This document shows positions 1-64,000 of a DNA stretch of 64,000 nt, piece by piece. How positions within the stretch are numbered: position 1 is the first letter of the stretch; every line of letters starts with the position of its first letter. This DNA is from Asaia krungthepensis NRIC 0535 (GTDB lineage: Bacteria; Pseudomonadota; Alphaproteobacteria; Acetobacterales; Acetobacteraceae). The notes below the pieces were generated by a model. That model did no database searches, had not been told where the DNA came from, and saw nothing but the letters and a program-made list of their open reading frames with translations. Both the position numbers and the translations under genes were made by a program. Location: the NCBI RefSeq assembly GCF_025995175.1, contig NZ_BAPV01000001.1, positions 1 to 64,000 on the forward strand, in the 5' to 3' direction.

Positions 1-185
1 GCTGTGATCCCGCCCTCGATCAGCCCTGTGAGGACGATATCCTGCAGCCACGGGCTCTGGGCCGATTTGAACACGGCAATCTGGGCATGGGCAGGTTTCT
101 GCATCGCCGTCGTGGCTAAAAGTGACAGGGCGCCAACCGCAACTGTTTTGCGAAGTCGACGCGAGGCGTGGCGAAGCAGGTTCAT
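1..185 (-). CDS. N-terminal part of a secreted protein, possibly an outer-membrane porin (partial)
   Basis: Only the first 61 codons lie in the window; the gene runs off the left edge. From the ATG at 183-185 the product begins with a basic stretch (MNLLRHASRRLRK), a hydrophobic core and a likely cleavage site after PAHA, so it is exported. The mature start (QIAVFKSAQSPWLQDIVLTG) resembles the opening of outer-membrane beta-barrel proteins of the porin-2 type, but this is weak from so few residues. It is divergent from the TonB receptor gene that starts at 521. Confidence 0.6.
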   Translation of the reverse strand, partial: MNLLRHASRRLRKTVAVGALSLLATTAMQKPAHAQIAVFKSAQSPWLQDIVLTGLIEGGIT

Positions 186-520
186 GACCGATCCCTATCT
201 CAAGGCCCACAGGGCAATGGCGATAACAACAGGTCCAACTTATTTTGGAACGATAATTGTATCAAGAAGGCAACATAATTCAATTATTGCTGTGTCTTTT
301 CGATGACATATCCACATCGATACCAGTCAAATTGGATTTGTAACGCGCCATTTCCAACCGATATGACAAACTATGTCAATAATGGGGCAGGCATCGCGTT
401 GGCGCTTCTGTCCGCCTGTTACTCGCCCGGCATTGCGGGGAAATAAGGAATTTCATGCGCGCTGTATTGTTATTTATTCGGAACGATAATACGTTTCGTT
501 AAGATACTGACCGCAACATT
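186..520. promoter_or_regulatory. AT-rich divergent intergenic region with a repeated GGAACGATAAT element
   Basis: No gene is seen here. The 11-mer GGAACGATAAT occurs at 247-257 and again, in the same orientation, at 480-490, about 30 bp before the TonB receptor start. The first copy is part of GATAATTGTATC, with GATA/TATC arms; the second is part of AACGA-N9-TCGTT (482-500). Repeated AT-rich dyads before an outer-membrane receptor could be binding sites for an iron-type repressor such as Fur, but the match to a Fur box is partial and the assignment is inference. Confidence 0.4.
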
Positions 521-3500
521 ATGGAATATGATGAGATGACGCGCCGCAACCTTCTCCGCTCCTGCCCCGTCTGGGTTTTGCTTTGCGGTGTGGCCGGTCA
601 GTGTCTGACGTCATCGCCTGCGCTGTCTGCTGCGCGGCCTGCGTCGCAAGGTGTCGTTCCGGATGACAGGACTGCGCCCAACGGCAATCCATCATACCGT
701 AAGATGCTAGGTTCAGGTGCCGGGGCAGGGAGTGCGCGACCGACTGTGGCCGCATCTGCTGCACAGCGCCGTAAAAAGGCTCTGCGACATGTTGCCGACC
801 AACCAAAGGCCTCACCCGAGCAGATTACGGTCACGGGCAGTCATATCATTCGCAACGGGTTCAGTTCGCCCACACCTGTCACCGTACTTGGCAGCGAGGA
901 TATCGCGGCCCAGGTGCCCGCCAACCTGTCTGACCTTGTCAATCAGCTTCCCTCTGTCACTCAGGGCAGTACTTCTGCCACGAGTTCCGGATTTCTCTCC
1001 TCCGGTCTGGCGGGGATCAATTCAGTCAATTTGCGCGGGCTCGGAGCTAATCGTACCCTGATCCTGATTGACGGCCAGAGATCGGTCGCATCCTCCATCA
1101 CGGGACTGGTGGATGTGAACACCATTCCGCAGAATTTGGTAGAGCGTGTCGAGGTGGTGACGGGCGGGGCATCGGCCCAGTATGGTTCCGATGCGGTCGG
1201 CGGCGTGATCAACTTCATCCTGAACAAGAAGTTTAACGGCGTTAAGGTGTCGGCCAATACAGGCTTCACCACCTATGCCGACAACCCGAATTACACGCTC
1301 AACGCGACGATGGGAAAAACATTCCTCAACCACCGCCTGCATGTGTTGCTCGATGCGCAATACTACCAGCAATTCGGCGTCAACACGATCGACCGCTCCT
1401 GGAACGACAGCGGCTATTTCCAGATCAACAACCCGCTCTACACGGCGACCAATGGCCAGCCCCAGCGTCTTGTTGGCTCCAATTTTGCGCCTTCAACCTA
1501 TACATCAGGTGGATTGATCGGCTCCGGACCGCTGGCTGGCACCTATTTTGGTGCGCCCGGCCAGACCGGGAAGCTCAATTACGGCCAGCGCAGTGCTGCA
1601 TCGAGCCCCTACATGATTGGCGGTGACACCGCCGAGACATTGCGTGGCCATGTAGGGACGAACTCCCTCACCCCGAGCGAGCAGCGCATCAGCATTTTCG
1701 AGCGCACAGCCTATGATATCAGCGACAAGACCGAGATTTTCGGGCAGTTCTCATGGAATAAGTACATAGGGAGCAGCTTCTATCAGCAGACCCCGAGCAC
1801 GGGTGTGGTGATCAATGCGGATAATGCCTATCTGAATGCGAATTATCCCCAGATCGCGCGGCAGATGGCGGCCTCGGGGCTTCGTTCCTTCACCATGGGC
1901 ACCAGCAATGGCGGCTTTCCCGTGCCCGGTAGCGATGTCGACCGCGAAGTGTTTCGCTATGTCGGCGGCATGAATGGCAAGTTCAAGTTCTTCACCAATA
2001 ACTGGCACTGGGGGTGGTACTACCAATATGGTCGTACCCAGGAGAATGTGACGCTCAAGAACACCTGGAACCTGTCGCGCATGGCGCTGGCGCAGGATGC
2101 GGTGTTCTCGAACGGGCAGATCGTCTGCCGCTCCTCAATCGCCAATCCCGGCAATGGCTGCGTACCGATCAACCGTCTCGGGACATCGGGGCCGTCTGCG
2201 GCGGCGCTCAATTACATCTATGGTGGTCAGGGCGGCCAGCCGAGCCGCGACCAGACCTTGCAGCAGCACGTGGCCTCCATCGATATCGGGGGCGACATGT
2301 TCAAGCTGCCGGGGGGCAAGGCCGCCATCGCCATGGGCGGTGACTGGCGCCGTGAATCGGTCAAGGGTGCCGTGGACCCTGCTTATCAGTCCGGCTGGCT
2401 CTACGGCAATTATCTGGTCACCAAGGGGGCCTATAACGTCAAGGAAGGCTTTATCGAAATCGATCTGCCCGTTCTCAAGGGCGTCGATATCAACAGTGCC
2501 GGACGGTACACGGATTATTCCACGTCGGGCAGCGTCGAGACCTGGAAGACGGGCGCGACCTGGGCCCCGATCGAGGATATCAAGTTCCGCGGTACGTACA
2601 GCCACGATATCCGCGCGCCCAATCTCAACGAGCTTTTTGCGGCCGGGACTTCGCTCAACAATACGGTGGTGCTGCCTGCGAATGCCCCGACACCGGGCTC
2701 CCAAAGCTTCACCCAGATCCGTACGGGCAACACCAATCTGACGCCCGAAGTCGCCAATACCTGGACCGTAGGGACCATCGTGACACCGCGCTTCGCGCCC
2801 GGCTTCAGCGCCTCATTCGACTATTACGATATCGATATCAAGCATGCGATCGGCACGGTCACGGGCCAGAATGCGGTCGATTTCTGTTATTCGGGTGGCA
2901 CGGTCTGGTGCAATAATATCCATTACGCCAATGGTGTGCTGCAAAGCATCCTGCTCCAGCCGTTCAATTTCGCCAGCCAGAAAGAACGCGGAATCGATAT
3001 CGAGGCAAGCTATCGCCTGCGTCTGTCGCAACTGTGGAACAGGCTGCCGGGCGTATTCTCAGTTCATGGCGAGATCACCCATTACATCTCGAATGTGGTG
3101 AATAACAACGTCTATCCCATCAACTACGCCGGGGTGAATGGTGGCGGGCTGGCGGGCACCTATAATGCGCCGCGCTGGACCTATCGCATCAGTTCTTTCT
3201 ATCGGGTCGACAACCTGACCTTCAATCTCGTCGCGCGTGGCTTCGGCAATGGTGTGTATGGCAATGACTACGTGCAGTGCACGAGCAATTGCCCGGCTTC
3301 GACCCCACAATACCGCACCATCAACAATAATCGCATCAAGGGCGCGGTCTATTTCGACACCTCGATCGCTTATGGCTTTGAGCTTTATCGTCATCCTGCC
3401 AAGCTGACATTCGTGATGAACAACATGCTCAATACCAGCCCTGTTCTGGTCGGGAGCGGCCCCGATGGCAACAACGTTCCTGCCTTCGCCCAGACCAATC

Positions 3501-3559
3501 AGGGGCTCTATGATTATCTGGGGCGCAATTTCCGCCTCGCCTTCAGCACCAGTTTTTGA
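521..3559 (+). CDS. TonB-dependent outer-membrane receptor
   Basis: The 1012-residue product imports a scarce substrate across the outer membrane using TonB energy; the substrate is not evident. After a hydrophobic signal sequence (about residues 15-37) comes a long linker, a TonB-box-like ITVTG (about 102-106), then a plug domain with NLRGLGANRTLILIDG and VERVEVVTGGASAQYGSDAV, then a large beta-barrel ending in the aromatic F typical of barrel proteins. The plug wording is that of the large TonB receptors often linked to peptide or carbohydrate uptake rather than classic siderophore receptors. The ATG at 536 (MTRRNLL) is an equally good start. The secreted protease gene follows 55 bp later, suggesting co-transcription. 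Confidence 0.93.
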   Translation: MEYDEMTRRNLLRSCPVWVLLCGVAGQCLTSSPALSAARPASQGVVPDDRTAPNGNPSYRKMLGSGAGAGSARPTVAASAAQRRKKALRHVADQPKASPEQITVTGSHIIRNGFSSPTPVTVLGSEDIAAQVPANLSDLVNQLPSVTQGSTSATSSGFLSSGLAGINSVNLRGLGANRTLILIDGQRSVASSITGLVDVNTIPQNLVERVEVVTGGASAQYGSDAVGGVINFILNKKFNGVKVSANTGFTTYADNPNYTLNATMGKTFLNHRLHVLLDAQYYQQFGVNTIDRSWNDSGYFQINNPLYTATNGQPQRLVGSNFAPSTYTSGGLIGSGPLAGTYFGAPGQTGKLNYGQRSAASSPYMIGGDTAETLRGHVGTNSLTPSEQRISIFERTAYDISDKTEIFGQFSWNKYIGSSFYQQTPSTGVVINADNAYLNANYPQIARQMAASGLRSFTMGTSNGGFPVPGSDVDREVFRYVGGMNGKFKFFTNNWHWGWYYQYGRTQENVTLKNTWNLSRMALAQDAVFSNGQIVCRSSIANPGNGCVPINRLGTSGPSAAALNYIYGGQGGQPSRDQTLQQHVASIDIGGDMFKLPGGKAAIAMGGDWRRESVKGAVDPAYQSGWLYGNYLVTKGAYNVKEGFIEIDLPVLKGVDINSAGRYTDYSTSGSVETWKTGATWAPIEDIKFRGTYSHDIRAPNLNELFAAGTSLNNTVVLPANAPTPGSQSFTQIRTGNTNLTPEVANTWTVGTIVTPRFAPGFSASFDYYDIDIKHAIGTVTGQNAVDFCYSGGTVWCNNIHYANGVLQSILLQPFNFASQKERGIDIEASYRLRLSQLWNRLPGVFSVHGEITHYISNVVNNNVYPINYAGVNGGGLAGTYNAPRWTYRISSFYRVDNLTFNLVARGFGNGVYGNDYVQCTSNCPASTPQYRTINNNRIKGAVYFDTSIAYGFELYRHPAKLTFVMNNMLNTSPVLVGSGPDGNNVPAFAQTNQGLYDYLGRNFRLAFSTSF

Positions 3560-3614
3560 GCCGGGCAGGGGCGCCAGGCCCTGCCAGAGTACCGACATCC
3601 TGCCGGGAGGGATC

Positions 3615-6095
3615 ATGACCCGTCGCTATAGTATGGCCCTACGGGCACTTCTCCTTGCAGGGGGGCTCATGGGTTCTGCGCCCTTGGCCTGTCAGGCCGC
3701 GCCGCGGGACGTGGCGTCTTTGTTGCCGGTGCGTGTTGAAACCAGAATCGGCAAGGTATTTCTCACGCTGCCCGCCCCCGATCGTGACGGCGTGATGGGA
3801 CGATTTCTCTACGCCAGCGCGCTACGAACCGGGGTGGGGTCAGCTAATATCACGCTCGATCATGGCATGGTCGGGCCCACGCGCATTCTGGCTTTTCGAC
3901 AGATCGGCGGGCGTGTGGCCGTGGTGTTCGAAAATCCCCGCTTCATGTCGCGCGGGGGGGCTGCTGTCGCTGAAGGCGTAAGCCGCAGTTTCCCCTTCAG
4001 CGTCATTGCCATGCTCGATACGGTATCGACGACGCCGGGCGGCGGGGCCGTCGTCGATCTCTCGCCATTTTACCTGCATGACACCATGGCCATCGCCACC
4101 ACGCTCAACGGCGGAGGGATGAAGCTGCCGGACACGCCCGGTGTGGAGTCGAAGGGATTTCGTCAGGTCGGGGAGCTAAGCCGCGTCGACACGGCGAGCG
4201 TGAAGGCATTTCCCGATAATATCGAAGCCGAATCGCTTCTGACATTCGCCTCTGACACCCCCGGCAAGGAACTGGCTCTTCTGGCGCCGGATGCGCGCCA
4301 GATCGGGTTTATCGTTCACCACTCCCTCGTGCGCCTGCCCGATGCCGGTTACGTGCCGCGTCGTCTCGACATCAGGTCTGGCAGCCATGGCACGGCTGTT
4401 TATGATTTCGGCGCGCCTCTGGGCGAGAATGTGCTGATCGAATACGCCAACCGCTTCCGCCTCACCAAGACCGATCCCGCAGCCGCGCGCTCGCGCGTGG
4501 TCAAGCCGATTATCTACTACATCGATAATGCAGCCCCCGAACCGGTCCGCTCCGCCTTGGCGGAAGGCGTGGCGTGGTGGAACAGGGCTTTCGAGGCGGC
4601 AGGCTATATCGACGCGTTTCAGGTGCGTATCCTGCCAGAGGGCGTCGATCCACAGGACATACGCTACAATATCGTGAACTGGAACGAGCGTCAGACACGC
4701 AGCTATTCCTATGGCATTGGCGTGATCGATCCGCGCACGGGTGAGGTGATACGCGGCAATGTCGTGCTCGAAGGGCTGCGGCTGCGTCAGGATATCATCA
4801 TCTTCGAGGCCCTTGCCGGGGTGAAGGACGAGAATACCGGCAAGCAGGATGATCCGGTCAGGATCTCGCTTGACCGGATCCGCCAGCTTGGCGTGCACGA
4901 GGTGGGCCATACTTTGGGTCTCGTGCATAATTTCATGGCCAGCACGCAGGATCGCGCTTCGGTAATGGATTATCCCGGCCCGCGTATCGGGCTCCATGAT
5001 GGCACACTCGATTTCTCGGACGCCTATGCGAAGGGTGTTGGCGCGTGGGATCGCTATGCCATCGACTGGCTCTATGGGGAACCGAAACCGGGCACGGATC
5101 GTGAGGCCGCAGCACGTGACAAGGCGCTCGAGGCGGAGCGTCAGTCAATGCGTTTCGGGACTGATATCGATGGACGCGACCCCGATACGGCGCTTGCAGG
5201 CAACAGCATGTGGACCGATGGCGCGGACGAGCCCGATGATCTCAAGCGGATGATGCAGATACGCGCCATCGCCCTCGCTCATTTCGGCCCGGGCGTGCTG
5301 CACACGGGCGAGAGATTATCGGATCTGAGGCGTAAATTCGTGCCGCTATGGCTTGTGCACCGCTATGAGGTGGAGGCAGTGGGCAAGCTCCTGGGTGGGT
5401 TGGCCTATCGTTACGCTGTGGTTGATGGTCAGAGTCCGGCACCCGTTCCGGTCGCGCCTGAAAGGCAGAAGGCGGCACTCGATGCGCTGATCGATACCTT
5501 GTCGGCACAGGCACTCACCATCTCGCCCGCCCTGACACTCATGCTGTCGAGCGGTAGCAACGGCACGGTCGATCCGCAATTCGAGACCGAGATTTTCCGT
5601 ACGGCCGGGTCGAGCGTTTTCGATCCTCTGAATGCGGCGGAATCGGCGGCGCAGATCACCCTCAACACGCTTCTGGGGCCAAACAGGCTGGAGCGTCTGG
5701 TGCTGCAGCATGCCAGCGACCCTGCCCAGCCCGGGCTCGATATCGTGCTCGGACGTCTCGTCATACAGGTGGCAGGGCATCATGACACGGCGCTGGCGCG
5801 GCGCATTGCCTATCGTACGGTCATGGCCATGGTGCAGGCGCGCGACAACCCCAAAGCGTCTCCGGATGTGGCTCTTGCCCTCTCCGGCCAGTTGCGCGGG
5901 CTTGCTGCGAGCTATGGCGCCGTACAGGGGAATGACGAGGAAGGACACTGGTGCCAGGATATGACGGCATTGCTGCATGATGCACCGCGTCTTGCCCGCG
6001 AAGCCGCAAAAGGAACGCGCCCGGCACCCGCCGTTCCGCCGGGCACGCCGATCGGTGGTGAAGGAGGATGGCTGTCCGAGGATTTGCCGTTGTGA
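3615..6095 (+). CDS. Secreted zinc-dependent metalloprotease (DUF5117/DUF4953-type)
   Basis: The 826-residue protein carries the extended zinc motif HEVGHTLGLVH at 428-438, in which H428, H432 and H438 should bind zinc and E429 acts as the base. The following HNFMAST and a downstream MDYPGP resemble the Met-turn region of metzincins. The N-terminus has a clear signal peptide (basic MTRRYS, hydrophobic core, cleavage near CQAA), so it acts in the periplasm or outside. The ATG at 3615 is chosen because it follows a GGGAGGG ribosome-binding site and starts the signal peptide; reading further upstream would enter the receptor gene. It lies between a TonB receptor and an amidohydrolase, fitting a polypeptide-scavenging unit. 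Substrate unknown. Confidence 0.9.
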   Translation: MTRRYSMALRALLLAGGLMGSAPLACQAAPRDVASLLPVRVETRIGKVFLTLPAPDRDGVMGRFLYASALRTGVGSANITLDHGMVGPTRILAFRQIGGRVAVVFENPRFMSRGGAAVAEGVSRSFPFSVIAMLDTVSTTPGGGAVVDLSPFYLHDTMAIATTLNGGGMKLPDTPGVESKGFRQVGELSRVDTASVKAFPDNIEAESLLTFASDTPGKELALLAPDARQIGFIVHHSLVRLPDAGYVPRRLDIRSGSHGTAVYDFGAPLGENVLIEYANRFRLTKTDPAAARSRVVKPIIYYIDNAAPEPVRSALAEGVAWWNRAFEAAGYIDAFQVRILPEGVDPQDIRYNIVNWNERQTRSYSYGIGVIDPRTGEVIRGNVVLEGLRLRQDIIIFEALAGVKDENTGKQDDPVRISLDRIRQLGVHEVGHTLGLVHNFMASTQDRASVMDYPGPRIGLHDGTLDFSDAYAKGVGAWDRYAIDWLYGEPKPGTDREAAARDKALEAERQSMRFGTDIDGRDPDTALAGNSMWTDGADEPDDLKRMMQIRAIALAHFGPGVLHTGERLSDLRRKFVPLWLVHRYEVEAVGKLLGGLAYRYAVVDGQSPAPVPVAPERQKAALDALIDTLSAQALTISPALTLMLSSGSNGTVDPQFETEIFRTAGSSVFDPLNAAESAAQITLNTLLGPNRLERLVLQHASDPAQPGLDIVLGRLVIQVAGHHDTALARRIAYRTVMAMVQARDNPKASPDVALALSGQLRGLAASYGAVQGNDEEGHWCQDMTALLHDAPRLAREAAKGTRPAPAVPPGTPIGGEGGWLSEDLPL

Positions 6096-6106
6096 AAGGG
6101 CAGGAA

Positions 6107-7921
6107 ATGAGCAGGGAGAGTATTTTGAAAAAGCGCCGTTTGAGCCGCATGGCTCGTCAGATCCCGCTCATCATGCTTGGGCTGTCCTTCGTTACGGCCC
6201 GGGCAGCCGAGATGACAAAGCCCGATCTCGCGCTGACAGGCGGCATGGTGTTCGACGGAACAGGCGCGCCCGCGCGGGAGGAGACGATCCTGATCGGTGG
6301 CGGCAGGATCGTGGCGATCGGGCCTGATGTGACAGTGCCCTCCGGCCTGCGCGTGATTGCCCTGCATGGCGCGGCCGTGACACCGGGGCTCTACGATTTG
6401 CACACTCACTGGACGCCCGCGGGGAGTCCTGCCGATATCCCCGGTATTGCACAAGCCTATCTGCGCTCCGGTGTGACCACCGTCAGCGATTTCAATGAGG
6501 CGCCAGAGGCTTTTGCGCCCTTGCGCGAATGGCTCTCTCATATTCCTTCACCGCATGTGAATTATGCCGCGCGTATCAGCACACCCGGCGGACATGGCGC
6601 GGATTGGGCCGATGAGAACACGACGCGCTGGATCAGCTCTCCGGACAGCGCGCGCGCAGCCCTTGATGCAGTGGCGGCCTATCACCCCGATCTGATCAAG
6701 ATCTTTACCGATGGCTGGCGTTACGGCCACATGCCCGACAATACCAGCATGAACGAGGCGACGCTCGGCGCCGCCGTGGCGCAGGCGCATCGTCACGGGC
6801 TCAAGGTCATGACCCATACGGTCACGATCGAGCGGGGGCTGATTGCCGCGCGTGCCGGGGTGGATGCGCTGGCCCATGGTCTTCAGGACCATGTCCTTAC
6901 CCCGGATGAGGCACAATTCATCCGGTCACGGAACATGGGCGATATTCCCACCTTATCGGTCTATGACCCCGCACCCTGGGCCCAGAGCGGCGCGAAGAAG
7001 GTCGTTTCCGATACGCATCTTTTCGATAACGCGCTTGCCAATGTCGGCATCCTCTATCGGGCCGGGGTCGTGATCGGGGTCGGGACCGATGCCGGTATGC
7101 CAGCCACCCCCCATGGCGCTTCGACGCTGCACGAGCTCGAATTGCTGGTGCGCGCCGGGCTGACGCCCGCCGAGGCCCTCGTGGCGGCCACACGATCGAG
7201 CGCGTACCTCCTTGCGCAGGATCATGACAGAGGCACGCTCGCCCCGGGCATGCGGGCAGATCTGGCCGTTTTCGACGGGCGACCATGGGAGAAAATCGGC
7301 GATATCCATCATCTGCTCATGACCTTCGTGGATGGCCATATGGTTTTTGGGCCGCAGAGCGAGAGCAGCCTCCGCGACTGGATGCCTGTTCCGCCAGCGC
7401 GTGCCCTGCCGGCAGGCAGTGTGATCGATGATTTCGAGCGCATCGACGGACGCACTCCGCTCGACACATTGCCCACCGAGGCGATGGATCGTGGGCCGGA
7501 TCGAAGCGTCGAAGTGTTGTCTGTCATCCCGCGGGAGAGTGGCGAGGGGCATATTCTGGTCATGACGGCCCAGATGGCTGCGCAGAAAGCGCCTTATGCT
7601 GGAGTGGTCTTCCCGCTGTCACGCGGTGCAGTGCTGCCGGTGGATGTCGGGGCGGGCAAGGGCATTGCCTTCGAGGCGAGAGGGCGTGACTGCCCTGCCG
7701 AGCTCATTGTGACGGGGCTCGCAGGGACAAGCTGGTCGGCGCCGTTCGCGGTGAGAAAAGACTGGTCGACCATCCACGTTGCCTTCACCGACCTTCGTCC
7801 AGTGAAGGCAAGGAACAGCCTGGCGTGGTCGGGACGCGACGTGACTGCAGTGGAACTGCGCCAATCCTGCCCGGCGGGGAGCAACGCCTGGCTGTCGCTC
7901 GATACGCTTCGCCTCGAATGA
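6107..7921 (+). CDS. Periplasmic metal-dependent amidohydrolase with C-terminal CIA30-like domain
   Basis: This belongs to the imidazolonepropionase/prolidase-like amidohydrolases: an N-terminal small beta domain (LTGGMVFDGTG), then the metal motif HTH (99-101 from this start), later TH and HG histidines, and the GTDAG aspartate. A hydrophobic segment ending ARAAE suggests export. Residues from about 437 to the end (VIDDFERIDG onward) form an extra domain resembling the CIA30/galactose-binding jelly-roll fold, not part of a standard amidohydrolase. The start is uncertain: 6068 overlaps the protease gene by 28 bp but abuts its AAGGAGG; 6107 and 6149 are alternatives. Likely an imide/peptide hydrolase working with the upstream protease; substrate not predictable. 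Confidence 0.85.
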   Translation: MSRESILKKRRLSRMARQIPLIMLGLSFVTARAAEMTKPDLALTGGMVFDGTGAPAREETILIGGGRIVAIGPDVTVPSGLRVIALHGAAVTPGLYDLHTHWTPAGSPADIPGIAQAYLRSGVTTVSDFNEAPEAFAPLREWLSHIPSPHVNYAARISTPGGHGADWADENTTRWISSPDSARAALDAVAAYHPDLIKIFTDGWRYGHMPDNTSMNEATLGAAVAQAHRHGLKVMTHTVTIERGLIAARAGVDALAHGLQDHVLTPDEAQFIRSRNMGDIPTLSVYDPAPWAQSGAKKVVSDTHLFDNALANVGILYRAGVVIGVGTDAGMPATPHGASTLHELELLVRAGLTPAEALVAATRSSAYLLAQDHDRGTLAPGMRADLAVFDGRPWEKIGDIHHLLMTFVDGHMVFGPQSESSLRDWMPVPPARALPAGSVIDDFERIDGRTPLDTLPTEAMDRGPDRSVEVLSVIPRESGEGHILVMTAQMAAQKAPYAGVVFPLSRGAVLPVDVGAGKGIAFEARGRDCPAELIVTGLAGTSWSAPFAVRKDWSTIHVAFTDLRPVKARNSLAWSGRDVTAVELRQSCPAGSNAWLSLDTLRLE

Positions 7922-7932
7922 ATGGCCCGGCG

Positions 7933-7956
7933 CGCCTCTCATCCTCTTGAGAGGCG
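7933..7956 (+). terminator. Hairpin after the amidohydrolase gene
   Basis: CGCCTCTCA and TGAGAGGCG form a perfect 9-bp stem around a 6-nt loop, beginning 12 bp after the stop codon. There is no strong T-run, so it may be an mRNA-stabilising or weak terminator hairpin. Confidence 0.45.
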
Positions 7957-8039
7957 GCAGGTCTTTGCAGGTCGATGTTGCAGGTTCATGCTCCGACATT
8001 CCCTGTGACACTCCCGCGCTGGCGGGGAGGAGTTCTGCA

Positions 8040-8696
8040 ATGGCCCTTCGGCACATTCTCTGCTTCGGCGATTCTCTCACCTGGGGGTGGAAGCCTGTTC
8101 CAGCCGGAACGCCCAGCACACGCTATGACTACGCGCAACGCTGGACCGGGGTAATGGCGCGCGCGCTGGGCGAGGGTTATCGCGTGATCGAGGAAGGGCT
8201 GAGTGCCCGTACCACCAGTATCGACGATCCCAATGACCCGCGCCTTGATGGCTCGGCCTATCTGCCAGCCGCCCTGGCCAGTCACATGCCCCTCGATCTT
8301 GTGGTCATCATGCTCGGGACGAACGATACCAAGGCTGTCTATCGCCGCACCCCGCATGAAATTGCACGAGGTATGGCCAGGCTGGTTACCCAGGTGGCGA
8401 AGAGCGCAGGGGGCGTAGGGACGGCCTATCCGGCACCGGCGCTGCTCATCGTGGCACCCCCCGCGCTCAAACCTATCCCGGGCGCATGGCTCGCCGCCGA
8501 GTTCGAGGGAGCGCACCCGAAATCGGAGAAACTGGCGCAGTCCTATCGGGCGCTGGCAGAGGCCACCGGAGCGCATTTCCTCGACGCCGGTGCTCATATC
8601 ACAACAGAGGGCAGCGATGGCGTCCACTTCACGCCGGAGAATAATCACGTGCTCGGCGAGGCCCTCGCCCGGAAGATTGGCGAGATCTTCGCCTGA
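8040..8696 (+). CDS. SGNH-family esterase/acyltransferase, MsAcT-like
   Basis: The 218-residue cytosolic-type protein starts MALRHILCFGDSLTWGW, giving the block I GDS with nucleophile S12, followed by EGLSARTTSIDDP, the LGTND block and a C-terminal DGVHF with the Asp and His of the triad. The spacing and wording closely follow the Mycobacterium smegmatis arylesterase/acyltransferase MsAcT, known for transesterification in water; this comparison is from memory. The ATG at 8040 is preferred over an earlier in-frame start because family homology begins exactly there. No signal peptide is seen. Natural substrates are probably small esters or alcohols; the adjoining genes do not settle this. Confidence 0.9.
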   Translation: MALRHILCFGDSLTWGWKPVPAGTPSTRYDYAQRWTGVMARALGEGYRVIEEGLSARTTSIDDPNDPRLDGSAYLPAALASHMPLDLVVIMLGTNDTKAVYRRTPHEIARGMARLVTQVAKSAGGVGTAYPAPALLIVAPPALKPIPGAWLAAEFEGAHPKSEKLAQSYRALAEATGAHFLDAGAHITTEGSDGVHFTPENNHVLGEALARKIGEIFA

Positions 8697-8743
8697 TCAC
8701 CGCCGGTGAGGGCGATTTTGTAACGCCCTCACGGAACGGTGAT
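8696..8743. terminator. Long two-part hairpin between the SGNH gene and the second TonB receptor
   Basis: ATCACCG pairs with CGGTGAT (outer stem) and GTGAGGGCG with CGCCCTCAC (inner stem, loop ATTTTGTAA). It starts at the stop codon of the esterase gene. It probably ends or stabilises the upstream transcript; no U-tract follows. Confidence 0.5.
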
Positions 8744-8851
8744 ATATCGGCCACACCTGCCGCGCCGATGATGACCGGCGCGTTAACTTAAATTGCGAAT
8801 GACTCGCAGTATCGCTATGGCTCTGCCGATTTCATCTGGCAGGACAAGATT

Positions 8852-11155
8852 ATGCGCGCGGATTTCACCCGGACGGGTTTGGCGATGTGTGTTTCCCTCA
8901 TGGCATTAATGGCGGGAAGCGCCCGGGCGCAGGACCAGAAACAGCAGAAAACGGCGCAGACCATGTCTTCTCCGGCGATGGCGGGACGTCAGTCCGTCAC
9001 GCATGGGAGCCCGGCGTCACAGAGCAAGGCAAGCCCGGGTAGTGCGACCCGTGCCGCTTCGATGCCAGGCCGCAATCAGACGGCCGCCTCGCGCGCAACA
9101 GGTCCGACATCCAATGCTGAGATGCTGACCGTGCGTGGCCAGAAAGGAGCGACGATTGCGTCATCGGCCACAAAATCCTCCACCCCGCTGATCGAGACGG
9201 CGCAGTCCGTAACGGTTGTCACCCGCAATGAGATGGATATCCGCGGTGTGCTGACACTTAACCAGGCAGTGCGCTATGCGGCGGGTATTACCCCTGACCT
9301 GCGCGGGGGGGTCGGCACGCGTTACGATCTGTTCCAGCTGCGTGGCTTCACCATTCCCGAATTCCTTGACGGATTGCGTCTGCAGGACAGCCCGACCGGC
9401 TATGCCATTGCGCAGATCGACACGTCACGTCTCGACCGTCTGGAAATCCTGAAAGGCCCGGCTTCTGCGCTTTACGGTCAGTCGAGCCCCGGCGGACTGG
9501 TTGCATTGTCGAGCAAATTGCCGACCGATCGCGCCTCTTACGGTTCGGTCAATGCCACGGGCGGCATGTTCGATCTGTACCGTGTCGATGCCGATATGGG
9601 CGGTTACGCCACCAGGGACGGGTCGATCCGCTATCGCCTTTACGGGACGATTAACGGTCAGCACACGCAGCTTGTTCGTACGGGCAGCCGCCGCTTTTCC
9701 ATTAGCCCATCGGTCACCTTTGGCGGTAACGGGCCGGACACTTTCACCCTGCTTGGCAATTATCAGTACGATCCCGAAGCAGGAACCTATGGCGGTGTAC
9801 CGCTAGAAGGCTCGCTCAAGCCCGCGCCTTTTGGCGGCTATCTGCCCCGCAATTTCTACGATGGCGATGCGCGCTTCGAGAAGTTCAACCGCAAGCATGG
9901 CGGCATCACCTATATCTATAACCACCGCTTCAACAGCGACTGGAATTTCTCGACGCGCGGTCGTTATGACGACATCAAGACGCAATATCGCAGTGTCTAT
10001 GATGCTGGATACTGGGACGCCGACGGCATGCTGCCGCGCTATGGTTTCGGGACCACCGAGCACACGCGCAATCTGGCGTTTGACAGCAATGTTCATGGCA
10101 AGCTGCGCACGGGGCCGCTCACGCATATGATCATGGCAGGCTTCGATTATCAGCAGCAATGGGCCAATGAAACGGCGGGGCAGAGCGCGGCCCCCGATCT
10201 GAATGTCTTCGCCCCGGATTACGACATGGGCATCGACCCGCTTGAGACCTATGCGCGCTACAAGGTGAATTCGCATCAGATCGGCGTTTACGGTCAGGAT
10301 GAGATTCATTGGGGCGGTCTGGTGCTGACGGGTAGCATCCGCAATGACTGGTTCCGCTCGCGCCAGATCGAGTATTATTCGGCGTCCAATTCCAAGCAGA
10401 GCCCGAGCCAGATCACATGGCGAGCCGGGGGGCTCTATCACTTCAAGTTCGGCCTCGCGCCCTATATCAGCTATGCTACTTCGTTCCAGCCCCAGACTGG
10501 CGTGGTGCTTGAGACGAGCGGCGCCACGCATCAGGCCAATCCGTCGATCGGCAAACAGCTAGAGGGCGGTCTGAAATATCAGTTGCCCGGTACGCCCATC
10601 CTGTTGACGGCAGCAGGATTCCATATCGAGCAGACCAACGTGCTCGTGTCCATTCCGAATACGATCTACAACACCCAGCAGGGCCTGGTGCATTCTGACG
10701 GATTCGAATTCGAGGCGCATATCGATAGCTGGCACAACCTGATGGTCGAGGCCGCAGTGAGCGTACAGCGCGTGCATGACGATTCCACTGGCAAGCCGCT
10801 CATCCAGTCGGGCCGCGGCAACGCCTCGCTCTTCGGATTTTACACCATTCCCAAGGGCCGCTTCAAATCACTCGGTCTCGGGGCAGGCATGCGCTATTCC
10901 GCCTCGGCCTATGGCGGTGAAGCCAGCTATGGCAGTGTGAAAGTGCCGCAATACGCGCTGTTCGATGCCTCGCTGCGTTACGATCTGGCGAACGTCTCGA
11001 AATCGCTCAAGGGCTGGACGGTGGGTGCCAGCGTGCGCAATCTTTTCGACAAGAATTACGTGACCAATTGCCTCGCCTACGCGTCTTACGGGCAGGAATT
11101 CTGCTATTACGGCGAACGCCGCAATGCGCAGGGCACAATCGGTTTCGCCTGGTGA
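8852..11155 (+). CDS. TonB-dependent siderophore-type receptor
   Basis: The 767-residue outer-membrane receptor has a signal peptide (cleavage near ARAQ), a Ser/Ala-rich linker to about residue 85, then a plug with TPLIETAQSVTVVTR, FQLRGF, DGLRLQDSPTGYAIAQ and DRLEILKGPASALYGQSSPG. These are the hallmark strings of the siderophore-receptor subfamily (FhuA/FpvA/FoxA type). The barrel ends VRNLFDKNYVTNC and a terminal W. It probably takes up a ferric hydroxamate or related ferrisiderophore. It follows an intergenic hairpin and so likely has its own promoter, though I could not fix -35/-10 boxes. Confidence 0.93.
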   Translation: MRADFTRTGLAMCVSLMALMAGSARAQDQKQQKTAQTMSSPAMAGRQSVTHGSPASQSKASPGSATRAASMPGRNQTAASRATGPTSNAEMLTVRGQKGATIASSATKSSTPLIETAQSVTVVTRNEMDIRGVLTLNQAVRYAAGITPDLRGGVGTRYDLFQLRGFTIPEFLDGLRLQDSPTGYAIAQIDTSRLDRLEILKGPASALYGQSSPGGLVALSSKLPTDRASYGSVNATGGMFDLYRVDADMGGYATRDGSIRYRLYGTINGQHTQLVRTGSRRFSISPSVTFGGNGPDTFTLLGNYQYDPEAGTYGGVPLEGSLKPAPFGGYLPRNFYDGDARFEKFNRKHGGITYIYNHRFNSDWNFSTRGRYDDIKTQYRSVYDAGYWDADGMLPRYGFGTTEHTRNLAFDSNVHGKLRTGPLTHMIMAGFDYQQQWANETAGQSAAPDLNVFAPDYDMGIDPLETYARYKVNSHQIGVYGQDEIHWGGLVLTGSIRNDWFRSRQIEYYSASNSKQSPSQITWRAGGLYHFKFGLAPYISYATSFQPQTGVVLETSGATHQANPSIGKQLEGGLKYQLPGTPILLTAAGFHIEQTNVLVSIPNTIYNTQQGLVHSDGFEFEAHIDSWHNLMVEAAVSVQRVHDDSTGKPLIQSGRGNASLFGFYTIPKGRFKSLGLGAGMRYSASAYGGEASYGSVKVPQYALFDASLRYDLANVSKSLKGWTVGASVRNLFDKNYVTNCLAYASYGQEFCYYGERRNAQGTIGFAW

Positions 11156-11196
11156 TGTGAGCGCTCGGGGCTGTCGAGGCCCCGGCCGATCAGGAG

Positions 11197-11232
11197 AAAA
11201 ACCCCGTAGCGCCGGTGCGCTACGGGGTTTTC
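11197..11232. terminator. Bidirectional rho-independent terminator
   Basis: AAAACCCCGTAGCG (11198-11211) pairs perfectly with CGCTACGGGGTTTT (11218-11231), extendable by one C-G pair to a 4-nt loop. It has A and T tracts on both flanks and sits between the convergent siderophore receptor and nucleoside hydrolase genes, so it can serve both. Confidence 0.9.
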
Positions 11233-11254
11233 TGTTTCATCCGGGCTTCGAGCT

Positions 11255-12199
11255 TCAGGGAAGGCGCGACAGGCGTTCCGTCAGCACCTGATAGAACCCG
11301 TCTGCATCGACATCGCGCATATAGAGCGCATTGGCAGGCCTGCCGGTCACGCTCCAATAATCCACAACGGTCTGGCCTGCCGAGAGCGGGCTTTGTGTCT
11401 CGATCTCCACATTGACGAGGCGCCCCTGAAACAGATCGGGGCGCAGCAGCCACATGATGGTGCAAGGGTCATGCAAGGGCGCACCGGGCCAGCCATATTT
11501 CTCGAGGTCGAAACGCTCGGAAAAGCCAAGCATACCGCCCACGCAGCGACCGGCAGCGTTGCCGATGGCGCGTATGCGCCCGAGCCGTGAAGGGGTGGTC
11601 AGCACCTGATGGGTGACATCGAGCGGCAAAAGGACCACCGGCACCCCCGAAGCGAGCACAATGGCGGCGGCCTCAGGATCGACATAGGCGTTGAATTCGG
11701 CATTGGGGGTGATGTTTCCCCCCTCGAAACAGGCCCCCAGCATGGACACGACGCGATTGATGCGCGGCGCGATATCGGGGGCCTTCTGCAAAGCGGTGGC
11801 CAGATTGGTCATCGGGCCCAGCGTCACGATGGTCAGGCTGCCCTCCGGCTCGTGACGCAGCGTCTCGATCAGGAAATCGACCGCGTGGGGAGAGTCGGCC
11901 TGTCTGGCGGGGGCGGGCAGGTCCGCACCATCCAGCCCGCTTTCTCCATGCACATGATCGGCGCGCACAGGCGGGCGGGCCAAGGGCAGGTCGCATCCGC
12001 TATGCAGCGGGATATCTTCACGTCCAGCCAGTTCCAGAATGGCGGCGGCATTGCGCGTGGTATTGGCGATGCCGCTATTGCCGCCCACAGTGAGGATCGC
12101 CTCGACCGTGATATCCTCTGGCGAGGCCAGCGCCAGCAGAATGGCAACGGCGTCGTCCTGTCCGGGGTCGGTATCGATGATGATCCGTGTGGGCGTCAT
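11255..12199 (-). CDS. Inosine-uridine preferring nucleoside hydrolase
   Basis: This enzyme cleaves the N-glycosidic bond of ribonucleosides to give a base and ribose. The N-terminal IIIDTDPGQDDAVAILLAL carries the DTDPGxDD calcium-binding signature (residues 9-16) diagnostic of the IunH/Rih family, and the length of 314 residues is normal. Later blocks such as VTLGPMTNLATAL and PNAEFNAYVDPEAA fit the family. No signal peptide is visible, so it is cytosolic and serves nucleoside salvage. It is the last gene of a leftward group, 21 bp after the DUF3297 gene. The exact nucleoside preference cannot be read from sequence. Confidence 0.93.
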   Translation of the reverse strand: MTPTRIIIDTDPGQDDAVAILLALASPEDITVEAILTVGGNSGIANTTRNAAAILELAGREDIPLHSGCDLPLARPPVRADHVHGESGLDGADLPAPARQADSPHAVDFLIETLRHEPEGSLTIVTLGPMTNLATALQKAPDIAPRINRVVSMLGACFEGGNITPNAEFNAYVDPEAAAIVLASGVPVVLLPLDVTHQVLTTPSRLGRIRAIGNAAGRCVGGMLGFSERFDLEKYGWPGAPLHDPCTIMWLLRPDLFQGRLVNVEIETQSPLSAGQTVVDYWSVTGRPANALYMRDVDADGFYQVLTERLSRLP

Positions 12200-12220
12200 G
12201 GAACGGTTCCCTGTCAGAGA

Positions 12221-12493
12221 TTACGCCTTGCCGGCTTCTCCGGCGTCATCCCCTTCAGGGCCCTTGATCCAGGCTTCCACCTTGCCGGATACCTTGATGG
12301 TCATGGGGTTGCCCTTGCGGTCGAGTGTCTTGCCCACGGCCAGACGCACCCAGCCTTCGCTGATGCAGTATTCCTGCACATTCGTGCGTTCCTCACCATT
12401 GAAGCGGATGCCGATGCCTTTTTCCAGCAGGGCCTCGTCATAGAACGGGCTGCCCGGTGTGGCGCTCAGACGGTCTGGCATGGTGTCGCTCAT
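12221..12493 (-). CDS. DUF3297 family small protein
   Basis: The product of 90 residues begins MSDTMPDRLSATPGSPFYD and contains GIGIRFNGEERTNVQEYCI, EGWVRLAVGKTLDRKGNP and KVSGKVEAWIKG, matching the small conserved DUF3297 family of proteobacteria, whose function is unknown. The ATG at 12491-12493 is chosen over a longer upstream frame because a GGAGG ribosome-binding site stands 8 bases before it and conservation begins there. Basic and acidic residues alternate and there is no signal or membrane segment. It sits between mmsA and the nucleoside hydrolase gene, with a strong hairpin upstream, so it may be transcribed from its own promoter. Confidence 0.85.
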   Translation of the reverse strand: MSDTMPDRLSATPGSPFYDEALLEKGIGIRFNGEERTNVQEYCISEGWVRLAVGKTLDRKGNPMTIKVSGKVEAWIKGPEGDDAGEAGKA

Positions 12494-12577
12494 GGGAATT
12501 CCTCCGGTTTGGCGCGTGTTCCAGTTCTTGTCATGGGACATAGCCCGAGTTCCGGCTCGCGCAAAGCGCCGGAACGC

Positions 12578-12614
12578 AAAACGGGCGCGGGGGTGTGCAC
12601 CCTCGCGCCCGTTT
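12578..12614 (-). terminator. GC-rich terminator-like hairpin between mmsA and the DUF3297 gene
   Basis: AAACGGGCGCG and CGCGCCCGTTT form an 11-bp stem, with further G-C and G-T pairs inside. It lies downstream of the mmsA stop on the leftward strand and upstream of the DUF3297 start. Confidence 0.7.
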
Positions 12615-12659
12615 GGGGCAGTTTTACGGCCTGGGAAGATGATCCCCCCAACCCGGTAT

Positions 12660-12684
12660 GTCCCGGGCCGGTATGCCCCGGGAC
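12660..12684 (-). terminator. Hairpin directly at the mmsA stop codon
   Basis: GTCCCGGG and CCCGGGAC form a perfect 8-bp stem around a 9-nt loop and touch the stop codon at 12685. Together with the hairpin at 12578-12614 it makes a tandem pair of structures at the mmsA 3' end. Confidence 0.5.
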
Positions 12685-14181
12685 TTAGCTCAGCGTGGGC
12701 ATCACGAAATCCGCGCCCTGACGGATGCCTGTCGGCCAGCGTGAGGTGACGGCCTTGTATTTGGTGAAGAAGCGCACGCCCTCGGCCCCGTGCATATGAT
12801 GATCGCCGAACAGAGAGGCTTTCCACCCGCCGAAGGAGTGGAACGCCATGGGTACCGGAATCGGCACGTTCACGCCGACCATGCCAGCCTGCACGCGATG
12901 GGTGAAGGCACGGGCGCTATCGCCATCACGGGTGAAGATGGCGGTGCCATTGCCGAATTCATGGTCGTTGACCAGCTTCAGCGCGGTCTCGAAATCGGGC
13001 ACGCGCACGACAGCCAGAACGGGGCCAAAGATTTCCTCGCGATAGAGGCGCATCTCCGGTGTCACATGATCGAACAGCGACCCGCCAAGGAAGAAGCCAT
13101 CCGGGTTCTGCGTCGATTTGAAATCGCGGCCATCGACCAGCAGCCTGGCACCTTCCTCAGCCCCGAGCGTGACGTAGGAGGCCACCTTGTCGCGATGGAC
13201 TCTGGTGACCAGCGGGCCCATTTCGGTCGCGTCATCCGTGCCATTGCCGATTTTCAGCGCCTTGACCTTGGGGATCAGCTTGTCGACCAGCGCATCGGCC
13301 ACAGGACCAACGGCCACGGCCACTGAAATGGCCATGCAGCGTTCGCCTGCCGAGCCATAGGCCGCACCCATCAGGGCATCGACGGTCTTGTCGAGGTCGC
13401 AATCGGGCATGATGACGGCATGGTTCTTGGCACCGCCCAGAGCCTGAACGCGCTTGCCGTGGGCTACGCCGGTCTCGTGGATGTAGCGGGCGATGGGGGT
13501 GGAGCCCACAAAGCTGATCGCCTGCACATCCGGGTGCTTGAGCAGCGCGTCTACAACCAGCTTGTCGCCATGCACAACTTGGAACACGCCATCGGGCAGG
13601 CCTGCCTGCTTCAGCAGATCGGCGAGGACGAGCGAGGCCGAAGGGTCGCGCTCGGAGGGTTTGAGGATGAAGCAGTTACCGCAGGCGAGCGCCATCGGTG
13701 CCATCCAGAGAGGCACCATGACCGGGAAGTTGAACGGGGTGATGCCCGCAACCACGCCCAGAGGCTGGCGCATCGACCAGGCATCGATGCCGCGTCCGAC
13801 CTGCTCGGTAAATTCGCCCTTGAGCAGTTCGGGCGCCCCCGTGGCGAATTCCACGACTTCCATCCCACGTGTGACTTCGCCAAGCGCATCGGACAGGACC
13901 TTGCCATGCTCCGAGGTGATGACAGCTGCCAGATCATGGGCGTGCTTCTCGATCAGGTCACGAAAACGGAAAAGAACGCGCGCACGGGCGAGCGGCGTGG
14001 TCTGGGACCAGCCAGGGAAAGCAGCCTTCGCAGCAGAAACCGCATCATCAACGTCCTTCGTATCGCCAAGGGCGAGCTGGGCCGTCACCTTTCCTGTGGC
14101 AGGGTTGAACACATCGCCGCGCTTGCTGCCATGGCCTTCGGTACGTGACCCGTTGATGTAATGCTGAATCAGACTGCTCAT
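12685..14181 (-). CDS. mmsA: Methylmalonate-semialdehyde dehydrogenase (CoA-acylating)
   Basis: The 498-residue enzyme oxidises (methyl)malonate semialdehyde to propionyl- or acetyl-CoA with NAD+ and CoA, a late step of valine, thymine or inositol breakdown. It reads like a family member from the start ([13 protein letters not shown]), with [14 protein letters not shown], the cofactor GSTPIARYI region, [14 protein letters not shown] and the catalytic C282 in GSAGERCMA. These strings separate MmsA from other aldehyde dehydrogenases. The ATG at 14179-14181 is chosen over an upstream in-frame start because an AAGGAAGAGGAA ribosome-binding site precedes it. No other valine or inositol genes adjoin it. 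Confidence 0.93.
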
Positions 14182-14840
14182 GAACGTCTTCCTCTTCCTT
14201 GCGGCCTTGCGACGTATCCTCATGGACCGTCACCCTCATTCCGCCTTATAGCATCTGTCCGTGCGCGTGGATTTCAACTCTCGCTGCGGGTCGACGCCTT
14301 GCTCTGTGTGGAAATTAATATTCCCTTTTTATCAGCAGAGAAGAAAAATTATTCCATATCGGATGTATCACGGTCACTTTCTGGTGAACGTACTCGGCAG
14401 ATCGCGAGGGTCTGAGGGGCCTCCGGCCATTGAGATGGGTCATGACCGGCCTCTACTCAATATCCGGCTGTACTCATCTTCCAAGACCGTAGGCTGCGCG
14501 GCTTTTCACGCCCTTTTCCCTTGGAAGGGCGAGATTTCCGGGCGCGCTGCACGGCTGATCGTGCTGGGCGAATGGCCGAGTTGCACCCTGAGAGCGCGGC
14601 GCCACGAGGATACGGCCCCGTTCAGGCGATTACGGTCAGTGTCCTTGTCCGAACCGGTCATGCCCCGAGGCGTTTGCGGTATTCCCAAACGGGGGCTCCG
14701 ACCCTTCGGGGCTCATTGCCGGTTTACCCCGTGGCTGAAAATCAGGAGCGATTCCCAGGGAAGCGCGTGGGAGGGGTTGCCCCTGCACGATACTCCTGAG
14801 AGTTTCCTGCCATCGTCACTCTCAAGATCGAAGAGGTCTG
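14182..14840. other. 659-bp gap with several strong RNA-type inverted repeats
   Basis: I see no convincing gene, although a 251-codon open frame crosses the region; its composition resembles nothing known and it runs into the lipoprotein gene in another frame. Two clear stem-loops are present: CGCCCTT/AAGGGCG at 14509-14531, and a nested structure at 14662-14712 in which GCCCCGA pairs with TCGGGGC and encloses a GTTTG/CAAAC hairpin. ATTGAG/CTCAAT arms lie near 14439-14461. This could be a structured leader of the downstream gene or a small RNA; it does not match tmRNA, RNase P RNA or SRP RNA as I know them. The left 150 bp are AT-rich and may hold promoters. Confidence 0.35.
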
Positions 14841-15992
14841 ATGCGTTCTGCTCTTGCCATGATGGCTGTTTCCGCCCTGACCCTGACCGCCTGCGCCATG
14901 GATGCCGACGAAGACGCCGAATCGCGCTACGCTCCTGTCGCGGCCGGACAGGCCATCAAGCTCGAGCAGAAAAACGCGCCCATTCCCGGTACGGCCTATC
15001 GCATGGCTTATCGTAGCACCGATGCTCATGATCCGACCCATCTTGTTGCGGTCTCGGCCGAGGTCATGATCCCACGCGGCACGCCACCTGCCGGAGGATG
15101 GCCGGTCATGGCCTGGGCTCACGGGACAAGCGGCATTGGCCTGACCTGTGCGCCCTCGATCATGGGTATCGGGGGGCCTCAGGCGAGTTTCTACGGAAGC
15201 TGGCTGCGTCGCGGCTATGCGGTGGTGGCGACAGACTACCCCGGTCTGGGCGAGCCTGGCGCCGCGCTCTATCTGAACGCAAAATCCGAGGGCATGGCCG
15301 TTCTGGATTCTGTGCGTGCGGCGCGACGTCGCTTTTCGGCGCTGAGCGGCCATGTGGTGCTGCTGGGACATGATCAGGGCGCCCAAGCCGTTCTAGCGGC
15401 CTCAGCTCTTGCCCGATCCTATGCTCCCAGTCTTCAGGTCAAGGGTACGATCGCGCTCGGCGCACCTTATTTCGACGGGGATTCAGGTCACATCCTGACC
15501 CAGTCGCACGGTGCACGCCGCTTCGCACCGGGTGTCGTCTACGGGCTTCTGCTCGGGGCCTCTCTGGGCGCAGCGGATCCTGGTTTCGACCCATCGAGCG
15601 CCTTCAAGCCGCGGGCACTGCCTCTCTATCGCAAGGCTAGCGAACTCTGCCGTGGCGATTTTTTCGGCGCCGTGGAACACGCCGGTCTGACCCCCGACAA
15701 TACGTTCCAGCCCGATGCTGAGAATGCCCTGGCGCCCGCGCTGCAATGGGCCCGCTATCCCTCCCTCAAGCTGACCTCTCCCGTGATGCTGGGGATTGCG
15801 ACGAACGATACGCAGGTTCCTCCGGCGCAGCAGGAAAAGCTCAAACAAGCCCTTTGTTCAGCCGGGACGAGCGTGAGTGTGCATCACTATCGTGTCGAAC
15901 ATTCCCCTCTGCTCAATGCAGCCGAGAGCGAGGCCCAGACCTTTGCTGATCGCAGCCTCCAGGGTGATGCACTCTCGTCCGATTGTCAGTGA
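14841..15992 (+). CDS. Lipoprotein alpha/beta hydrolase of the secretory-lipase type, Asp at the nucleophile position
   Basis: The 383-residue protein starts with a lipoprotein signal (MRSALAMMAVSALTLTAC; lipobox Cys about residue 18). The alpha/beta hydrolase body has MAWAHGTSGIGLTC (oxyanion region), VVATDYPGLG, a nucleophile elbow GHDQG (176-180), TNDTQVP as the likely acid loop and EHSPLL as the catalytic His. The overall order matches the secretory lipase/inhibitor-like esterases (LIP family), which normally have GxSxG. Here the elbow residue is D178 (codon GAT), as in haloalkane dehalogenases and epoxide hydrolases. It is either a hydrolase with an altered mechanism or inactive as an esterase. 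Monocistronic; followed by a hairpin at 16005. Confidence 0.85.
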   Translation: MRSALAMMAVSALTLTACAMDADEDAESRYAPVAAGQAIKLEQKNAPIPGTAYRMAYRSTDAHDPTHLVAVSAEVMIPRGTPPAGGWPVMAWAHGTSGIGLTCAPSIMGIGGPQASFYGSWLRRGYAVVATDYPGLGEPGAALYLNAKSEGMAVLDSVRAARRRFSALSGHVVLLGHDQGAQAVLAASALARSYAPSLQVKGTIALGAPYFDGDSGHILTQSHGARRFAPGVVYGLLLGASLGAADPGFDPSSAFKPRALPLYRKASELCRGDFFGAVEHAGLTPDNTFQPDAENALAPALQWARYPSLKLTSPVMLGIATNDTQVPPAQQEKLKQALCSAGTSVSVHHYRVEHSPLLNAAESEAQTFADRSLQGDALSSDCQ

Positions 15993-16004
15993 GGCGTCAG
16001 GTTA

Positions 16005-16021
16005 TCAGGGCTTTGCCCTGA
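16005..16021. terminator. Short hairpin between convergent genes
   Basis: TCAGGGC and GCCCTGA form a 7-bp stem with a TTT loop 13 bp after the lipoprotein gene. It is perfect but short, with no T-run. Confidence 0.4.
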
Positions 16022-16076
16022 ACCCTGCTATAGTGCGACCGCCCTCGAAAAATCTCTCCGCGACGGCTCAGCGCCT

Positions 16077-16571
16077 TCAGTAGAGGTCTCGTGAGAGGGA
16101 TGTCGCGGCGAGTTGTAGGCCGCCGAGCAGGAGACACAGGGTGGAACTCCATATCCAGAAGGAGAAGCTGCCCCCTAGCCCGGCGATGTAGAGCGTTTCC
16201 ATGTGGACGCCATTCAGGCGCAGCAGGGTCAGTAGAAAAATGCCGATAGCGCCGCGCCCCAGAAGCAGCGCAGTGACCGTGAAAAGAAAAAGCCGCAGAG
16301 CGGGCAACGGAAGTCGAGGGAGCAAGCGTGCCCCTGCCAGAGCGCAATAGGCTCCGGCAAGGAGAACAAGACCGATCCCACCGATGATTGCCGCCGGATG
16401 CCAGTCCCCCTGCAATGACTTGCGTACCATATCGGGGCCAGCGCCCATGAATCCGTAGGCTGACGGGCCGTAATAGAGCGTAGCCGCGTGAGCGGCAGCG
16501 GCGATCGCAAGCAGGAGTCCTGACAGTGTCAGAAGGCCTTTCGAGACGAATGGAGCATATCTGTAAATCAT
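16077..16571 (-). CDS. Four-helix membrane protein of unknown function
   Basis: I do not recognise this 164-residue protein. Four hydrophobic segments are visible: about 10-30, 61-82, 88-112 and 130-152, joined by short loops; one carries RLLPRLPLP and another the LRLNGVHMETLYI stretch. No catalytic motif or signal-peptidase site is seen. The N-terminus MIYRYAPFVSKG is short and cytoplasmic. It ends close to the lipoprotein hydrolase gene but points the other way, and is divergent from the small membrane protein/XRE pair at 16885. Confidence 0.7.
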   Translation of the reverse strand: MIYRYAPFVSKGLLTLSGLLLAIAAAAHAATLYYGPSAYGFMGAGPDMVRKSLQGDWHPAAIIGGIGLVLLAGAYCALAGARLLPRLPLPALRLFLFTVTALLLGRGAIGIFLLTLLRLNGVHMETLYIAGLGGSFSFWIWSSTLCLLLGGLQLAATSLSRDLY

Positions 16572-16803
16572 TGAGTTACTGTAGTGTATCGATCGTAGAT
16601 GCGAAAACAGTATTTGTTTTGTATTTTTTATTGTACCGTTTCTCTCTCGAATTCCATAAGGGCCAGGCTGAAATCCGATGATGTCGGGTATCTCCGGTCA
16701 AGCCTCGCCCCATAAAGGATCTCTTATTTGAAAACACGGAATGTGGGACTCGTCTGTTGCCCTCTCCTGTCACTACTCCGGTCATCCCCAAAGACTGCAG
16801 TGC

Positions 16804-16873
16804 TGACGAATTCGTCAACATGTAAAGCTTGCTTTCCAGTGTCAGGTCTCTAATGTGTAAAGCGTGCTTTACA
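16804..16873. promoter_or_regulatory. Double palindromic operator before the membrane protein/XRE regulator pair
   Basis: TGTAAAGCGTGCTTTACA (16856-16873) is an inverted repeat of 8-bp arms around GT, and TGTAAAGCTTGCTTTCCA (16821-16838) is an imperfect copy whose start is 35 bp upstream. A perfect 14-bp palindrome, TGACGAATTCGTCA, lies at 16804-16817. The right-hand site ends 11 bp before the ATG at 16885 and touches its ribosome-binding site. A regulator bound here would block transcription or initiation; the downstream XRE protein is the obvious candidate (inference). The rest of 16572-16884 is AT-rich and shows no gene. Confidence 0.6.
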
Positions 16874-16884
16874 TGGAGGGAGAC

Positions 16885-17265
16885 ATGTTCAGGTCAGCTC
16901 GTTATGGGATCGAACTAGGCGCGGCGATAGCGCTTTATGGAATTCTTCTTTGCGCGGCGAACAGGATTGAATTCCTTTACCATCCGATCGGGCTCTGGCT
17001 GTTCGCGCTCAGCATGATGCCAATGATCGGCGCGTTTGCCGGTGCCTGGGCGATTCTGCGAGGAATTCATCGCATGGATGAGTTGCAAAGACGGGTCCAG
17101 CTCGACGCGATTGCCATATCGTTTCTCGGCACGGCGCTGATTACCTTCGGCTGGGGTTTCGGCGAGAGCGCGGGTCTGCCTCCCTTGAGGGCTTTTGCGG
17201 TGTGGCCGATCATGGGCGGTATTTGGGGCATCAGCCTTATTTTCACGAGCTGGAAATATCGTTGA
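16885..17265 (+). CDS. Small four-helix membrane protein, partner of the XRE regulator
   Basis: The 126-residue protein has four hydrophobic segments (about 9-24, 33-57, 71-90, 97-116) with a conserved-looking acidic/basic turn RGIHRMDELQRRVQLDA between helices 2 and 3. Small membrane proteins of this look are commonly encoded directly upstream of an XRE regulator like the one here; function unknown. The ATG at 16885 follows GGAGGGAG, a good ribosome-binding site, and is preferred to a GTG at 16864 inside the operator. Its stop codon overlaps the TTG start of the regulator, indicating translational coupling. Confidence 0.8.
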   Translation: MFRSARYGIELGAAIALYGILLCAANRIEFLYHPIGLWLFALSMMPMIGAFAGAWAILRGIHRMDELQRRVQLDAIAISFLGTALITFGWGFGESAGLPPLRAFAVWPIMGGIWGISLIFTSWKYR

Positions 17266-17459
17266 AAAACCGGATGCGCGATCTGCGTCTGACCAGGGGA
17301 CTCAGTCAGAACGCTCTCGCGGAGACACTGGGCGTTTCTCGCCAGACCATTAACGCCATCGAGAATGAGCGTTACGATCCGAGCCTGCCTCTGGCTTTCG
17401 CCATAGCAAGGGTTTTCAACCTCAGGATCGAGGAAATCTTCATACCTGATTTCTGCTGA
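17262..17459 (+). CDS. Small XRE-family DNA-binding regulator
   Basis: The 65-residue protein is almost only a helix-turn-helix: KNRMRDLRLTRGLSQNALAE, LGVSRQTINAIENERYDPSL, then LAFAIARVFNLRIEEIF. This matches the short XRE regulators usually starting KNRLKELR, which is why I take the TTG at 17262, overlapping the upstream stop (TTGA), rather than the ATG at 17274. It probably represses its own operon through the TGTAAAGC palindromes at 16821-16873; that link rests on position only. The partner membrane protein may sense the signal. Confidence 0.85.
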   Translation: MKNRMRDLRLTRGLSQNALAETLGVSRQTINAIENERYDPSLPLAFAIARVFNLRIEEIFIPDFC

Positions 17460-18068
17460 TCACCGTCTCTCGCCGGGCCGTGCCTGTTGCAGAAATTGCG
17501 CATTCGCAGCCGTCACATCGCCCGCGTAGTCGATATCAATCAGTTCCTCCGCCGGTGCGGGGATCAATCTCGCCAGACGCAGCAGGGGGCGTGCCCCGTG
17601 ATCGCTGTTTGGGTCGAGTGCGCTCAGAGACGAAACCGGGAAAATGGCAGGCGGTCCCCGATAATTAGGCGCGCAGGAGGCGATGATCTGATCGGGCACG
17701 GAGTCGCTGGCCTGCCTGAGGGCGAGGATATGAGTGTGCGACACAAACGGCATATCGGCGAGGCAGACGAAAACGCGGGCCGATGCGGAAAGCCCATTTG
17801 TGCCGAGAGCCAGCGAGGACCCGAGGCCTCGTTCGGGCAATGGATTGACCAGGAGCTCGAAACCCTGCGCAACATAGGCAGCGTGCCAGTTTCCTACAGT
17901 GCGGCAGACTGCGCGTTTTTGGTGCCATGGGAAATGATCGACGGCACTCAATATGTGATGGGCGAGGGGCAGGGAGCCGATCCGCGTCTCCAGCTTGTCT
18001 TCTGCCCCGAAGCGACGGCTCAGGCCGCCTCCCAGCACCAGCAGGATCATGTCCGGAAGGCAGGTCAC
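17460..18068 (-). CDS. MobA/MocA-like nucleotidyltransferase for molybdenum cofactor
   Basis: The 202-residue protein begins with LLVLGGGLSRRFGAEDK, the NTP-transferase loop of MobA/MocA enzymes, which attach GMP or CMP to molybdopterin. Further family blocks are NPLPERGLGSSLALG, CLADMPFVS (metal-binding DMP) and an RGPPAIF loop. The MocA-like wording suggests cytidylyl transfer, the cofactor form used by xanthine-oxidase-family hydroxylases. It overlaps the XdhC-like gene by 4 bp and thus forms a pair with it. The likely client is the molybdenum dehydrogenase encoded at 22.2-26.2 kb on the same strand. Confidence 0.88.
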   Translation of the reverse strand: MTCLPDMILLVLGGGLSRRFGAEDKLETRIGSLPLAHHILSAVDHFPWHQKRAVCRTVGNWHAAYVAQGFELLVNPLPERGLGSSLALGTNGLSASARVFVCLADMPFVSHTHILALRQASDSVPDQIIASCAPNYRGPPAIFPVSSLSALDPNSDHGARPLLRLARLIPAPAEELIDIDYAGDVTAANAQFLQQARPGERR

Positions 18069-19000
18069 GACGAACCTGTCTTTCGGGCCTCGATCAGGGC
18101 GAATAACTCGGCCAGAACGGAGATGGCCACAGACCTTGCCTCGCGTGAAGGACCGAAAAGACCGATAGGGCCATGGATGCGGGCAAGCTGCGCCGCATCA
18201 TGTCCCTTGTTGCGCAACCTCGAGAGGCGACGTTGCTGGGTCTTCCGACTTCCCAGGCATCCGATGAAGAAGGCGTTCGTCTGAAGCGCTGCTTCCAGAA
18301 CAGGAATTTCCAGATCCGGATCGTGATGCAGGATGATGATCGCGGTTTCCTGGTCCTTCGCGTGAAGGCAGACGGCCTCGATGTCGTTCCTGATCACCCT
18401 GACCTGAGCCGCTTCCGCCAGGGAGACAAGAAATACGCTCTCGAGTCCATCTCCGAACAGGATAATCTGGGGGTCCGGCCGAAATCCCGCCATGAAGACG
18501 GGACCCTCCCAGCCGGTTGGGGCATATACAGCCTTGCAAACCAGGCTTTCGGTTCTCGTGTCATAGAAAAGGGTCGCGGCCCGGCGTTGCTCGCGCAGGC
18601 CTAGGAAATCCCCGAGGGGGTGGTTGTCTCGCACCACATGGATATGGAGTCCGATGCCTCCGCGGCAGGGCAGGACGATATCGAACCAGGGCGACCCTTT
18701 GCCGTAGCGGGATTGGCGATCGCAGCCTTCGTCGATGGCTGAGCAGGCCTCAGTCACCAGACTGGCTTCAACGCAGCCGCCGGAGACGAGTCCGATATAA
18801 TGGCCGTCCTCGCGTATGGCCATCAATGCGCCCAGTGGCCGGGACGCGCCGTCGATGATGTCGGTCAGAAGAACAAGCGCGCATCGGTAGCCACTGGCAA
18901 TGCTGGAGCAAAGAAAGCGGATAGCGTCGTCGGGGTGATCACTTGCCATGGCGCGAATGGCCTGGACATGCGTCTTTTCCTGCTCTGTCTGCTCCGCCAT
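18065..19000 (-). CDS. XdhC/CoxI-family molybdoenzyme maturation protein
   Basis: XdhC-type proteins bind the molybdenum cofactor, help sulfurate it and insert it into hydroxylases of the xanthine-oxidase family. The 311-residue protein has GASRPLGALMAIREDGHYIGLVSGGCVEAS-type sequence (N-terminal XdhC block, GGCVE), a middle LPCRGGIGLHIHV, and a C-terminal Rossmann-like part ending FIGCLGSRKTQQRRLSRL and IHGPIGLFGPSREARSVAISVLAEL. The start is uncertain: an ATG at 19000 is preferred; a TTG at 19099 adds 33 unlike residues. It is first in an operon with the MobA-like gene. Confidence 0.88.
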   Translation of the reverse strand: MAEQTEQEKTHVQAIRAMASDHPDDAIRFLCSSIASGYRCALVLLTDIIDGASRPLGALMAIREDGHYIGLVSGGCVEASLVTEACSAIDEGCDRQSRYGKGSPWFDIVLPCRGGIGLHIHVVRDNHPLGDFLGLREQRRAATLFYDTRTESLVCKAVYAPTGWEGPVFMAGFRPDPQIILFGDGLESVFLVSLAEAAQVRVIRNDIEAVCLHAKDQETAIIILHHDPDLEIPVLEAALQTNAFFIGCLGSRKTQQRRLSRLRNKGHDAAQLARIHGPIGLFGPSREARSVAISVLAELFALIEARKTGSS

Positions 19001-19303
19001 GACATCATATTCCGCACCGATACCCAAACCGAGACTACCCTCGTCGCAGAGCGCTGTCCTCCCCGACGTGGCAGTTTTCCCACAGAGAATTGTAACCAAA
19101 ATTATTTACTTAAGAAAATCGTTGACCGGGTTTTCTGCACATGATCTCATGTTTCGTATTCGGATCGATTTGAGAATTCCTTCGTAAACACGCACCCGAA
19201 CAATTTGAGGCCGTCAATCTGTCGCCATGAGCAGAGCCGATATCGCGCGTCCAGTCGTTACGATAACGAACCGGAATAGCATAGTCGACGGTTGGTCCCG
19301 TTC
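19001..19303. promoter_or_regulatory. Divergent gap between the XdhC-like gene and the TonB receptor pseudogene
   Basis: No gene seen. The stretch 19090-19200 is AT-rich and should hold the promoter of the XdhC/MobA pair and the old promoter of the receptor. A TTGACC lies at about 19121, but I found no convincing -10 at the right spacing. Confidence 0.3.
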
Positions 19304-21120
19304 ATGACGCATCGTTGCGCTGTCGGAAGCCGCAGTTTCTCGTTTCGCATCTGGCTTTTTTCTTCTCTTTGCGCCCTGCCTGTCGCGGCGCATGCCCAGA
19401 GCGTGAGCGATAAAGCGCGCATACCGAACGTGCACTCAAAACATTACGATATCAAAACGAAAAGGAAGTAGCTCGTCCCGTCGCTCCCCATGGGGCCGGG
19501 GTCGAGGAAGTCGTTGTCACGTCCCGGCGGCGCAAGGAGACTGCTCAGCAGATTCCTGAAACAGTTCAGATTTTCACGGGGAAGGACCTGAATCGGCTGG
19601 GGGTGCAGGCTCTGCCCGATCTGATCAAATATACGACCAATGCCCAGAACCTCGACTTTTACGGCGGCGCCATGCCGACCTGGGTCATTCATGGCGTCAG
19701 CCTTGCGGATTTCAACCCTAACTCAACGCCTGCGGCACCGGTCTTCCTGAATGACGCCTATCAGCCGAGCACTGTCATGGGCACGGGTAGCCTGTTCGAT
19801 ATTGCTCGCGTAGAGGTGCTGAAAGGACCGCGAAGCGGTCTTTATGGGCGCAATACGATCGGCGGCGCCGTGCGCGTGCTGACAAACAAGCCGAATTTCG
19901 GGAGGGCGAGCGGCTCTATAGGCGTCTCTTACGGGCGATGGGGCGATGGTCATGTCAACGCCGCCTATGATGCCCCGATCACGCGCAATATGGCATTTTG
20001 TATTGCCGAGACATCCGATCAGGGTTGGAGCGGATGGCAGACCTCATTGCAGAATGGGGGCGTGCAGTTCAGCGCGGTGGGCGATCTGGGCGATCTGGGC
20101 GGTCTGGAGCTGACCTCTATCACCTCGCTCGACTATTTCGACTATGGTCTCAATTATAATGACGCGGCGACCGGTCCGGTCTATGCGACCCAGGTCGAGC
20201 ACACGCCCATGCGCATGGCTCAGGAAAACCTGCGTCTGGGTTCCGGAAAGCCAAAGCGCCTGGACTGGCTGCTGGGTCTCGACGTGGCCTATGAGGATCT
20301 GGAGGAAAACAAGCAGTTCCAGCTTTTCGATGATGCGCTCGAGACGCTTTATACCGGTCTGTCGGGCGCTGCGAATGAAGGGATCCTGAGCTACACGCAG
20401 AAGACACAGTCCTATAGCGGCTATGGTCAGCTCACCTATCACATCCTGCCCAAACTCTTGCTCGATTTTGGCGCAAGAAGTACCTGGGAATACAAGACTT
20501 ACCACGGGGCTTTCCAGCAATCGCCGGGCTATTACATGGCATCCAATGTGACGCGCCAGTATCAGCTAAAGGATCATGTGACCGGCAAGGCTGTGCTTCG
20601 TTACCAGTTCGATCCTCTAAACATGGTCTACGCTTCAGTAGCGCGTGGCTATAAATCCGGCGGGTTTTACGGGGGCTTTCCAATCGCGAGCACTGCACAG
20701 ATCGATCCTTATCGTGAGGAGCAGGTCTGGGCGGTCGAAGCCGGGTTCAAGGCGCAGACGAAAGACCGCAAGCTGATCGTCGATGGCGCCGCGTTCTATT
20801 ATCGCACCTATAATTATCAGAATTTCACGACGGAATATTCTGCGGTCAGCAAGACGATCACCTCGACCCTGACCAATCTGGGAACAGCGGTGAATCAGGG
20901 GCTGGAGGGCAATATTGTCTGGAAACCGGTGCCGACTCTGACCCTCAATCTCGGCGCAGCCTATAACGACGCAAAAATCGTCAAATCCTCGCAGTACCAG
21001 CTCGATTATGCCGGCAATCTGGTGGCATGGCAGGGGCAGCCCAGGCTGCCCCGGAAGCGTCCTTCAGCCCGAAAGCCTATGACCCGGTCAAGACCGAGCT
21101 CGTACTCAATCTGGTCGTGA
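19304..21120 (+). pseudogene. TonB-dependent receptor, frameshifted at the 5' end and cut at the 3' end
   Basis: An ATG at 19304 encodes a good signal peptide (MTHRCAVGS..., cleavage near AHAQ) that ends at a TAG at 19469. The plug continues in the -1 frame, open from 19414: GVEEVVVTSRRRKETAQQIP, then DIARVEVLKGPRSGLYGRNT and a normal beta-barrel. So a single-base indel between 19414 and 19469, in an A-rich stretch, has split signal peptide from plug; no classic slippery heptamer is seen. The barrel stops near 21040 after GNLVAWQGQP and passes into unrelated sequence, lacking perhaps 150 C-terminal residues and the terminal aromatic residue. The gene is unlikely to make a receptor. Confidence 0.8.
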
Positions 21121-21548
21121 CCTGCACCGATCCGGTAAGGCCCGGTCCGGAAGGCGCGAGCAAGGACGGCGAACGGACTGAAATCTGGCCGATCATCGGC
21201 GGTCGCTTCGATGGCCCGAATATCCATGGCACAGTTGAAGCGGGTGGGGCCGATCTGCCGGTTCTGTGTCCCGATGGCGTCGGGGTTGTCGATGCCTTCT
21301 ACCGGCTCCGAACGGATGACGGGCAGATCATCGCCATCCACAACAAGGGTCTGGCGTACCCGATCAATGGTGGCAGGGACTACAAATATCGCCTCAGCCC
21401 CGAGTTCATAGCCCCCAAGGGTCGATATGACTGGTTGAATAAAAGCATTTTTGTTGCCACTCTCGTCTATCCGGTGCCTAAAGGGATGGAGCTCGCGAAG
21501 GGCCCTCATCAGAATGACCGGTCGATTCAGGTTCTCCGACTCAACTGA
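21027..21548 (+). CDS. DUF3237 family protein, possibly N-terminally truncated
   Basis: The 173-residue frame contains LVLNLVVTCTDPV, IIGGRFDGPNIHGTVEAGGADLP-type sequence, LCPDGVGVVDAFYRLRTDDG and a final GRYDWLNKSIFVATLVYPVP: the order expected of DUF3237 beta-barrel proteins, whose function is unknown. The first residues, MAGAAQAAPEAS, look like the tail of a signal peptide (AGAAQAA cleavage region) whose basic and hydrophobic parts are missing. The gene opens inside the end of the receptor pseudogene, so a deletion may have fused the two and removed the true start. Whether it is still expressed is unclear; no good ribosome-binding site precedes 21027. Confidence 0.65.
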   Translation: MAGAAQAAPEASFSPKAYDPVKTELVLNLVVTCTDPVRPGPEGASKDGERTEIWPIIGGRFDGPNIHGTVEAGGADLPVLCPDGVGVVDAFYRLRTDDGQIIAIHNKGLAYPINGGRDYKYRLSPEFIAPKGRYDWLNKSIFVATLVYPVPKGMELAKGPHQNDRSIQVLRLN

Positions 21549-21588
21549 AATTCCTATCGATATTTTTCCGGGATCTGGCTTGCACGAA

Positions 21589-22179
21589 ATGTCCTTGAAC
21601 GAACCTGTCGCCGTGACCTCGAACATCGACCGTACTCTGGGCAATACCATCCGCGAGAGAAGAAAGCAGATCGGTTATCTGCTCAAGGACGTCGCATCGC
21701 GTGTCGGTATCTCGCTGAGCCATCTGAGTCAGATCGAGCGCGGGGCGTCATCACCAAGTATCCGCGATCTCATGAAGATTTCCGACGTGCTCGAACTCGA
21801 CATGTCGAATTTCTTCGGCTCGATCAAGGGGCAGTCCCATGACAATCCGGCGTTCTACACGCGTATCGAGGATCATGGGCTTCTGAGCTTCGGGGAGGGC
21901 ATTACCAAGGTCATGCTCAATTCGCAGAGCCCGGATCTGCTACGTACCTATCTGATGATCATCGAGCCCAACGGCCACTCAGGTGCCAAGATCCTGACCC
22001 ATAGCGGGTTCGAATCCGGCCTCGTTCTGCAGGGATGCCTGCATCTTCAGGTAGGGGGGCAGGACTGCATCCTGCGCGAGGGGGACTCGTTCTCTTTCCC
22101 CAGTGAGACACCGCATCGTTACAGCAACGGGTCGTCGCAGGTCACACGCGTGGTCTGGGCGAATGTTGACACGCCCTGA
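21589..22179 (+). CDS. XRE-family regulator with C-terminal cupin domain
   Basis: The 196-residue protein has an N-terminal helix-turn-helix (about 18-72: TLGNTIRERRKQIGYLLKDV, ISLSHLSQIERGASSPSI) and a C-terminal cupin (about 110-190) with the block HSGFESGLVLQGCLHLQVGG and GDSFSFPSETPHRYSN. This architecture is that of PuuR-like and related regulators that bind a small ligand in the cupin. The ATG at 21589 is chosen because homology begins soon after; the ribosome-binding site is weak. It follows the decayed receptor and DUF3237 gene and may once have controlled them, or it may act on the Mo-dehydrogenase genes that converge on it. A hairpin separates it from them. Confidence 0.88.
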   Translation: MSLNEPVAVTSNIDRTLGNTIRERRKQIGYLLKDVASRVGISLSHLSQIERGASSPSIRDLMKISDVLELDMSNFFGSIKGQSHDNPAFYTRIEDHGLLSFGEGITKVMLNSQSPDLLRTYLMIIEPNGHSGAKILTHSGFESGLVLQGCLHLQVGGQDCILREGDSFSFPSETPHRYSNGSSQVTRVVWANVDTP

Positions 22180-22202
22180 ACATCGCGTGCGCAGAATGCG
22201 GT

Positions 22203-22227
22203 GCCGTCTGCCTCTGAGGCGGACGGC
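22203..22227. terminator. Hairpin between the convergent regulator and cytochrome genes
   Basis: GCCGTCTGCCT and AGGCGGACGGC form an 11-bp stem (one T-G wobble) around a 3-nt loop, in the 55-bp gap between two convergent stops, so it can act in both directions. Confidence 0.65.
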
Positions 22228-22234
22228 TTAGCGG

Positions 22235-23527
22235 TCATGGCCTGAATTTTTTGGGGTCGATGGTCGCCTGTACGCCGCCAAAATGCCTGAGCATCCAGCC
22301 GGAAAGCGCCGAGAGCTCTTTCGGCGTGTAGACGGCGGTGAAACCCTGCATGCTCATCCTGCCATGATCGGTTTGCAGGGAGGTCCCTTCCCTGAGCACT
22401 GCAACGAGGTTGGTGGCTGAAGGGTCGCTGAGGGAGTGACTGCCACCCAGCGCACCCCAGTCCGATTGTCGGCCTGTACCATTTTCCAGATGACATCCGG
22501 CGCAGGCCTGCTGGAAAACATGACGCCCCTCAGAGAATCCGCTGTCCGGCTCCAGCGCACCCTCATGATGTGCGGGGCCATCCGCGCGGGCCGGAACGCT
22601 ACGCAGATAGACGATCATATCGCGGATATCCTGTGCCGGAAGCCGGCTCAGACTATGCTCGATTGCCTCGGCCATCGGTCCTGAGGCGGGGCCATGATTT
22701 CTGGCCTGTCCGGCGGAAAGATAGCTGAACAGAGCGTCGTCGCTCCATCCGCCAAGCCCGTGCTCGCGATCGGATGTCAGGTTATAGGCGGTCCAGCCAA
22801 CCTGGACTGCCCCGGCATAGGCCCGGTGACTCAGGCCGAACATGAAATTGCGCGGTGTATGACACTGGCCGCAATGACCAAGGGCTTCGGTCAGATAGGC
22901 CCCCCTGTTCCAGGCTGCGGATCGCGCCGGGTCAGGTGTCATCCTGCGATTGGGGTTATTGAACCAGTTCCAGAAAATCATGGTCCAGCGCTGGTTGAAC
23001 GGAAAGGACAGCGCATTCATGGGCGGTGTCGCACGCAGGGGCGGCAGGGTGAAAAGATAGGCCTTGATGGCCAGGGCATCCTCGTCACTCAGCAGCGTGT
23101 AGGAGGTATACGGCATGACGGGATAAAGATGCTTGCCGTTTCTGCCGACACCCTTGCGCAGCATGGCGAGCCAGTCACTGTCGCTGTAGGCCCCGATACC
23201 GGTATCGCGGTCAGGGGTGATATTGACGGCATGAATCGTCCCGAAAGGCAGGGTGAAGGCCCGGCCGCCCGTAAGAGCGCGACCATCTGCCGAAAGGTGA
23301 CACGCCGCGCAATCGGCGGCGATGAACAAGGCCTGCCCCCTGGAGACCTGGTCGTTCCCGTCGCGTTGCCCGTCGGGAGGACTCGTGTCACCGGAGGGGG
23401 AAGTTTCGGCACGGGCACCTCTTCCTGCGTCCAGCGCTCCCAATGTGAGCAGGGTCGAGCCCAGACAGATCGCTCTGAGGAAACGGGTGCCGGGGGCAGG
23501 GACGTTGCGTCGCATCGCGCCTCTCAT
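22235..23527 (-). CDS. Three-haem cytochrome c subunit of a periplasmic dehydrogenase
   Basis: The 430-residue exported protein has a signal peptide (cleavage near ARAE) and three haem c sites: CAACH, CGQCH and CAGCH, in the layout of the cytochrome subunits of acetic acid bacterial alcohol, aldehyde and sorbitol dehydrogenases. It probably passes electrons from the molybdenum subunit to ubiquinone at the outer face of the inner membrane. Its ATG overlaps the stop of the Mo-subunit gene by 4 bp, so the two are translationally coupled. The first two residue blocks after the haems (KHLYPVMPYTSYTLLSDEDA and NRGAYLTEALGHCGQCH) are typical of this subunit. Confidence 0.92.
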   Translation of the reverse strand: MRGAMRRNVPAPGTRFLRAICLGSTLLTLGALDAGRGARAETSPSGDTSPPDGQRDGNDQVSRGQALFIAADCAACHLSADGRALTGGRAFTLPFGTIHAVNITPDRDTGIGAYSDSDWLAMLRKGVGRNGKHLYPVMPYTSYTLLSDEDALAIKAYLFTLPPLRATPPMNALSFPFNQRWTMIFWNWFNNPNRRMTPDPARSAAWNRGAYLTEALGHCGQCHTPRNFMFGLSHRAYAGAVQVGWTAYNLTSDREHGLGGWSDDALFSYLSAGQARNHGPASGPMAEAIEHSLSRLPAQDIRDMIVYLRSVPARADGPAHHEGALEPDSGFSEGRHVFQQACAGCHLENGTGRQSDWGALGGSHSLSDPSATNLVAVLREGTSLQTDHGRMSMQGFTAVYTPKELSALSGWMLRHFGGVQATIDPKKFRP

Positions 23528-25707
23528 GCTTTCTTCTCCCCGGTCGGGTTCATGGCCAGTTGAGGCGCAAAGGGGATACGGCGCAGGCGTCGGCCGGTGG
23601 CCGCGAAGATTGCGTTGGCCAGAACCGGAGCCGCTGCCACCGTGCCGACCTCTCCGATACCGCCAATCTCGGCGTCCGGGTCCGAGACAAGGTGAACGCG
23701 GATATCGGGGGCCTCATTGAGCCGCATCATGCGATAATTATGGAAGTTGCTCTGTTCTGCCTGACCGTTGCGGAAGGTGATTTCGTTATAGAGCGCCATG
23801 GTCAGACCGAAGATCAATCCGCCCTGAATCTGCGCGCGCACCGCATCGGGGAAAACCACGGGGCCGCAATCGACAGCGGTATCGGCCCTTATGAGACGGA
23901 TCTCGCCGCCGCCCCCGACCTCGACTTCCAGCACTGTCGCGGCCCAGCACTGGAAGGAATAATGCAGGGCAATGCCCAGCCCGTGACCCTTCGGGAGGGG
24001 ACGCCCCCACCCCGCCTGACGGGCGGCCTCATCAAGCACCTTGAGCCCGCGCGGCGAATGGGTCAGGTGGCGCCTGCGGAAACTGAGCGGGTCGGTGCCG
24101 CTGGCATGAGCGAGTTCGTCGATCATGCCTTCAACGACGAAGACGTTATGGGTCGGCCCGACACCGCGCCACCACAGGGTGGTTATCCCCTCCGGTTCGC
24201 ATTGCACGGCCTCGTTTCTCTGGGAGGGGATGGCATAGGGCGTTTCCGTCGCGCCCTCTACAGCATCGGAATCGAGTCCGTTCTGCAAACCTTCCGGCGC
24301 CCAGCGCGCCAGAACGAAAGACCCGGTCGTGCGATGGTGCCAGGCCTTGATCAGCCCCTTGTCATCAAGGCCCGCCGTGATGCGATCGTAGTAGAAAGGA
24401 CGGAACTGGTCCTGACGGATATCCTCTTCACGGGTCCAGAACAGCTTGACCGGGAATGGCACCTGTTTCGCCAGACGCGCGGCCTGACCGATGGAATTGG
24501 AATCCAGCCTGCGACCGAAGCCGCCACCAATCAGGTGGTTATGCACGGTGATCCGTTCTGGCGGGAGCCCGGTCGCATCCGCCACCTCCTGCCGTGCACG
24601 GAGAGGGACCTGTGTACCGACCCACACATCGGCGGAGTCGGAGCGGATATGGAGCGTGGTATTGATCGGTTCCAGCGCGGCATGAGCAAGGAACGGCGAT
24701 TCGTAGATTGCGTCGATCCGGACCGGGGAGGAGGCCAGAGCCGCTGTGACGTCGCCCGTATTTTTCGCGACGATACCGGTTTTTTCCGATGCGCTGCGTA
24801 AAGCCTGGAGTTGAGTGGCGCTCGACATGCCCGAATGGGGGCCGTAATCCCACTCGGGCCTCGCAGCTTTCATGCCTGAAATAGCCGCCCAGCTATGATC
24901 GCCAATCACGGCGATGGCGTCGGGAAGCGTCACGATATCGGTCACACCGGGCGTTTTAAGGGCGGCCTCCCTGTCGAAGCCCTTGAGCCTGCCCCCCTTG
25001 ACCGGACATGCCATGATCCGGCCCGTTTTCATGCCCTCAACGCGCACGTCCATGCCGAAACATGCGGTGCCATTGCTCTTCGCATGGGTATCCATGCGTT
25101 GGGGGCTGGTGCCGATCAGCTGGAATTGTGACGGATTTTTCAGGGGGACGGGGTCGGGTATCTTCTGATGGGCAGCATCGTCTGCCAGCGCGCCGTAATC
25201 GAGACGCCGGCTTGACTCAGGATGCAGGACCGCGCCATCGCGGGCCACACAGGTGCTTGCAGGCACTGACCAGCGCGTACTGGCTGCCTGAATGAGCATG
25301 ATGCGCGCGGCTGCTCCTGCCTGACGCAGAGGCACCCAGCTGTCCCGCGTCGAGGCCGAGCCGCCTGTCACCTCCTCACCCGCTGACTTGTCGATATAGC
25401 TGGCATTGGCTGGCGCTGCCTCGAGCCTGACCTTGTCGAGCGACACCTCAAGCTCCTCGGCGAGCAGCATGGCAATGCCGGTATAGATACCCTGACCCAT
25501 CTCCACGTGACGCATGATGAAAGTGATCGCGCCGTTCCGGTCGATCCGGATGAAGGCGTTAGGCGTGAAAGCGCTGCCGCTCTGTGCGCGTGCACCCGGG
25601 AGACCGGGGATCATGCCTGACAACATGAGACCGCCGCCTGTCGCGAGTGCAGCGCGCAATATGGCCCGACGGCTGAGGACCGGGTTGATATCATGGGGTT
25701 TACGCAT
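23524..25707 (-). CDS. Molybdopterin large subunit of aldehyde dehydrogenase / isoquinoline 1-oxidoreductase family
   Basis: The 727-residue catalytic subunit belongs to the xanthine-oxidase family. It starts with a twin-arginine signal ([10 protein letters not shown], then a hydrophobic stretch), so it is exported folded with its cofactor. Blocks seen are [56 protein letters not shown] and the C-terminal [12 protein letters not shown], which holds the expected catalytic Glu. The ATG at 25705-25707 is preferred to one at 25782 because it starts the Tat signal; it overlaps the 2Fe-2S gene by 8 bp. Substrate could be acetaldehyde or an N-heterocycle; with this cytochrome partner, an AldFGH-like aldehyde dehydrogenase is more likely. 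Confidence 0.9.
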
Positions 25708-26155
25708 TGCTGGCAGCCTTGTGGATTGCCGCGCGCACGCGCACATAAGTCCCGCAGCGACAGATATTGCCTGACATGGCATCGTCTATATCGTCATCGC
25801 TGGGTGAGGGTGTGGTCTGGAGCAGTGCGGCCGCCGCCATGATCTGTCCCGACTGGCAATATCCGCACTGAATGACCTGCTCGTCGAGCCATGCCGCCTG
25901 TACACGCTGTCCTGTTTCCGTCTGCCCGATGGCCTCGATTGTCGTGACCGGACGCGTACCGATAAGCGAGACGGGCAACTGGCACGCCCTCGCGGGTTTG
26001 CCGTCAACATGCACGGTGCAGGCACCGCATTGTGCAATGCCACAGCCATATTTCGTCCCAGTCAGTCCGAGAACATCCCGCAATACCCAAAGAAGCGGCA
26101 TGTCATCCGGGACATCGACGTCATGCGATTCACCATTGATAAGAATCGTTCTCAT
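25700..26155 (-). CDS. 2Fe-2S small subunit of the molybdenum dehydrogenase
   Basis: The 151-residue protein carries two 2Fe-2S clusters: a plant-type site in [18 protein letters not shown] (C38, C43, C46 with C58) and the second in [10 protein letters not shown] with the later NICRCGT. This is the standard small subunit of xanthine-oxidase-family hydroxylases such as IorA or AldG. It moves electrons from the Mo site to the cytochrome subunit. There is no signal peptide, so it should be carried out by the Tat signal of the large subunit. It is first in the three-gene operon and divergent from the bc1 genes. Confidence 0.93.
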
Positions 26156-26323
26156 GTCGCTGTTATCTTTCGGTTTTTCGGCTGCGGGTCACCGTGGCAG
26201 ATTCATCGGTGTCGCCGTCTAATGCAAGGCTGTAATTCATATATGGAGAAAACCGGTTGTTTTGATGTTGACACGTTTTTGTGGCCCCGGGATGATCGTC
26301 AGATCCTATTTCAGCAGGACTTC
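26156..26323. promoter_or_regulatory. Divergent promoter region of the Mo-dehydrogenase and bc1 operons
   Basis: This 168-bp gap must drive both operons. A TTGACA occurs at 26267-26272 on the plus strand but no good -10 follows at 16-18 bp. The run around 26225-26265 is AT-rich. No clear operator was found. Confidence 0.35.
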
Positions 26324-26980
26324 ATGACGCAGGACGCAGACCGCCCCACTCCCTTGCCCTCCTGTCCGGTACCCGGGGGAGGGACGAGGCGACGGGATGT
26401 GCTGTCGACGGTAATTGTCGGAGCGGGATGCGCAGGAGCCTGCGCCCTGGCCTATCCTTTTCTCGACAGTCTGAACGGCACAAAAAATACCGAGCTCGGC
26501 GAAGATGACTTGATCGACGTCGATATCTCCACGCTCCGGCCCGGCCAGCAGCTTGTTGTGACATGGCGCGGCTGGCCTGTATTTATACAGAGACGCACAC
26601 CCGAAATGCTCGCTTCGCTCAGAATGGTCGATATTACGCAGCGTTTGCGCGACCCGGACTCGAAAATCCTGCAACAGCCCAGAGATGCCGTGAACTGGCA
26701 TCGCTCGGTCGTGCCGGAAATCGGGGTTCTGATTGGTATCTGCACCCATCTTGGCTGCGTGCCGTCCTATGCAACGCCCTCGCCCAATGATCGGTCGGGC
26801 AAATATTCCTGCCCCTGCCACGGATCGCAATTCGACGTGGCGGGTCGCGTCTTCAAGGATGCGCCGGCCCCCTATAATCTGCCTGTGCCGCCCGTTACCA
26901 TGCTGTCTGCAACGCATGTGCGTATCGGCCAGAGCAAGGGGGACCCCGATTTTTCCATCGCCTCCATCCAGCAGATCTGA
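26324..26980 (+). CDS. petA: Rieske iron-sulfur subunit of cytochrome bc1
   Basis: The 218-residue subunit carries a twin-arginine motif (TRRRDVLS) and transmembrane anchor (about 27-47), then the Rieske fold. Cluster ligands are in CTHLGC (C140, H142) and CPCHGS (C163, H166), with C145 and C165 as the stabilising disulfide. It takes an electron from ubiquinol at the Qo site and passes it to cytochrome c1. The ATG at 26324 gives the usual length and has AGGAC just upstream; earlier in-frame starts add unlike sequence. The cytochrome b gene follows after 9 bp. Confidence 0.94.
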   Translation: MTQDADRPTPLPSCPVPGGGTRRRDVLSTVIVGAGCAGACALAYPFLDSLNGTKNTELGEDDLIDVDISTLRPGQQLVVTWRGWPVFIQRRTPEMLASLRMVDITQRLRDPDSKILQQPRDAVNWHRSVVPEIGVLIGICTHLGCVPSYATPSPNDRSGKYSCPCHGSQFDVAGRVFKDAPAPYNLPVPPVTMLSATHVRIGQSKGDPDFSIASIQQI

Positions 26981-26989
26981 GCGGCGACC

Positions 26990-28189
26990 ATGAATGAACC
27001 CAATACTCCCCCGACGGGCTGGCTGGAAACACGTCTGCCCATCGTCTCGGCATTTCGCCGCGAATATGTCGATTTCGCCATGCCCCGCAATCTGTCCTAT
27101 CTGTGGAATTTCGGGGCGTTCGCAACGATCGCGCTCGGATTGCTGATCGTCAGCGGTATTTTTCTCGCCCTGAATTACACACCGAGTCCAACCGAGGCAT
27201 TCAGCAGCATCGAAACAATCGACCGTCATGTCGCCTCTGGCTGGCTTGTGCGCGCTATCCATATGGGCGGCGTCTCAATGCTGTTTGTCGCACTTTACGT
27301 GCATATGGCGCGCAGCCTCTATTATGGATCCTACAAGGCGCCACGCGAACTGCTCTGGCTGACAGGGCTAGGACTCTTCATACTGGTCATGATTGCAGCC
27401 TTTGCCGGGTATATTCTCCCCTGGGGGCAGATGTCGTACTGGGGCGCCACCGTGGTCATCAATGCCCTGAACGCGGTACCGCTGATCGGGCCGTCCCTTG
27501 CCTCATGGCTGCTTGGTGGCGAGGGTCTGGGTTCTGTCGCGCTGCACCGCATTTACGTCCTGCATTTTGTCACCGCGTTTTCGATTATCGGTGTCATCGT
27601 TCTGCATGTGGCCGCTCTGCATGTCACGGGCTCGAACAATCCCACCGGCATTGAGCCGAAAACAGCAGAGGACGTGGTGCCCTTTCACCCGTATTACACC
27701 ACCAAGGACGGTCTCGGTCTTTGCCTCTTTCTGATGGTCTACGCGGCACTGATTTTCTTCGCTCCCGACCTTCTGACGCTCGCCAATAATTACGCCATGG
27801 CCAATCCGCTGGTCACACCCGGTGACATCACGCCTGAGTGGTATTTCGCTCCCTTTTACGCCATTCTACGCGCTGTACCGTCCAAGCTGGGCGGCCTCCT
27901 GCTGTCGGCAGGCAGTCTGGCGGTCCTTTTTGCTGTGCCATGGCTCGACCGGTCGCCCATCCGTTCAGCGCGTTACCGCCCTGTTCTGCGCTGGGCTCTG
28001 CTGGGCCTTTTTCTCGCTTTCATAGCGCTTGGCGTTGCGGGTATGCATAAACCGACCGGGTTCTGGCTCGGCGTCAGCCGTCTCGGCGTGATTTACTACT
28101 ATCTCTATTTTCTGGTTTTGCTGCCTTTCCTGCCACGCGTGGAAATTCCGCGCTCCCTGCCTGCCACATTGCGCGGAGAGGGCGCATGA
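26990..28189 (+). CDS. petB: Cytochrome b subunit of the bc1 complex
   Basis: The 399-residue membrane protein is a full-length cytochrome b with eight or so transmembrane helices. The haem-binding His pairs lie in RAIHMGGVSMLFVALYVHM and HRIYVLHF...VLHVAALH, and the Qo-site PEWY motif is present (ITPEWYFAPFYAI). GYILPWGQMSYWGATV is the conserved cd1-loop region. It oxidises ubiquinol and recycles electrons through two b haems. It overlaps the cytochrome c1 gene by 4 bp. Confidence 0.95.
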   Translation: MNEPNTPPTGWLETRLPIVSAFRREYVDFAMPRNLSYLWNFGAFATIALGLLIVSGIFLALNYTPSPTEAFSSIETIDRHVASGWLVRAIHMGGVSMLFVALYVHMARSLYYGSYKAPRELLWLTGLGLFILVMIAAFAGYILPWGQMSYWGATVVINALNAVPLIGPSLASWLLGGEGLGSVALHRIYVLHFVTAFSIIGVIVLHVAALHVTGSNNPTGIEPKTAEDVVPFHPYYTTKDGLGLCLFLMVYAALIFFAPDLLTLANNYAMANPLVTPGDITPEWYFAPFYAILRAVPSKLGGLLLSAGSLAVLFAVPWLDRSPIRSARYRPVLRWALLGLFLAFIALGVAGMHKPTGFWLGVSRLGVIYYYLYFLVLLPFLPRVEIPRSLPATLRGEGA

Positions 28190-28899
28190 AGCGCATTTTC
28201 TTTCCGGCATTCTTGGCTTTTCTCGCGACAGGTATCTGCAAGAATGCTGCCCTCGCGGATACTCCCCAGCAGCGTGGGTTTCAGGTCTATCGTCAGGTAT
28301 GCAGCACCTGCCACAGCCTCGATCAGGTGCGCTTTGCCGATCTTTCAGGGATCGGCCTGTCGGTTGCGGATATCAAGGCTTATGCCGCGAGCCGTCAGGT
28401 TCCTGACGGCGTGGATGATGACGGCGATCCCAAAACCCGACCGGCCCATCTCTCAGATCTCATCGGCTCTCCTTATCCGAATGAGGCCATGGCCCGCATG
28501 GCCAATCATGGGGATTTACCCCCTGATTTTTCCCGCCTTGCCATGACGGAGGAGGGCGGGGCCGCCCGGATAGAAACTATCCTGCGCAGCTATGCGCCCA
28601 AGCCGGCCGATCTTGTTCTGCCGCCAGGCTCTTATTACAATACAGCCTTCGCCCAGAACCATATCGGCATGCCGCCGCCTCTGCATGACGGTCAGGTCAA
28701 ATATGTCGATGGAACAGCGGCGACGCTGCCGCAGATGGCTCAGGATGTGAGTGCCTATCTGGACTGGGTTGCGCATCCGCATTCAATGGAACGGACCCAT
28801 ATAGGACTGGGTGTTCTGGCCTATCTGGCGGTATTGACCGTCCTTCTGGCAATCATGAAACGGCGCGTCTGGAAGCGTGTGAAGGGAACGGGATCATGA
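28186..28899 (+). CDS. petC: Cytochrome c1 subunit of the bc1 complex
   Basis: The 237-residue subunit has a signal peptide (cleavage near ALAD), haem site CSTCH (39-43), the c1 signature DLPPDFSRLAMTEEGGAARI-type stretch, an axial Met in HIGMPPPLHDG and a C-terminal membrane anchor (about 203-224) followed by basic residues. It passes electrons from the Rieske protein to soluble cytochrome c. It overlaps both neighbours by 4 bp, so it is coupled to cytochrome b and to the redoxin gene that follows. Confidence 0.94.
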   Translation: MKRIFFPAFLAFLATGICKNAALADTPQQRGFQVYRQVCSTCHSLDQVRFADLSGIGLSVADIKAYAASRQVPDGVDDDGDPKTRPAHLSDLIGSPYPNEAMARMANHGDLPPDFSRLAMTEEGGAARIETILRSYAPKPADLVLPPGSYYNTAFAQNHIGMPPPLHDGQVKYVDGTAATLPQMAQDVSAYLDWVAHPHSMERTHIGLGVLAYLAVLTVLLAIMKRRVWKRVKGTGS

Positions 28900-29501
28900 G
28901 CGAGACCACAACCCTGCTTTATATGCAGGTCATGATATGGGTGATTGTGCTAGGTCTTTGCGCGGTCCTGGTCATGATGGTGCGTCGTGTCAGAGGGTTT
29001 TATCGCCGCATCGCTCCCCTGGGGGCGCTTGCCCCAAGCGGGAGCGCGATCGACCATCTTCCGGCAACAACGCTGCCGACGCTGGCCGGTCAGAAGGTGA
29101 CGCTGGGTGGCACCCGAGCTGATGGCGGCTCTCAGCTTCTGGTTTTCGTCTCCGGTGCCTGCCCGGTTTCCCGCAAGATGGTGCCGATCGTCGATGAATT
29201 TGCGCGGCGTGAAGGGCTTGCCCTGACCTATTGCGGCGATGAAACGAAGGACATGGCGCTGCCCATGCTGGCCACTCTGGGATTGGCCGCGTCACGTTTC
29301 GTGAATGATGCCGCTATCGGGCGTCTTCTGGGCGTGGACAGGGTGCCTTTCGCCGTGCTGCTGGACGAACAGGGCAGGGTGCAGGCGCGCGGGCTGGTCA
29401 ATAATCTTGAGCATCTGGAGAGTCTGCTTGGTGTGCAGGAAACGGGATATCGCTCGCTTCAGGGCTTCATGACGGCCCATCCCCAGGCTCTTGCCGGGTA
29501 G
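28896..29501 (+). CDS. MauD-like membrane-anchored redoxin in the bc1 operon, active-site CPVS
   Basis: The 201-residue protein has one N-terminal transmembrane helix (about 9-29) and a periplasmic thioredoxin/peroxiredoxin-like domain resembling MauD (LVFVSGACPVSRKMVPIVDEF). MauD is thought to help form the disulfides of the amine dehydrogenase light chain. In this copy the motif is CPVS: the resolving Cys is replaced by Ser, unlike the second MauD encoded at 31185 (CPVC). It is the last gene of the bc1 operon (4-bp overlap) and converges on the amine dehydrogenase operon. It may serve as a one-Cys reductase or isomerase, or in maturation of cytochromes; unproven. Confidence 0.8.
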   Translation: MSETTTLLYMQVMIWVIVLGLCAVLVMMVRRVRGFYRRIAPLGALAPSGSAIDHLPATTLPTLAGQKVTLGGTRADGGSQLLVFVSGACPVSRKMVPIVDEFARREGLALTYCGDETKDMALPMLATLGLAASRFVNDAAIGRLLGVDRVPFAVLLDEQGRVQARGLVNNLEHLESLLGVQETGYRSLQGFMTAHPQALAG

Positions 29502-29513
29502 GATAACGCCCAC

Positions 29514-29541
29514 CGGTCAGGCTTCCACACCGGTCTGACCG
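29514..29541. terminator. Inverted repeat between the convergent bc1 and amine dehydrogenase operons
   Basis: CGGTCAG and CTGACCG pair around a 14-nt loop 12 bp after the redoxin stop. No T-run follows; weak terminator candidate. The rest of the gap to 29680 shows nothing I recognise. Confidence 0.3.
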
Positions 29542-29680
29542 CGCTGGCCGTCGCCCGAGGTCGGTGCCCTGTTGCAGCATCATGCCACGACACGGGACAA
29601 TGCTTTCTCAGCGCCCCGATTTCTCAAGACACATAAGGCGGATACTGCCGGGCAGTGCCTTTGTCTTGACGAAGGCGGAC

Positions 29681-30139
29681 TCAGTGCGGGCAGGCCGCAC
29701 GTGCGCGACTGAGGACCTCTGCCCTGAGAGCCATGAGATCGTCGGTCTGGAGCGGTTTGGCGCGCAACACATGTACCTCCTGCGCTGTGAACGGCTTCGT
29801 CCCTTGCGGTGTACTGATGCCCCCCAAGCGGAAAAGTACGAAATTGAGTACATCCGCCAGTTCCTGATCATCGCGTATCAGAGACATGGAAATGCCGGGC
29901 ACACGGACCAGATAATCGCGTCCTTCGGGCGAGCAGGCGAACCAGCCGACCTGATCGCGCAATGTCGGAACGAATGTCTTGCCGGAAATGCCCTCGATGC
30001 CGTGGCAGCCACCGCAATGGGTCAGATAATTCGTGACCGTATGAGACTGGATCGCCGCCCGGGCAGGACCCGGGAAGGCGACGCCCAGCAGGGCGAGGGC
30101 CGCTGCAAGGCAGAAATCAGGGAAGCGGATGCGCGTCAT
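29681..30139 (-). CDS. Monohaem cytochrome c, last gene of the amine dehydrogenase operon
   Basis: The 152-residue protein has a signal peptide (cleavage near ARAA) and one haem site CGGCH, with a possible axial Met in GISMSLIRDD. It is a small periplasmic class I-type cytochrome c with a long C-terminal extension containing more Cys (RAACPH). It overlaps the next cytochrome gene by 23 bp. Together they probably carry electrons away from the amine dehydrogenase. No close relative is named because the similarity outside the haem region is not distinctive to me. Confidence 0.85.
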   Translation of the reverse strand: MTRIRFPDFCLAAALALLGVAFPGPARAAIQSHTVTNYLTHCGGCHGIEGISGKTFVPTLRDQVGWFACSPEGRDYLVRVPGISMSLIRDDQELADVLNFVLFRLGGISTPQGTKPFTAQEVHVLRAKPLQTDDLMALRAEVLSRARAACPH

Positions 30140-30581
30140 TCAGAGCCTTTCTCTCCGCAAGGATTTCCTTGGCTTTCTTGGGCGTGGCACGCGCGGCCTT
30201 GACCTCGTCAGCCCTAAAGGCGGGAGCGCCAGGCGTGTCGATGCTGCTGATATAGGTCAGGACAGCAGCAAGCTGATCATCGGTAAGAGCCTTGAATGAG
30301 GGCATGAACCCCATATAACTCGAGCCAGCGGCATCGATGGTGCCATGGACACCGTTAAGCAGCACGTCGGCCACATAGGTCTTGCCCTCGGCTGTAGCCG
30401 CGATCTTGCCGATGCGCCCGGCAAGGGGGGGAAACTGCCCCGGCGATCCTGCGCCTGCCGCCTGATGGCATACGCTGCAATTGCTGTTGTAGACGGCCTG
30501 CCCATCTTCGGCATGGGCCGTGGATGCTATGAGAGCGGGCAGAACCAGAAGCCCTGCCAGAGGAAGAAAGCGTCTGGTCAT
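30117..30581 (-). CDS. Monohaem periplasmic cytochrome c, likely amine dehydrogenase electron acceptor
   Basis: The 154-residue protein has a signal peptide (cleavage near AHAE), haem site CSVCH and a likely axial Met in YMGFMP, the pattern of class I cytochromes c. A charged C-terminal tail (VKAARATPKKAKEILAERK) follows the fold. It starts in a 4-bp overlap with the light-subunit gene. In known clusters a cytochrome or copper protein next to the light subunit accepts electrons from the TTQ cofactor; I infer that role here. No amicyanin/azurin gene is visible. Confidence 0.87.
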   Translation of the reverse strand: MTRRFLPLAGLLVLPALIASTAHAEDGQAVYNSNCSVCHQAAGAGSPGQFPPLAGRIGKIAATAEGKTYVADVLLNGVHGTIDAAGSSYMGFMPSFKALTDDQLAAVLTYISSIDTPGAPAFRADEVKAARATPKKAKEILAERKALNDAHPLP

Positions 30582-31198
30582 GAGGCATTCCCGACGATGA
30601 CGGATGTTGAGCAGTTATAGACGAGCGCACCTGTGCCGAAGCACCAGATGATGTCGTTATTCGCCTGAGGGCGATAGCTGGGCTGGTCGCCATCCGTGCC
30701 CAGGCATGGCGGCTGGCTGCAGGCGTCCTGACCGCAGCAATCGCGATAGGCCACGAGGTAGGACTGCCCGTCCTGCGGGTTGAAGCATGTGCCGATCCAC
30801 GAGGTGGGGGAAGGGCGTGTCCCCGGTGGGCAGCTATGGACGCCACCGCCGCATGAAGCGCACAGGAACCCATCGATGGCGCAGTAGCGCCAGTAATCGC
30901 AGGCTGTTGGATCGGTTGTCTGTGCTTTTGCGGCAAAGGGTGAGGGAGCCTTGACGTGCGACTGCGCGGCAGGGGCGGCCTTACCGGTGCCGGGTGGGGT
31001 CGCTGCCGAGGCACGCTCGACTGGCAGGAGCGGAACAAGCGCGCCGAAAGTGGCCCAGGCCCCCAGACGGCCGAGCACGCTTCGGCGTGAGCTGTAGCTG
31101 GCGACATGCCGGATCAGCCGTTCTGTAATTCGGTCGAGAGGGCTGGACGGGGCACCGTCCTGGATCGCGCGGCCCGAAATCAGCTCAGACTGCGTCAT
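30578..31198 (-). CDS. mauA: Amine dehydrogenase light (beta) subunit with TTQ cofactor
   Basis: The 206-residue precursor has a twin-arginine signal (SSRRSVLGRLG) and a Cys-rich mature part matching methylamine/aromatic amine dehydrogenase light chains: CDYWRYCAIDG, CPPGT, TSWIGTC, AYRDCCG and NDIIWCFG. By alignment with the Paracoccus denitrificans subunit (W57, W108, D32, D76), the two Trp that crosslink into tryptophan tryptophylquinone are W134 and W185, and the conserved acids are D109 and D153. Many Cys form disulfides, needing MauD/MauE. It oxidises primary amines to aldehyde and ammonia in the periplasm. The symbol follows the methylamine system; aromatic amine dehydrogenase (aauA) is equally possible. 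Confidence 0.94.
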   Translation of the reverse strand: MTQSELISGRAIQDGAPSSPLDRITERLIRHVASYSSRRSVLGRLGAWATFGALVPLLPVERASAATPPGTGKAAPAAQSHVKAPSPFAAKAQTTDPTACDYWRYCAIDGFLCASCGGGVHSCPPGTRPSPTSWIGTCFNPQDGQSYLVAYRDCCGQDACSQPPCLGTDGDQPSYRPQANNDIIWCFGTGALVYNCSTSVIVGNAS

Positions 31199-31784
31199 GG
31201 AGGAACTCCTTGGTCTCTGGCGAGGATGAAGAGGAAGCAGGAAGCGTCGCGATCAGCGCTTCGACCTGCTGTCGGGTATTGGCGACATCACGCGCGGTGA
31301 TCACGCCATCCGGGTTGAGGGTCACGAGGGTGGGAAGCCTGCCTATCTGAAGCAGGAGAAGCAGTTCCTGGCTGGTGACGAAGGGCGTCGCCCCAAGCCT
31401 GATGGTTGAGGCCATGGCGTGCAGGGCGGTGACATCCCCTTCGCCTGCGAGGACGAGATCGAGATCGTGGATCGCGGCCTGGGCCTGCACGATGGGGAGC
31501 ACGCGCTTGCAGACCGGGCAATCGGGCGAGACGAACAAGATCAGACTCGACCGCCCACGGTCATGACGTCCGCCCATGGAAAATCGCGTATCGTCCAGCG
31601 TCCGGGCAGTGACGCGCGGCAGGGCCTGGCCGGCCTGCAGTCCGGCAAGAACAGGCTGCTGCCCGATCGGGGCAATACGCTCGTGCAAGACGCCGATCTG
31701 ACGGGCGAGAACGAGGACGGCAAGCGTGAGAACGCAGCATAATGCGGCGAGCAGTAACGTCGAGATCAGCAATAGCGTCATCAT
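31185..31784 (-). CDS. mauD: MauD, thioredoxin-like disulfide factor for amine dehydrogenase
   Basis: The 199-residue protein has an N-terminal transmembrane helix (about 3-25) and a periplasmic redoxin domain with the CPVC active site in LFVSPDCPVCKRVLPIV. MauD and MauE are needed for correct disulfide formation in the light subunit; without them the subunit is degraded in known systems. The tandem ATGs at 31784/31781 fall in the 4-bp overlap with mauE, and the gene end overlaps mauA by 14 bp. A longer upstream frame is not used because it lies wholly inside mauE. Confidence 0.9.
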   Translation of the reverse strand: MMTLLLISTLLLAALCCVLTLAVLVLARQIGVLHERIAPIGQQPVLAGLQAGQALPRVTARTLDDTRFSMGGRHDRGRSSLILFVSPDCPVCKRVLPIVQAQAAIHDLDLVLAGEGDVTALHAMASTIRLGATPFVTSQELLLLLQIGRLPTLVTLNPDGVITARDVANTRQQVEALIATLPASSSSSPETKEFLHDAV

Positions 31785-32302
31785 GCGGCGTCTCCTGCAT
31801 TGCGAAGCTGGAGAAAGGCGAGGGTGAGCAGGATCAAGCTGATGCCGCCCATGAGTGTCGCGAGGGAGAGCAGGGTCCCGTCCGGGCGGCCGGTTTCGGC
31901 AGCTCCCAGCATCAGGACAGCCAGCATGATCGTCCGGAGAACGGCTCCGCGTGAGAGGGGCATATCCTGCCCCGGCAGGCAACCGCAGGAGAGGCCAGTG
32001 CGACCGCGCGCGACGTTGATCCCCATCGCAAGGGCAAAAGCCGTCAGCAGGATTGCGGCTGTGAGACAGGCTTCACGAGGAAACATGCCGGAACACAGCC
32101 ACGCTCCCAGAACGAGCTGCACACCGGTCAGAACCCGGGCCACAGGAAAGGCCATCCCGAGCGGAAAGAGCCTGTAGGCAGCAATGAGCGATGCAAAGCC
32201 GGACTGGTCCAGGGCTTTGGACAGGGCTGTCCCGATGAACAGCGCCCCCATTGCGTTCACGCCAACCGCGCCGATCATCTGCAGAGCGAGCGTGCTCATC
32301 AA
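31781..32302 (-). CDS. mauE: MauE, membrane protein for amine dehydrogenase maturation
   Basis: The 173-residue protein has four to five hydrophobic helices (about 6-24, 47-68, 76-95, 118-136, 145-164) and a CGCLPG loop between helices, which fits the MauE/DoxX-like fold. MauE works with MauD in light-chain disulfide formation at the inner membrane. It overlaps mauD and the large-subunit gene by 4 bp each, part of an unbroken chain of overlaps from 33.5 kb to 29.7 kb. Confidence 0.88.
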   Translation of the reverse strand: MMSTLALQMIGAVGVNAMGALFIGTALSKALDQSGFASLIAAYRLFPLGMAFPVARVLTGVQLVLGAWLCSGMFPREACLTAAILLTAFALAMGINVARGRTGLSCGCLPGQDMPLSRGAVLRTIMLAVLMLGAAETGRPDGTLLSLATLMGGISLILLTLAFLQLRNAGDAA

Positions 32303-33492
32303 TCCCCCAGAGCGGTCGTGAAATACAGATCGTCGCCAAGATGCTTCATGGTATGGGCGATCTTCCCGGTCTTCAGATCCCAGATGAAGAAATCACCCGC
32401 CTCATCATTGGTGAACAGCTGGGGAGAGGCGTCCTGTGTGACGCCGACCATAGAACTCGGCCTGGGGAGCTTGATCCGGCGGAGCAGCTTGTGCTTTGCC
32501 ACATCCAGCTCCCAGATTTCCGTGCCCGATACCTTGTGGGTCCAGAACGTGCCCTGATGCATGGCCACGTAAAGACGGCCGCTCGCATGATGCATCGCTG
32601 CCAACTGCCATCCACCGGGGCGCCATGTGACCGTGAACGGGCTGTCCGCATTGGTCGCGGCTTTCATGCCTGCGGCTTCCTGTATCGACCATGGCTTGTC
32701 GATCGTGGTGGTAGCCGACAGGGTCGCCGGGTAGACAAGGCCGCTATAGGAAATGAACCAGGTCTTGCCATCGGCACTGCGAGACGGGCTATGTTCGAAG
32801 ACCGCATCCTTTTCAGGGTCGAAAAAGGGTTTGGTATGGGTGATATCGGCTTTCTCAGCGCCAATGCTGACATTGGCCAGGCTGCCATCGGCGCAGATCG
32901 AGGTGAACCCGTCCTTGCCCCAGGGATAGGTCAGCGCACAGCCGGGAAGACCGACATTCATCGCGACCTTGTGCGTGGTCGTATCGACGACATGAACCGC
33001 GTTGGTTGGCACCATGTCATACACGTAGATCCTGCTGCCATCGCTGCTGATCGTCAGATCGTTCTTTTTGGGCGTGACGAGGGCGCGGCCAGGCAGAACC
33101 TCATCATTCGTGATTTCGAGGGTTTGCGGGTCGTAAGTGGCGAGAAGGTCCGCCCGGTCGCCACGATTGCCGCGCGACCAGACGGTTTCGGCAACGTAAA
33201 AGGCACGACCCTTGGGGTCCTGAACGACATTGCCGTTATAGGCCGCCTGAACCATGCCCAGCAGCTTGCCCTGATCGGCATCGACCACGTAGACGCGGCC
33301 GTCCTTCGCATGATGCCCTACCGGGTCCTGAACCAGAATACGGTGAGGCGTCACAGGAGAGAGCTTGATGATGTCGCTCTCTTCCGTTTGCAGTACCGGC
33401 TCATCCGCAAGGGCCATGCCGCAGGGTGCCAGTGCCGCGCCAGCCAGCAGGAACGCCGTCATGCCGGCCAGTTTTCGGGAGGTGAGACGCAT
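32299..33492 (-). CDS. mauB: Amine dehydrogenase large (alpha) subunit
   Basis: The 397-residue exported subunit forms a seven-bladed beta-propeller that packs against the light chain in an alpha2-beta2 enzyme. After a signal peptide (cleavage near ALAD) it shows repeated propeller strings such as VYVVDADQGKLLGMVQAAY, RAFYVAETVWSRGNRGDRAD and the C-terminal FIWDLKTGKIAH. The YNGNV / ETVWSRG / DLL wording is specific to methylamine and aromatic amine dehydrogenases. The ATG at 33490-33492 begins the signal peptide; an upstream in-frame start would run into the receptor gene. First catalytic gene of the operon. Confidence 0.93.
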   Translation of the reverse strand: MRLTSRKLAGMTAFLLAGAALAPCGMALADEPVLQTEESDIIKLSPVTPHRILVQDPVGHHAKDGRVYVVDADQGKLLGMVQAAYNGNVVQDPKGRAFYVAETVWSRGNRGDRADLLATYDPQTLEITNDEVLPGRALVTPKKNDLTISSDGSRIYVYDMVPTNAVHVVDTTTHKVAMNVGLPGCALTYPWGKDGFTSICADGSLANVSIGAEKADITHTKPFFDPEKDAVFEHSPSRSADGKTWFISYSGLVYPATLSATTTIDKPWSIQEAAGMKAATNADSPFTVTWRPGGWQLAAMHHASGRLYVAMHQGTFWTHKVSGTEIWELDVAKHKLLRRIKLPRPSSMVGVTQDASPQLFTNDEAGDFFIWDLKTGKIAHTMKHLGDDLYFTTALGD

Positions 33493-33601
33493 TGGAGATC
33501 GGTCCTTGCGGAGAAGCGGAGACAGGGTTGAAAGGCACGCGAAACGCGATGGTGAGGGGAGTGATCCAGAGGCGACCCCGCCGGAGCCGCCCGTCCATAG
33601 G

Positions 33602-36031
33602 TCAGAACTCGGTACTGACAGTTCCGAAGAACTGCTTGGGAGATCCGCGTTCGAGAGACTGGTAATCACCGGATATCGGGTTGCCGTTCTCTCCCATCAT
33701 CGAGATATATTTGGAATTCAGAAGATTATAGACGTTGAAGTCGATCGTGATGTTTTTGGCGAAGCCGTAATTGCCCACATTGTATCTGGCCCCCGCACTG
33801 GTGAGCCAGTAGCCCGGCACTGAGGTATCATTCGTATAGCTGAAATACCGTTTTGAATAGTAATGGACGTCGAAATGCGTTTCGAGTCCCTTCCAGCGAT
33901 AGGACAGATTCGCTTTGTACATGAACTGAGGATAGTTCACGACCTTCTTGCCTTTGGTGAAATAGACACCATCGGCGGTGGTGATGTTCCCCCCATAGGT
34001 CGAATGATTGTAACTGACGCTGTTGTACAGGGCGAGGCCCTTGATGGGCGTCAGCGTTACGGCGGCATCCACTCCATTCGTATGGACGCTGGTCTGGGCC
34101 ACGCTCGATACGGGGTTTGTGATTGTGCCTTCCGTCGCTGCCTGCAAGCGATGATTGGCATCGGCGTGATACCCTGCGAGGCTCGCCTGCACATATTTGT
34201 CGGTGTAGCGATATCCGACGGCATAAACCCAGTCGCGCTCGGGTTTGACGGTCTGACGAAGTTGCTGGAACGTGGCCTGGTCCTGCACTGACCACAGCGC
34301 GTTACCCACGCCGTTGGGGAGCACCTGATAGCTGCGCATGTTCTCGGCGAGATCGAAGTAGAATTCGTGATGCGGCAGAAAATGCCAGCTGCCGCCGACA
34401 TGAGGCAGGAACGCCGAGGAGGCGGTCATGCTGCCATTAGGGAGGGCATCGGCGCCGGTATAATCCGGATTATTGTAATTCGCCCCGCCAGCCGTGGTCG
34501 ACAGCATCGATTTGAATCCGGCCGTCAGACGCAGATTATCGAGCGGGCGCCACGTATCCTCGAGATGATAGGTGAAGGTGTTGGTATGCCAGACAAATCC
34601 GTAGCCCTGCAGGAAAGCCGGACCGTAAGTGTCGTAGGGCCCGACTGTCTTGAGCGGCGAACCCGTTCCGAGGAGCGGTTCGTTGTACCAGAACAGATCG
34701 GCCTGCTGGTTGTTGTTTTCGAACCAGACTCCCGTGTCGATCGTATGCCTGGCGATCCGGTAATTCAGAGCTGTTGTGAATCCGTAACGTTCCTGCCGGG
34801 TCTGCCAGACTTCCTCGGAAAAGGGAGCCCCTGTGCCCGCCGACGGTGTGCTGTAATCGGAATAGGTGTAGTAGCCCGTCTGGCTGGTGCCATAGAGCGT
34901 GGATTTCCAGCGCAGATGATCGGTGAGGGCCAGATCCATGTTGAGGCCACCGGTGTAATCCACCTCGGCCTGACCGCCGTCATAGAGATAGGGCTCATCA
35001 CCATTGGCGATAATGGCGTCCGAAGTGGGCAGGGAAACCGCACCTGAGGCATAGGCCGTCGCCAGAGCGTAATTCGGATAGAGATGCGGCACCCGCCATC
35101 CCAGCGTGTTCAGCATGGCCAGCGACGTATCCTGATAGCCCCATTCCTGAAGATCGCTCCAGTTGAAGAAAGCCTTGATCACACTGTCATGGCCGACAGG
35201 CTGAACGACTTTAGCGTCGACCTGCTGCTGGAACTGGGTGCCCCCACCCATCCATTTACCTTCCTCGCTGCGCGAATAGGCCACGAAGGCCTTCGTGCCA
35301 CTCGGGTTGAGCACACCCGAATCCCCGCGAATATAGGTGCGGTAGGAGCTGTACGTGCCGAAGCCCTGTGAAATCTTGCCCCCCATTTTATCCTTGGGGT
35401 CCGTCGTTTCGAATTCCAGCGTTCCCCCCAGCGTGGAGGTTGAGGGGACATTGACCCCGCCCGGCCCTTCGGAGAGCACCGAGCGTTCGATATCGTCGGA
35501 AATCGATGCCTGGATGACATTCAGGCCATTATTGCTTTCATAGGTCTGGTCGTTCAGCGGAATGCCATCCAGTGTCACGCCGAGCTGATCCATGAAAAAG
35601 CCGCGCACATAGATGCTCGATCCCCAGGTATCGATGCCGAGAGGATCCGTGGAACTGAAGCTCACACCGGGCAGACGATCGACAGCCTTGAGGACGCTGG
35701 TTCCCGGGGTGAACTGTGCCATGACGGCTTTGGAAATCACGTTGTCCGCGCCGCGTGAGGCAACGCGGCTGGCACTGATCGTCATGGTCTCGTTACCTCC
35801 TGAGCGGGAGGCACGCGCCGGATTGCGTTTTCCGGGAGATGTGCGGGGCGAGGCGGGGTGCGCCCGATGGGAAGAAATCTTTTGGCCGTAATGCGCAGCA
35901 CCCTGAGGAGCGGCAACACCGGGACGCGGGAAAACGGCCAGAAGCGCCGAAGCACAGAGCAGGATGCGAAGGGAGACGGGCTGACCGCAACATCGCGAAC
36001 CAAATCGGGTGGGGCGGGTTATTTTGACCAT
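33602..36031 (-). CDS. TonB-dependent receptor upstream of the amine dehydrogenase operon
   Basis: The 809-residue receptor has a signal sequence (hydrophobic core about 19-36), a basic linker, a plug (about 85-205: TPGTSVLKAVDRLPGVSF, SIYVRGFFMDQLGVTLDG, SDDIERSVLSEGPGGVNVPS) and a barrel ending in F. The final barrel strings (FNVYNLLNSKYIS) are standard. It lies 109 bp before the large-subunit gene on the same strand and no terminator is evident between them, so it may be co-transcribed. It might import an amine-bearing substrate or a metal needed by the pathway; the substrate is not evident. Confidence 0.9.
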   Translation of the reverse strand: MVKITRPTRFGSRCCGQPVSLRILLCASALLAVFPRPGVAAPQGAAHYGQKISSHRAHPASPRTSPGKRNPARASRSGGNETMTISASRVASRGADNVISKAVMAQFTPGTSVLKAVDRLPGVSFSSTDPLGIDTWGSSIYVRGFFMDQLGVTLDGIPLNDQTYESNNGLNVIQASISDDIERSVLSEGPGGVNVPSTSTLGGTLEFETTDPKDKMGGKISQGFGTYSSYRTYIRGDSGVLNPSGTKAFVAYSRSEEGKWMGGGTQFQQQVDAKVVQPVGHDSVIKAFFNWSDLQEWGYQDTSLAMLNTLGWRVPHLYPNYALATAYASGAVSLPTSDAIIANGDEPYLYDGGQAEVDYTGGLNMDLALTDHLRWKSTLYGTSQTGYYTYSDYSTPSAGTGAPFSEEVWQTRQERYGFTTALNYRIARHTIDTGVWFENNNQQADLFWYNEPLLGTGSPLKTVGPYDTYGPAFLQGYGFVWHTNTFTYHLEDTWRPLDNLRLTAGFKSMLSTTAGGANYNNPDYTGADALPNGSMTASSAFLPHVGGSWHFLPHHEFYFDLAENMRSYQVLPNGVGNALWSVQDQATFQQLRQTVKPERDWVYAVGYRYTDKYVQASLAGYHADANHRLQAATEGTITNPVSSVAQTSVHTNGVDAAVTLTPIKGLALYNSVSYNHSTYGGNITTADGVYFTKGKKVVNYPQFMYKANLSYRWKGLETHFDVHYYSKRYFSYTNDTSVPGYWLTSAGARYNVGNYGFAKNITIDFNVYNLLNSKYISMMGENGNPISGDYQSLERGSPKQFFGTVSTEF

Positions 36032-36295
36032 TTCCGTTCCATTTTGTTTGGCGTTCGTAACAATCCGAGCGTATCCGCTCCAGCCAGCCTCCGAACGGGT
36101 GTTACAGAAAGGCCGCGCATGTCAGAGCACATTGATCTTGAAGATGCGGACAGGACCGGCGGCGTGCAGAAAACACCGTCCGGACATGCCGTCATCCTTT
36201 GTCAAACTCTATGTGCATAAAATCGCAGACGCAACGTTTTTGTGGAAATAATGGGCGAGGGAGCGATGCCCGATGAAATTCGGGCATTAACGATG
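36032..36295. promoter_or_regulatory. Region between the MocR-type regulator and the receptor/amine dehydrogenase operon
   Basis: No gene is seen. The gap should hold the promoter for the leftward receptor operon; on the minus strand a TTTGACA (about 36198-36204) could be a -35, but no clear -10 follows. A hairpin of ATGCCCGA/TCGGGCAT at 36266-36287 sits just after the regulator's stop and may be its terminator, though without a T-run. Confidence 0.4.
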
Positions 36296-37717
36296 TCATG
36301 CAGGGGCTGATCGGGGTGAATTCTGTGCGGCCCATTGCGTGAGGAAATCGAAAACTTCGGGCCTGTCGCAATGGGTTATGTTGAACCTCAGCCACGGCGA
36401 CGGCGTGCTGTCGGGCGAAAAATACCCCCCGGGAGCGAGGAGGAGATTGGCGCGCGCCGCATCGCGGGTAAGTTGATGCACATCGCGATCCTGGGCGAAT
36501 CGCATCCACAGGAACATACCGCCATCTGGTTTGCAGAACGGTGTCAGCCCGCTGCGCGCAAAGCGCCTGAGCGTTCTGGCTTGCAGGAGGGAAAGCTTTT
36601 CCCGGAGCCGTGCAAGATGCAGGCGATAACGGCCATCGGCGAGAATGTGATGCACGATTGCTTCGGAGATATGGGCGCTCGTAAGGCTGCTTGCCATTTT
36701 GAGCTTGAGGATATGACGCGCCGTCGCGGCACCGGTGGCGACATATCCCACACGCAATCCGGGCGATATGGTTTTTGAGAAACTGCTGATCCGGATGACA
36801 TGATCGAGCTGGCCCAGATAGGCCAGCGTCGGGCTGGTATCGGGTGCCAGATCGCCAAAGATATCATCCTCGATCAACAGGATTCCATGGGCCTCGGCGA
36901 TGCGGAGTAATTTATGCAGGACAGGCGCCGAGCAGGAAGTCCCGGTCGGATTATGGAGCCGCGTGTTGAGCACGAAGGCTTTCGGCTGTTTTTCGCGCAA
37001 CAATCTCTCGAAGCTTTCGAGGCAGGGACCGTCTTTCAGCCGGGGAACCCCATGAAGCGTCAGGCCCAGCGCCCTCAGAGCAGGAAAGAGATTGCAGTAG
37101 CCAGGATCCTCCACAAGAATGGTATCTCCGGGGCGGGTCAGGCTGCGAATTGAGAGTTCCAGAGCCTGACTGGCTCCATGGGTGAGAATTATTCCGCTGC
37201 GCGGGCAGTTTATTCCCTGACGCGCAAGGCTGAGTGCGATTTGTTCGCGCAGCCCGTCATGACCATAGGGATTGCCATAACCCATACCCGGTATGTCTGC
37301 GTGGCGGCCCAGGCTGTTGAGCGCCTGACGAATGCCCGAGCCCATAAGGCAGGGTTCCGGCAGCCAGCCGCAACCTGCCTGGATTGTCCGGGCGTCGCCC
37401 TCATAGGCACGCTGTAACAGCCATAATGAATCGACTGAAGGAAGAGGGCTCACTGCCTCCTTCCGGGTCTCTTCCACACGCGGTTCATGGGTGACGAAAT
37501 AGCCACTGGCGCGACGGGCCTGTAAGAGCCCTTCTGCGACGAGCCGGTTATACGCATTCGAGACGGTGAGGGGGCTAGTGGCACTTTGCGTCGCTAATTT
37601 TCTGATGGAGGGCAGTTTCGTGCCATCCGGCCATGTGCCTCCTAGAATGCGTTCGCGTATCTGATCGACAATCTGCGCGACAAGTGGCTGCGCTGAGGCG
37701 TGGTCGAGCCTGATCAT
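36296..37717 (-). CDS. MocR-type regulator (GntR winged helix fused to class I aminotransferase domain)
   Basis: The 473-residue protein has an N-terminal GntR DNA-binding domain (about 1-75: PLVAQIVDQIRERILGGTWP, KLPSIRKLATQSATSPLTVS) joined to a fold-type I PLP domain with ILTHGASQALELSIRSL, ILVEDPGYCN, LIEDDIFGDL and the PLP-lysine string SFSKTISPGLRVGY. MocR proteins such as GabR, PdxR and TauR sense PLP plus an amine/amino acid and control divergent genes. Here the divergent operon at 37946 encodes an aminotransferase pathway, a classic layout. The ATG at 37715-37717 starts the wHTH; a longer frame is not supported. Confidence 0.92.
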   Translation of the reverse strand: MIRLDHASAQPLVAQIVDQIRERILGGTWPDGTKLPSIRKLATQSATSPLTVSNAYNRLVAEGLLQARRASGYFVTHEPRVEETRKEAVSPLPSVDSLWLLQRAYEGDARTIQAGCGWLPEPCLMGSGIRQALNSLGRHADIPGMGYGNPYGHDGLREQIALSLARQGINCPRSGIILTHGASQALELSIRSLTRPGDTILVEDPGYCNLFPALRALGLTLHGVPRLKDGPCLESFERLLREKQPKAFVLNTRLHNPTGTSCSAPVLHKLLRIAEAHGILLIEDDIFGDLAPDTSPTLAYLGQLDHVIRISSFSKTISPGLRVGYVATGAATARHILKLKMASSLTSAHISEAIVHHILADGRYRLHLARLREKLSLLQARTLRRFARSGLTPFCKPDGGMFLWMRFAQDRDVHQLTRDAARANLLLAPGGYFSPDSTPSPWLRFNITHCDRPEVFDFLTQWAAQNSPRSAPA

Positions 37718-37945
37718 CAAACGTCGCTTCCGTCTGAAAAATGCCGGGGGTATTTCGGCAGGGACTACAAAATCTCTCTGACAGCCCGGGAGTGTATCGC
37801 TCCGTGCAGCAATACGGATCCGTTTGGCCAGAACCGAACTGTATATAGACAACGTCATTTCGCAATTGGAATAGTGTGGGCATCACGGAATTCTCGCATG
37901 ACGGCTTTGGCTTGCCGAAGCGTCGCGACACAGGAAAGCCGCATC
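37718..37945. promoter_or_regulatory. Divergent control region of the MocR regulator and the amine catabolic operon
   Basis: This 228-bp gap is the expected MocR binding site. It contains an AT-rich core TGTATATAGACAAC (about 37840-37853) and a nearby GCAATTGGAATAG. I could not identify the direct repeats that such regulators normally bind with certainty. Confidence 0.4.
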
Positions 37946-39298
37946 ATGGGATCCTCTCCCTCGGAATTCGACCCGGCGCGCAGCCTGGCCACGGGCACGT
38001 ACTGGATGCCGTTCACGGCCAATCGGCGCGTCAGGAAAGACCCGCAATCGCGCCTTATTGTTTCGGCCAAAGGCAGTTACTGCCACACGCAGGATGGCAG
38101 TGCGCTGTTCGATACTCTCTCGGGCCTGTGGTGCACGCCGCTCGGTCACGGCCATCCACGGATTGTGGCAGCCCTGCAGGAACAGGCGCAGACGCTGGAT
38201 TACTGTACGGGGTTCCAGATGACCAACCCGGCGACAGTCCGGCTGGCCGACCGGATCGCTGCCCTGGCGCCCGAGGAGCTCGATCATGTGTTCTTCACCA
38301 ATTCCGGGTCGGAAGCGGTCGATACGGCACTCAAGATCGCGCTGGGCTATCATCGTCTGCGCGGCGAGGCTGGCAGGTTCCGTATGATCGGGCGCGAGCG
38401 GGGCTATCACGGTGTTGGTTTCGGTGGCTTGTCCGTCGGGGGGATTGTTCCCAACCGCAAGATGTTCGCTGCAGGAATGCTCAATGGCGTTGACCATTTG
38501 CGGCACACCCACGATCCGGCCGGGGCTGCCTTTTCGCGGGGACAGCCAGCGGAAGGGGCCGACAGGGCCGATGATCTGGAGAGGCTCGTGGGCCTTCACG
38601 ATGCCGGCACGATCGGCGCGGTGATTGTCGAGCCCGTGCAGGGATCGACCGGTGTCATCGTGCCGCCGCTCGGTTATCTGCACCGCCTGCGCGACATCTG
38701 CACAAGGCACGGCATCCTGCTGATTTTCGATGAGGTGATCACGGGATTCGGTCGTCTTGGCGCCCCCTTTGCTGCCCAGCGCTTCGGCGTTGTGCCGGAC
38801 ATGATCACCTTTGCCAAAGCCGTGACCAATGGTGTCGTGCCGATGGGAGGTGTGCTGGTTCGCCATGATATTTATGAGACGTTCATGACCGGTCCGGAAA
38901 ACGCCATCGAGTTTGCTCATGGCTATACCTATTCCGGTCATCCTCTCGCCGCGGCAGTAGGCAATGCCGTGCTCGATATCGTCGAGGATGAGGATCTCTT
39001 TACGCGTGCTCTTTCTCTGGAGCCGGTGCTGGAGGAGGCAGTGCATCATCTGGATCGCGCACCGGGTATCCTCGATATCCGCAATATCGGTCTTGCGGCG
39101 GCCATCGACATTGAGCCTGATCCTCGCGCCCCCGGCGCGCGGGGTCTGGAGATTTTTGATCTGGGGTTGAAGAACAATCTGCTCCTGCGATGCACAGGCG
39201 ACACGGTCTCGCTTGCCCCTCCGTTCATCTCAACGCCTCAGGAACTGCGCGACATGGTCGGCATTCTGGGGCGTCTGATCGCGACAGTCACACGCTGA
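37946..39298 (+). CDS. Class III omega-aminotransferase (beta-alanine/diamine:pyruvate type)
   Basis: The 450-residue PLP enzyme transfers an amino group from an omega-amino acid or amine to pyruvate. Its sequence follows the beta-alanine:pyruvate family: TYWMPFTANRR near the start, FFTNSGSEAVDTALK, RERGYHGVGFGGLSVGG, EPVQGSTGVIVPP, FDEVITGFGR (D262) and the PLP-lysine K291 in FAKAVTNGVVPMG. The ATG at 37946 follows AGGAAA and homology starts there. It leads a rightward operon whose later genes (permease, aldehyde dehydrogenase, FAD oxidoreductase) can import the amine and oxidise the resulting semialdehyde. Confidence 0.93.
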   Translation: MGSSPSEFDPARSLATGTYWMPFTANRRVRKDPQSRLIVSAKGSYCHTQDGSALFDTLSGLWCTPLGHGHPRIVAALQEQAQTLDYCTGFQMTNPATVRLADRIAALAPEELDHVFFTNSGSEAVDTALKIALGYHRLRGEAGRFRMIGRERGYHGVGFGGLSVGGIVPNRKMFAAGMLNGVDHLRHTHDPAGAAFSRGQPAEGADRADDLERLVGLHDAGTIGAVIVEPVQGSTGVIVPPLGYLHRLRDICTRHGILLIFDEVITGFGRLGAPFAAQRFGVVPDMITFAKAVTNGVVPMGGVLVRHDIYETFMTGPENAIEFAHGYTYSGHPLAAAVGNAVLDIVEDEDLFTRALSLEPVLEEAVHHLDRAPGILDIRNIGLAAAIDIEPDPRAPGARGLEIFDLGLKNNLLLRCTGDTVSLAPPFISTPQELRDMVGILGRLIATVTR

Positions 39299-39335
39299 TC
39301 TTCCTGCACGCTGTTCATTTATCAAGGAATTCGTC

Positions 39336-39743
39336 ATGCCACTGCTCCATTTTCACCTGATCGAAGGACGCTCCCCGGGCCAGATCAGGGAATTGCTGGA
39401 TTCGGCGCACGAGGCGATGCTCGAGGCCTTTGAGGTTCCGCGCAGAGATCGTTATCAAATTGTAACGGAACACAAGCCGTCTCATCTGATCATGGAAGAT
39501 ACCGGTCTGGATATTCCACGCACGAAATCCATGATTCTCGTGCAGATGTTCAGTCGCCCCCGTGGAGAGCAGGCTGTCGAGCATTTTTATCGTCTGCTCA
39601 CAGCGCGTCTCGAGAGGGATTGTGGCATCCTCCCATCCGATGTCATGATTTCAGTGGTTGAAAACGGGGATGCCCACTGGTCGTTCGGCTTCGGTCGAGC
39701 CCAGTTTCTGACCGGAGAGCTCCCGCTTCCGGTAGAAGTCTGA
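39336..39743 (+). CDS. Tautomerase-superfamily protein
   Basis: The 135-residue protein has Pro as its second residue (MPLLHFHLIEGR); after Met removal this becomes the N-terminal Pro that acts as the catalytic base in 4-oxalocrotonate tautomerase and its long-chain relatives. Later blocks (RYQIVTEHKPSHLIMEDTGL, ENGDAHWSFGFGRAQFLTGE) match the longer 4-OT/MSAD-like tautomerase proteins. It sits between the aminotransferase and the permease gene, so it could isomerise an unsaturated or enolic intermediate of the pathway; its exact substrate is unknown. Confidence 0.85.
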   Translation: MPLLHFHLIEGRSPGQIRELLDSAHEAMLEAFEVPRRDRYQIVTEHKPSHLIMEDTGLDIPRTKSMILVQMFSRPRGEQAVEHFYRLLTARLERDCGILPSDVMISVVENGDAHWSFGFGRAQFLTGELPLPVEV

Positions 39744-39779
39744 CCGAATCCGGAACATTCCGGACATGAAGGATCGTGC

Positions 39780-41108
39780 ATGACAGAAAACGCGCTCGCC
39801 CGCAGTCTGCGCCTACGCCATATCGCCATGATCTCGATAGGAGGTGTTGTCGGTGCCGGTTTCTTCATAGGGGCCTCGACGCCGATCTCGGTTGCAGGAC
39901 CGGGAGCGCTCCTGTCCTACGCTCTGGCCGGGTTGATGACCTTTCTGGTCAATCTGATGCTGCGCGACATAGCGCTGCGCGCCCCCGGACATGGGTCGTT
40001 CGTCAACCAAATCCGCCATGCGCTCGGTGGGCATGCCGGTTTCATGACCGGGTGGACCTACTGGCTTGTCTGGGTCACGACTCTTGCCATCGAGATCATG
40101 GCCGCGGCTGCCTTGCTGGCCCCATTGGTCCATCTGCCCTTCGGTGCGGTGGAGGTCATCATTCTCACGACCATGACGGCGGCCAATCTCATGGCGGTCC
40201 AGGCCTATGGCGAGATGGAATACTGGTTTGCGATGCTCAAGATCGCGGCTATTGCGCTTTTCATCATGATCGGGCTTGCAGCTGTTTTTCATGGTGACGG
40301 GGCAATCCATCAGAGTTTCGCAAGCCCCGCAGGTCTTGTCCCACATGGCTGGATGGCCCTGCTCGCAGTTATTCCTGCCATCGTGTTCTCGATGTCCGGC
40401 AGCGAGGTCGTGACGATTGCCGCGCTCGAATCCGATGCCCCCGATCGCAATATCGCCAAGGCGACACGGGCCGTCGCCCTGCGGGTCGTCGGCTTCTACC
40501 TCTGTTCCGTGGCGCTCATTCTCTGTCTTGTGCCCTGGTCGCAGATTGTGCCGGGTGAGTCGCCTTTCCTGCTCGTGCTCAACCGTCTGCATGTCCCCTT
40601 CGCAAGTGCCGCCATGGAGGTCGTGATCGTTTCGGCCATGCTCTCCACGCTCAATTCAGGGCTCTATGCAACGTCGCGCGTCTTATTCGAATTGGCGGAT
40701 GTCGATGACGCGCCGGCACAGTTCATGCGTCTTGACCCCAGAACACAGGCGCCACGCATTGCCGTGCTGTTCAGCGCGGCGGCGGCGCTCGCCATTTCTG
40801 CCATCGCCATTGCCTCGCCCAATACTGTTTTTGCCTTTCTGCTCAGCGCAACCGGCGCGCTGATCATTTTCCATAATGCCCTGATCGTTCTGACACGGAT
40901 CCGTTTATGCGGAATGGGGGCGACGCCTCTCCTGACCCTTGTCCTGCTGATGGGGGCACTCGTTGCGATGGCGATGGTCGCCCATACGCGACATGAACTC
41001 GCTCTCAGCACGGTCACGATGATGCTGACGGGATGCGTCGCACTGCTGCGTCATCTCATGGGCAGGGCCCCAAGGCGTGTCTGTTCCCTGTCCCGACCGG
41101 GACGTTGA
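39780..41108 (+). CDS. APC-family amino acid/amine permease
   Basis: The 442-residue membrane protein has about twelve hydrophobic helices and the APC opening ISIGGVVGAGFFIGAS (unwound helix 1 with the GxG substrate site), followed by the helix 3 region NQIRHALGGHAGFMTGWTYW. The wording is that of the AAT subfamily (GabP, aromatic or branched amino acid permeases). It most likely brings in the substrate of the neighbouring aminotransferase. Substrate specificity is inferred from context only. Confidence 0.9.
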   Translation: MTENALARSLRLRHIAMISIGGVVGAGFFIGASTPISVAGPGALLSYALAGLMTFLVNLMLRDIALRAPGHGSFVNQIRHALGGHAGFMTGWTYWLVWVTTLAIEIMAAAALLAPLVHLPFGAVEVIILTTMTAANLMAVQAYGEMEYWFAMLKIAAIALFIMIGLAAVFHGDGAIHQSFASPAGLVPHGWMALLAVIPAIVFSMSGSEVVTIAALESDAPDRNIAKATRAVALRVVGFYLCSVALILCLVPWSQIVPGESPFLLVLNRLHVPFASAAMEVVIVSAMLSTLNSGLYATSRVLFELADVDDAPAQFMRLDPRTQAPRIAVLFSAAAALAISAIAIASPNTVFAFLLSATGALIIFHNALIVLTRIRLCGMGATPLLTLVLLMGALVAMAMVAHTRHELALSTVTMMLTGCVALLRHLMGRAPRRVCSLSRPGR

Positions 41109-41150
41109 TTTCTCCCATCGCTCTCACCGCTTGCAGGATTGTCGTTTTCC

Positions 41151-42578
41151 ATGTCCCACGCTCTCGAATTCTACATCAATGGTCACTGGGTCGCTCCGCA
41201 TGGCGCAACCCGCATTGATGTGATCAATCCCGCAAACGAGCAGCCCTGTGCCAGAATTGCCCTGGGCGATGACATCGATGTCGAGCGTGCCGTCTCTGCG
41301 GCCAAGGCGGCTTTCGCCGCATGGTCGGGTTCATCCCGTGAGGAGCGTCTGACTGTGCTCGAGCGTATCCTCGCCGTGTACAAGCGACGCAGCGAGAACA
41401 TGGCGCAGGCGATCTCGCTTGAAATGGGGTCGCCAATTGCGCGGGCGCGTGACAGCCAGAGCTGGGCAGGGCTCGCGCATCTGGAAGAAATGATCAAGGT
41501 CCTGCGCGACTTCTCCTTCGAGGGGCCGGAGGGGGATGTCTACATCACGCGAGAGGCGGTAGGGGTGTGCGGCCTGATCACGCCGTGGAACTGGCCGATG
41601 AACCAGATCATGTGCAAGGTGGCTCCGGCGCTGGCAGCGGGCTGCACCATGGTGCTGAAGCCAAGCGAAGTGGCGCCCCTCAGTGCGCTGGTCTTTGCCG
41701 AGATCCTGCACGAAGCCGGGGTACCGGCTGGTGTCTTCAATCTCGTCAATGGAGACGGGCCGGGCGTCGGGGCCACACTGGCGGCGCATCCCGATATAGC
41801 CATGATCTCGATCACGGGGTCGACCCGAGCCGGGTCGGCTGTTGCAAAGCTCGCCGCCGATACGGTCAAGCGTGTGCATCAGGAACTGGGCGGTAAATCC
41901 GCCAATATCATCCTGCCCGATGCAGACCTGGCCGAGGCTGTGCAGCGTGGGGTGCGTGGCTGCCTGAGCAATTCCGGACAGTCCTGCGATGCACCGACCC
42001 GCATGCTTGTGCCGCGCGCACAAATGAAGGAAGCCATGGCGCTGGCCGCCCAGACGGTGTCCTCCCTGCGCATGGGCTCTCCCGCTGACGAGGATACCCA
42101 GCTGGGGCCGGTTGTCAGCAAGATCCAGTATGACCGCATCCAGGCCCTGATCGCCAGAGGGATCGATGACGGTGCGACGCTGGTGATCGGGGGACTGGGC
42201 AAACCGGAGGGGCTTGAAACCGGTTACTATGTCCGACCGACGGTCTTCGGGGAGGTCTCGCCCGATATGGCCATTGCACGTGAAGAGATCTTCGGGCCTG
42301 TGCTGTCGATCATCGCCTATGACGACGAGGAAGAGGCCGTCCATATCGCCAATGACACGGTGTATGGTCTGGCAGCCTATGTTCAGTCAGGCGATCTGGC
42401 CCATGCAAGAAAAGTGGCTCGCCGTCTGCGTGCGGGCAACGTGAACATCAACGGAGCGGACTGGACCGTTGCGGCGCCCTTTGGCGGCTTCGGCCAATCG
42501 GGAAATGGACGTGAATGCTCAATCTGGGGGCTGCACGATTTTCTCGAGATACGCGCGCTGATCGGTTATGGCGGCTGA
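41151..42578 (+). CDS. NAD(P)+-dependent aldehyde dehydrogenase
   Basis: The 475-residue enzyme oxidises an aldehyde to its acid. It contains TPWNWPMNQIMCKVAPALAAG, the LKPSE cofactor block, SITGSTRAG, the general base E245 in HQELGGKSA and the nucleophile C279 in NSGQSCDAPTR. The sequence fits the broad ALDH1/GABA- and aminobutyraldehyde-like group. The ATG at 41151 gives the typical N-terminus (ALEFYINGHWV). In this operon the likely substrate is the semialdehyde made by the transaminase or the FAD oxidoreductase. Confidence 0.92.
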   Translation: MSHALEFYINGHWVAPHGATRIDVINPANEQPCARIALGDDIDVERAVSAAKAAFAAWSGSSREERLTVLERILAVYKRRSENMAQAISLEMGSPIARARDSQSWAGLAHLEEMIKVLRDFSFEGPEGDVYITREAVGVCGLITPWNWPMNQIMCKVAPALAAGCTMVLKPSEVAPLSALVFAEILHEAGVPAGVFNLVNGDGPGVGATLAAHPDIAMISITGSTRAGSAVAKLAADTVKRVHQELGGKSANIILPDADLAEAVQRGVRGCLSNSGQSCDAPTRMLVPRAQMKEAMALAAQTVSSLRMGSPADEDTQLGPVVSKIQYDRIQALIARGIDDGATLVIGGLGKPEGLETGYYVRPTVFGEVSPDMAIAREEIFGPVLSIIAYDDEEEAVHIANDTVYGLAAYVQSGDLAHARKVARRLRAGNVNINGADWTVAAPFGGFGQSGNGRECSIWGLHDFLEIRALIGYGG

Positions 42579-42600
42579 GCCAGTCATGGGAGGGGCGAAC

Positions 42601-43857
42601 ATGAACCCCAGTCTCTATGCGGTCAGACCCGGTACACTGGGGCTCACGTCTCTCAACGGTGCGACAAGGGCCTCGGTGGCGGTTATCGGGGCGGGTCTGA
42701 CAGGCATTTCTGCGGCCCTGCATCTGGCCGAATCAGGGCATGATGTCGTGGTTCTCGATGCTCATGAGGTGGGATGGGGGGCATCGGGTCGTAATGGCGG
42801 CCAGATCAACCCCGGTCTCAAGACCACGCCAGAGCAGGTCATGCAGGATTTCGGCCCCGAGCGTGGTGATGTGCTCGTCCGACGCGCCTGGGGCGCTCCG
42901 GATCTGGTTTTCGACCTCGCGGCGCGTCACGAGATTGCCTGCAACGCGGTACGGGGGGGAACGATACGGGCGGCGACGGCTGAGAGCCAGATGGCTCCGC
43001 TCGAGGCGCTCGCCCGGCAATGTCAGGCTCTCGGCAATCCGGCCACGGTCCTCTCGAGAGAGGCAATCGCCCTGCGGAGCGGCACGACGCTCTACCACGG
43101 CGGTATGATCGATCCGATGGGTGGTCAGCTCGATCCGCTGGCTTATACGCGCGGTCTGGCCCGCGCGGCATTGAAGGCTGGAGCGACGATATATGAGCAT
43201 TCAGCAGTCACTGCCCTTGAACGCGATGGGGAGGAATGGCGCCTGAGCACGCCGGGCGGCACGGTCAGAGCCAGGCAGGTCATCTGCGCGACGAATGGCT
43301 ATTCCGGACATGTCACGGGCAGGCTTCGTCGTTCGATCATTCCGGTCTTCAGTGCCATCGTGGCCAGCGCTCCCCTTCCTCAGAATCTGCGTGAAACCCT
43401 GCTGACCCGGCGTGAGTCGCTTTACGAGCTGGGAGAAATCACCACCTATTATCGGGTCGATGCTGAAGGACGGCTGCTGATGGGCGGGCGTTCGGCCTCG
43501 CATGAACTGCGAGGCGCTGCGGCTTTTCCCTATCTGATTGCCCGCGCAGAGAAACTCTGGCCTGCCATTGCCGGACAGAAGTGGGAAGCCGGGTGGAATG
43601 GCCAGCTTGCCCTGACGATGGACCATTACCCCCATCTGCATCGGCCTGAGCCGGGGCTGATTGCCTGTCTGGGCTATAATGGCCGTGGCGTGGCAATGGC
43701 CACGCTTATGGGGCTCAATCTTGCAGAGATGGCGCAGGGTGGGGCGTCGCTCTTCCCGGAGACCCGCATCAGGCCGATCCCGTTCCATTTCGCCTGGAAA
43801 GCGGGCGTGCTGGCCGGTATCGCCAAAGGGCGGATCAGGGACAGGCTGCGCCGTTAG
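42601..43857 (+). CDS. FAD-dependent amine oxidoreductase (PuuB/OrdL-like)
   Basis: The 418-residue DAO-family flavoprotein has the dinucleotide-binding motif VAVIGAGLTGISAALHLAES, the family string GWGASGRNGGQINPGLK and the C-terminal GYNGRGVAMATLMG. The order fits gamma-glutamylputrescine oxidase and related OrdL enzymes that oxidise secondary or primary amines to aldehydes. The ATG at 42601 follows a strong GGGAGGGG site; an earlier start at 42568 would overlap the ALDH gene. It ends in a hairpin whose loop holds the stop codon. Confidence 0.9.
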   Translation: MNPSLYAVRPGTLGLTSLNGATRASVAVIGAGLTGISAALHLAESGHDVVVLDAHEVGWGASGRNGGQINPGLKTTPEQVMQDFGPERGDVLVRRAWGAPDLVFDLAARHEIACNAVRGGTIRAATAESQMAPLEALARQCQALGNPATVLSREAIALRSGTTLYHGGMIDPMGGQLDPLAYTRGLARAALKAGATIYEHSAVTALERDGEEWRLSTPGGTVRARQVICATNGYSGHVTGRLRRSIIPVFSAIVASAPLPQNLRETLLTRRESLYELGEITTYYRVDAEGRLLMGGRSASHELRGAAAFPYLIARAEKLWPAIAGQKWEAGWNGQLALTMDHYPHLHRPEPGLIACLGYNGRGVAMATLMGLNLAEMAQGGASLFPETRIRPIPFHFAWKAGVLAGIAKGRIRDRLRR

Positions 43858-43867
43858 CGGCGCAGCC
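43844..43867. terminator. Perfect hairpin with the stop codon in its loop
   Basis: GGCTGCGCCG (43844-43853) pairs with CGGCGCAGCC (43858-43867) around a TTAG loop that contains the TAG stop of the FAD oxidoreductase gene. It lies between convergent genes (serB ends at 43888), so it may terminate both, though no T-run follows. Confidence 0.6.
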
Positions 43868-43887
43868 CGCCATGACCCCTGATGAAC

Positions 43888-44778
43888 TCAGGATACGAAA
43901 ACGCTTGCCGGGTACCCTTGGGCAAAAAGATGCGCGCGCAGGGTCGAATGATTGACCTGCATATCGATCATCTGACGCACTTTCGGCTTGCCCTTATAGG
44001 CAATGCCCAGACCGGCCACGGCGAGCATGGGCAGATCATTGGTCCCATCGCCCGTGGTGAGAGCGGCTGAGGCTTTCACACCACGCTCCTCGAGAAGGCG
44101 GTTGAGATGCTCTTCCTTGCTGTCGGGGCCCAGAACGGGGGCAGCCAGCTTGCCGGTGAAGATACCGTCCACAATCTCGAATTCATTGCCGTAATGCTCG
44201 GCAAAACCGCATTGTTCGGCCACGCGACTCGTGAAATAGGTGAAGCCCCCCGAAACGAGCGCCGTGCGCGCGTTATGCGCATTCATGGTCTGGACCAGTG
44301 TGCGTGCGCCCGTGTTCAGGGTCGAGTTCTGCCATACCTCCTCAAGGCAGGCGGCAGATTTACCTTCGAGGAGAGCCACACGGGTACGCAGGGAGTCCTC
44401 GAAATCCAGCTTTCCGTTCATCGTATCGAGGGTGAGTTGGGCGACATCGTCACCTACGCCCAGCAGAGAGGCGACCTCATCGAGGGTCTCACCGTTCAGG
44501 ATAGTGCTGTCCATATCGGCCACCAGCACGGCCTTGCGGCGACCGCGTGTCTTGACCAGCAGGGCATCCACCTTATGACGGGCCAGTGTTGCGCGGATGG
44601 TGGCAATGGTGGGTGCGCCGGGTGCAGGAGCAGGGCAGGGAATCTCGACGGCTTCGCCCGAGGAGAGAACGACAGGATTCTTGCCCTTGACCATGTTCCG
44701 CGCAATGTCGATGGCATCTTTGGACAGGGTGCCCTGTGCAGGGTCGGCAACGAGAACGAGAACGTAAGGTAAGGTCAT
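43888..44778 (-). CDS. serB: Phosphoserine phosphatase
   Basis: The 296-residue HAD-family enzyme removes phosphate from L-phosphoserine in the last step of serine synthesis. The nucleophile motif DMDST is at 88-92 (D88, D90), followed by the substrate loop NGETLDEVAS, motif II LVSGGFTYF and motif III GDGTNDLPML. The N-terminal 80 residues form the ACT-like extension usual in SerB of alphaproteobacteria. It is divergent from miaA with a 41-bp gap, an arrangement that seems common in related genomes (from memory). Confidence 0.95.
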   Translation of the reverse strand: MTLPYVLVLVADPAQGTLSKDAIDIARNMVKGKNPVVLSSGEAVEIPCPAPAPGAPTIATIRATLARHKVDALLVKTRGRRKAVLVADMDSTILNGETLDEVASLLGVGDDVAQLTLDTMNGKLDFEDSLRTRVALLEGKSAACLEEVWQNSTLNTGARTLVQTMNAHNARTALVSGGFTYFTSRVAEQCGFAEHYGNEFEIVDGIFTGKLAAPVLGPDSKEEHLNRLLEERGVKASAALTTGDGTNDLPMLAVAGLGIAYKGKPKVRQMIDMQVNHSTLRAHLFAQGYPASVFVS

Positions 44779-44819
44779 CTTGGCCCATCAGGTAGAAACG
44801 CTTGGGACAACAAGACAGA

Positions 44820-45818
44820 ATGGCTGACGCTCCGATTGCCCTGGCCCCTATGGCCCTTATTGTGGCGGGACCGACCTGTTCCGGCAAGTCGGCGCTGGCG
44901 CTGGGTCTGGCCGAGCGCTTTCGTGGCACCGTGATCAATGCCGATTCCATGCAGGTCTATGCCGATCTGCATGTGCTGACAGCACGCCCCGATGCACAGG
45001 ACGAGGCACGCGCGCCGCATCGACTCTATGGCGTGCTCGACGCTGCACAGCCGGGCAGTGTGGCCTGGTGGCGCGAGGTTGCGTTGCAGGAAATGGAAGC
45101 GGCTCGTGCCCAAGGGCGACTCCCAATCCTGTGTGGCGGCACGGGGATGTATCTGCGCGCGCTGCTGGAGGGGCTGGTCGAGGTCCCTGATCCCGGCGAC
45201 GCCGCGCGCGACTGGGCGCGCGCGCTCGTGGGTGAACAGGGCAGCGAGTCCGCTCATGCGCTTCTGATGCGCGATGACCCGGAGACGGCATGCACGTTGA
45301 AACCCGGCGACGGACAGCGCGTGGCGCGTGCGCTGGAGGTGCTGCACGGCACCGGGCACGGGCTGTTGTACTGGCGTACCCGGCCCGGGCTGCCACCGGC
45401 CTCGTTTCGCTTTGTCTCCGTCAGGCTTCATCCGCCGCGCGAGGCATTGCGCGAGGCGATCGCAGAGCGGTTCTCACGCATGATGGCGCTTGGAGCAATG
45501 GACGAGGTCAAACGCCTTGTGGCGCGGGACCTTTCACCGTCTCTTCCTGCCATGCGTGCCCATGGTGTGCCCGAACTGAGCGCCGTTCTTGCCGGAACCA
45601 TGTCAGAGGCAGAAGCGATACGCCGTGCGGTCATTGCCACGGGGCAGTACACACGACGCCAGGCGACGTGGTTCAACCACCATGCGCTGGGCGCAGAGCA
45701 GGATTGCATGATTTCCTTGCAAAGATATAACGAGAGTACGCAATTTTCGAAAAGAGAATTCGAAAATATCGCAACTTTCATACAATCCGCCATTGACGAA
45801 TCCTCGCCACCGTCATAA
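44820..45818 (+). CDS. miaA: tRNA dimethylallyltransferase
   Basis: This enzyme attaches an isopentenyl group to A37 of tRNAs reading U-starting codons. The 332-residue protein has the P-loop GPTCSGKS at 17-24, NADSMQVYADLHVLTARP (substrate and metal residues), PILCGGTGMYLRALLEG and the C-terminal RRQATWFNH, all strong MiaA signatures. The ATG at 44820 is preferred to a TTG at 44802. The ilvB gene starts 32 bp after its end, so miaA and the ilv genes may share a transcript. Confidence 0.95.
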   Translation: MADAPIALAPMALIVAGPTCSGKSALALGLAERFRGTVINADSMQVYADLHVLTARPDAQDEARAPHRLYGVLDAAQPGSVAWWREVALQEMEAARAQGRLPILCGGTGMYLRALLEGLVEVPDPGDAARDWARALVGEQGSESAHALLMRDDPETACTLKPGDGQRVARALEVLHGTGHGLLYWRTRPGLPPASFRFVSVRLHPPREALREAIAERFSRMMALGAMDEVKRLVARDLSPSLPAMRAHGVPELSAVLAGTMSEAEAIRRAVIATGQYTRRQATWFNHHALGAEQDCMISLQRYNESTQFSKREFENIATFIQSAIDESSPPS

Positions 45819-45850
45819 ACCCGCCCGCTCAATGAAAGGGGTGCGCTCAC

Positions 45851-47646
45851 ATGAACGCGTCAACACAGCAGACCGGAAAAACTTCGACAGCGCCGCTCAA
45901 TGGTGCCGAGGTGCTCCTGCGCGTGCTTGTGGAGCAGGGTGTCGAGGTCATTTTCGGCTATCCCGGCGGCGCGGTGCTGCCCATCTATGATGCGCTGTTC
46001 AAGCAGGATCATATCCGCCACGTTCTGGTGCGCCATGAGCAGGCCGCCGTTCATGCGGCAGAGGCCTATGCGCGCTCGACCGGTAAGGTGGGCGTGGTGC
46101 TGGTCACCAGCGGCCCTGGAGCCACCAATGCTGTGACCGGTCTGGTCGACGCGCTCATGGATTCCATCCCGCTCATCTGCCTGTGCGGTCAGGTGCCGAC
46201 GGCGCTGATTGGTAATGACGCGTTTCAGGAAGCCGATACGACGGGCATCACGCGTCCTGCCACCAAGCACAACTACCTTGTGCGTCGCGGACAGGATCTG
46301 GCGCCGATCGTGCGTGAGGCGTTCGAGGTGGCTGCTGGCGGTCGCCCTGGCCCCGTTCTGATCGATCTGCCCAAGGATATTTCGGTCGGCAACGCGCCTT
46401 TGCCCGCACCGGGTGAGGGCCGCCTGCATCGCCCCTATCGTCCGAATCTCGATGCGGATGGCGAGGCGATCCGTCAGACCATTGCGGCCATGAAGCGCGC
46501 CAAGCGCCCGCTTCTCTATACGGGCGGCGGCGTGATCAATGCGGGCCCCAAGGCTGCGGAAGGTCTGCGGGAGCTGGCGCGCCGTACCAATTTCCCGGTC
46601 ACGTCGACGCTGATGGGTCTGGGCGCTTTCCCGACGACCGACCGTCAGTTTCTGGGCATGCTGGGTATGCACGGCAGTTACGAGGCCAATCTGGCCACGC
46701 ATGGCTGCGACCTGCTGATCGCGCTCGGCTCGCGCTTTGATGACCGCGTGACCGGGCGTGTGGATGCGTTCTCGCCCAATTCGTTCAAGGTCCATGCCGA
46801 TATCGACCCCTCGCAGATCAACAAGATTATTCGCGTGGATGTGCCGCTGGTTGGTGATGTCGGCCGCACGATCGAGGCGCTTCTGGCCGCCTGGGATGGC
46901 GAAGGGCAGGATCTGAGCCCCTGGTGGGCGCAGATCGAGGGCTGGCGCGCGCTGGATTCTTTCGGCTTTGTGCAGGATCAGGCCCCGAGCGCCATCATCC
47001 GCCCGCAATATGCCATTCGCCGTCTCTATGAAGCCACGCAGGCTCTGGGTCGCGACACATTCGTGAGCACGGAAGTCGGCCAGCACCAGATGTGGGCGGC
47101 GCAGCACTTCCAGTTCGACAAGCCCAATCGCTGGCTGACCTCTGGCGGTCTCGGCACCATGGGCTACGGCCTGCCTGCGGCGGTCGGCGCCCAGGTGGCG
47201 CATCCCGATGCGCTGGTGATCGATATTGCCGGTGAAGCGTCGACGCTCATGAATATTCAGGAGCTCGGCACGATGGCGCAGTATCGCCTGCCGGTGAAGC
47301 TGTTCATCCTGAACAACCGCTATATGGGCATGGTGCGTCAGTGGCAGGAATTGCTGCATGGCTCGCGCTACTCACAATCCTATAGCGAGGCGCTACCTGA
47401 TTTCATTCGTCTGGCGGAAGCGTTTCACGGCAAGGGGCTGCGCGCCACCTGCGTGGGTGAGCTGGATGGCGTGATTGACGAGATGCTGCGCCATAACGGC
47501 CCGGTCGTGGCGGATATCTGTGTGGCGCAGGATGAAAACTGCTTCCCGATGATTCCGTCGGGCGCCCCGCATAACGAGATGCTGCTTGGCCCCGATCAGG
47601 AGTCCAATGCAGCCCGGATTACACAAGAAGGCATGATGCTGGTCTG

Positions 47647-47647
<1 letters not shown>
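45851..47647 (+). CDS. ilvB: Acetolactate synthase large subunit
   Basis: The 598-residue ThDP enzyme makes acetolactate or acetohydroxybutyrate for branched-chain amino acids. Seen are GAEVLLRVLVEQGVEVIFGYPGG, the catalytic Glu in VRHEQAAVHAAEAYA, the FAD-domain middle part, and the ThDP/Mg motif region GEASTLMNIQELGTMAQYRLPV with NNRYMGMVRQWQ. It has a GAAAGGGG ribosome-binding site. Its stop overlaps the ilvH start by one base (TGATG), giving tight coupling of the two subunits. Confidence 0.96.
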
Positions 47648-49193
<1,546 letters not shown>

Positions 49194-49223
49194 GTTCTTT
49201 TCCCTTTCGGAAGAAAGCACAGG

Positions 49224-49249
49224 AAAAGGGGGCCTTGGCCCCCTTTTTT
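49224..49249 (+). terminator. Rho-independent terminator after ilvC
   Basis: AAAAGGGGGCC and GGCCCCCTTTTT form an 11-bp stem with a 2-nt spacer, ending in six T. It starts 31 bp after the ilvC stop. The following stretch to 49440 shows no convincing gene. Confidence 0.92.
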
Positions 49250-49440
49250 ATTACCTGGCGGGAATATGCGTCGCAGAAGCTCAGATAATGCCTGGCTATC
49301 GCAACGCCGTCGTACGGCGTTCGATGTGGGGATCATGTTCTGCTGAAACCGTGGACGTCCCGGCGTTGAGCAAATAGTGTTTTGTGGTGAGCCAGGGTTT
49401 GAGCATCGCGTTAGTCCTGCCCTTATCCTCCCCGGACCAT

Positions 49441-49887
49441 TCAGAAACGCGCGATCAGCGCGACGCCAGCGATCATCAGCACGGCACCTGCGATACGATA
49501 GGGGTTGAGGCTGTGCACCTCCATGCGCAGCAGCCCGAAATGATCGATCAGCAGGCTGGTCACGAGATTGGCCGTAATCGTCAGGCCGTTGACCGGGCCC
49601 GCCCCCAGTTTCTGAATCAGGAGCAGCCCTGCGAAAACAGCCACGGCCCCCGTAATGCCCCCAAGCGGCGCCCACCAGGGCATTGCGGCAAGATCACCCG
49701 CGCTGGGAAGCGGGCGCGGCATGCAGGCAAACAGGGCGATGGAGAGAAACAGCACCAGCAGGAACGAGACCGACGTCGCAAGCCACGGATTGACGAGGGA
49801 TTTCGCCAATGCCCCGTTCATGGTGGCGCCCAGCGCCTGAAGCGCACCGGCAACGAGGATGAAAGGAAGAGCCCAGCCGTTCGACAT
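49441..49887 (-). CDS. DMT-superfamily small transporter (DUF606/YdcZ type)
   Basis: The 148-residue membrane protein has five hydrophobic helices (about 8-27, 38-57, 70-90, 96-112, 128-146). GALQALGATMNGALAKSLVN, the PWWAPLGGITGAVAV block and the C-terminal PYRIAGAVLMIAGVALI match DUF606 transporters, which are half the size of EamA proteins and usually work as pairs or dimers. No partner copy is seen nearby. The ATG at 49887 has a GGAGG nine bases before it. Substrate unknown. Confidence 0.87.
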   Translation of the reverse strand: MSNGWALPFILVAGALQALGATMNGALAKSLVNPWLATSVSFLLVLFLSIALFACMPRPLPSAGDLAAMPWWAPLGGITGAVAVFAGLLLIQKLGAGPVNGLTITANLVTSLLIDHFGLLRMEVHSLNPYRIAGAVLMIAGVALIARF

Positions 49888-50046
49888 GCACACGGTCCTC
49901 CAGCGACGCCGGAATGATTGTTTCTCAGGGATAAGGGCGCTCCTCCAGGGAGAACGTCACAACAATCCCGACCGCTAACGTTACCCGCGAGAAAAGGCTG
50001 CCTCTTCTCGCGAATATCTATTGAGACGAATCATCAGGCAGGGCTC

Positions 50047-51417
50047 TCAGTGTCTGGCGGTAAAACATGCTGTGCTCGAGGCGAAATCGTAAGAGACGTT
50101 CCCATAGAGCAGCAGGTTGGCTGTAAGGGACATTTTGGAGTCGGCGCGAGCATAGGGTGCCAGGATTTTCTGCACCTTATCGTGTAGCCTTACCCCGTAG
50201 AGCGATGTATCGATCGGGGTCTCGACTGCTCGGTAGAAACCCAGACCGTGCGTCGTATCGCCAGCCGTTGGGCCTGATTGTGCCAACTCTGCAGGGGTGA
50301 AATGGGGCGTGACCGTGAAAAACGCTGTTCCACCCTGTAAGCCCGTAGAGAAGGCACTCCACTGCGGGCTATGATGTGAGACAAGCGGAAAGACGAGGCT
50401 TAGGGCCGTACCGTCCATGTTCATCGATAGATGGATGGGGGTTGTACAGCGATAGGGTGCGCTGCCGCCAAAATCCAGGGCATTTCGCGAAAGCGTCGCG
50501 TGCGGGAGTTGCCTCAGGAACCCCATACCCAACGTCAGGAAATCGGATTTTGTGACCTTGAAGATGACGTTATGGAAAGTGCTTTTATCGAGAGTGATCG
50601 TATCGGCCATGACATAGCGTGCGGCTGTCTTTCGACCCATCGTATCGACTGAAGTGTCGATGTGACCTATCTCGCGATAATGGCCAGCATTGAACATTTC
50701 CATGGGCATGGCACCAATGAAACTGCCTGTTCCTAATTGAAAGTTCATCGGCGCTCCGTTGAGCGTGCCTTTGATATGGGGATAGACGCCTGGTTGCCCG
50801 ACGAATCTGGACGGAGTACTGAACTCTACATGGTTTTCGGGAGCGATATCGGCCGATTGCTCGGGGATGTCTGCAACCGGAATGCTCGGTTCAAGAACAT
50901 CCAGATCGCTGAATACCAGACCGGGTATGTTGAGCGCCTGCCGAACAGGAACGACGTAGTGATTACGCACCGAGTCGATGGCTCTGATCCAGCCGGTCAT
51001 GTCGCCCTCAAGGATTTTGTTCCCTGCTTCAAGGACATCGGCAAAATAGGCCAGTGTCTCGACGTCATACGGAACACCCATGTCTCGTACAGACTTTTTG
51101 AGTAATTCGGTGTCAGAAACAGCATCGCGAACACTGCCTGTCATTCTGTCTACGACGATCAGGGCCAGTAGTCCGAAAAAGGGGCTACCTTTCTTTAAGG
51201 CAGCGCGGGGCGCTGACTGATCGCCGGTAGCCATGCCTTCGATGATACCATTGCTGTCACCAAGTCCAATCGACGCTGTACCGTTGCTGTGCTCAACCAG
51301 GAGGTTCTTGAAATATGGTGAAACTCGTTGCGTCTGTGCGCTCGCGGAGTGAGTAGACAGAGTGAGGAGTATGGTAGAGATGCTCGATATGTATCTCAAG
51401 CGCGACGAGAGGTGCAT
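50047..51417 (-). CDS. Secreted retropepsin-like protein lacking the catalytic Asp
   Basis: The 456-residue exported protein (signal peptide, cleavage near ASAQ) is not a clear known enzyme. From about residue 200 it resembles the retropepsin-like fold: HIKGTLNGAPMNFQLGTGSF fits the strand and flap pattern of aspartic proteases, but where LDTGAS is expected it has LGTGS (228-232), so the Asp is G229. A second, weaker repeat (IHLSMNMDGTALSLVFPLV) may be the second lobe, also without Asp. The first 190 residues have no recognised domain. Base composition is lower in GC than its neighbours, hinting at transfer. The start at 51417 begins the signal peptide. Confidence 0.7.
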   Translation of the reverse strand: MHLSSRLRYISSISTILLTLSTHSASAQTQRVSPYFKNLLVEHSNGTASIGLGDSNGIIEGMATGDQSAPRAALKKGSPFFGLLALIVVDRMTGSVRDAVSDTELLKKSVRDMGVPYDVETLAYFADVLEAGNKILEGDMTGWIRAIDSVRNHYVVPVRQALNIPGLVFSDLDVLEPSIPVADIPEQSADIAPENHVEFSTPSRFVGQPGVYPHIKGTLNGAPMNFQLGTGSFIGAMPMEMFNAGHYREIGHIDTSVDTMGRKTAARYVMADTITLDKSTFHNVIFKVTKSDFLTLGMGFLRQLPHATLSRNALDFGGSAPYRCTTPIHLSMNMDGTALSLVFPLVSHHSPQWSAFSTGLQGGTAFFTVTPHFTPAELAQSGPTAGDTTHGLGFYRAVETPIDTSLYGVRLHDKVQKILAPYARADSKMSLTANLLLYGNVSYDFASSTACFTARH

Positions 51418-51610
51418 GGTTTTCCATTTTCTTTCGAGGTAGAGCTGACACGTTTGGGAAGAAAGCTCTGCTCGTGCAACTATATCAGCGAGATTATTAT
51501 CTTTCACAGTTTAATGAGTATTTAATTTTTATTTCTTAAAGTGAATAGAGACTCAAATGGCACGCAGGCTGCATCGGTCTTCCGCGTCACCCTTATGCTG
51601 AGTGTATCCA

Positions 51611-52327
51611 TCACCATGCAACATCACGGCCTTTGAAATCGCGGTAGATGAGTCCACTACCGGCTTGATGGGCGCTCAGGACGTCCACCACACCAGGAAT
51701 CGTTTCCTCGATCGAGAAGCGTGCCTGCGCGCCACCCAGTGACGTACGCACCCAGCCCGGAGCAATGAGGGCGAGGGGGCGTGACCGGCCGATACGCGCG
51801 TCGTAACAGCGCATGAATTGGTTCAGTGCCGCCTTGCTGCCACGATAGAGTTCGCGCTGCCCGCCATTGTTATTGGTGACACTGCCCTGTCCCGAGGACA
51901 TCACCCCTATCAGTCCTTGCGGGCTGACGAGACAATCCAGCGTCTCGATCACCCGCATGGGGGCAAGGGCATTGGTCAGCATGATCTGCATGAAATCCGA
52001 GGTGCTGACCTGACCGATGGGCTGATCGGGCTGGGCATTGGTTGTCCCCGCATTGATGAACAGCATGTCGAAGCGCTCGTCGGTGAGCGTCTGTCTGAGC
52101 GCTGCGATCTGGGTGTCGCAGGTGATGTCGAGCTTCTCAGTCACCAGGCAGTCAGGAAATCGCGTGGCCAGCTCGGCCAGCCCATCTTCGGGTGTACCGC
52201 GTCGTGTGGCGGTAACGCGCCAGCCGCGCATGAGAAAGGCCTCGGCCAGGGCAAGGCCAAGTCCACGAGACGCTCCCACGAGAAGCAGATGCGGGGGAGG
52301 CGGTGCAGACAGGGGTGTTTTCGTCAT
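51611..52327 (-). CDS. Short-chain dehydrogenase/reductase
   Basis: The 238-residue enzyme has the Rossmann motif LLVGASRGLGLALAEAF (TGxxxGxG type), a NAG motif in LFINAGTTNA, the catalytic Ser in VMSSGQGS and YRGSK with Y161 and K165. This is a classical SDR using NAD(P)H on an unknown carbonyl or alcohol. The ATG at 52327 sits 139 bp from, and divergent to, a LysR regulator that probably controls it. Confidence 0.9.
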   Translation of the reverse strand: MTKTPLSAPPPPHLLLVGASRGLGLALAEAFLMRGWRVTATRRGTPEDGLAELATRFPDCLVTEKLDITCDTQIAALRQTLTDERFDMLFINAGTTNAQPDQPIGQVSTSDFMQIMLTNALAPMRVIETLDCLVSPQGLIGVMSSGQGSVTNNNGGQRELYRGSKAALNQFMRCYDARIGRSRPLALIAPGWVRTSLGGAQARFSIEETIPGVVDVLSAHQAGSGLIYRDFKGRDVAW

Positions 52328-52466
52328 GGCGTGGTCCTTTGCCGAAGCAGGAAAAGCATGGACTTCAAGAGTGGAGGCTGGTCCATGATGGCGCCAGATG
52401 CATGAATTGCAGCATATCAATGCATCAAACGCTCTTCGTGGCGCTTGGCCAAAAAGGAGGGGGGTC

Positions 52467-53393
52467 ATGATCCCGAAAGATCTCAATCTGCTCGTTGCTC
52501 TTGAGGCGCTGCTGAGAGAGGAGAGTGTGCTTGAGGCGGCTAAAGCGCTTGATCTGAGTCCGTCTGCCATGAGCCGGACCTTGGCCCGACTGCGAGTGGC
52601 GACAGGCGACGCGCTTCTGGTGCGGGCGGGGCGCAGCCTTGTGCCGACACCCCATGCCCTTCTGCTGCGTGATCAGGTGCGCGAGGTCACGGCTCGGGCC
52701 TCTGTGCTTCTCTCCCCCGCCGAGGAAACCTTCGCGCCCGAGACACTTGAGCGCGTCTTCATCCTGCGCACCAATGACGGATTTCTCGAAGCTTATGGAA
52801 CAATCCTGACCGAAGCTTTGCTGGCAGAAGCGCCCTCGGTGACACTCGTTTTCCTGCCTCGTCGTGACAAGGGGGCTACTGCCCTGCGTGAGGGCAGGGT
52901 CGATCTGGAAATCGGGGTGATCGGGCCGGATGACTTCGGGCCGGAGATGCGTATGAAGCCGCTTTTTCATGATCGCTTTGCGGCCGTGGTGCGTGACGAT
53001 CATCCTGTAGTCGCGGCGCCCCTCACACCAGAGCGTTTCGCAGCCTGTCGGCATGTCGTGACCTCCAGGCGTGGCGCTTTGCGGGGTCCTGTGGATGAGG
53101 CTCTTGAGGCCCTTGGGCTGCACCGTCGGGTCGCGGTTGTTGTGCCAGGCTTCGATGACGCTCTGCGCCTCGCGCAAGGGGGGGCGCTGGTGGCTTTGGT
53201 TCCGCGGTCCTGCCTGACGCGAGCTGGAACGAGTGGGCTGCGCGCTTTCGACCCGCCGGTTGAAACACCAGGAATCACTGTTAGCGCGCTGTGGCATCCG
53301 CGCCTGAATGCCGATCCCGCCCATCGGTGGTTGAGGGATAGGATCATCGCTCTGGTGCGCCAGAAAGCTGGTCCGGATGCCCTCCGATCATGA
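52467..53393 (+). CDS. LysR-family transcription regulator
   Basis: The 308-residue protein has an N-terminal winged helix (about 1-62: LNLLVALEALLREESVLEAA, LSPSAMSRTLARLR) and a LysR substrate-binding domain ending in VTSRRGALRGPVDEALEALG and FDPPVETPGITVSALWHPR. AAAAAGGAGGGGGG before the ATG at 52467 is a very strong ribosome-binding site. It is divergent from the SDR gene, the usual arrangement for a LysR regulator and its target; its effector is unknown. Confidence 0.92.
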   Translation: MIPKDLNLLVALEALLREESVLEAAKALDLSPSAMSRTLARLRVATGDALLVRAGRSLVPTPHALLLRDQVREVTARASVLLSPAEETFAPETLERVFILRTNDGFLEAYGTILTEALLAEAPSVTLVFLPRRDKGATALREGRVDLEIGVIGPDDFGPEMRMKPLFHDRFAAVVRDDHPVVAAPLTPERFAACRHVVTSRRGALRGPVDEALEALGLHRRVAVVVPGFDDALRLAQGGALVALVPRSCLTRAGTSGLRAFDPPVETPGITVSALWHPRLNADPAHRWLRDRIIALVRQKAGPDALRS

Positions 53394-53592
53394 CTGCCGC
53401 TTTCGCTGCAATGGCGTTGGGAGGCGGCGCCTTGAGCGCCAGGCCTTCTCGCTTATCTGCCAGGAAGGATTGCTCATGTTTCCGTGCCCGGACGGCATGA
53501 GATCACGGCCGATCCATGTCTGGCCAATGCGGGTAAGGGACCGCGACAGGACAGGTGAGGACCGGTTCGATTGATTTGGGGTTCCCCCGCCC

Positions 53593-55713
53593 ATGGTCTA
53601 TAACGCCTGCTTCTTCACATCGGGATGGCGTCGCGTGCTTGCAGAAAAAGTGACGGATGATTTGTTCTCGGCGCTCGATCGCCCGGACCTGCAAAGCCTG
53701 TCGGATAAGAGTGTCTTCAATCTCTCCCCGCGTCTGACCCAGGCTTTCACCGTTTCTGCCGACTCCATCACCCTGGGCGCTCTGGCCTTCGAGCGCCCGG
53801 ATATGGCACCGACCCTTCTCCGTTACGCCCTTGAGTGGAGCTTCCTGCTGCAGGAACTGCCCGTGCGCGACAGACCGCTTGCGGCGATTGTCGCTGCCCG
53901 GGTGGCGGCGCGATTCCATCTCCTCGATTGTGAAACGCTCGCGCTCCCCGTCGAGCTGAGCTGGCTCGCGGAATTTTCTGGAGAACATCCGCCCTGCGCA
54001 GAGCGCGTCACCGCGCTCTGGCCTTTTCTCACGCAGTTCTGCTCCCAGGCATCGCTTTCTCCCGTCGAGCCTGCGCTGTTGCTCGCGCGGCTCGAGCCGC
54101 TCTGGCCGTGGCTTGCTCCCTCTGAGGAGCTGATGGCCGATGGTGGAGATGAGCGTCTTGTCATCGATCCCGCAACCGGGCTCAATCGGTACGGATGTTC
54201 GCACCGCCCGCGCCCATGGGCGGTGACCTTTTCTTCCTCTACAGCGTCGTCGCTTTCCGAACGCGGCTATCTGGGGGCGGAAACGGCACGACGGAAATTC
54301 CTGATCGAGGCGTTGAAAGGGGCATCGGCGCAGCAGGCCTGCGAGAGCGCCTGTCTCTCTGTGCGTGATGGTCTGGCGGCGCTATACGGGCTCGAAGGCC
54401 GCGATCATGTTGTGCTTGCTGCATCAGGGACGGATTGCGAACTGGCCGTACTGGCGATCGGGCTCAGGCGCGCTTGCGGAGCGCCGGTGGTCAATATTCT
54501 CATCGCGCCCGATGAGACAGGAAGTGGCGTGCCTCTGGCGGCCCAGGGGCGTCACTTCGCTTCTGGCACCGCGCTCGGTACACAGGCTGACAAGGCGGAG
54601 TTCCTGGCAGGCTTTCCCACGGCCACCCGGCTTGTGGGGATCGACATCCGCCACCCGGATGGCACACCACGCGATGAGTCGGAGCGCGATGATGCGATAC
54701 GATGTTGCGTGTTGCAGGAACTCGCCCTCGGGCATCACGTCATTCTTCATCAACTCGATATGTCCAAAACCGGTCTCGTCGGCCCCCGTGCCGAACTGAT
54801 AGACAGCCTCATGAAGGCTTATCCGGATCAGATCACAATCGTGGTCGATGCCTGTCAGGCCCGCCTCGCCCCCGAGCGCATCAACGCCCTCGTCCACAAG
54901 GGCATGCTTGTCATGACCACGGGCTCCAAGTTCCTGACCGGGCCTCCATTTTGCGGCGCGGTTCTCCTGCCGCGAACTGAACCCGCTGCCCTGGCCGGTT
55001 ACACGCTTCCGGGCGGCCTTTCGGCCTATTTCAATCGATGCGACTGGCCCGCAACCCGCCTTCCCACGCCCCTGCGCCGTGGGGGCAATTTGGGGCTCGC
55101 CTTGCGTTGGAAAGCGGCCCTGGCTGAGAGCGCCGCCTTCACCTCTGTGACGCCCAAGCGCATCAGCGACATCCTGCGGCGCTTCGAGACCAATGCGCGT
55201 GACGTGATCGACCTCCACCCCGCCCTGACCCTGCTTCCGGTGCCGGCTCTTGAACGTTCAAATCTGGGCGGGCAGGAAGTCTGGGATGTGATTCCGACCG
55301 TTTTCTCCTTCCTCGTGCAGGATCCAAAAACGCCGGAAAAGCCACTGGCACTGGAAAAGGCGCGCGCACTGCATCGTTGGTTGAATAGCGACCTGTCACC
55401 CTGGATCGCGGCATCTCCGCTCGCTGAATTGCTCTGCCATCTGGGGCAGCCCGTGCCCGTGCCGCACCCGGCTCTGGGGGGCGAAAATGCCGGGGCGCTG
55501 CGTCTCTGCGCCGGGGCGCGACTGGTTTCGGGTGAGCCCTCCCATGCCGGCATGACCGACAAGGTGCGTCTCGCGCGGGAATTTGCCGATATGCGTCGCG
55601 TTTTCGACAAGCTTTCTCTCATCCTGCGGCACTGGGACCTGCTCGAAGCGGCTGGCCCTGTCCCGCGCTATGCGCCTCACTCTCATTTCTCGCGAAAGTC
55701 TCTGGTATCATGA
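53593..55713 (+). CDS. Unrecognised 706-residue protein with a class V-type PLP enzyme domain
   Basis: I do not know this protein. Its second half (about 235-620) looks like fold-type I PLP enzymes of the class V/NifS group: LYGLEGRDHVVLAASGTDCE (phosphate/substrate loop region), IVVDACQARL with D419 and Q422 as the pyridine-contacting pair, and TTGSKFLTGPPFCGAV with K446 as the probable Schiff-base lysine. The spacing of 27 between Asp and Lys fits cysteine-desulfurase-like folds, but no catalytic Cys loop is evident. The first 200 residues are helical and unassigned. It overlaps the histidine phosphatase gene by 4 bp, so the two act together. No signal peptide. The start at 53593 has only a weak ribosome-binding site. 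Confidence 0.75.
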   Translation: MVYNACFFTSGWRRVLAEKVTDDLFSALDRPDLQSLSDKSVFNLSPRLTQAFTVSADSITLGALAFERPDMAPTLLRYALEWSFLLQELPVRDRPLAAIVAARVAARFHLLDCETLALPVELSWLAEFSGEHPPCAERVTALWPFLTQFCSQASLSPVEPALLLARLEPLWPWLAPSEELMADGGDERLVIDPATGLNRYGCSHRPRPWAVTFSSSTASSLSERGYLGAETARRKFLIEALKGASAQQACESACLSVRDGLAALYGLEGRDHVVLAASGTDCELAVLAIGLRRACGAPVVNILIAPDETGSGVPLAAQGRHFASGTALGTQADKAEFLAGFPTATRLVGIDIRHPDGTPRDESERDDAIRCCVLQELALGHHVILHQLDMSKTGLVGPRAELIDSLMKAYPDQITIVVDACQARLAPERINALVHKGMLVMTTGSKFLTGPPFCGAVLLPRTEPAALAGYTLPGGLSAYFNRCDWPATRLPTPLRRGGNLGLALRWKAALAESAAFTSVTPKRISDILRRFETNARDVIDLHPALTLLPVPALERSNLGGQEVWDVIPTVFSFLVQDPKTPEKPLALEKARALHRWLNSDLSPWIAASPLAELLCHLGQPVPVPHPALGGENAGALRLCAGARLVSGEPSHAGMTDKVRLAREFADMRRVFDKLSLILRHWDLLEAAGPVPRYAPHSHFSRKSLVS

Positions 55714-56432
55714 CCCAGCCGAATACGCCCCAATTCAATGATATCGGGGCGACCGCGCCCAAGGCGCACGGTCATTTCCTCGATTCCATGCAGTTACCCT
55801 CGGGTGTCACGCGGTTCTGGCTTATTCGTCATGCCATTGTGGAGGCAACCGCCCGGCTACGTGTCTACGGGTCTCTGGATGTCGAACTCTGTTCCGAGCA
55901 TCTGGCTCTGCAGGTGCCCTATTACACGGCGCTCGGGCGCAGGCTTCCGGATGAAGCGAATTGGGTGGTCTCGCCCCTCAAGCGCGCGCAGGATACGGCA
56001 AAGGCTATTTTCGCAGCCGGGTACGGTGCCCGCACGTTGACCATCGAACCGCGCCTGACCGAGCAATCCATGGGGGAGTGGCATAACCTTCCTCATGAGG
56101 AACTGCCGATGAAGCTGCGTCAGACCGCCCATAATTTCTGGTCTCTCTCGGCATCGGAGCAGCCTCCGGGTGGGGAGAGCATGCTGGATGTGTGTGCGCG
56201 TGTCGGCCATGCGCTGGATGAAATGGCCGACCATCATGCGGGGCAGGATACGGTGGTGGTCAGCCATGGCGGGGCCATTCGCGCGGCGCTTTCGCATGCC
56301 TTGAATGTCCATCCTGATACAGGACTGCGCTTCTCCATCCAGAATCTGTCGCTTTCGATCATTGAGCGTATTAATGGTGTCTGGCGTGTGGTGACGGTCA
56401 ATGAGCTTCCGACCGCGCCAAGCGTGGAATAA
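55710..56432 (+). CDS. Histidine phosphatase-family protein (phosphoglycerate mutase-like)
   Basis: The 240-residue protein has the catalytic LIRHAIVEA (R40, H41; the usual RHG is RHA), the EQSMGEWHNLPHEEL acid/base region and the second His in VVVSHGGAIRAALSHAL. It belongs to the branch of small-molecule phosphatases rather than true mutases. The 4-bp ATGA overlap with the upstream PLP-fold gene suggests a shared pathway, for example dephosphorylating a product, as in histidinol-phosphate metabolism. Its last codons and 3' flank are copied in degraded form at 56489-56611. Confidence 0.88.
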   Translation: MTQPNTPQFNDIGATAPKAHGHFLDSMQLPSGVTRFWLIRHAIVEATARLRVYGSLDVELCSEHLALQVPYYTALGRRLPDEANWVVSPLKRAQDTAKAIFAAGYGARTLTIEPRLTEQSMGEWHNLPHEELPMKLRQTAHNFWSLSASEQPPGGESMLDVCARVGHALDEMADHHAGQDTVVVSHGGAIRAALSHALNVHPDTGLRFSIQNLSLSIIERINGVWRVVTVNELPTAPSVE

Positions 56433-56611
56433 ACGACAAGACCCCCGGGCGGGCAATTAGGAGGCAGGCCGTGACAAGGCGGCCAGCACTCTGTGACTTT
56501 TGCTTGTCGCACGCATCGACGGTGTAGGCCTTTTGGTGACGGTCAATGAGCTTCCGACCGCGCCAAGCGTAGAATAAGCGACAAGACTTCCGGGCGGGTA
56601 ATTAGGAGACG
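56344..56611 (+). repeat. Imperfect 145-bp tandem duplication of the histidine phosphatase 3' end
   Basis: The 78-bp block 56389-56466 recurs at 56534-56611 with only a few mismatches and covers GTGACGGTCAATGAGCTTCC, the stop codon and the flank up to GGGCGGG(C/T)AATTAGGAG. Weaker similarity extends back to 56344/56489. The second copy still encodes VTVNELPTAPSVE and a stop, but carries an in-frame TGA upstream. It is a remnant of a duplicated gene end. The rest of 56433-56835 shows no gene. Confidence 0.8.
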
Positions 56612-56835
56612 GGTATGTACTGGGAGCGATTTGTGGGGGGCATGCCGGGGGCGCTGCACCATGCAAGGAGGGCCTGGCCGTCTATCGGTGATGGCAGGCC
56701 ATAGGTGCCCCCTGGCGACGCGATTTCCGCCCAGGAACAGTCATTACATTGACGTTACAAAGCCATGATCTTGCCTGCTTCTACTTCTAACCGGGGATTG
56801 CCCGCACTTGACCCCGGTGAGGAGCAAAAAAGATC

Positions 56836-57861
56836 ATGCAAAAAATTATGCCTCCCTTTCTGATCCGTTTTTCGTCGCGGGCGTTGCGCGCCTTCGGCCT
56901 TCTGTTTTTGGTCCTTCCAATAGCGGAGGCCTGTGCCTCGGAGTATCGGCAGCCTGCCCTTGGAGGCCCCGATGCCCCCGCCCTCCACGCTGTCGCCATG
57001 ACCTTCGATGACTTGCCTTACGTGATGGCGCCGGGCGCCTCGCCGCAAGCCAATCGTGCGGCGGCTCTCTCAGCCAATGCGGCTATTCTGGATACGCTGC
57101 GTCGACATGCCATTCCGGTCACCGCCTTCGTCAATGAAGACAAGGTACAGGCGCTGGGTGCGGAAGGGCCGCGACTTGTTCAGCGCTGGAACGAGGGGGC
57201 GTTCGTGCTGGCCAATCACGGGTTTCATCATTTCGACAGCAACACACTCACGCCTGTCCAGGTGGAGCGGGAAATTACGCAGGGGGAGGCGACGATCGGA
57301 CCGCTTGCGCATCAGGCGGGGCGCACGCTCACGTTTTTCAGGTTTCCGTATAACCATGTCGGAGACACCGAAGCGAAGCGTCTGGCCCTTTCCGATATTG
57401 TGCATCGTCATGGGTATCGTCTGGCGGCGACCACGATCGACGTCGAGGATTATCTTTTCAACGACGCTTATGAATGTGCTTTCGCCCATGCGCGAAGCGA
57501 CGCGATGGGGAAGATCGAGCGCGCTTATCTGGACTATGTTCGGGTCGAGATTCCCTATTATCGTGCGCTCGATACCCGCGTCATGGGGCGTGAAATTCCC
57601 TCGATCATGCTCCTGCACAGCAATCGGCTGAACGCAGTGGTACTCCCTGCGATCATCGATATTTTCAGGAAAGACGGAACGCGCTTTATCACTCTGGAAG
57701 AGGCCCAAGCCGATCCTGCCTATGCTATCGAGCCCAGAATGGCTACCGTCTACGGACCTATGTGGGGCTATCGCTGGGCCAGGGAGCGCCATATTGCGGT
57801 CAATGGCGCGCTCGAGCCCGAAGCGCCCGCGTGGATACGAGGCTACTGCAAGACGAACTGA
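56836..57861 (+). CDS. Exported polysaccharide deacetylase-like protein
   Basis: The 341-residue protein has a signal sequence (about 15-36) and a NodB-type deacetylase domain: motif 1 MTFDDLP (D58, D59), motif 2 NHGFHHFDS (H128, H132 as metal ligands), motif 3 FFRFPYNHVGD and a C-terminal IMLLHSN. Enzymes of this family remove acetyl groups from chitin, peptidoglycan or poly-N-acetylglucosamine in the envelope. A related subgroup is the secreted polysaccharide deacetylase-like esterases. It stands alone, with no exopolysaccharide genes beside it. Confidence 0.88.
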   Translation: MQKIMPPFLIRFSSRALRAFGLLFLVLPIAEACASEYRQPALGGPDAPALHAVAMTFDDLPYVMAPGASPQANRAAALSANAAILDTLRRHAIPVTAFVNEDKVQALGAEGPRLVQRWNEGAFVLANHGFHHFDSNTLTPVQVEREITQGEATIGPLAHQAGRTLTFFRFPYNHVGDTEAKRLALSDIVHRHGYRLAATTIDVEDYLFNDAYECAFAHARSDAMGKIERAYLDYVRVEIPYYRALDTRVMGREIPSIMLLHSNRLNAVVLPAIIDIFRKDGTRFITLEEAQADPAYAIEPRMATVYGPMWGYRWARERHIAVNGALEPEAPAWIRGYCKTN

Positions 57862-58004
57862 GTGATTTCTCTCGGCATTCTTGCGCAGCGCGTACTGTGT
57901 CGAACGGCGTATCCGACAGGTGCCGATAGCGGGAGGTGGCGCCCCAACGCAGTAATCCATCCGGTGCATCGTGATACAGGCAGGGTGGAGGTCAGAGGAT
58001 CTGA

Positions 58005-58307
58005 TATCCGATAATCGGGCGCGATGGCGACCTCGCGCGTGACCTGTATCTGGTGAATAAGTCCGATGGCTGGAGCTTCCATGCGTTGGGAGCAGGGGGG
58101 AGTCGCGATGCCGAATGTCTGGCTCTGCTCGCTGAAGTCTCTGCGCTGCCTTTCGCGGTGGAACTTCCCTTGCGTATGCGCCGGGGTATCGATGCTGCGC
58201 CCTGGCGCAGGGTGCGGCGTCTCGAACTGGCCTATATCGAAGAAAGGATCAATGATTCCCTGACTTTCGTTCGAGATATTCTGCCAAGCGAGGTCTCGGT
58301 TGCGTGA
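58005..58307 (+). pseudogene. Remnant of a TIM-barrel sugar isomerase/epimerase-like gene (3' part)
   Basis: From 58005 an open frame without a good start reads RDLYLVNKSDGWSFHALGAGG and later LPFAVELPLRMRRG, LAYIEERINDSLTFVRDILP, which looks like the end of a xylose-isomerase-like TIM-barrel protein. The 5' two thirds are absent; the region 57862-58004 shows nothing I recognise. It could alternatively be a short unannotated protein starting at the GTG at 58053. Its presence next to a sugar operon supports the remnant reading. Confidence 0.4.
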
Positions 58308-58430
58308 CACCAGGCCTCTGAGCCATGCCGATCGCGCCGTTGGTAGGCGACGCCGAACCCTGGCGAGGCGTCAAGGTGACGAAAATGTCATTTCCCTGAA
58401 ATGCGAAAGTCATCTTACCTCGTTTCCGCA

Positions 58431-58446
58431 AGTTAAACGTTTAACT
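58431..58446. promoter_or_regulatory. LacI-type operator before the sugar operon
   Basis: AGTTAAACGTTTAACT is a perfect 16-bp palindrome centred on CG, the usual form of LacI/GalR-family operators. It lies 10 bp before the ATG of the lacI-like gene at 58457, so the regulator probably represses its own operon. Promoter boxes are not clear. Confidence 0.8.
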
Positions 58447-58456
58447 AACGGGAGCG

Positions 58457-59488
58457 ATGATGCCGCGCAGACCGGGTAAGGTGTCGATACGTCATGTCGC
58501 CGAGGCCGCGGGCGTGTCCGTTGCTACCGTGTCCAACGTCGTGCGTGGCCGCAAGAATGTATCCGATGCCGTTCGTGCGCGTGTCGAGAAGACGATCGAT
58601 ACACTCGGCTATCTGCCTAATCGTGCCGCCATGCAGTTGCGCGAGGGGCGCAACAGGATCGTCGGCGTGCTCGTGCCCAGCCTCGATAATCCTTTCTTTA
58701 CTGCGATCATCGCGAGTATCGAAAATTGCGCCCGTCGCGACGGCTACGACATCATCGTGGCCAGTGCTGGCGAGGATAGCGCGCTGGCTTCATCCCGTCT
58801 GAAGGCGCTGCTGTCATGGCGACCGGCGGGTATGATCGTTCTGCCCAACGACGATTGTTTTGCCGATGCAGGGCTGCTCGACGCCTCAGGCGTGCCCTAT
58901 GTCGTTCTGGACCGCCTGCCCGGTGCCAGCGTCGCCGATACGGTGGCCGTTGATAACGAGCAGGCAGCAACCGAAATCGCGGCGCATCTCGCCGGGCTCG
59001 GTCATCGTCATATGCTCGTCGTGGCCACCACGCTCTCTCTGGCCAATATCCGCGAACGCTGTGCGGGTATTCTAGCCTATTGCGCGCGCGCCGGTCTTCC
59101 CGAACCGCGCGTTCTTGAAGTCGGTCATCATTTCGAGGACGGGCCGCCCGGCCTGACCGAAGCGCTTGCCGGTGCGAACGCGCCGAGCGCCGTGATCGCC
59201 CTGACCAATTCCATCACTCTGGGGGCACTGCGTTGCCTGCACCAGAGCGGATACGCCGTACCCGGTGACATGTCGCTTGTCGGGTACGACGATTATGCAT
59301 GGATGCGTGCCACCCTGCCGCCCATTACCGCCATCTGCCAGCCGGTGGATGCGCTGGGCGCCGAGGGCTGGTCGCGCCTCATGCTGCGTATTGCGGGCGA
59401 AGGCACTGCCCCCCTGCAGGTCAGACTGGCCTGCACGCTGGTGGTGCGCGGTTCGACCGCACCCCCCAGAACAGGAAATCTGTCATGA
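58457..59488 (+). CDS. LacI-family transcription regulator
   Basis: The 343-residue protein has the LacI helix-turn-helix and hinge (SIRHVAEAAGVSVATVSNVV, LGYLPNRAAMQLREGRN) and a periplasmic-binding-like sugar-sensing domain (GVLVPSLDNPFFTAII, CLHQSGYAVPGDMSLVGYDD). It overlaps the epimerase gene by 4 bp (ATGA) and so is the first gene of the operon. It is probably induced by the sugar carried by the ABC transporter downstream; the sugar is unknown but a rare ketose fits the epimerase. Confidence 0.93.
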   Translation: MMPRRPGKVSIRHVAEAAGVSVATVSNVVRGRKNVSDAVRARVEKTIDTLGYLPNRAAMQLREGRNRIVGVLVPSLDNPFFTAIIASIENCARRDGYDIIVASAGEDSALASSRLKALLSWRPAGMIVLPNDDCFADAGLLDASGVPYVVLDRLPGASVADTVAVDNEQAATEIAAHLAGLGHRHMLVVATTLSLANIRERCAGILAYCARAGLPEPRVLEVGHHFEDGPPGLTEALAGANAPSAVIALTNSITLGALRCLHQSGYAVPGDMSLVGYDDYAWMRATLPPITAICQPVDALGAEGWSRLMLRIAGEGTAPLQVRLACTLVVRGSTAPPRTGNLS

Positions 59489-60366
59489 ACAAGCTCGGAC
59501 TCCACGCTTTTGTCTGGACTGCTGGCTGGACGCCTGAAGACGCCGCCATGGCCATCCGCTCGACGGCTGAACTCGGCTACGATCTGATCGAGGCCTCGAC
59601 CATGGACCTCAAGGCCTTCGACGTGCCCGCAACACTGCGCGAACTCGAAGCCAATCGTCTCGGGATCACCATGTCCTTCGGCTTGACTGCAGATATGGAT
59701 ATCTCCTCGGGCGACCCGGAGCGTATCCGTCGGGGAGAGGCGCATCTGCTCGATGCCATTTCCCTTGCCCGAGATGTCGGGGCGACCCATGTCTGCGGCA
59801 TTCTCTATTCCGCCTTCCAGAAATACGCGACGCCGGTGACGGCAGAAGGCGTGCGCGGCTCTATCGAAGTGGTGCGTCGTGTCGCTGAAAAGGCGCAGGC
59901 CAGTGGCATCACGCTGGGCATGGAAGTGGTCAATCGCTACGAGTCCAACGTGCTCAATACGGCACGTCAGGCGATTGCCTATGTGAAGCGCGTCGAGATG
60001 CCCAATGTGAAGCTGCACCTCGATTGCTATCACATGAATATCGAAGAAGCGGATTCCGCCGAGGCCATTCGCGAGGCGGGCGATCTGCTGGGCTATTTCC
60101 ATACCGGGGATTCGCATCGCGGCTATCTTGGATCGGGTTCGGTCGATTTCCCGAGCATATTCCGCGCGCTGGAGAGCATTCAGTATCAGGGGCCGATCAC
60201 TTTCGAATCCTTCTCCTCAGCGGTGGTCGGTCAACCGCTCGAAGGGATTCTGGGCATTTGGCGCAATCTCTGGGAAGACAGCCGTGATCTCGCGGCCCAT
60301 GCCAAGGCCTTCACCGATGTGCAGATGAAATCGGCACGCGAGGCGCTCGGCCGCCAGAAGCGCTAA
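59485..60366 (+). CDS. Ketose 3-epimerase (D-tagatose/D-psicose 3-epimerase type)
   Basis: The 293-residue TIM-barrel enzyme interconverts ketohexoses at C3. The metal ligands E147, D180, H206 and E241 fall in GMEVVNRYESN, LHLDCYHMN, GYFHTGDSHRGYLG and PITFESFSS, and each is exactly 5 residues offset from the Pseudomonas cichorii enzyme ligands (E152, D185, H211, E246; from memory). The ATG at 59485 has AGGAAA upstream and overlaps the regulator stop. It probably converts an imported rare sugar to fructose or a related ketose. Confidence 0.92.
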   Translation: MNKLGLHAFVWTAGWTPEDAAMAIRSTAELGYDLIEASTMDLKAFDVPATLRELEANRLGITMSFGLTADMDISSGDPERIRRGEAHLLDAISLARDVGATHVCGILYSAFQKYATPVTAEGVRGSIEVVRRVAEKAQASGITLGMEVVNRYESNVLNTARQAIAYVKRVEMPNVKLHLDCYHMNIEEADSAEAIREAGDLLGYFHTGDSHRGYLGSGSVDFPSIFRALESIQYQGPITFESFSSAVVGQPLEGILGIWRNLWEDSRDLAAHAKAFTDVQMKSAREALGRQKR

Positions 60367-60448
60367 AGACGCGGCTTTTCTCCCGAACCCCATCCCGTCA
60401 CGCGGGTGTCCCGACGACGCCCCGTGACGCTCTGAAAAGGTCGAGATC

Positions 60449-61465
60449 ATGACCCTTTCCCGCCGCGGTTTCATGGGCGTCGCCGCCAGCCTGACCGCTC
60501 TCTCTCCTTTCGCTTCTGCCCGTTTCTCCGGTGCCTATGCCGAAGGGGGTCAGAAGAAAATTGCCATCGTTGCCAAGATCGGCGGCATACCGTGGTTCAA
60601 CGCCATGGAGCGCGGTATCCAGAGCGCGGGCAAGGAGACCGGCTGCAATGCCTGGATGATCGGTCCCACCCAGGCCGATGCCGCCCAGCAGGTCAGTGCC
60701 ATCGAGGATCTGATTGCACGCAAGGTCGATGTGATCGGTGTCGTGCCCAATGATGCCAGTTCACTGGTGCCGGTTCTGCAGCGTGCGCGCGCGGCGGGTA
60801 TTCATGTGATCAGCCATGAAAGCCCCGGCCAGCAGGGCGCGGAATGGGATCTCGAATTCACGACCCCCGCTGCGGATGGCGAACGCCATATGGAGGCGCT
60901 GGCCAAGGCGACCGGCGGCAAGGGGGGGTACATCATCATTGTCGGGTCTTTGACCGTTCCCCAGCACAAGATGCGCGCCGATGCGGCCATCGCGTTGCAG
61001 AAGGCGCGATATCCCGACATGCATCTGATCGGGGATCGTTTCGGCTGCGGTGAAAGCGTGGATGACAGTTATCGCACCGTCATGGATCAGTTGCGCGCCC
61101 ATCCCGATCTGACCGGGGTGCTCGCCTTCGGGTCGCAGGGGCCGATCGGAGCTGCACGTGCGGTCGATGCGCGCGGCAAGATCCGGAGCGTTGCGGTGGT
61201 CGGGCCGTTCTCTCCTGGGCAGGGGGCGAAATATGTGCGTTCCGGCGCAATACGCTGTGGCTATATCTGGAACCCGCTTCTGGCCGGGCAGACCTTGGTG
61301 CGTCTGGGCATGATGATGGCGACCGGCAAGCCCATCACCAATGGTATGGACCTGACCGATATCGGTGCCTTGCAGGTCGATCCGGCCCAGCGCAGCATTC
61401 TTGCTCCAAAGATGCAGATCATCGATCGATCGACCATCGATGCGCTGGTGGCGCTGGGGCTGTGA
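60449..61465 (+). CDS. Sugar ABC transporter periplasmic binding protein
   Basis: The 338-residue protein has a Tat-like signal (SRRGFMGVAA, cleavage near AYAE) and a type I periplasmic binding fold (IAIVAKIGGIPWFNAMERGI, KVDVIGVVPNDASSLVP, HVISHESPG). The wording is close to the rhamnose/autoinducer-2 and ribose-type binding proteins. It delivers the sugar to the ATPase and permeases encoded right after it. Its gene end overlaps the ATPase start (GTGA). Confidence 0.92.
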   Translation: MTLSRRGFMGVAASLTALSPFASARFSGAYAEGGQKKIAIVAKIGGIPWFNAMERGIQSAGKETGCNAWMIGPTQADAAQQVSAIEDLIARKVDVIGVVPNDASSLVPVLQRARAAGIHVISHESPGQQGAEWDLEFTTPAADGERHMEALAKATGGKGGYIIIVGSLTVPQHKMRADAAIALQKARYPDMHLIGDRFGCGESVDDSYRTVMDQLRAHPDLTGVLAFGSQGPIGAARAVDARGKIRSVAVVGPFSPGQGAKYVRSGAIRCGYIWNPLLAGQTLVRLGMMMATGKPITNGMDLTDIGALQVDPAQRSILAPKMQIIDRSTIDALVALGL

Positions 61466-62949
61466 CCGGCGCAGTCTTTCTGGAGCTCTGCCATGTGCAC
61501 AAGACATTCGGCAGTTTCCAGGCATTGCGCGGGATCGACTGGGATGTGCGCGAAGGCGAGATCCATTGTCTCGTGGGCGAAAACGGATGCGGCAAATCCA
61601 CGCTGATCAAGGCCGTATCCGGCGTACACGCCCCCGACCCAGGCGGGGACATCCGTATTGGCGGTCGGAATGTCCTGCCGCTCGATCCGATGCGCGCCCG
61701 TGCTCTTGGCATTCAGGTGGTGTTTCAGGATCTGGCTCTTTTCCCCAATCTGAGCGTGGCCGAAAACATCGCCTTCGATGCCAATCTGGGGCGTGGTTTT
61801 AGTCCGCGCGCTGCGATCCGGCGCAAGGCGAAGGAAATCCTGTCCCGTCTCGGGCATGATCTGCCTCTGGAGTGTCCGGTGGATGCGCTGTCGATTGCCG
61901 AGCGGCAGATCGTGGCCATTGCGCGCGGCCTTGCGGGTGAGGCGCGTCTGATTTTCATGGACGAACCCACGGCGTCGCTCACACGTGCCGAGGTGCGACG
62001 CCTGCTCGATCTGGTGCGCAAGCTCTCGGCAGAGGGGATTGCAATCGTCTTCGTGTCGCATCGTCTCGACGAGGTCTCTGCCATTGCCGAGCGTATCACG
62101 GTGATGCGCGATGGACGGATGGTCGGCACATATGCTGCATCCGGTCTCGACCAGAGAACGCTGATCCATCTCATGACCGGTATCGAGATCGCGACCCATC
62201 ATGCTCCCCGCGATTGCAGTGCTCGTCCCGCCCTGCTTGAAACCCGGCAGCTCACGCGCAAGGGCGAGTATGAGAATGTCTCGATCACCCTGCATGAGGG
62301 CGAGGTTCTGGGCCTGACAGGCCTTTTGGGTGCCGGACGGACAGAATTTGCCCTCTCGCTTTTCGGCATGACCAGACCGGATTCCGGAACACTGCTCGTG
62401 CATGGCCGGGAATGCCGTTTTCGGACCAATCAGGATGCTCTGGCAGCGGGTCTGGCTTATGTCTCTGAAGACAGACTCAATCTCGGGATCAACGCCGAGC
62501 AATCCATCGTCGATAATCTCGATATTGCCGTTCTACCCCGCCTGGCCAATCGATTTGGTACCATCACCGATCGGGCGCGCGTGCAGCTTGCCGAGGACTG
62601 GGTGGCGCGTCTGAATATCAAGGTCAATTCTGTTCAGGATGCCATCAACACCCTGTCGGGTGGCAACCAGCAGCGCGTCATTCTGGCACGCTGGCTTGCA
62701 TCCCATCCCAAGATTCTCATCCTCGACAGTCCCACAGTGGGTGTGGACATCAAGAACAAGGAGGGGATCTACGCCCTGATCCGCGAATTGAGCGCCCAGG
62801 GCGTGGGCATTCTCGTGATTTCGGACGAGATGATCGAGCTTTTCGCCACCTGTGATCGCATCCTGCATATGCGCAATGGCCGTATCGCGGGTGATTACTC
62901 CCCGGCACACATCACCGAACAGGCGCTGGAGGCGCAGATCTATGCCTGA
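61462..62949 (+). CDS. Sugar ABC transporter ATP-binding protein (RbsA/MglA type)
   Basis: The 495-residue protein has two ATPase domains. The first has Walker A GENGCGKST (39-47) and Walker B with LIFMDEPTASLTRAEV; the second has a degenerate Walker A (GLLGAGRTEF), signature LSGGNQQRVILARWLASHPK and LDSPTVGVDIKN. This two-domain form is typical of ribose/xylose/arabinose importers. It starts with GTG at 61462, overlapping the binding-protein stop, and overlaps the permease gene by 8 bp. Confidence 0.94.
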   Translation: MTGAVFLELCHVHKTFGSFQALRGIDWDVREGEIHCLVGENGCGKSTLIKAVSGVHAPDPGGDIRIGGRNVLPLDPMRARALGIQVVFQDLALFPNLSVAENIAFDANLGRGFSPRAAIRRKAKEILSRLGHDLPLECPVDALSIAERQIVAIARGLAGEARLIFMDEPTASLTRAEVRRLLDLVRKLSAEGIAIVFVSHRLDEVSAIAERITVMRDGRMVGTYAASGLDQRTLIHLMTGIEIATHHAPRDCSARPALLETRQLTRKGEYENVSITLHEGEVLGLTGLLGAGRTEFALSLFGMTRPDSGTLLVHGRECRFRTNQDALAAGLAYVSEDRLNLGINAEQSIVDNLDIAVLPRLANRFGTITDRARVQLAEDWVARLNIKVNSVQDAINTLSGGNQQRVILARWLASHPKILILDSPTVGVDIKNKEGIYALIRELSAQGVGILVISDEMIELFATCDRILHMRNGRIAGDYSPAHITEQALEAQIYA

Positions 62950-63961
62950 TTTTGCCACGCTGCGCAGTAGGCCCGAGTTCTGGCTGGCCGGGGTGATCGT
63001 GATTTTATGTGCAGCCCTGTCCCTGTCGACGCCAAGCTTTCTCAGCCTGTCGAATTTCGTCGATCTGACCGAAAGCTACGCCGTGCAGGCCATCATGGCT
63101 ACGGGGCTTTTCGTCGTGCTCATCGCAGGGGGGATCGATATTTCCTTCGCGGCCACGGCTTCGGTGGCGCAATATGTCGCGGCTCTTCTGGCCACGCATT
63201 ATGGGCTCTCGCCCTTCCTCGTTATCCCCGCCGGGCTTGTCGTGGGAACGGGGCTCGGCTTTTTGAACGCCGCGCTGATCCATTATGCGCGTGTCAATTC
63301 CATCATTATCACCATCGCCACCATGAATGTGTATTTCGCCCTGCTGATGTATGCGACGGGCGGTCACTCCATCTATAACCTGCCCGAATGGTGGAGCGAG
63401 CGCGTCACCTTCCTGCAATTCGAGACATCCGGGGGCGATCTCATACGCATCACTTTGCCCATCGTGGTCATGGTGGTGTCGCTCCTGTTGTGCTGGGTCC
63501 TTCTTACCCTGTCCAGAACCGGCAGGCAGCTTTACGCCATGGGCGGCAATGCCGAGGCGGCGCGTCGCATCGGCCTGAATATCTCGAAGCTGCAGTTCTT
63601 TGCCTATGGCTTTGCCGGTTTCATGGCGGCTCTGGCGGGGCTGGTCCAGGCCAATCGCGTGGGTGAAGCCGTACCGAATGCGCTTTATGGCACGGAATTA
63701 TCGGTCCTTTCCGCCGCGGTTCTGGGCGGCGCATCGCTTCTGGGCGGCGTGGGGACGATCGGCGGGATCACGCTCGGTATCCTGCTGCTCGCCATCATCC
63801 AGAACGGGCTCAACCTGCTCGATATCTCGCCCTACTGCTTCGAGATCATCACGGGCGCGATCATTCTCGCCTCCACGACGCTCACTGCCCTTTCGGTCCA
63901 GAGCCGCAAGCGCTCCCGGCTTGTCGAGGAAGCGCCCATCCCGGAGCAAGCCCATGTCTGA
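62942..63961 (+). CDS. Sugar ABC transporter permease
   Basis: The 339-residue membrane protein has about eight to nine hydrophobic helices and the family strings LIAGGIDISFAATASVAQYV, GNAEAARRIGLNISKLQFFAYGF, AAVLGGASLLGGVGTIGG, matching RbsC-type permeases. The ATG at 62942 is the start that keeps the normal N-terminus (LRSRPEFWLAGVIVI); it overlaps the ATPase by 8 bp. The C-terminus overlaps the next gene by 8 bp. Confidence 0.93.
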   Translation: MPDFATLRSRPEFWLAGVIVILCAALSLSTPSFLSLSNFVDLTESYAVQAIMATGLFVVLIAGGIDISFAATASVAQYVAALLATHYGLSPFLVIPAGLVVGTGLGFLNAALIHYARVNSIIITIATMNVYFALLMYATGGHSIYNLPEWWSERVTFLQFETSGGDLIRITLPIVVMVVSLLLCWVLLTLSRTGRQLYAMGGNAEAARRIGLNISKLQFFAYGFAGFMAALAGLVQANRVGEAVPNALYGTELSVLSAAVLGGASLLGGVGTIGGITLGILLLAIIQNGLNLLDISPYCFEIITGAIILASTTLTALSVQSRKRSRLVEEAPIPEQAHV

Positions 63962-64000
63962 AAATCTGCCCGTGACCGGCAATAAGACAGGACATTCCGC
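63954..64000 (+). CDS. Start of the next operon gene, probably a second permease (partial)
   Basis: An ATG at 63954, overlapping the permease stop, encodes MSENLPVTGNKTGHS before the window ends. In this operon type a second permease often follows the first, which is the likely identity, but 15 residues are too few to show it. Confidence 0.5.
   Translation, partial: MSENLPVTGNKTGHS

Follow-up and report, generated by a model that had tools for sequence, protein, structure and literature searches.

How an amine dehydrogenase completes its TTQ cofactor when no MauG is encoded beside it has, to our knowledge, gone unanswered since the aau gene cluster was described. The question is raised again by a locus of Asaia krungthepensis NRIC 0535 within the first 64,000 nucleotides of contig NZ_BAPV01000001.1 (the window), where two cytochrome c genes accompany the genes for such an enzyme. 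Our preferred reading, to which we assign a probability of roughly 0.5, is that the locus encodes an aau-like, MauG-independent periplasmic TTQ dehydrogenase with one of these cytochromes, cycB, as the leading candidate oxidant.

The predicted amine dehydrogenase cluster and its neighbours

The locus comprises the following features.

26009..26980, plus strand: Rieske subunit of the bc1 complex
26990..28189, plus strand: cytochrome b of the bc1 complex
28186..28899, plus strand: cytochrome c1 of the bc1 complex
28896..29501, plus strand: second MauD-like protein, with a single Cys (CPVS); follows cytochrome c1 and is convergent with the cluster
29681..30139, minus strand: cycB, monohaem cytochrome c with a CGGCH motif, resembling Thermus c552 but lacking the distal loop and the distal Met position; candidate for TTQ completion
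30117..30581, minus strand: cycA, monohaem cytochrome c (CSVCH), distal Met kept; probable electron carrier
30578..31198, minus strand: light (beta) subunit, with predicted TTQ tryptophans W134 and W185
31185..31784, minus strand: MauD, disulphide accessory protein, CPVC (start shifted from the long ORF 31185-31982)
31781..32302, minus strand: MauE, membrane accessory protein
32299..33492, minus strand: large (alpha) subunit, beta-propeller (start shifted from ORF 32299-33669)
33602..36031, minus strand: TonB-dependent receptor, upstream of the cluster

The Asaia genome does contain the cluster, and in intact form: large subunit, MauE, MauD, light subunit, cycA and cycB are encoded by six ORFs, each overlapping the next by a few bases, with likely starts at 33492 for the large subunit and 31784 for MauD. 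The initial annotation had given the cluster the range 28896-36031 and described its genes as one leftward overlapping chain. That chain stands for the six ORFs from large subunit to cycB; the two ends of the range are the plus-strand MauD-like gene behind the bc1 operon and the TonB-dependent receptor.

Family assignments were strongest for the light subunit, which matches Pfam Me-amine-dh_L (6e-50) and exceeds the equivalog cut-off of NCBIfam TTQ_MADH_Lt (202.9 against 196.85 bits). The large subunit and MauE exceed their Pfam cut-offs; the large subunit does not reach its NCBIfam equivalog cut-off (173.9 against 454.45 bits), and MauD has NCBIfam MauD as its best match, yet under that family's cut-off (111.5 against 188.6). 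The comparison of light subunits that had been proposed gave close phmmer values for the mature chain, 9.6e-42 to methylamine dehydrogenase and 7.7e-38 to aromatic amine dehydrogenase. At 99% identity to the light chains of Asaia platycodi and A. siamensis, the protein also bears out the earlier placement in an acetic acid bacterium.

Both tryptophans named initially, W134 and W185, were upheld by these family matches and by alignment. Among 170 TTQ light chains collected for the survey below, the 168 aligned light domains all carry Trp at both TTQ columns, and the two missed by the script's motif show Trp by eye; in 56 non-redundant rows, nine of the twelve cysteine columns never vary, nor does the Asp preceding the CC pair. 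Family membership and the paired tryptophans point to a TTQ amine dehydrogenase, with TTQ as the predicted cofactor.

Linked MauG across TTQ clusters

Paracoccus denitrificans MauF, MauJ, MauG, MauM, MauN and amicyanin queries drew no hit in the window at an E-value under 0.1, and the same queries recovered every annotated counterpart in two control clusters; the reported lack of MauG, MauM, MauN and MauJ therefore holds. A mauG gene elsewhere in the genome had been named as evidence against the claim, and the whole-genome search touches that point only weakly. It found two MauG-superfamily (PF03150) genes, both on contigs other than that of the window (C1): the one on C57 is nearest to a tri-haem peroxidase (best PDB 9qdt), and the one on C61 is nearest to BthA (best PDB 6nx0), with a phosphoesterase gene adjoining. 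The MauF query had no match in the Asaia genome, in a search run without a control genome. No MauG-superfamily gene is linked to the cluster, and the proposal of a TTQ enzyme built without linked MauG is supported.

The initial annotation had implied that such a cluster is exceptional; across our sample, the lack of a linked MauG is the common state of the TTQ family and a linked MauG the exception. A cycB-type cytochrome lies just downstream of 156 of the 170 light chains, with no linked MauG. Six have MauG/MauF/MauJ and no cycB, eight have neither, and none has both. Because the same genome can occur twice (the 168 light domains include 127 distinct ones), we added a count at <88% identity (n = 58), which gave 52 with cycB, 2 with MauG, 4 with neither and 0 with both. 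These 170 leave out Thermomicrobium (L233), whose light chain did not reach the threshold of the script, and the genome survey leaves out G122 (broken, internal stops) and G659 (a short partial match). Among the eight light chains with neither gene, L065 and L176 appear to be frame errors, cycB being kept in a relative; the genomes of L069, L073, L076 and L182 encode another light chain that does have cycB; for L243 the match to cycB is partial; and L188 is the sole remaining case. At E 1e-5, MauG queries of two types and the other P. denitrificans mau proteins matched none of the 151 MauG-less genome loci.

Plasmids gave the same partition. Asaia cycB matches 15 of 72,556 plasmid records—exactly the 15 of 31 light-chain records without a mau accessory gene within 8 kb—and in all 15 it lies <1 kb from the light chain. 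The other 16 comprise 15 with MauG and Thermomicrobium, with neither MauG nor cycB. Fifteen of the 31 records belong to the 170, and seven more were read as a check. A tblastn search for MauG at E 1e-30 fails to detect that of Methylobacterium and that of Indioceanicola, so the 15 records with cycB were inspected and tested anew; two from Burkholderia carry, at a long distance, a MauG-like gene of 35% identity.

An unlinked MauG gene was rejected as a general answer for TTQ completion. No PF03150 match was found in 5 of 45 cluster-bearing genomes, two of the five being single-contig. All five keep large-MauE-MauD-light-cycB, and cycA was not found in four of them by the same search. The survey thus yields genomes in which no MauG-superfamily protein was found, together with one small linked haem protein as a candidate.

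NCBIfam TIGR03791 was also tried as a MauG detector and set aside. Of the 385 genomes of the class, 104 matched, none above cut-off, a count that says little because even P. denitrificans MauG, at 96.8, falls far short of the 443.85 cut-off. The stretches around 14 strong TIGR03791 loci, one per genome, contained no TTQ light chain.

In trees, the clusters with MauG make up a single branch nested within the cycB group; the joined tree used the 54 of 56 rows with a paired large subunit, plus two added MauG rows. As these clusters are one clade, the mutual exclusion of cycB and MauG may be a single event, with amicyanin arriving too. Searches of open-licence PMC literature turned up no mention of the near-universal cycB, its lost loop or the nested position of MauG, and none of the papers retrieved evidently dealt with MauG-less TTQ biogenesis, with such clusters in acetic acid bacteria or with a role for cycB.

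cycB as candidate oxidant and the alternatives

By both sequence and structure, the best match of cycB is the Thermus cytochrome c552 family, C-terminal extension included; matches in the fold search were weak (E 1.8e-3 and worse), with Thermus c552 on top. Its distal segment is ~17 residues shorter than that of cycA, a short form present in all aligned rows except two truncated ones, where segments comprised all residues enclosed by the flanking R and N. (When the loop was measured by regex, 38 of 127 values departed from 23 or 24, with 44 frequent among them, and aligned segments were preferred.) The conserved distal Met of a class I cytochrome c carrier is not conserved in cycB: residues at this position were M 21, H 19, F 12, R 8, Q 7, G 7, L 7, N 6 and others (n = 98), so that 40 of 98 have a possible ligand, M or H. 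In cycA the Met is retained in 67 of 68 cases. The Met-bearing loop being deleted, the distal haem face of cycB is probably open, as judged from these alignments.

MauD and MauE assist disulphide formation in the cysteine-rich light chain. After this step, the two light-chain tryptophans of a periplasmic, aau-like enzyme would be oxygenated and cross-linked without MauG; the c-type haem of cycB, its face opened by loop loss, could bind peroxide or oxygen beside the light chain, and cycA would take electrons off the finished enzyme. That the cluster encodes an aau-type enzyme forming TTQ without a dedicated MauG we consider very probable. The assignment of the finishing step to cycB is tentative, at somewhat less than even odds, even as it makes cycB the leading candidate. 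cycB has one haem against two in MauG, and has no known catalytic residue. Should cycB prove to be the oxidant, a protein with one haem would be carrying out chemistry now credited to a special two-haem state.

A sizeable minority of the probability falls to cycB being no more than the electron acceptor, amicyanin later taking its place in the MauG branch, with TTQ completed by an unlinked or nonspecific oxidant or partly by itself. This account fits equally well: cycB is a cytochrome c adjoining the dehydrogenase, and amicyanin occupies the place of cycB in the five MauG clusters read. Moreover, no cycA was found beside cycB in 89 of the 156 cycB clusters, so an electron acceptor is needed there; and because the MauG clusters all fall on one branch, a single swap would explain the whole pattern. 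Against it, cycB has lost the distal Met and loop that neighbouring cycA keeps, and the Indioceanicola MauG cluster has no amicyanin match in its stretch and also no cycB, with another c-type cytochrome upstream. The Alcaligenes enzyme, moreover, uses azurin.

A distant MauG in the Asaia genome, either the BthA-like di-haem protein of C61 or the tri-haem peroxidase of C57, is improbable. Burkholderia BthA forms a MauG-like bis-Fe(IV) state (PMC6405878). BthA aligns with the C61 copy over 135-410. Where the 6v59 variant has M in this alignment, the C61 copy has Y, which we take to be the Tyr ligand. A BthA-like gene occurs in 30 of 35 Acetobacteraceae genomes with the cluster versus 9 of 45 without; it is nonetheless missing from the other 5 of the 35, BthA-like matches occur in 5 of 5 cluster-less Asaia genomes (one in pieces), and the C61 gene adjoins a phosphoesterase just as BthA adjoins a putative phosphatase. 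The five cluster-bearing genomes lacking any PF03150 match count against it as well.

A light chain that forms no TTQ, using another modification or being inactive, would accord with the absence of MauG, MauF, MauJ, MauM and MauN from the window but is very improbable given the invariant tryptophans, cysteine columns and Asp, the matches to light chains from methylamine and aromatic amine dehydrogenases of solved structure, and the annotation of a P. aeruginosa plasmid cluster of the same gene order as aralkylamine dehydrogenase.

Two extensions of the cycB reading are more speculative. Monohaem, open-faced cycB may be the ancestral TTQ maker, still active in most TTQ enzymes, and di-haem MauG with MauF/J/M/N a late one-branch replacement; we regard this as less likely than not. 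We also guess that the bc1 complex, which in Asaia comes and goes with the cluster, could pass quinol electrons to the cycB haem, and that MauM/MauN may likewise feed electrons to MauG. The cytochrome c1 at 28186..28899 is the only one found in the Asaia genome.

Comparison with known systems

The C61 gene resembles that of the di-haem peroxidase BthA, down to the phosphoesterase alongside, but is unlinked to the amine dehydrogenase cluster. Unlike Thermus cytochrome c552, cycB lacks the stretch between its two matched parts, where c552 has its Met ligand. The mau cluster (mauFBEDACJGMN) shares the order of large subunit, MauE, MauD and light subunit, whereas the Asaia cluster has two cytochromes in place of MauF, amicyanin, MauJ, MauG, MauM and MauN, and a large subunit far under the family cut-off (173.9 against 454.45).

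A close counterpart is the aau (aromatic/aralkylamine dehydrogenase) cluster, aauBEDA plus cytochromes. That of Alcaligenes faecalis, in a 2001 report, reportedly has no mauF, G, L, M or N and has a monohaem cytochrome, so absence of MauG is not in itself new. The Asaia cluster has the aau-type order large-E-D-light-cytochrome(s) and no linked MauG. Its full order, large-MauE-MauD-light-cytochrome-cytochrome, recurs in two P. aeruginosa plasmid records, again with no MauG near, and the second cytochrome of the first record aligns with cycB. It differs in the TonB receptor and bc1 operon beside it and in the joined tree, where a 100/99 split places the Asaia type with the methylamine dehydrogenase side and P. 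aeruginosa on the other.

Cluster organization and respiratory context

The amine dehydrogenase genes and the adjoining respiratory operon occupy two blocks of opposite orientation:

29681–33669, leftward (− strand): TTQ amine dehydrogenase chain of large subunit, MauE, MauD, light subunit, cycA (30117–30581) and cycB (29681–30139)
26009–29501, + strand: bc1 complex beside the cluster, with a second MauD-like gene behind it

The light subunit retains both TTQ tryptophans, W134 and W185, and cycA and cycB carry one haem each. The span given in the initial annotation, 28896–36031, also includes the second MauD-like gene, which lies on the + strand behind the bc1 operon. That protein (28896–29501) follows cytochrome c1 and has CPVS in place of CPVC; similar genes occur near related clusters too. 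The light chain is 99% identical to its A. platycodi and A. siamensis counterparts, which identifies the genome as Asaia.

A TonB-dependent receptor gene lies upstream of the cluster, and genes for a MocR-type regulator, a class III aminotransferase, a tautomerase, and an amino acid permease lie beside it (36296–41108). A set resembling an aldehyde oxidase at 22235–26155 (molybdopterin and 2Fe-2S subunits plus a three-haem cytochrome) could oxidize the aldehyde product; several related clusters have similar genes next to them.

The bc1 complex may serve the cytochromes of the amine dehydrogenase cluster. Cytochrome c1 was present in 4/4 Asaia genomes with the cluster, each time as the cluster-adjacent copy, and in 0/5 without it. 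Corresponding counts were 2/2 and 1/3 in the g55 group, which holds Gluconobacter thailandicus, and 34/35 and 29/45 over 80 genomes, so the association is clear in Asaia only. For each of the two haem-copper oxidases detected in this genome, bo3 quinol oxidase is the best-scoring class (one set above the cut-offs, one below), leaving the bc1 complex without an obvious cytochrome c oxidase partner.

Mutual exclusion of cycB and MauG

Consistent with the initial annotation, the window contains no MauG: P. denitrificans MauF, MauJ, MauG, MauM, MauN, and amicyanin gave no match below E 0.1, and the same queries find each annotated protein in two control clusters. Elsewhere in the genome, where that annotation had allowed for a MauG-like protein, two full PF03150 (MauG superfamily) genes do exist, but both lie off the window's contig (C1). 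The gene on contig C57 encodes three CxxCH motifs, and its closest match is 9qdt, whose annotation is probable cytochrome c peroxidase; the gene on C61 is nearest to BthA and adjoins a phosphoesterase gene. PMC6405878 places bthA always downstream of a putative phosphatase and argues that BthA cannot be a MauG in the strict sense. BthA-like genes were present in 30/35 Acetobacteraceae genomes with the cluster vs. 9/45 without, the nine including 5/5 cluster-less Asaia; the correlation is real across the family and absent within Asaia. In several relatives (contigs G042:C3, G378:C102, G337:C4, and others), coordinates place the high-scoring PF03150 gene, of the type that is tri-haem in this genome, about 4–9 kb from a cytochrome c1 gene, hinting at peroxide respiration via bc1. 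The P. denitrificans MauG (L230:10880–12043), whose structure is solved, goes undetected by the NCBIfam MauG model, with 96.8 bits against a cut-off of 443.85.

Light-chain matches were found in 36/397 genomes of the family (including G122, where the match is broken) and in 13/398 genomes of the phylum (this genome, G122, G659 with a short partial match, and ten others). For the comparison, 166 loci (59 from the family, 12 from the phylum, 80 from named genomes, and 15 plasmid records) supplied 170 light chains. A cycB-type cytochrome lay just downstream of 156 light chains, MauG with MauF and MauJ accompanied 6, neither was found for 8, and both for 0; at <88% identity (n = 58), these counts were 52, 2, 4, and 0. 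Across the 151 genome loci, mostly 16–20 kb, neither MauG type nor MauF, MauJ, MauM, MauN, or amicyanin was matched at E 1e-5, and the PF03150 gene nearest to any light chain in 45 genomes was about 13 kb away by coordinates (G363). Three genomes of one group (L069, L073, L076; one is Komagataeibacter swingsii) have three light chains each, the third with large and light subunits only and no cytochrome beside it.

Plasmids provided a separate test. Among 72,556 plasmid records, Asaia cycB matched 15, all within the 31 that carry a light chain and each <1 kb from it, with no mau accessory gene within 8 kb at E 0.01; two, both Burkholderia, have a MauG-like gene (35% identity) >1 Mb off. Of the 16 light-chain records without cycB, 15 have MauG (13 Paracoccus, one Indioceanicola, one Methylobacterium); in the sixteenth, from Thermomicrobium, searches found neither gene nearby. 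This T. roseum plasmid (L233), from outside Pseudomonadota, has genes resembling those for light chains, along with one for a MauE-like protein about 600 residues long.

The strongest evidence for independence from the MauG superfamily comes from 5/45 cluster-bearing genomes (G219, G178, G453, G585, and G654) with no PF03150 match, using a profile that matches all three MauG proteins tried, covering both types. G453 and G585 are each one contig and 100% complete; G178 is 89% complete. All five retain large subunit–MauE–MauD–light subunit–cycB, with cycB short at its end in G219 (131 residues), and in four of them cycA is not in the gene list. If TTQ is made in these genomes, it would need no MauG-superfamily protein.

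cycB as candidate oxidant or electron acceptor

cycB aligns with Thermus c552 in two stretches and, unlike c552, lacks the piece between them. Its segment at that place is about 24 residues, whereas that of cycA is 41 residues in 55/63 and has Met in 67/68. Across 98 cycB sequences, one position varies (M 21, H 19, F 12, R 8, Q, G, and L 7 each, N 6), flanked by conserved R, P, and N (97–99%) and by Y or F (99%); a Cys pair is present or absent jointly (both 63, neither 33, one 2). Apart from the signal peptide, the haem-free AlphaFold model has high confidence (mean pLDDT 88). We infer an open distal face. A P. aeruginosa cycB query also matches Thermus cytochromes and a few others, so cycB is a specialized branch of a wider family.

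MauG clusters form a single branch (support 100/100) in both the light-chain tree (58 rows, two MauG; 111 columns) and the joined light–large tree (56 rows, four MauG; 483 columns). In the latter, an 11-member group (99/99) unites them with seven MauG-less clusters, of which six have cycB. MauG is a late arrival if the root falls anywhere but on its own branch. One branch means one switch, so cycB and MauG came to exclude each other in a single event, the main weakness of the case for cycB as the oxidant. A role for cycB as electron acceptor accounts for the pattern equally well, amicyanin having arrived together with MauG in that one event. In favor of cycB as oxidant, the distal Met is lost in cycB though the neighboring cycA retains it, and cycB is the sole remaining haem protein in the smallest clusters.

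Relation to known systems

Our literature search returned no paper evidently reporting how widely MauG-less clusters occur, the missing loop of cycB, or a role for cycB. PMC7876137 draws a comparison between MauG in the case of TTQ and flavoproteins in the case of CTQ. Two P. aeruginosa plasmids have the same gene order as the Asaia cluster. MauG-less clusters as such are not new: the Alcaligenes faecalis aau cluster, which has a monohaem cytochrome and no mauG, was reportedly described in 2001.
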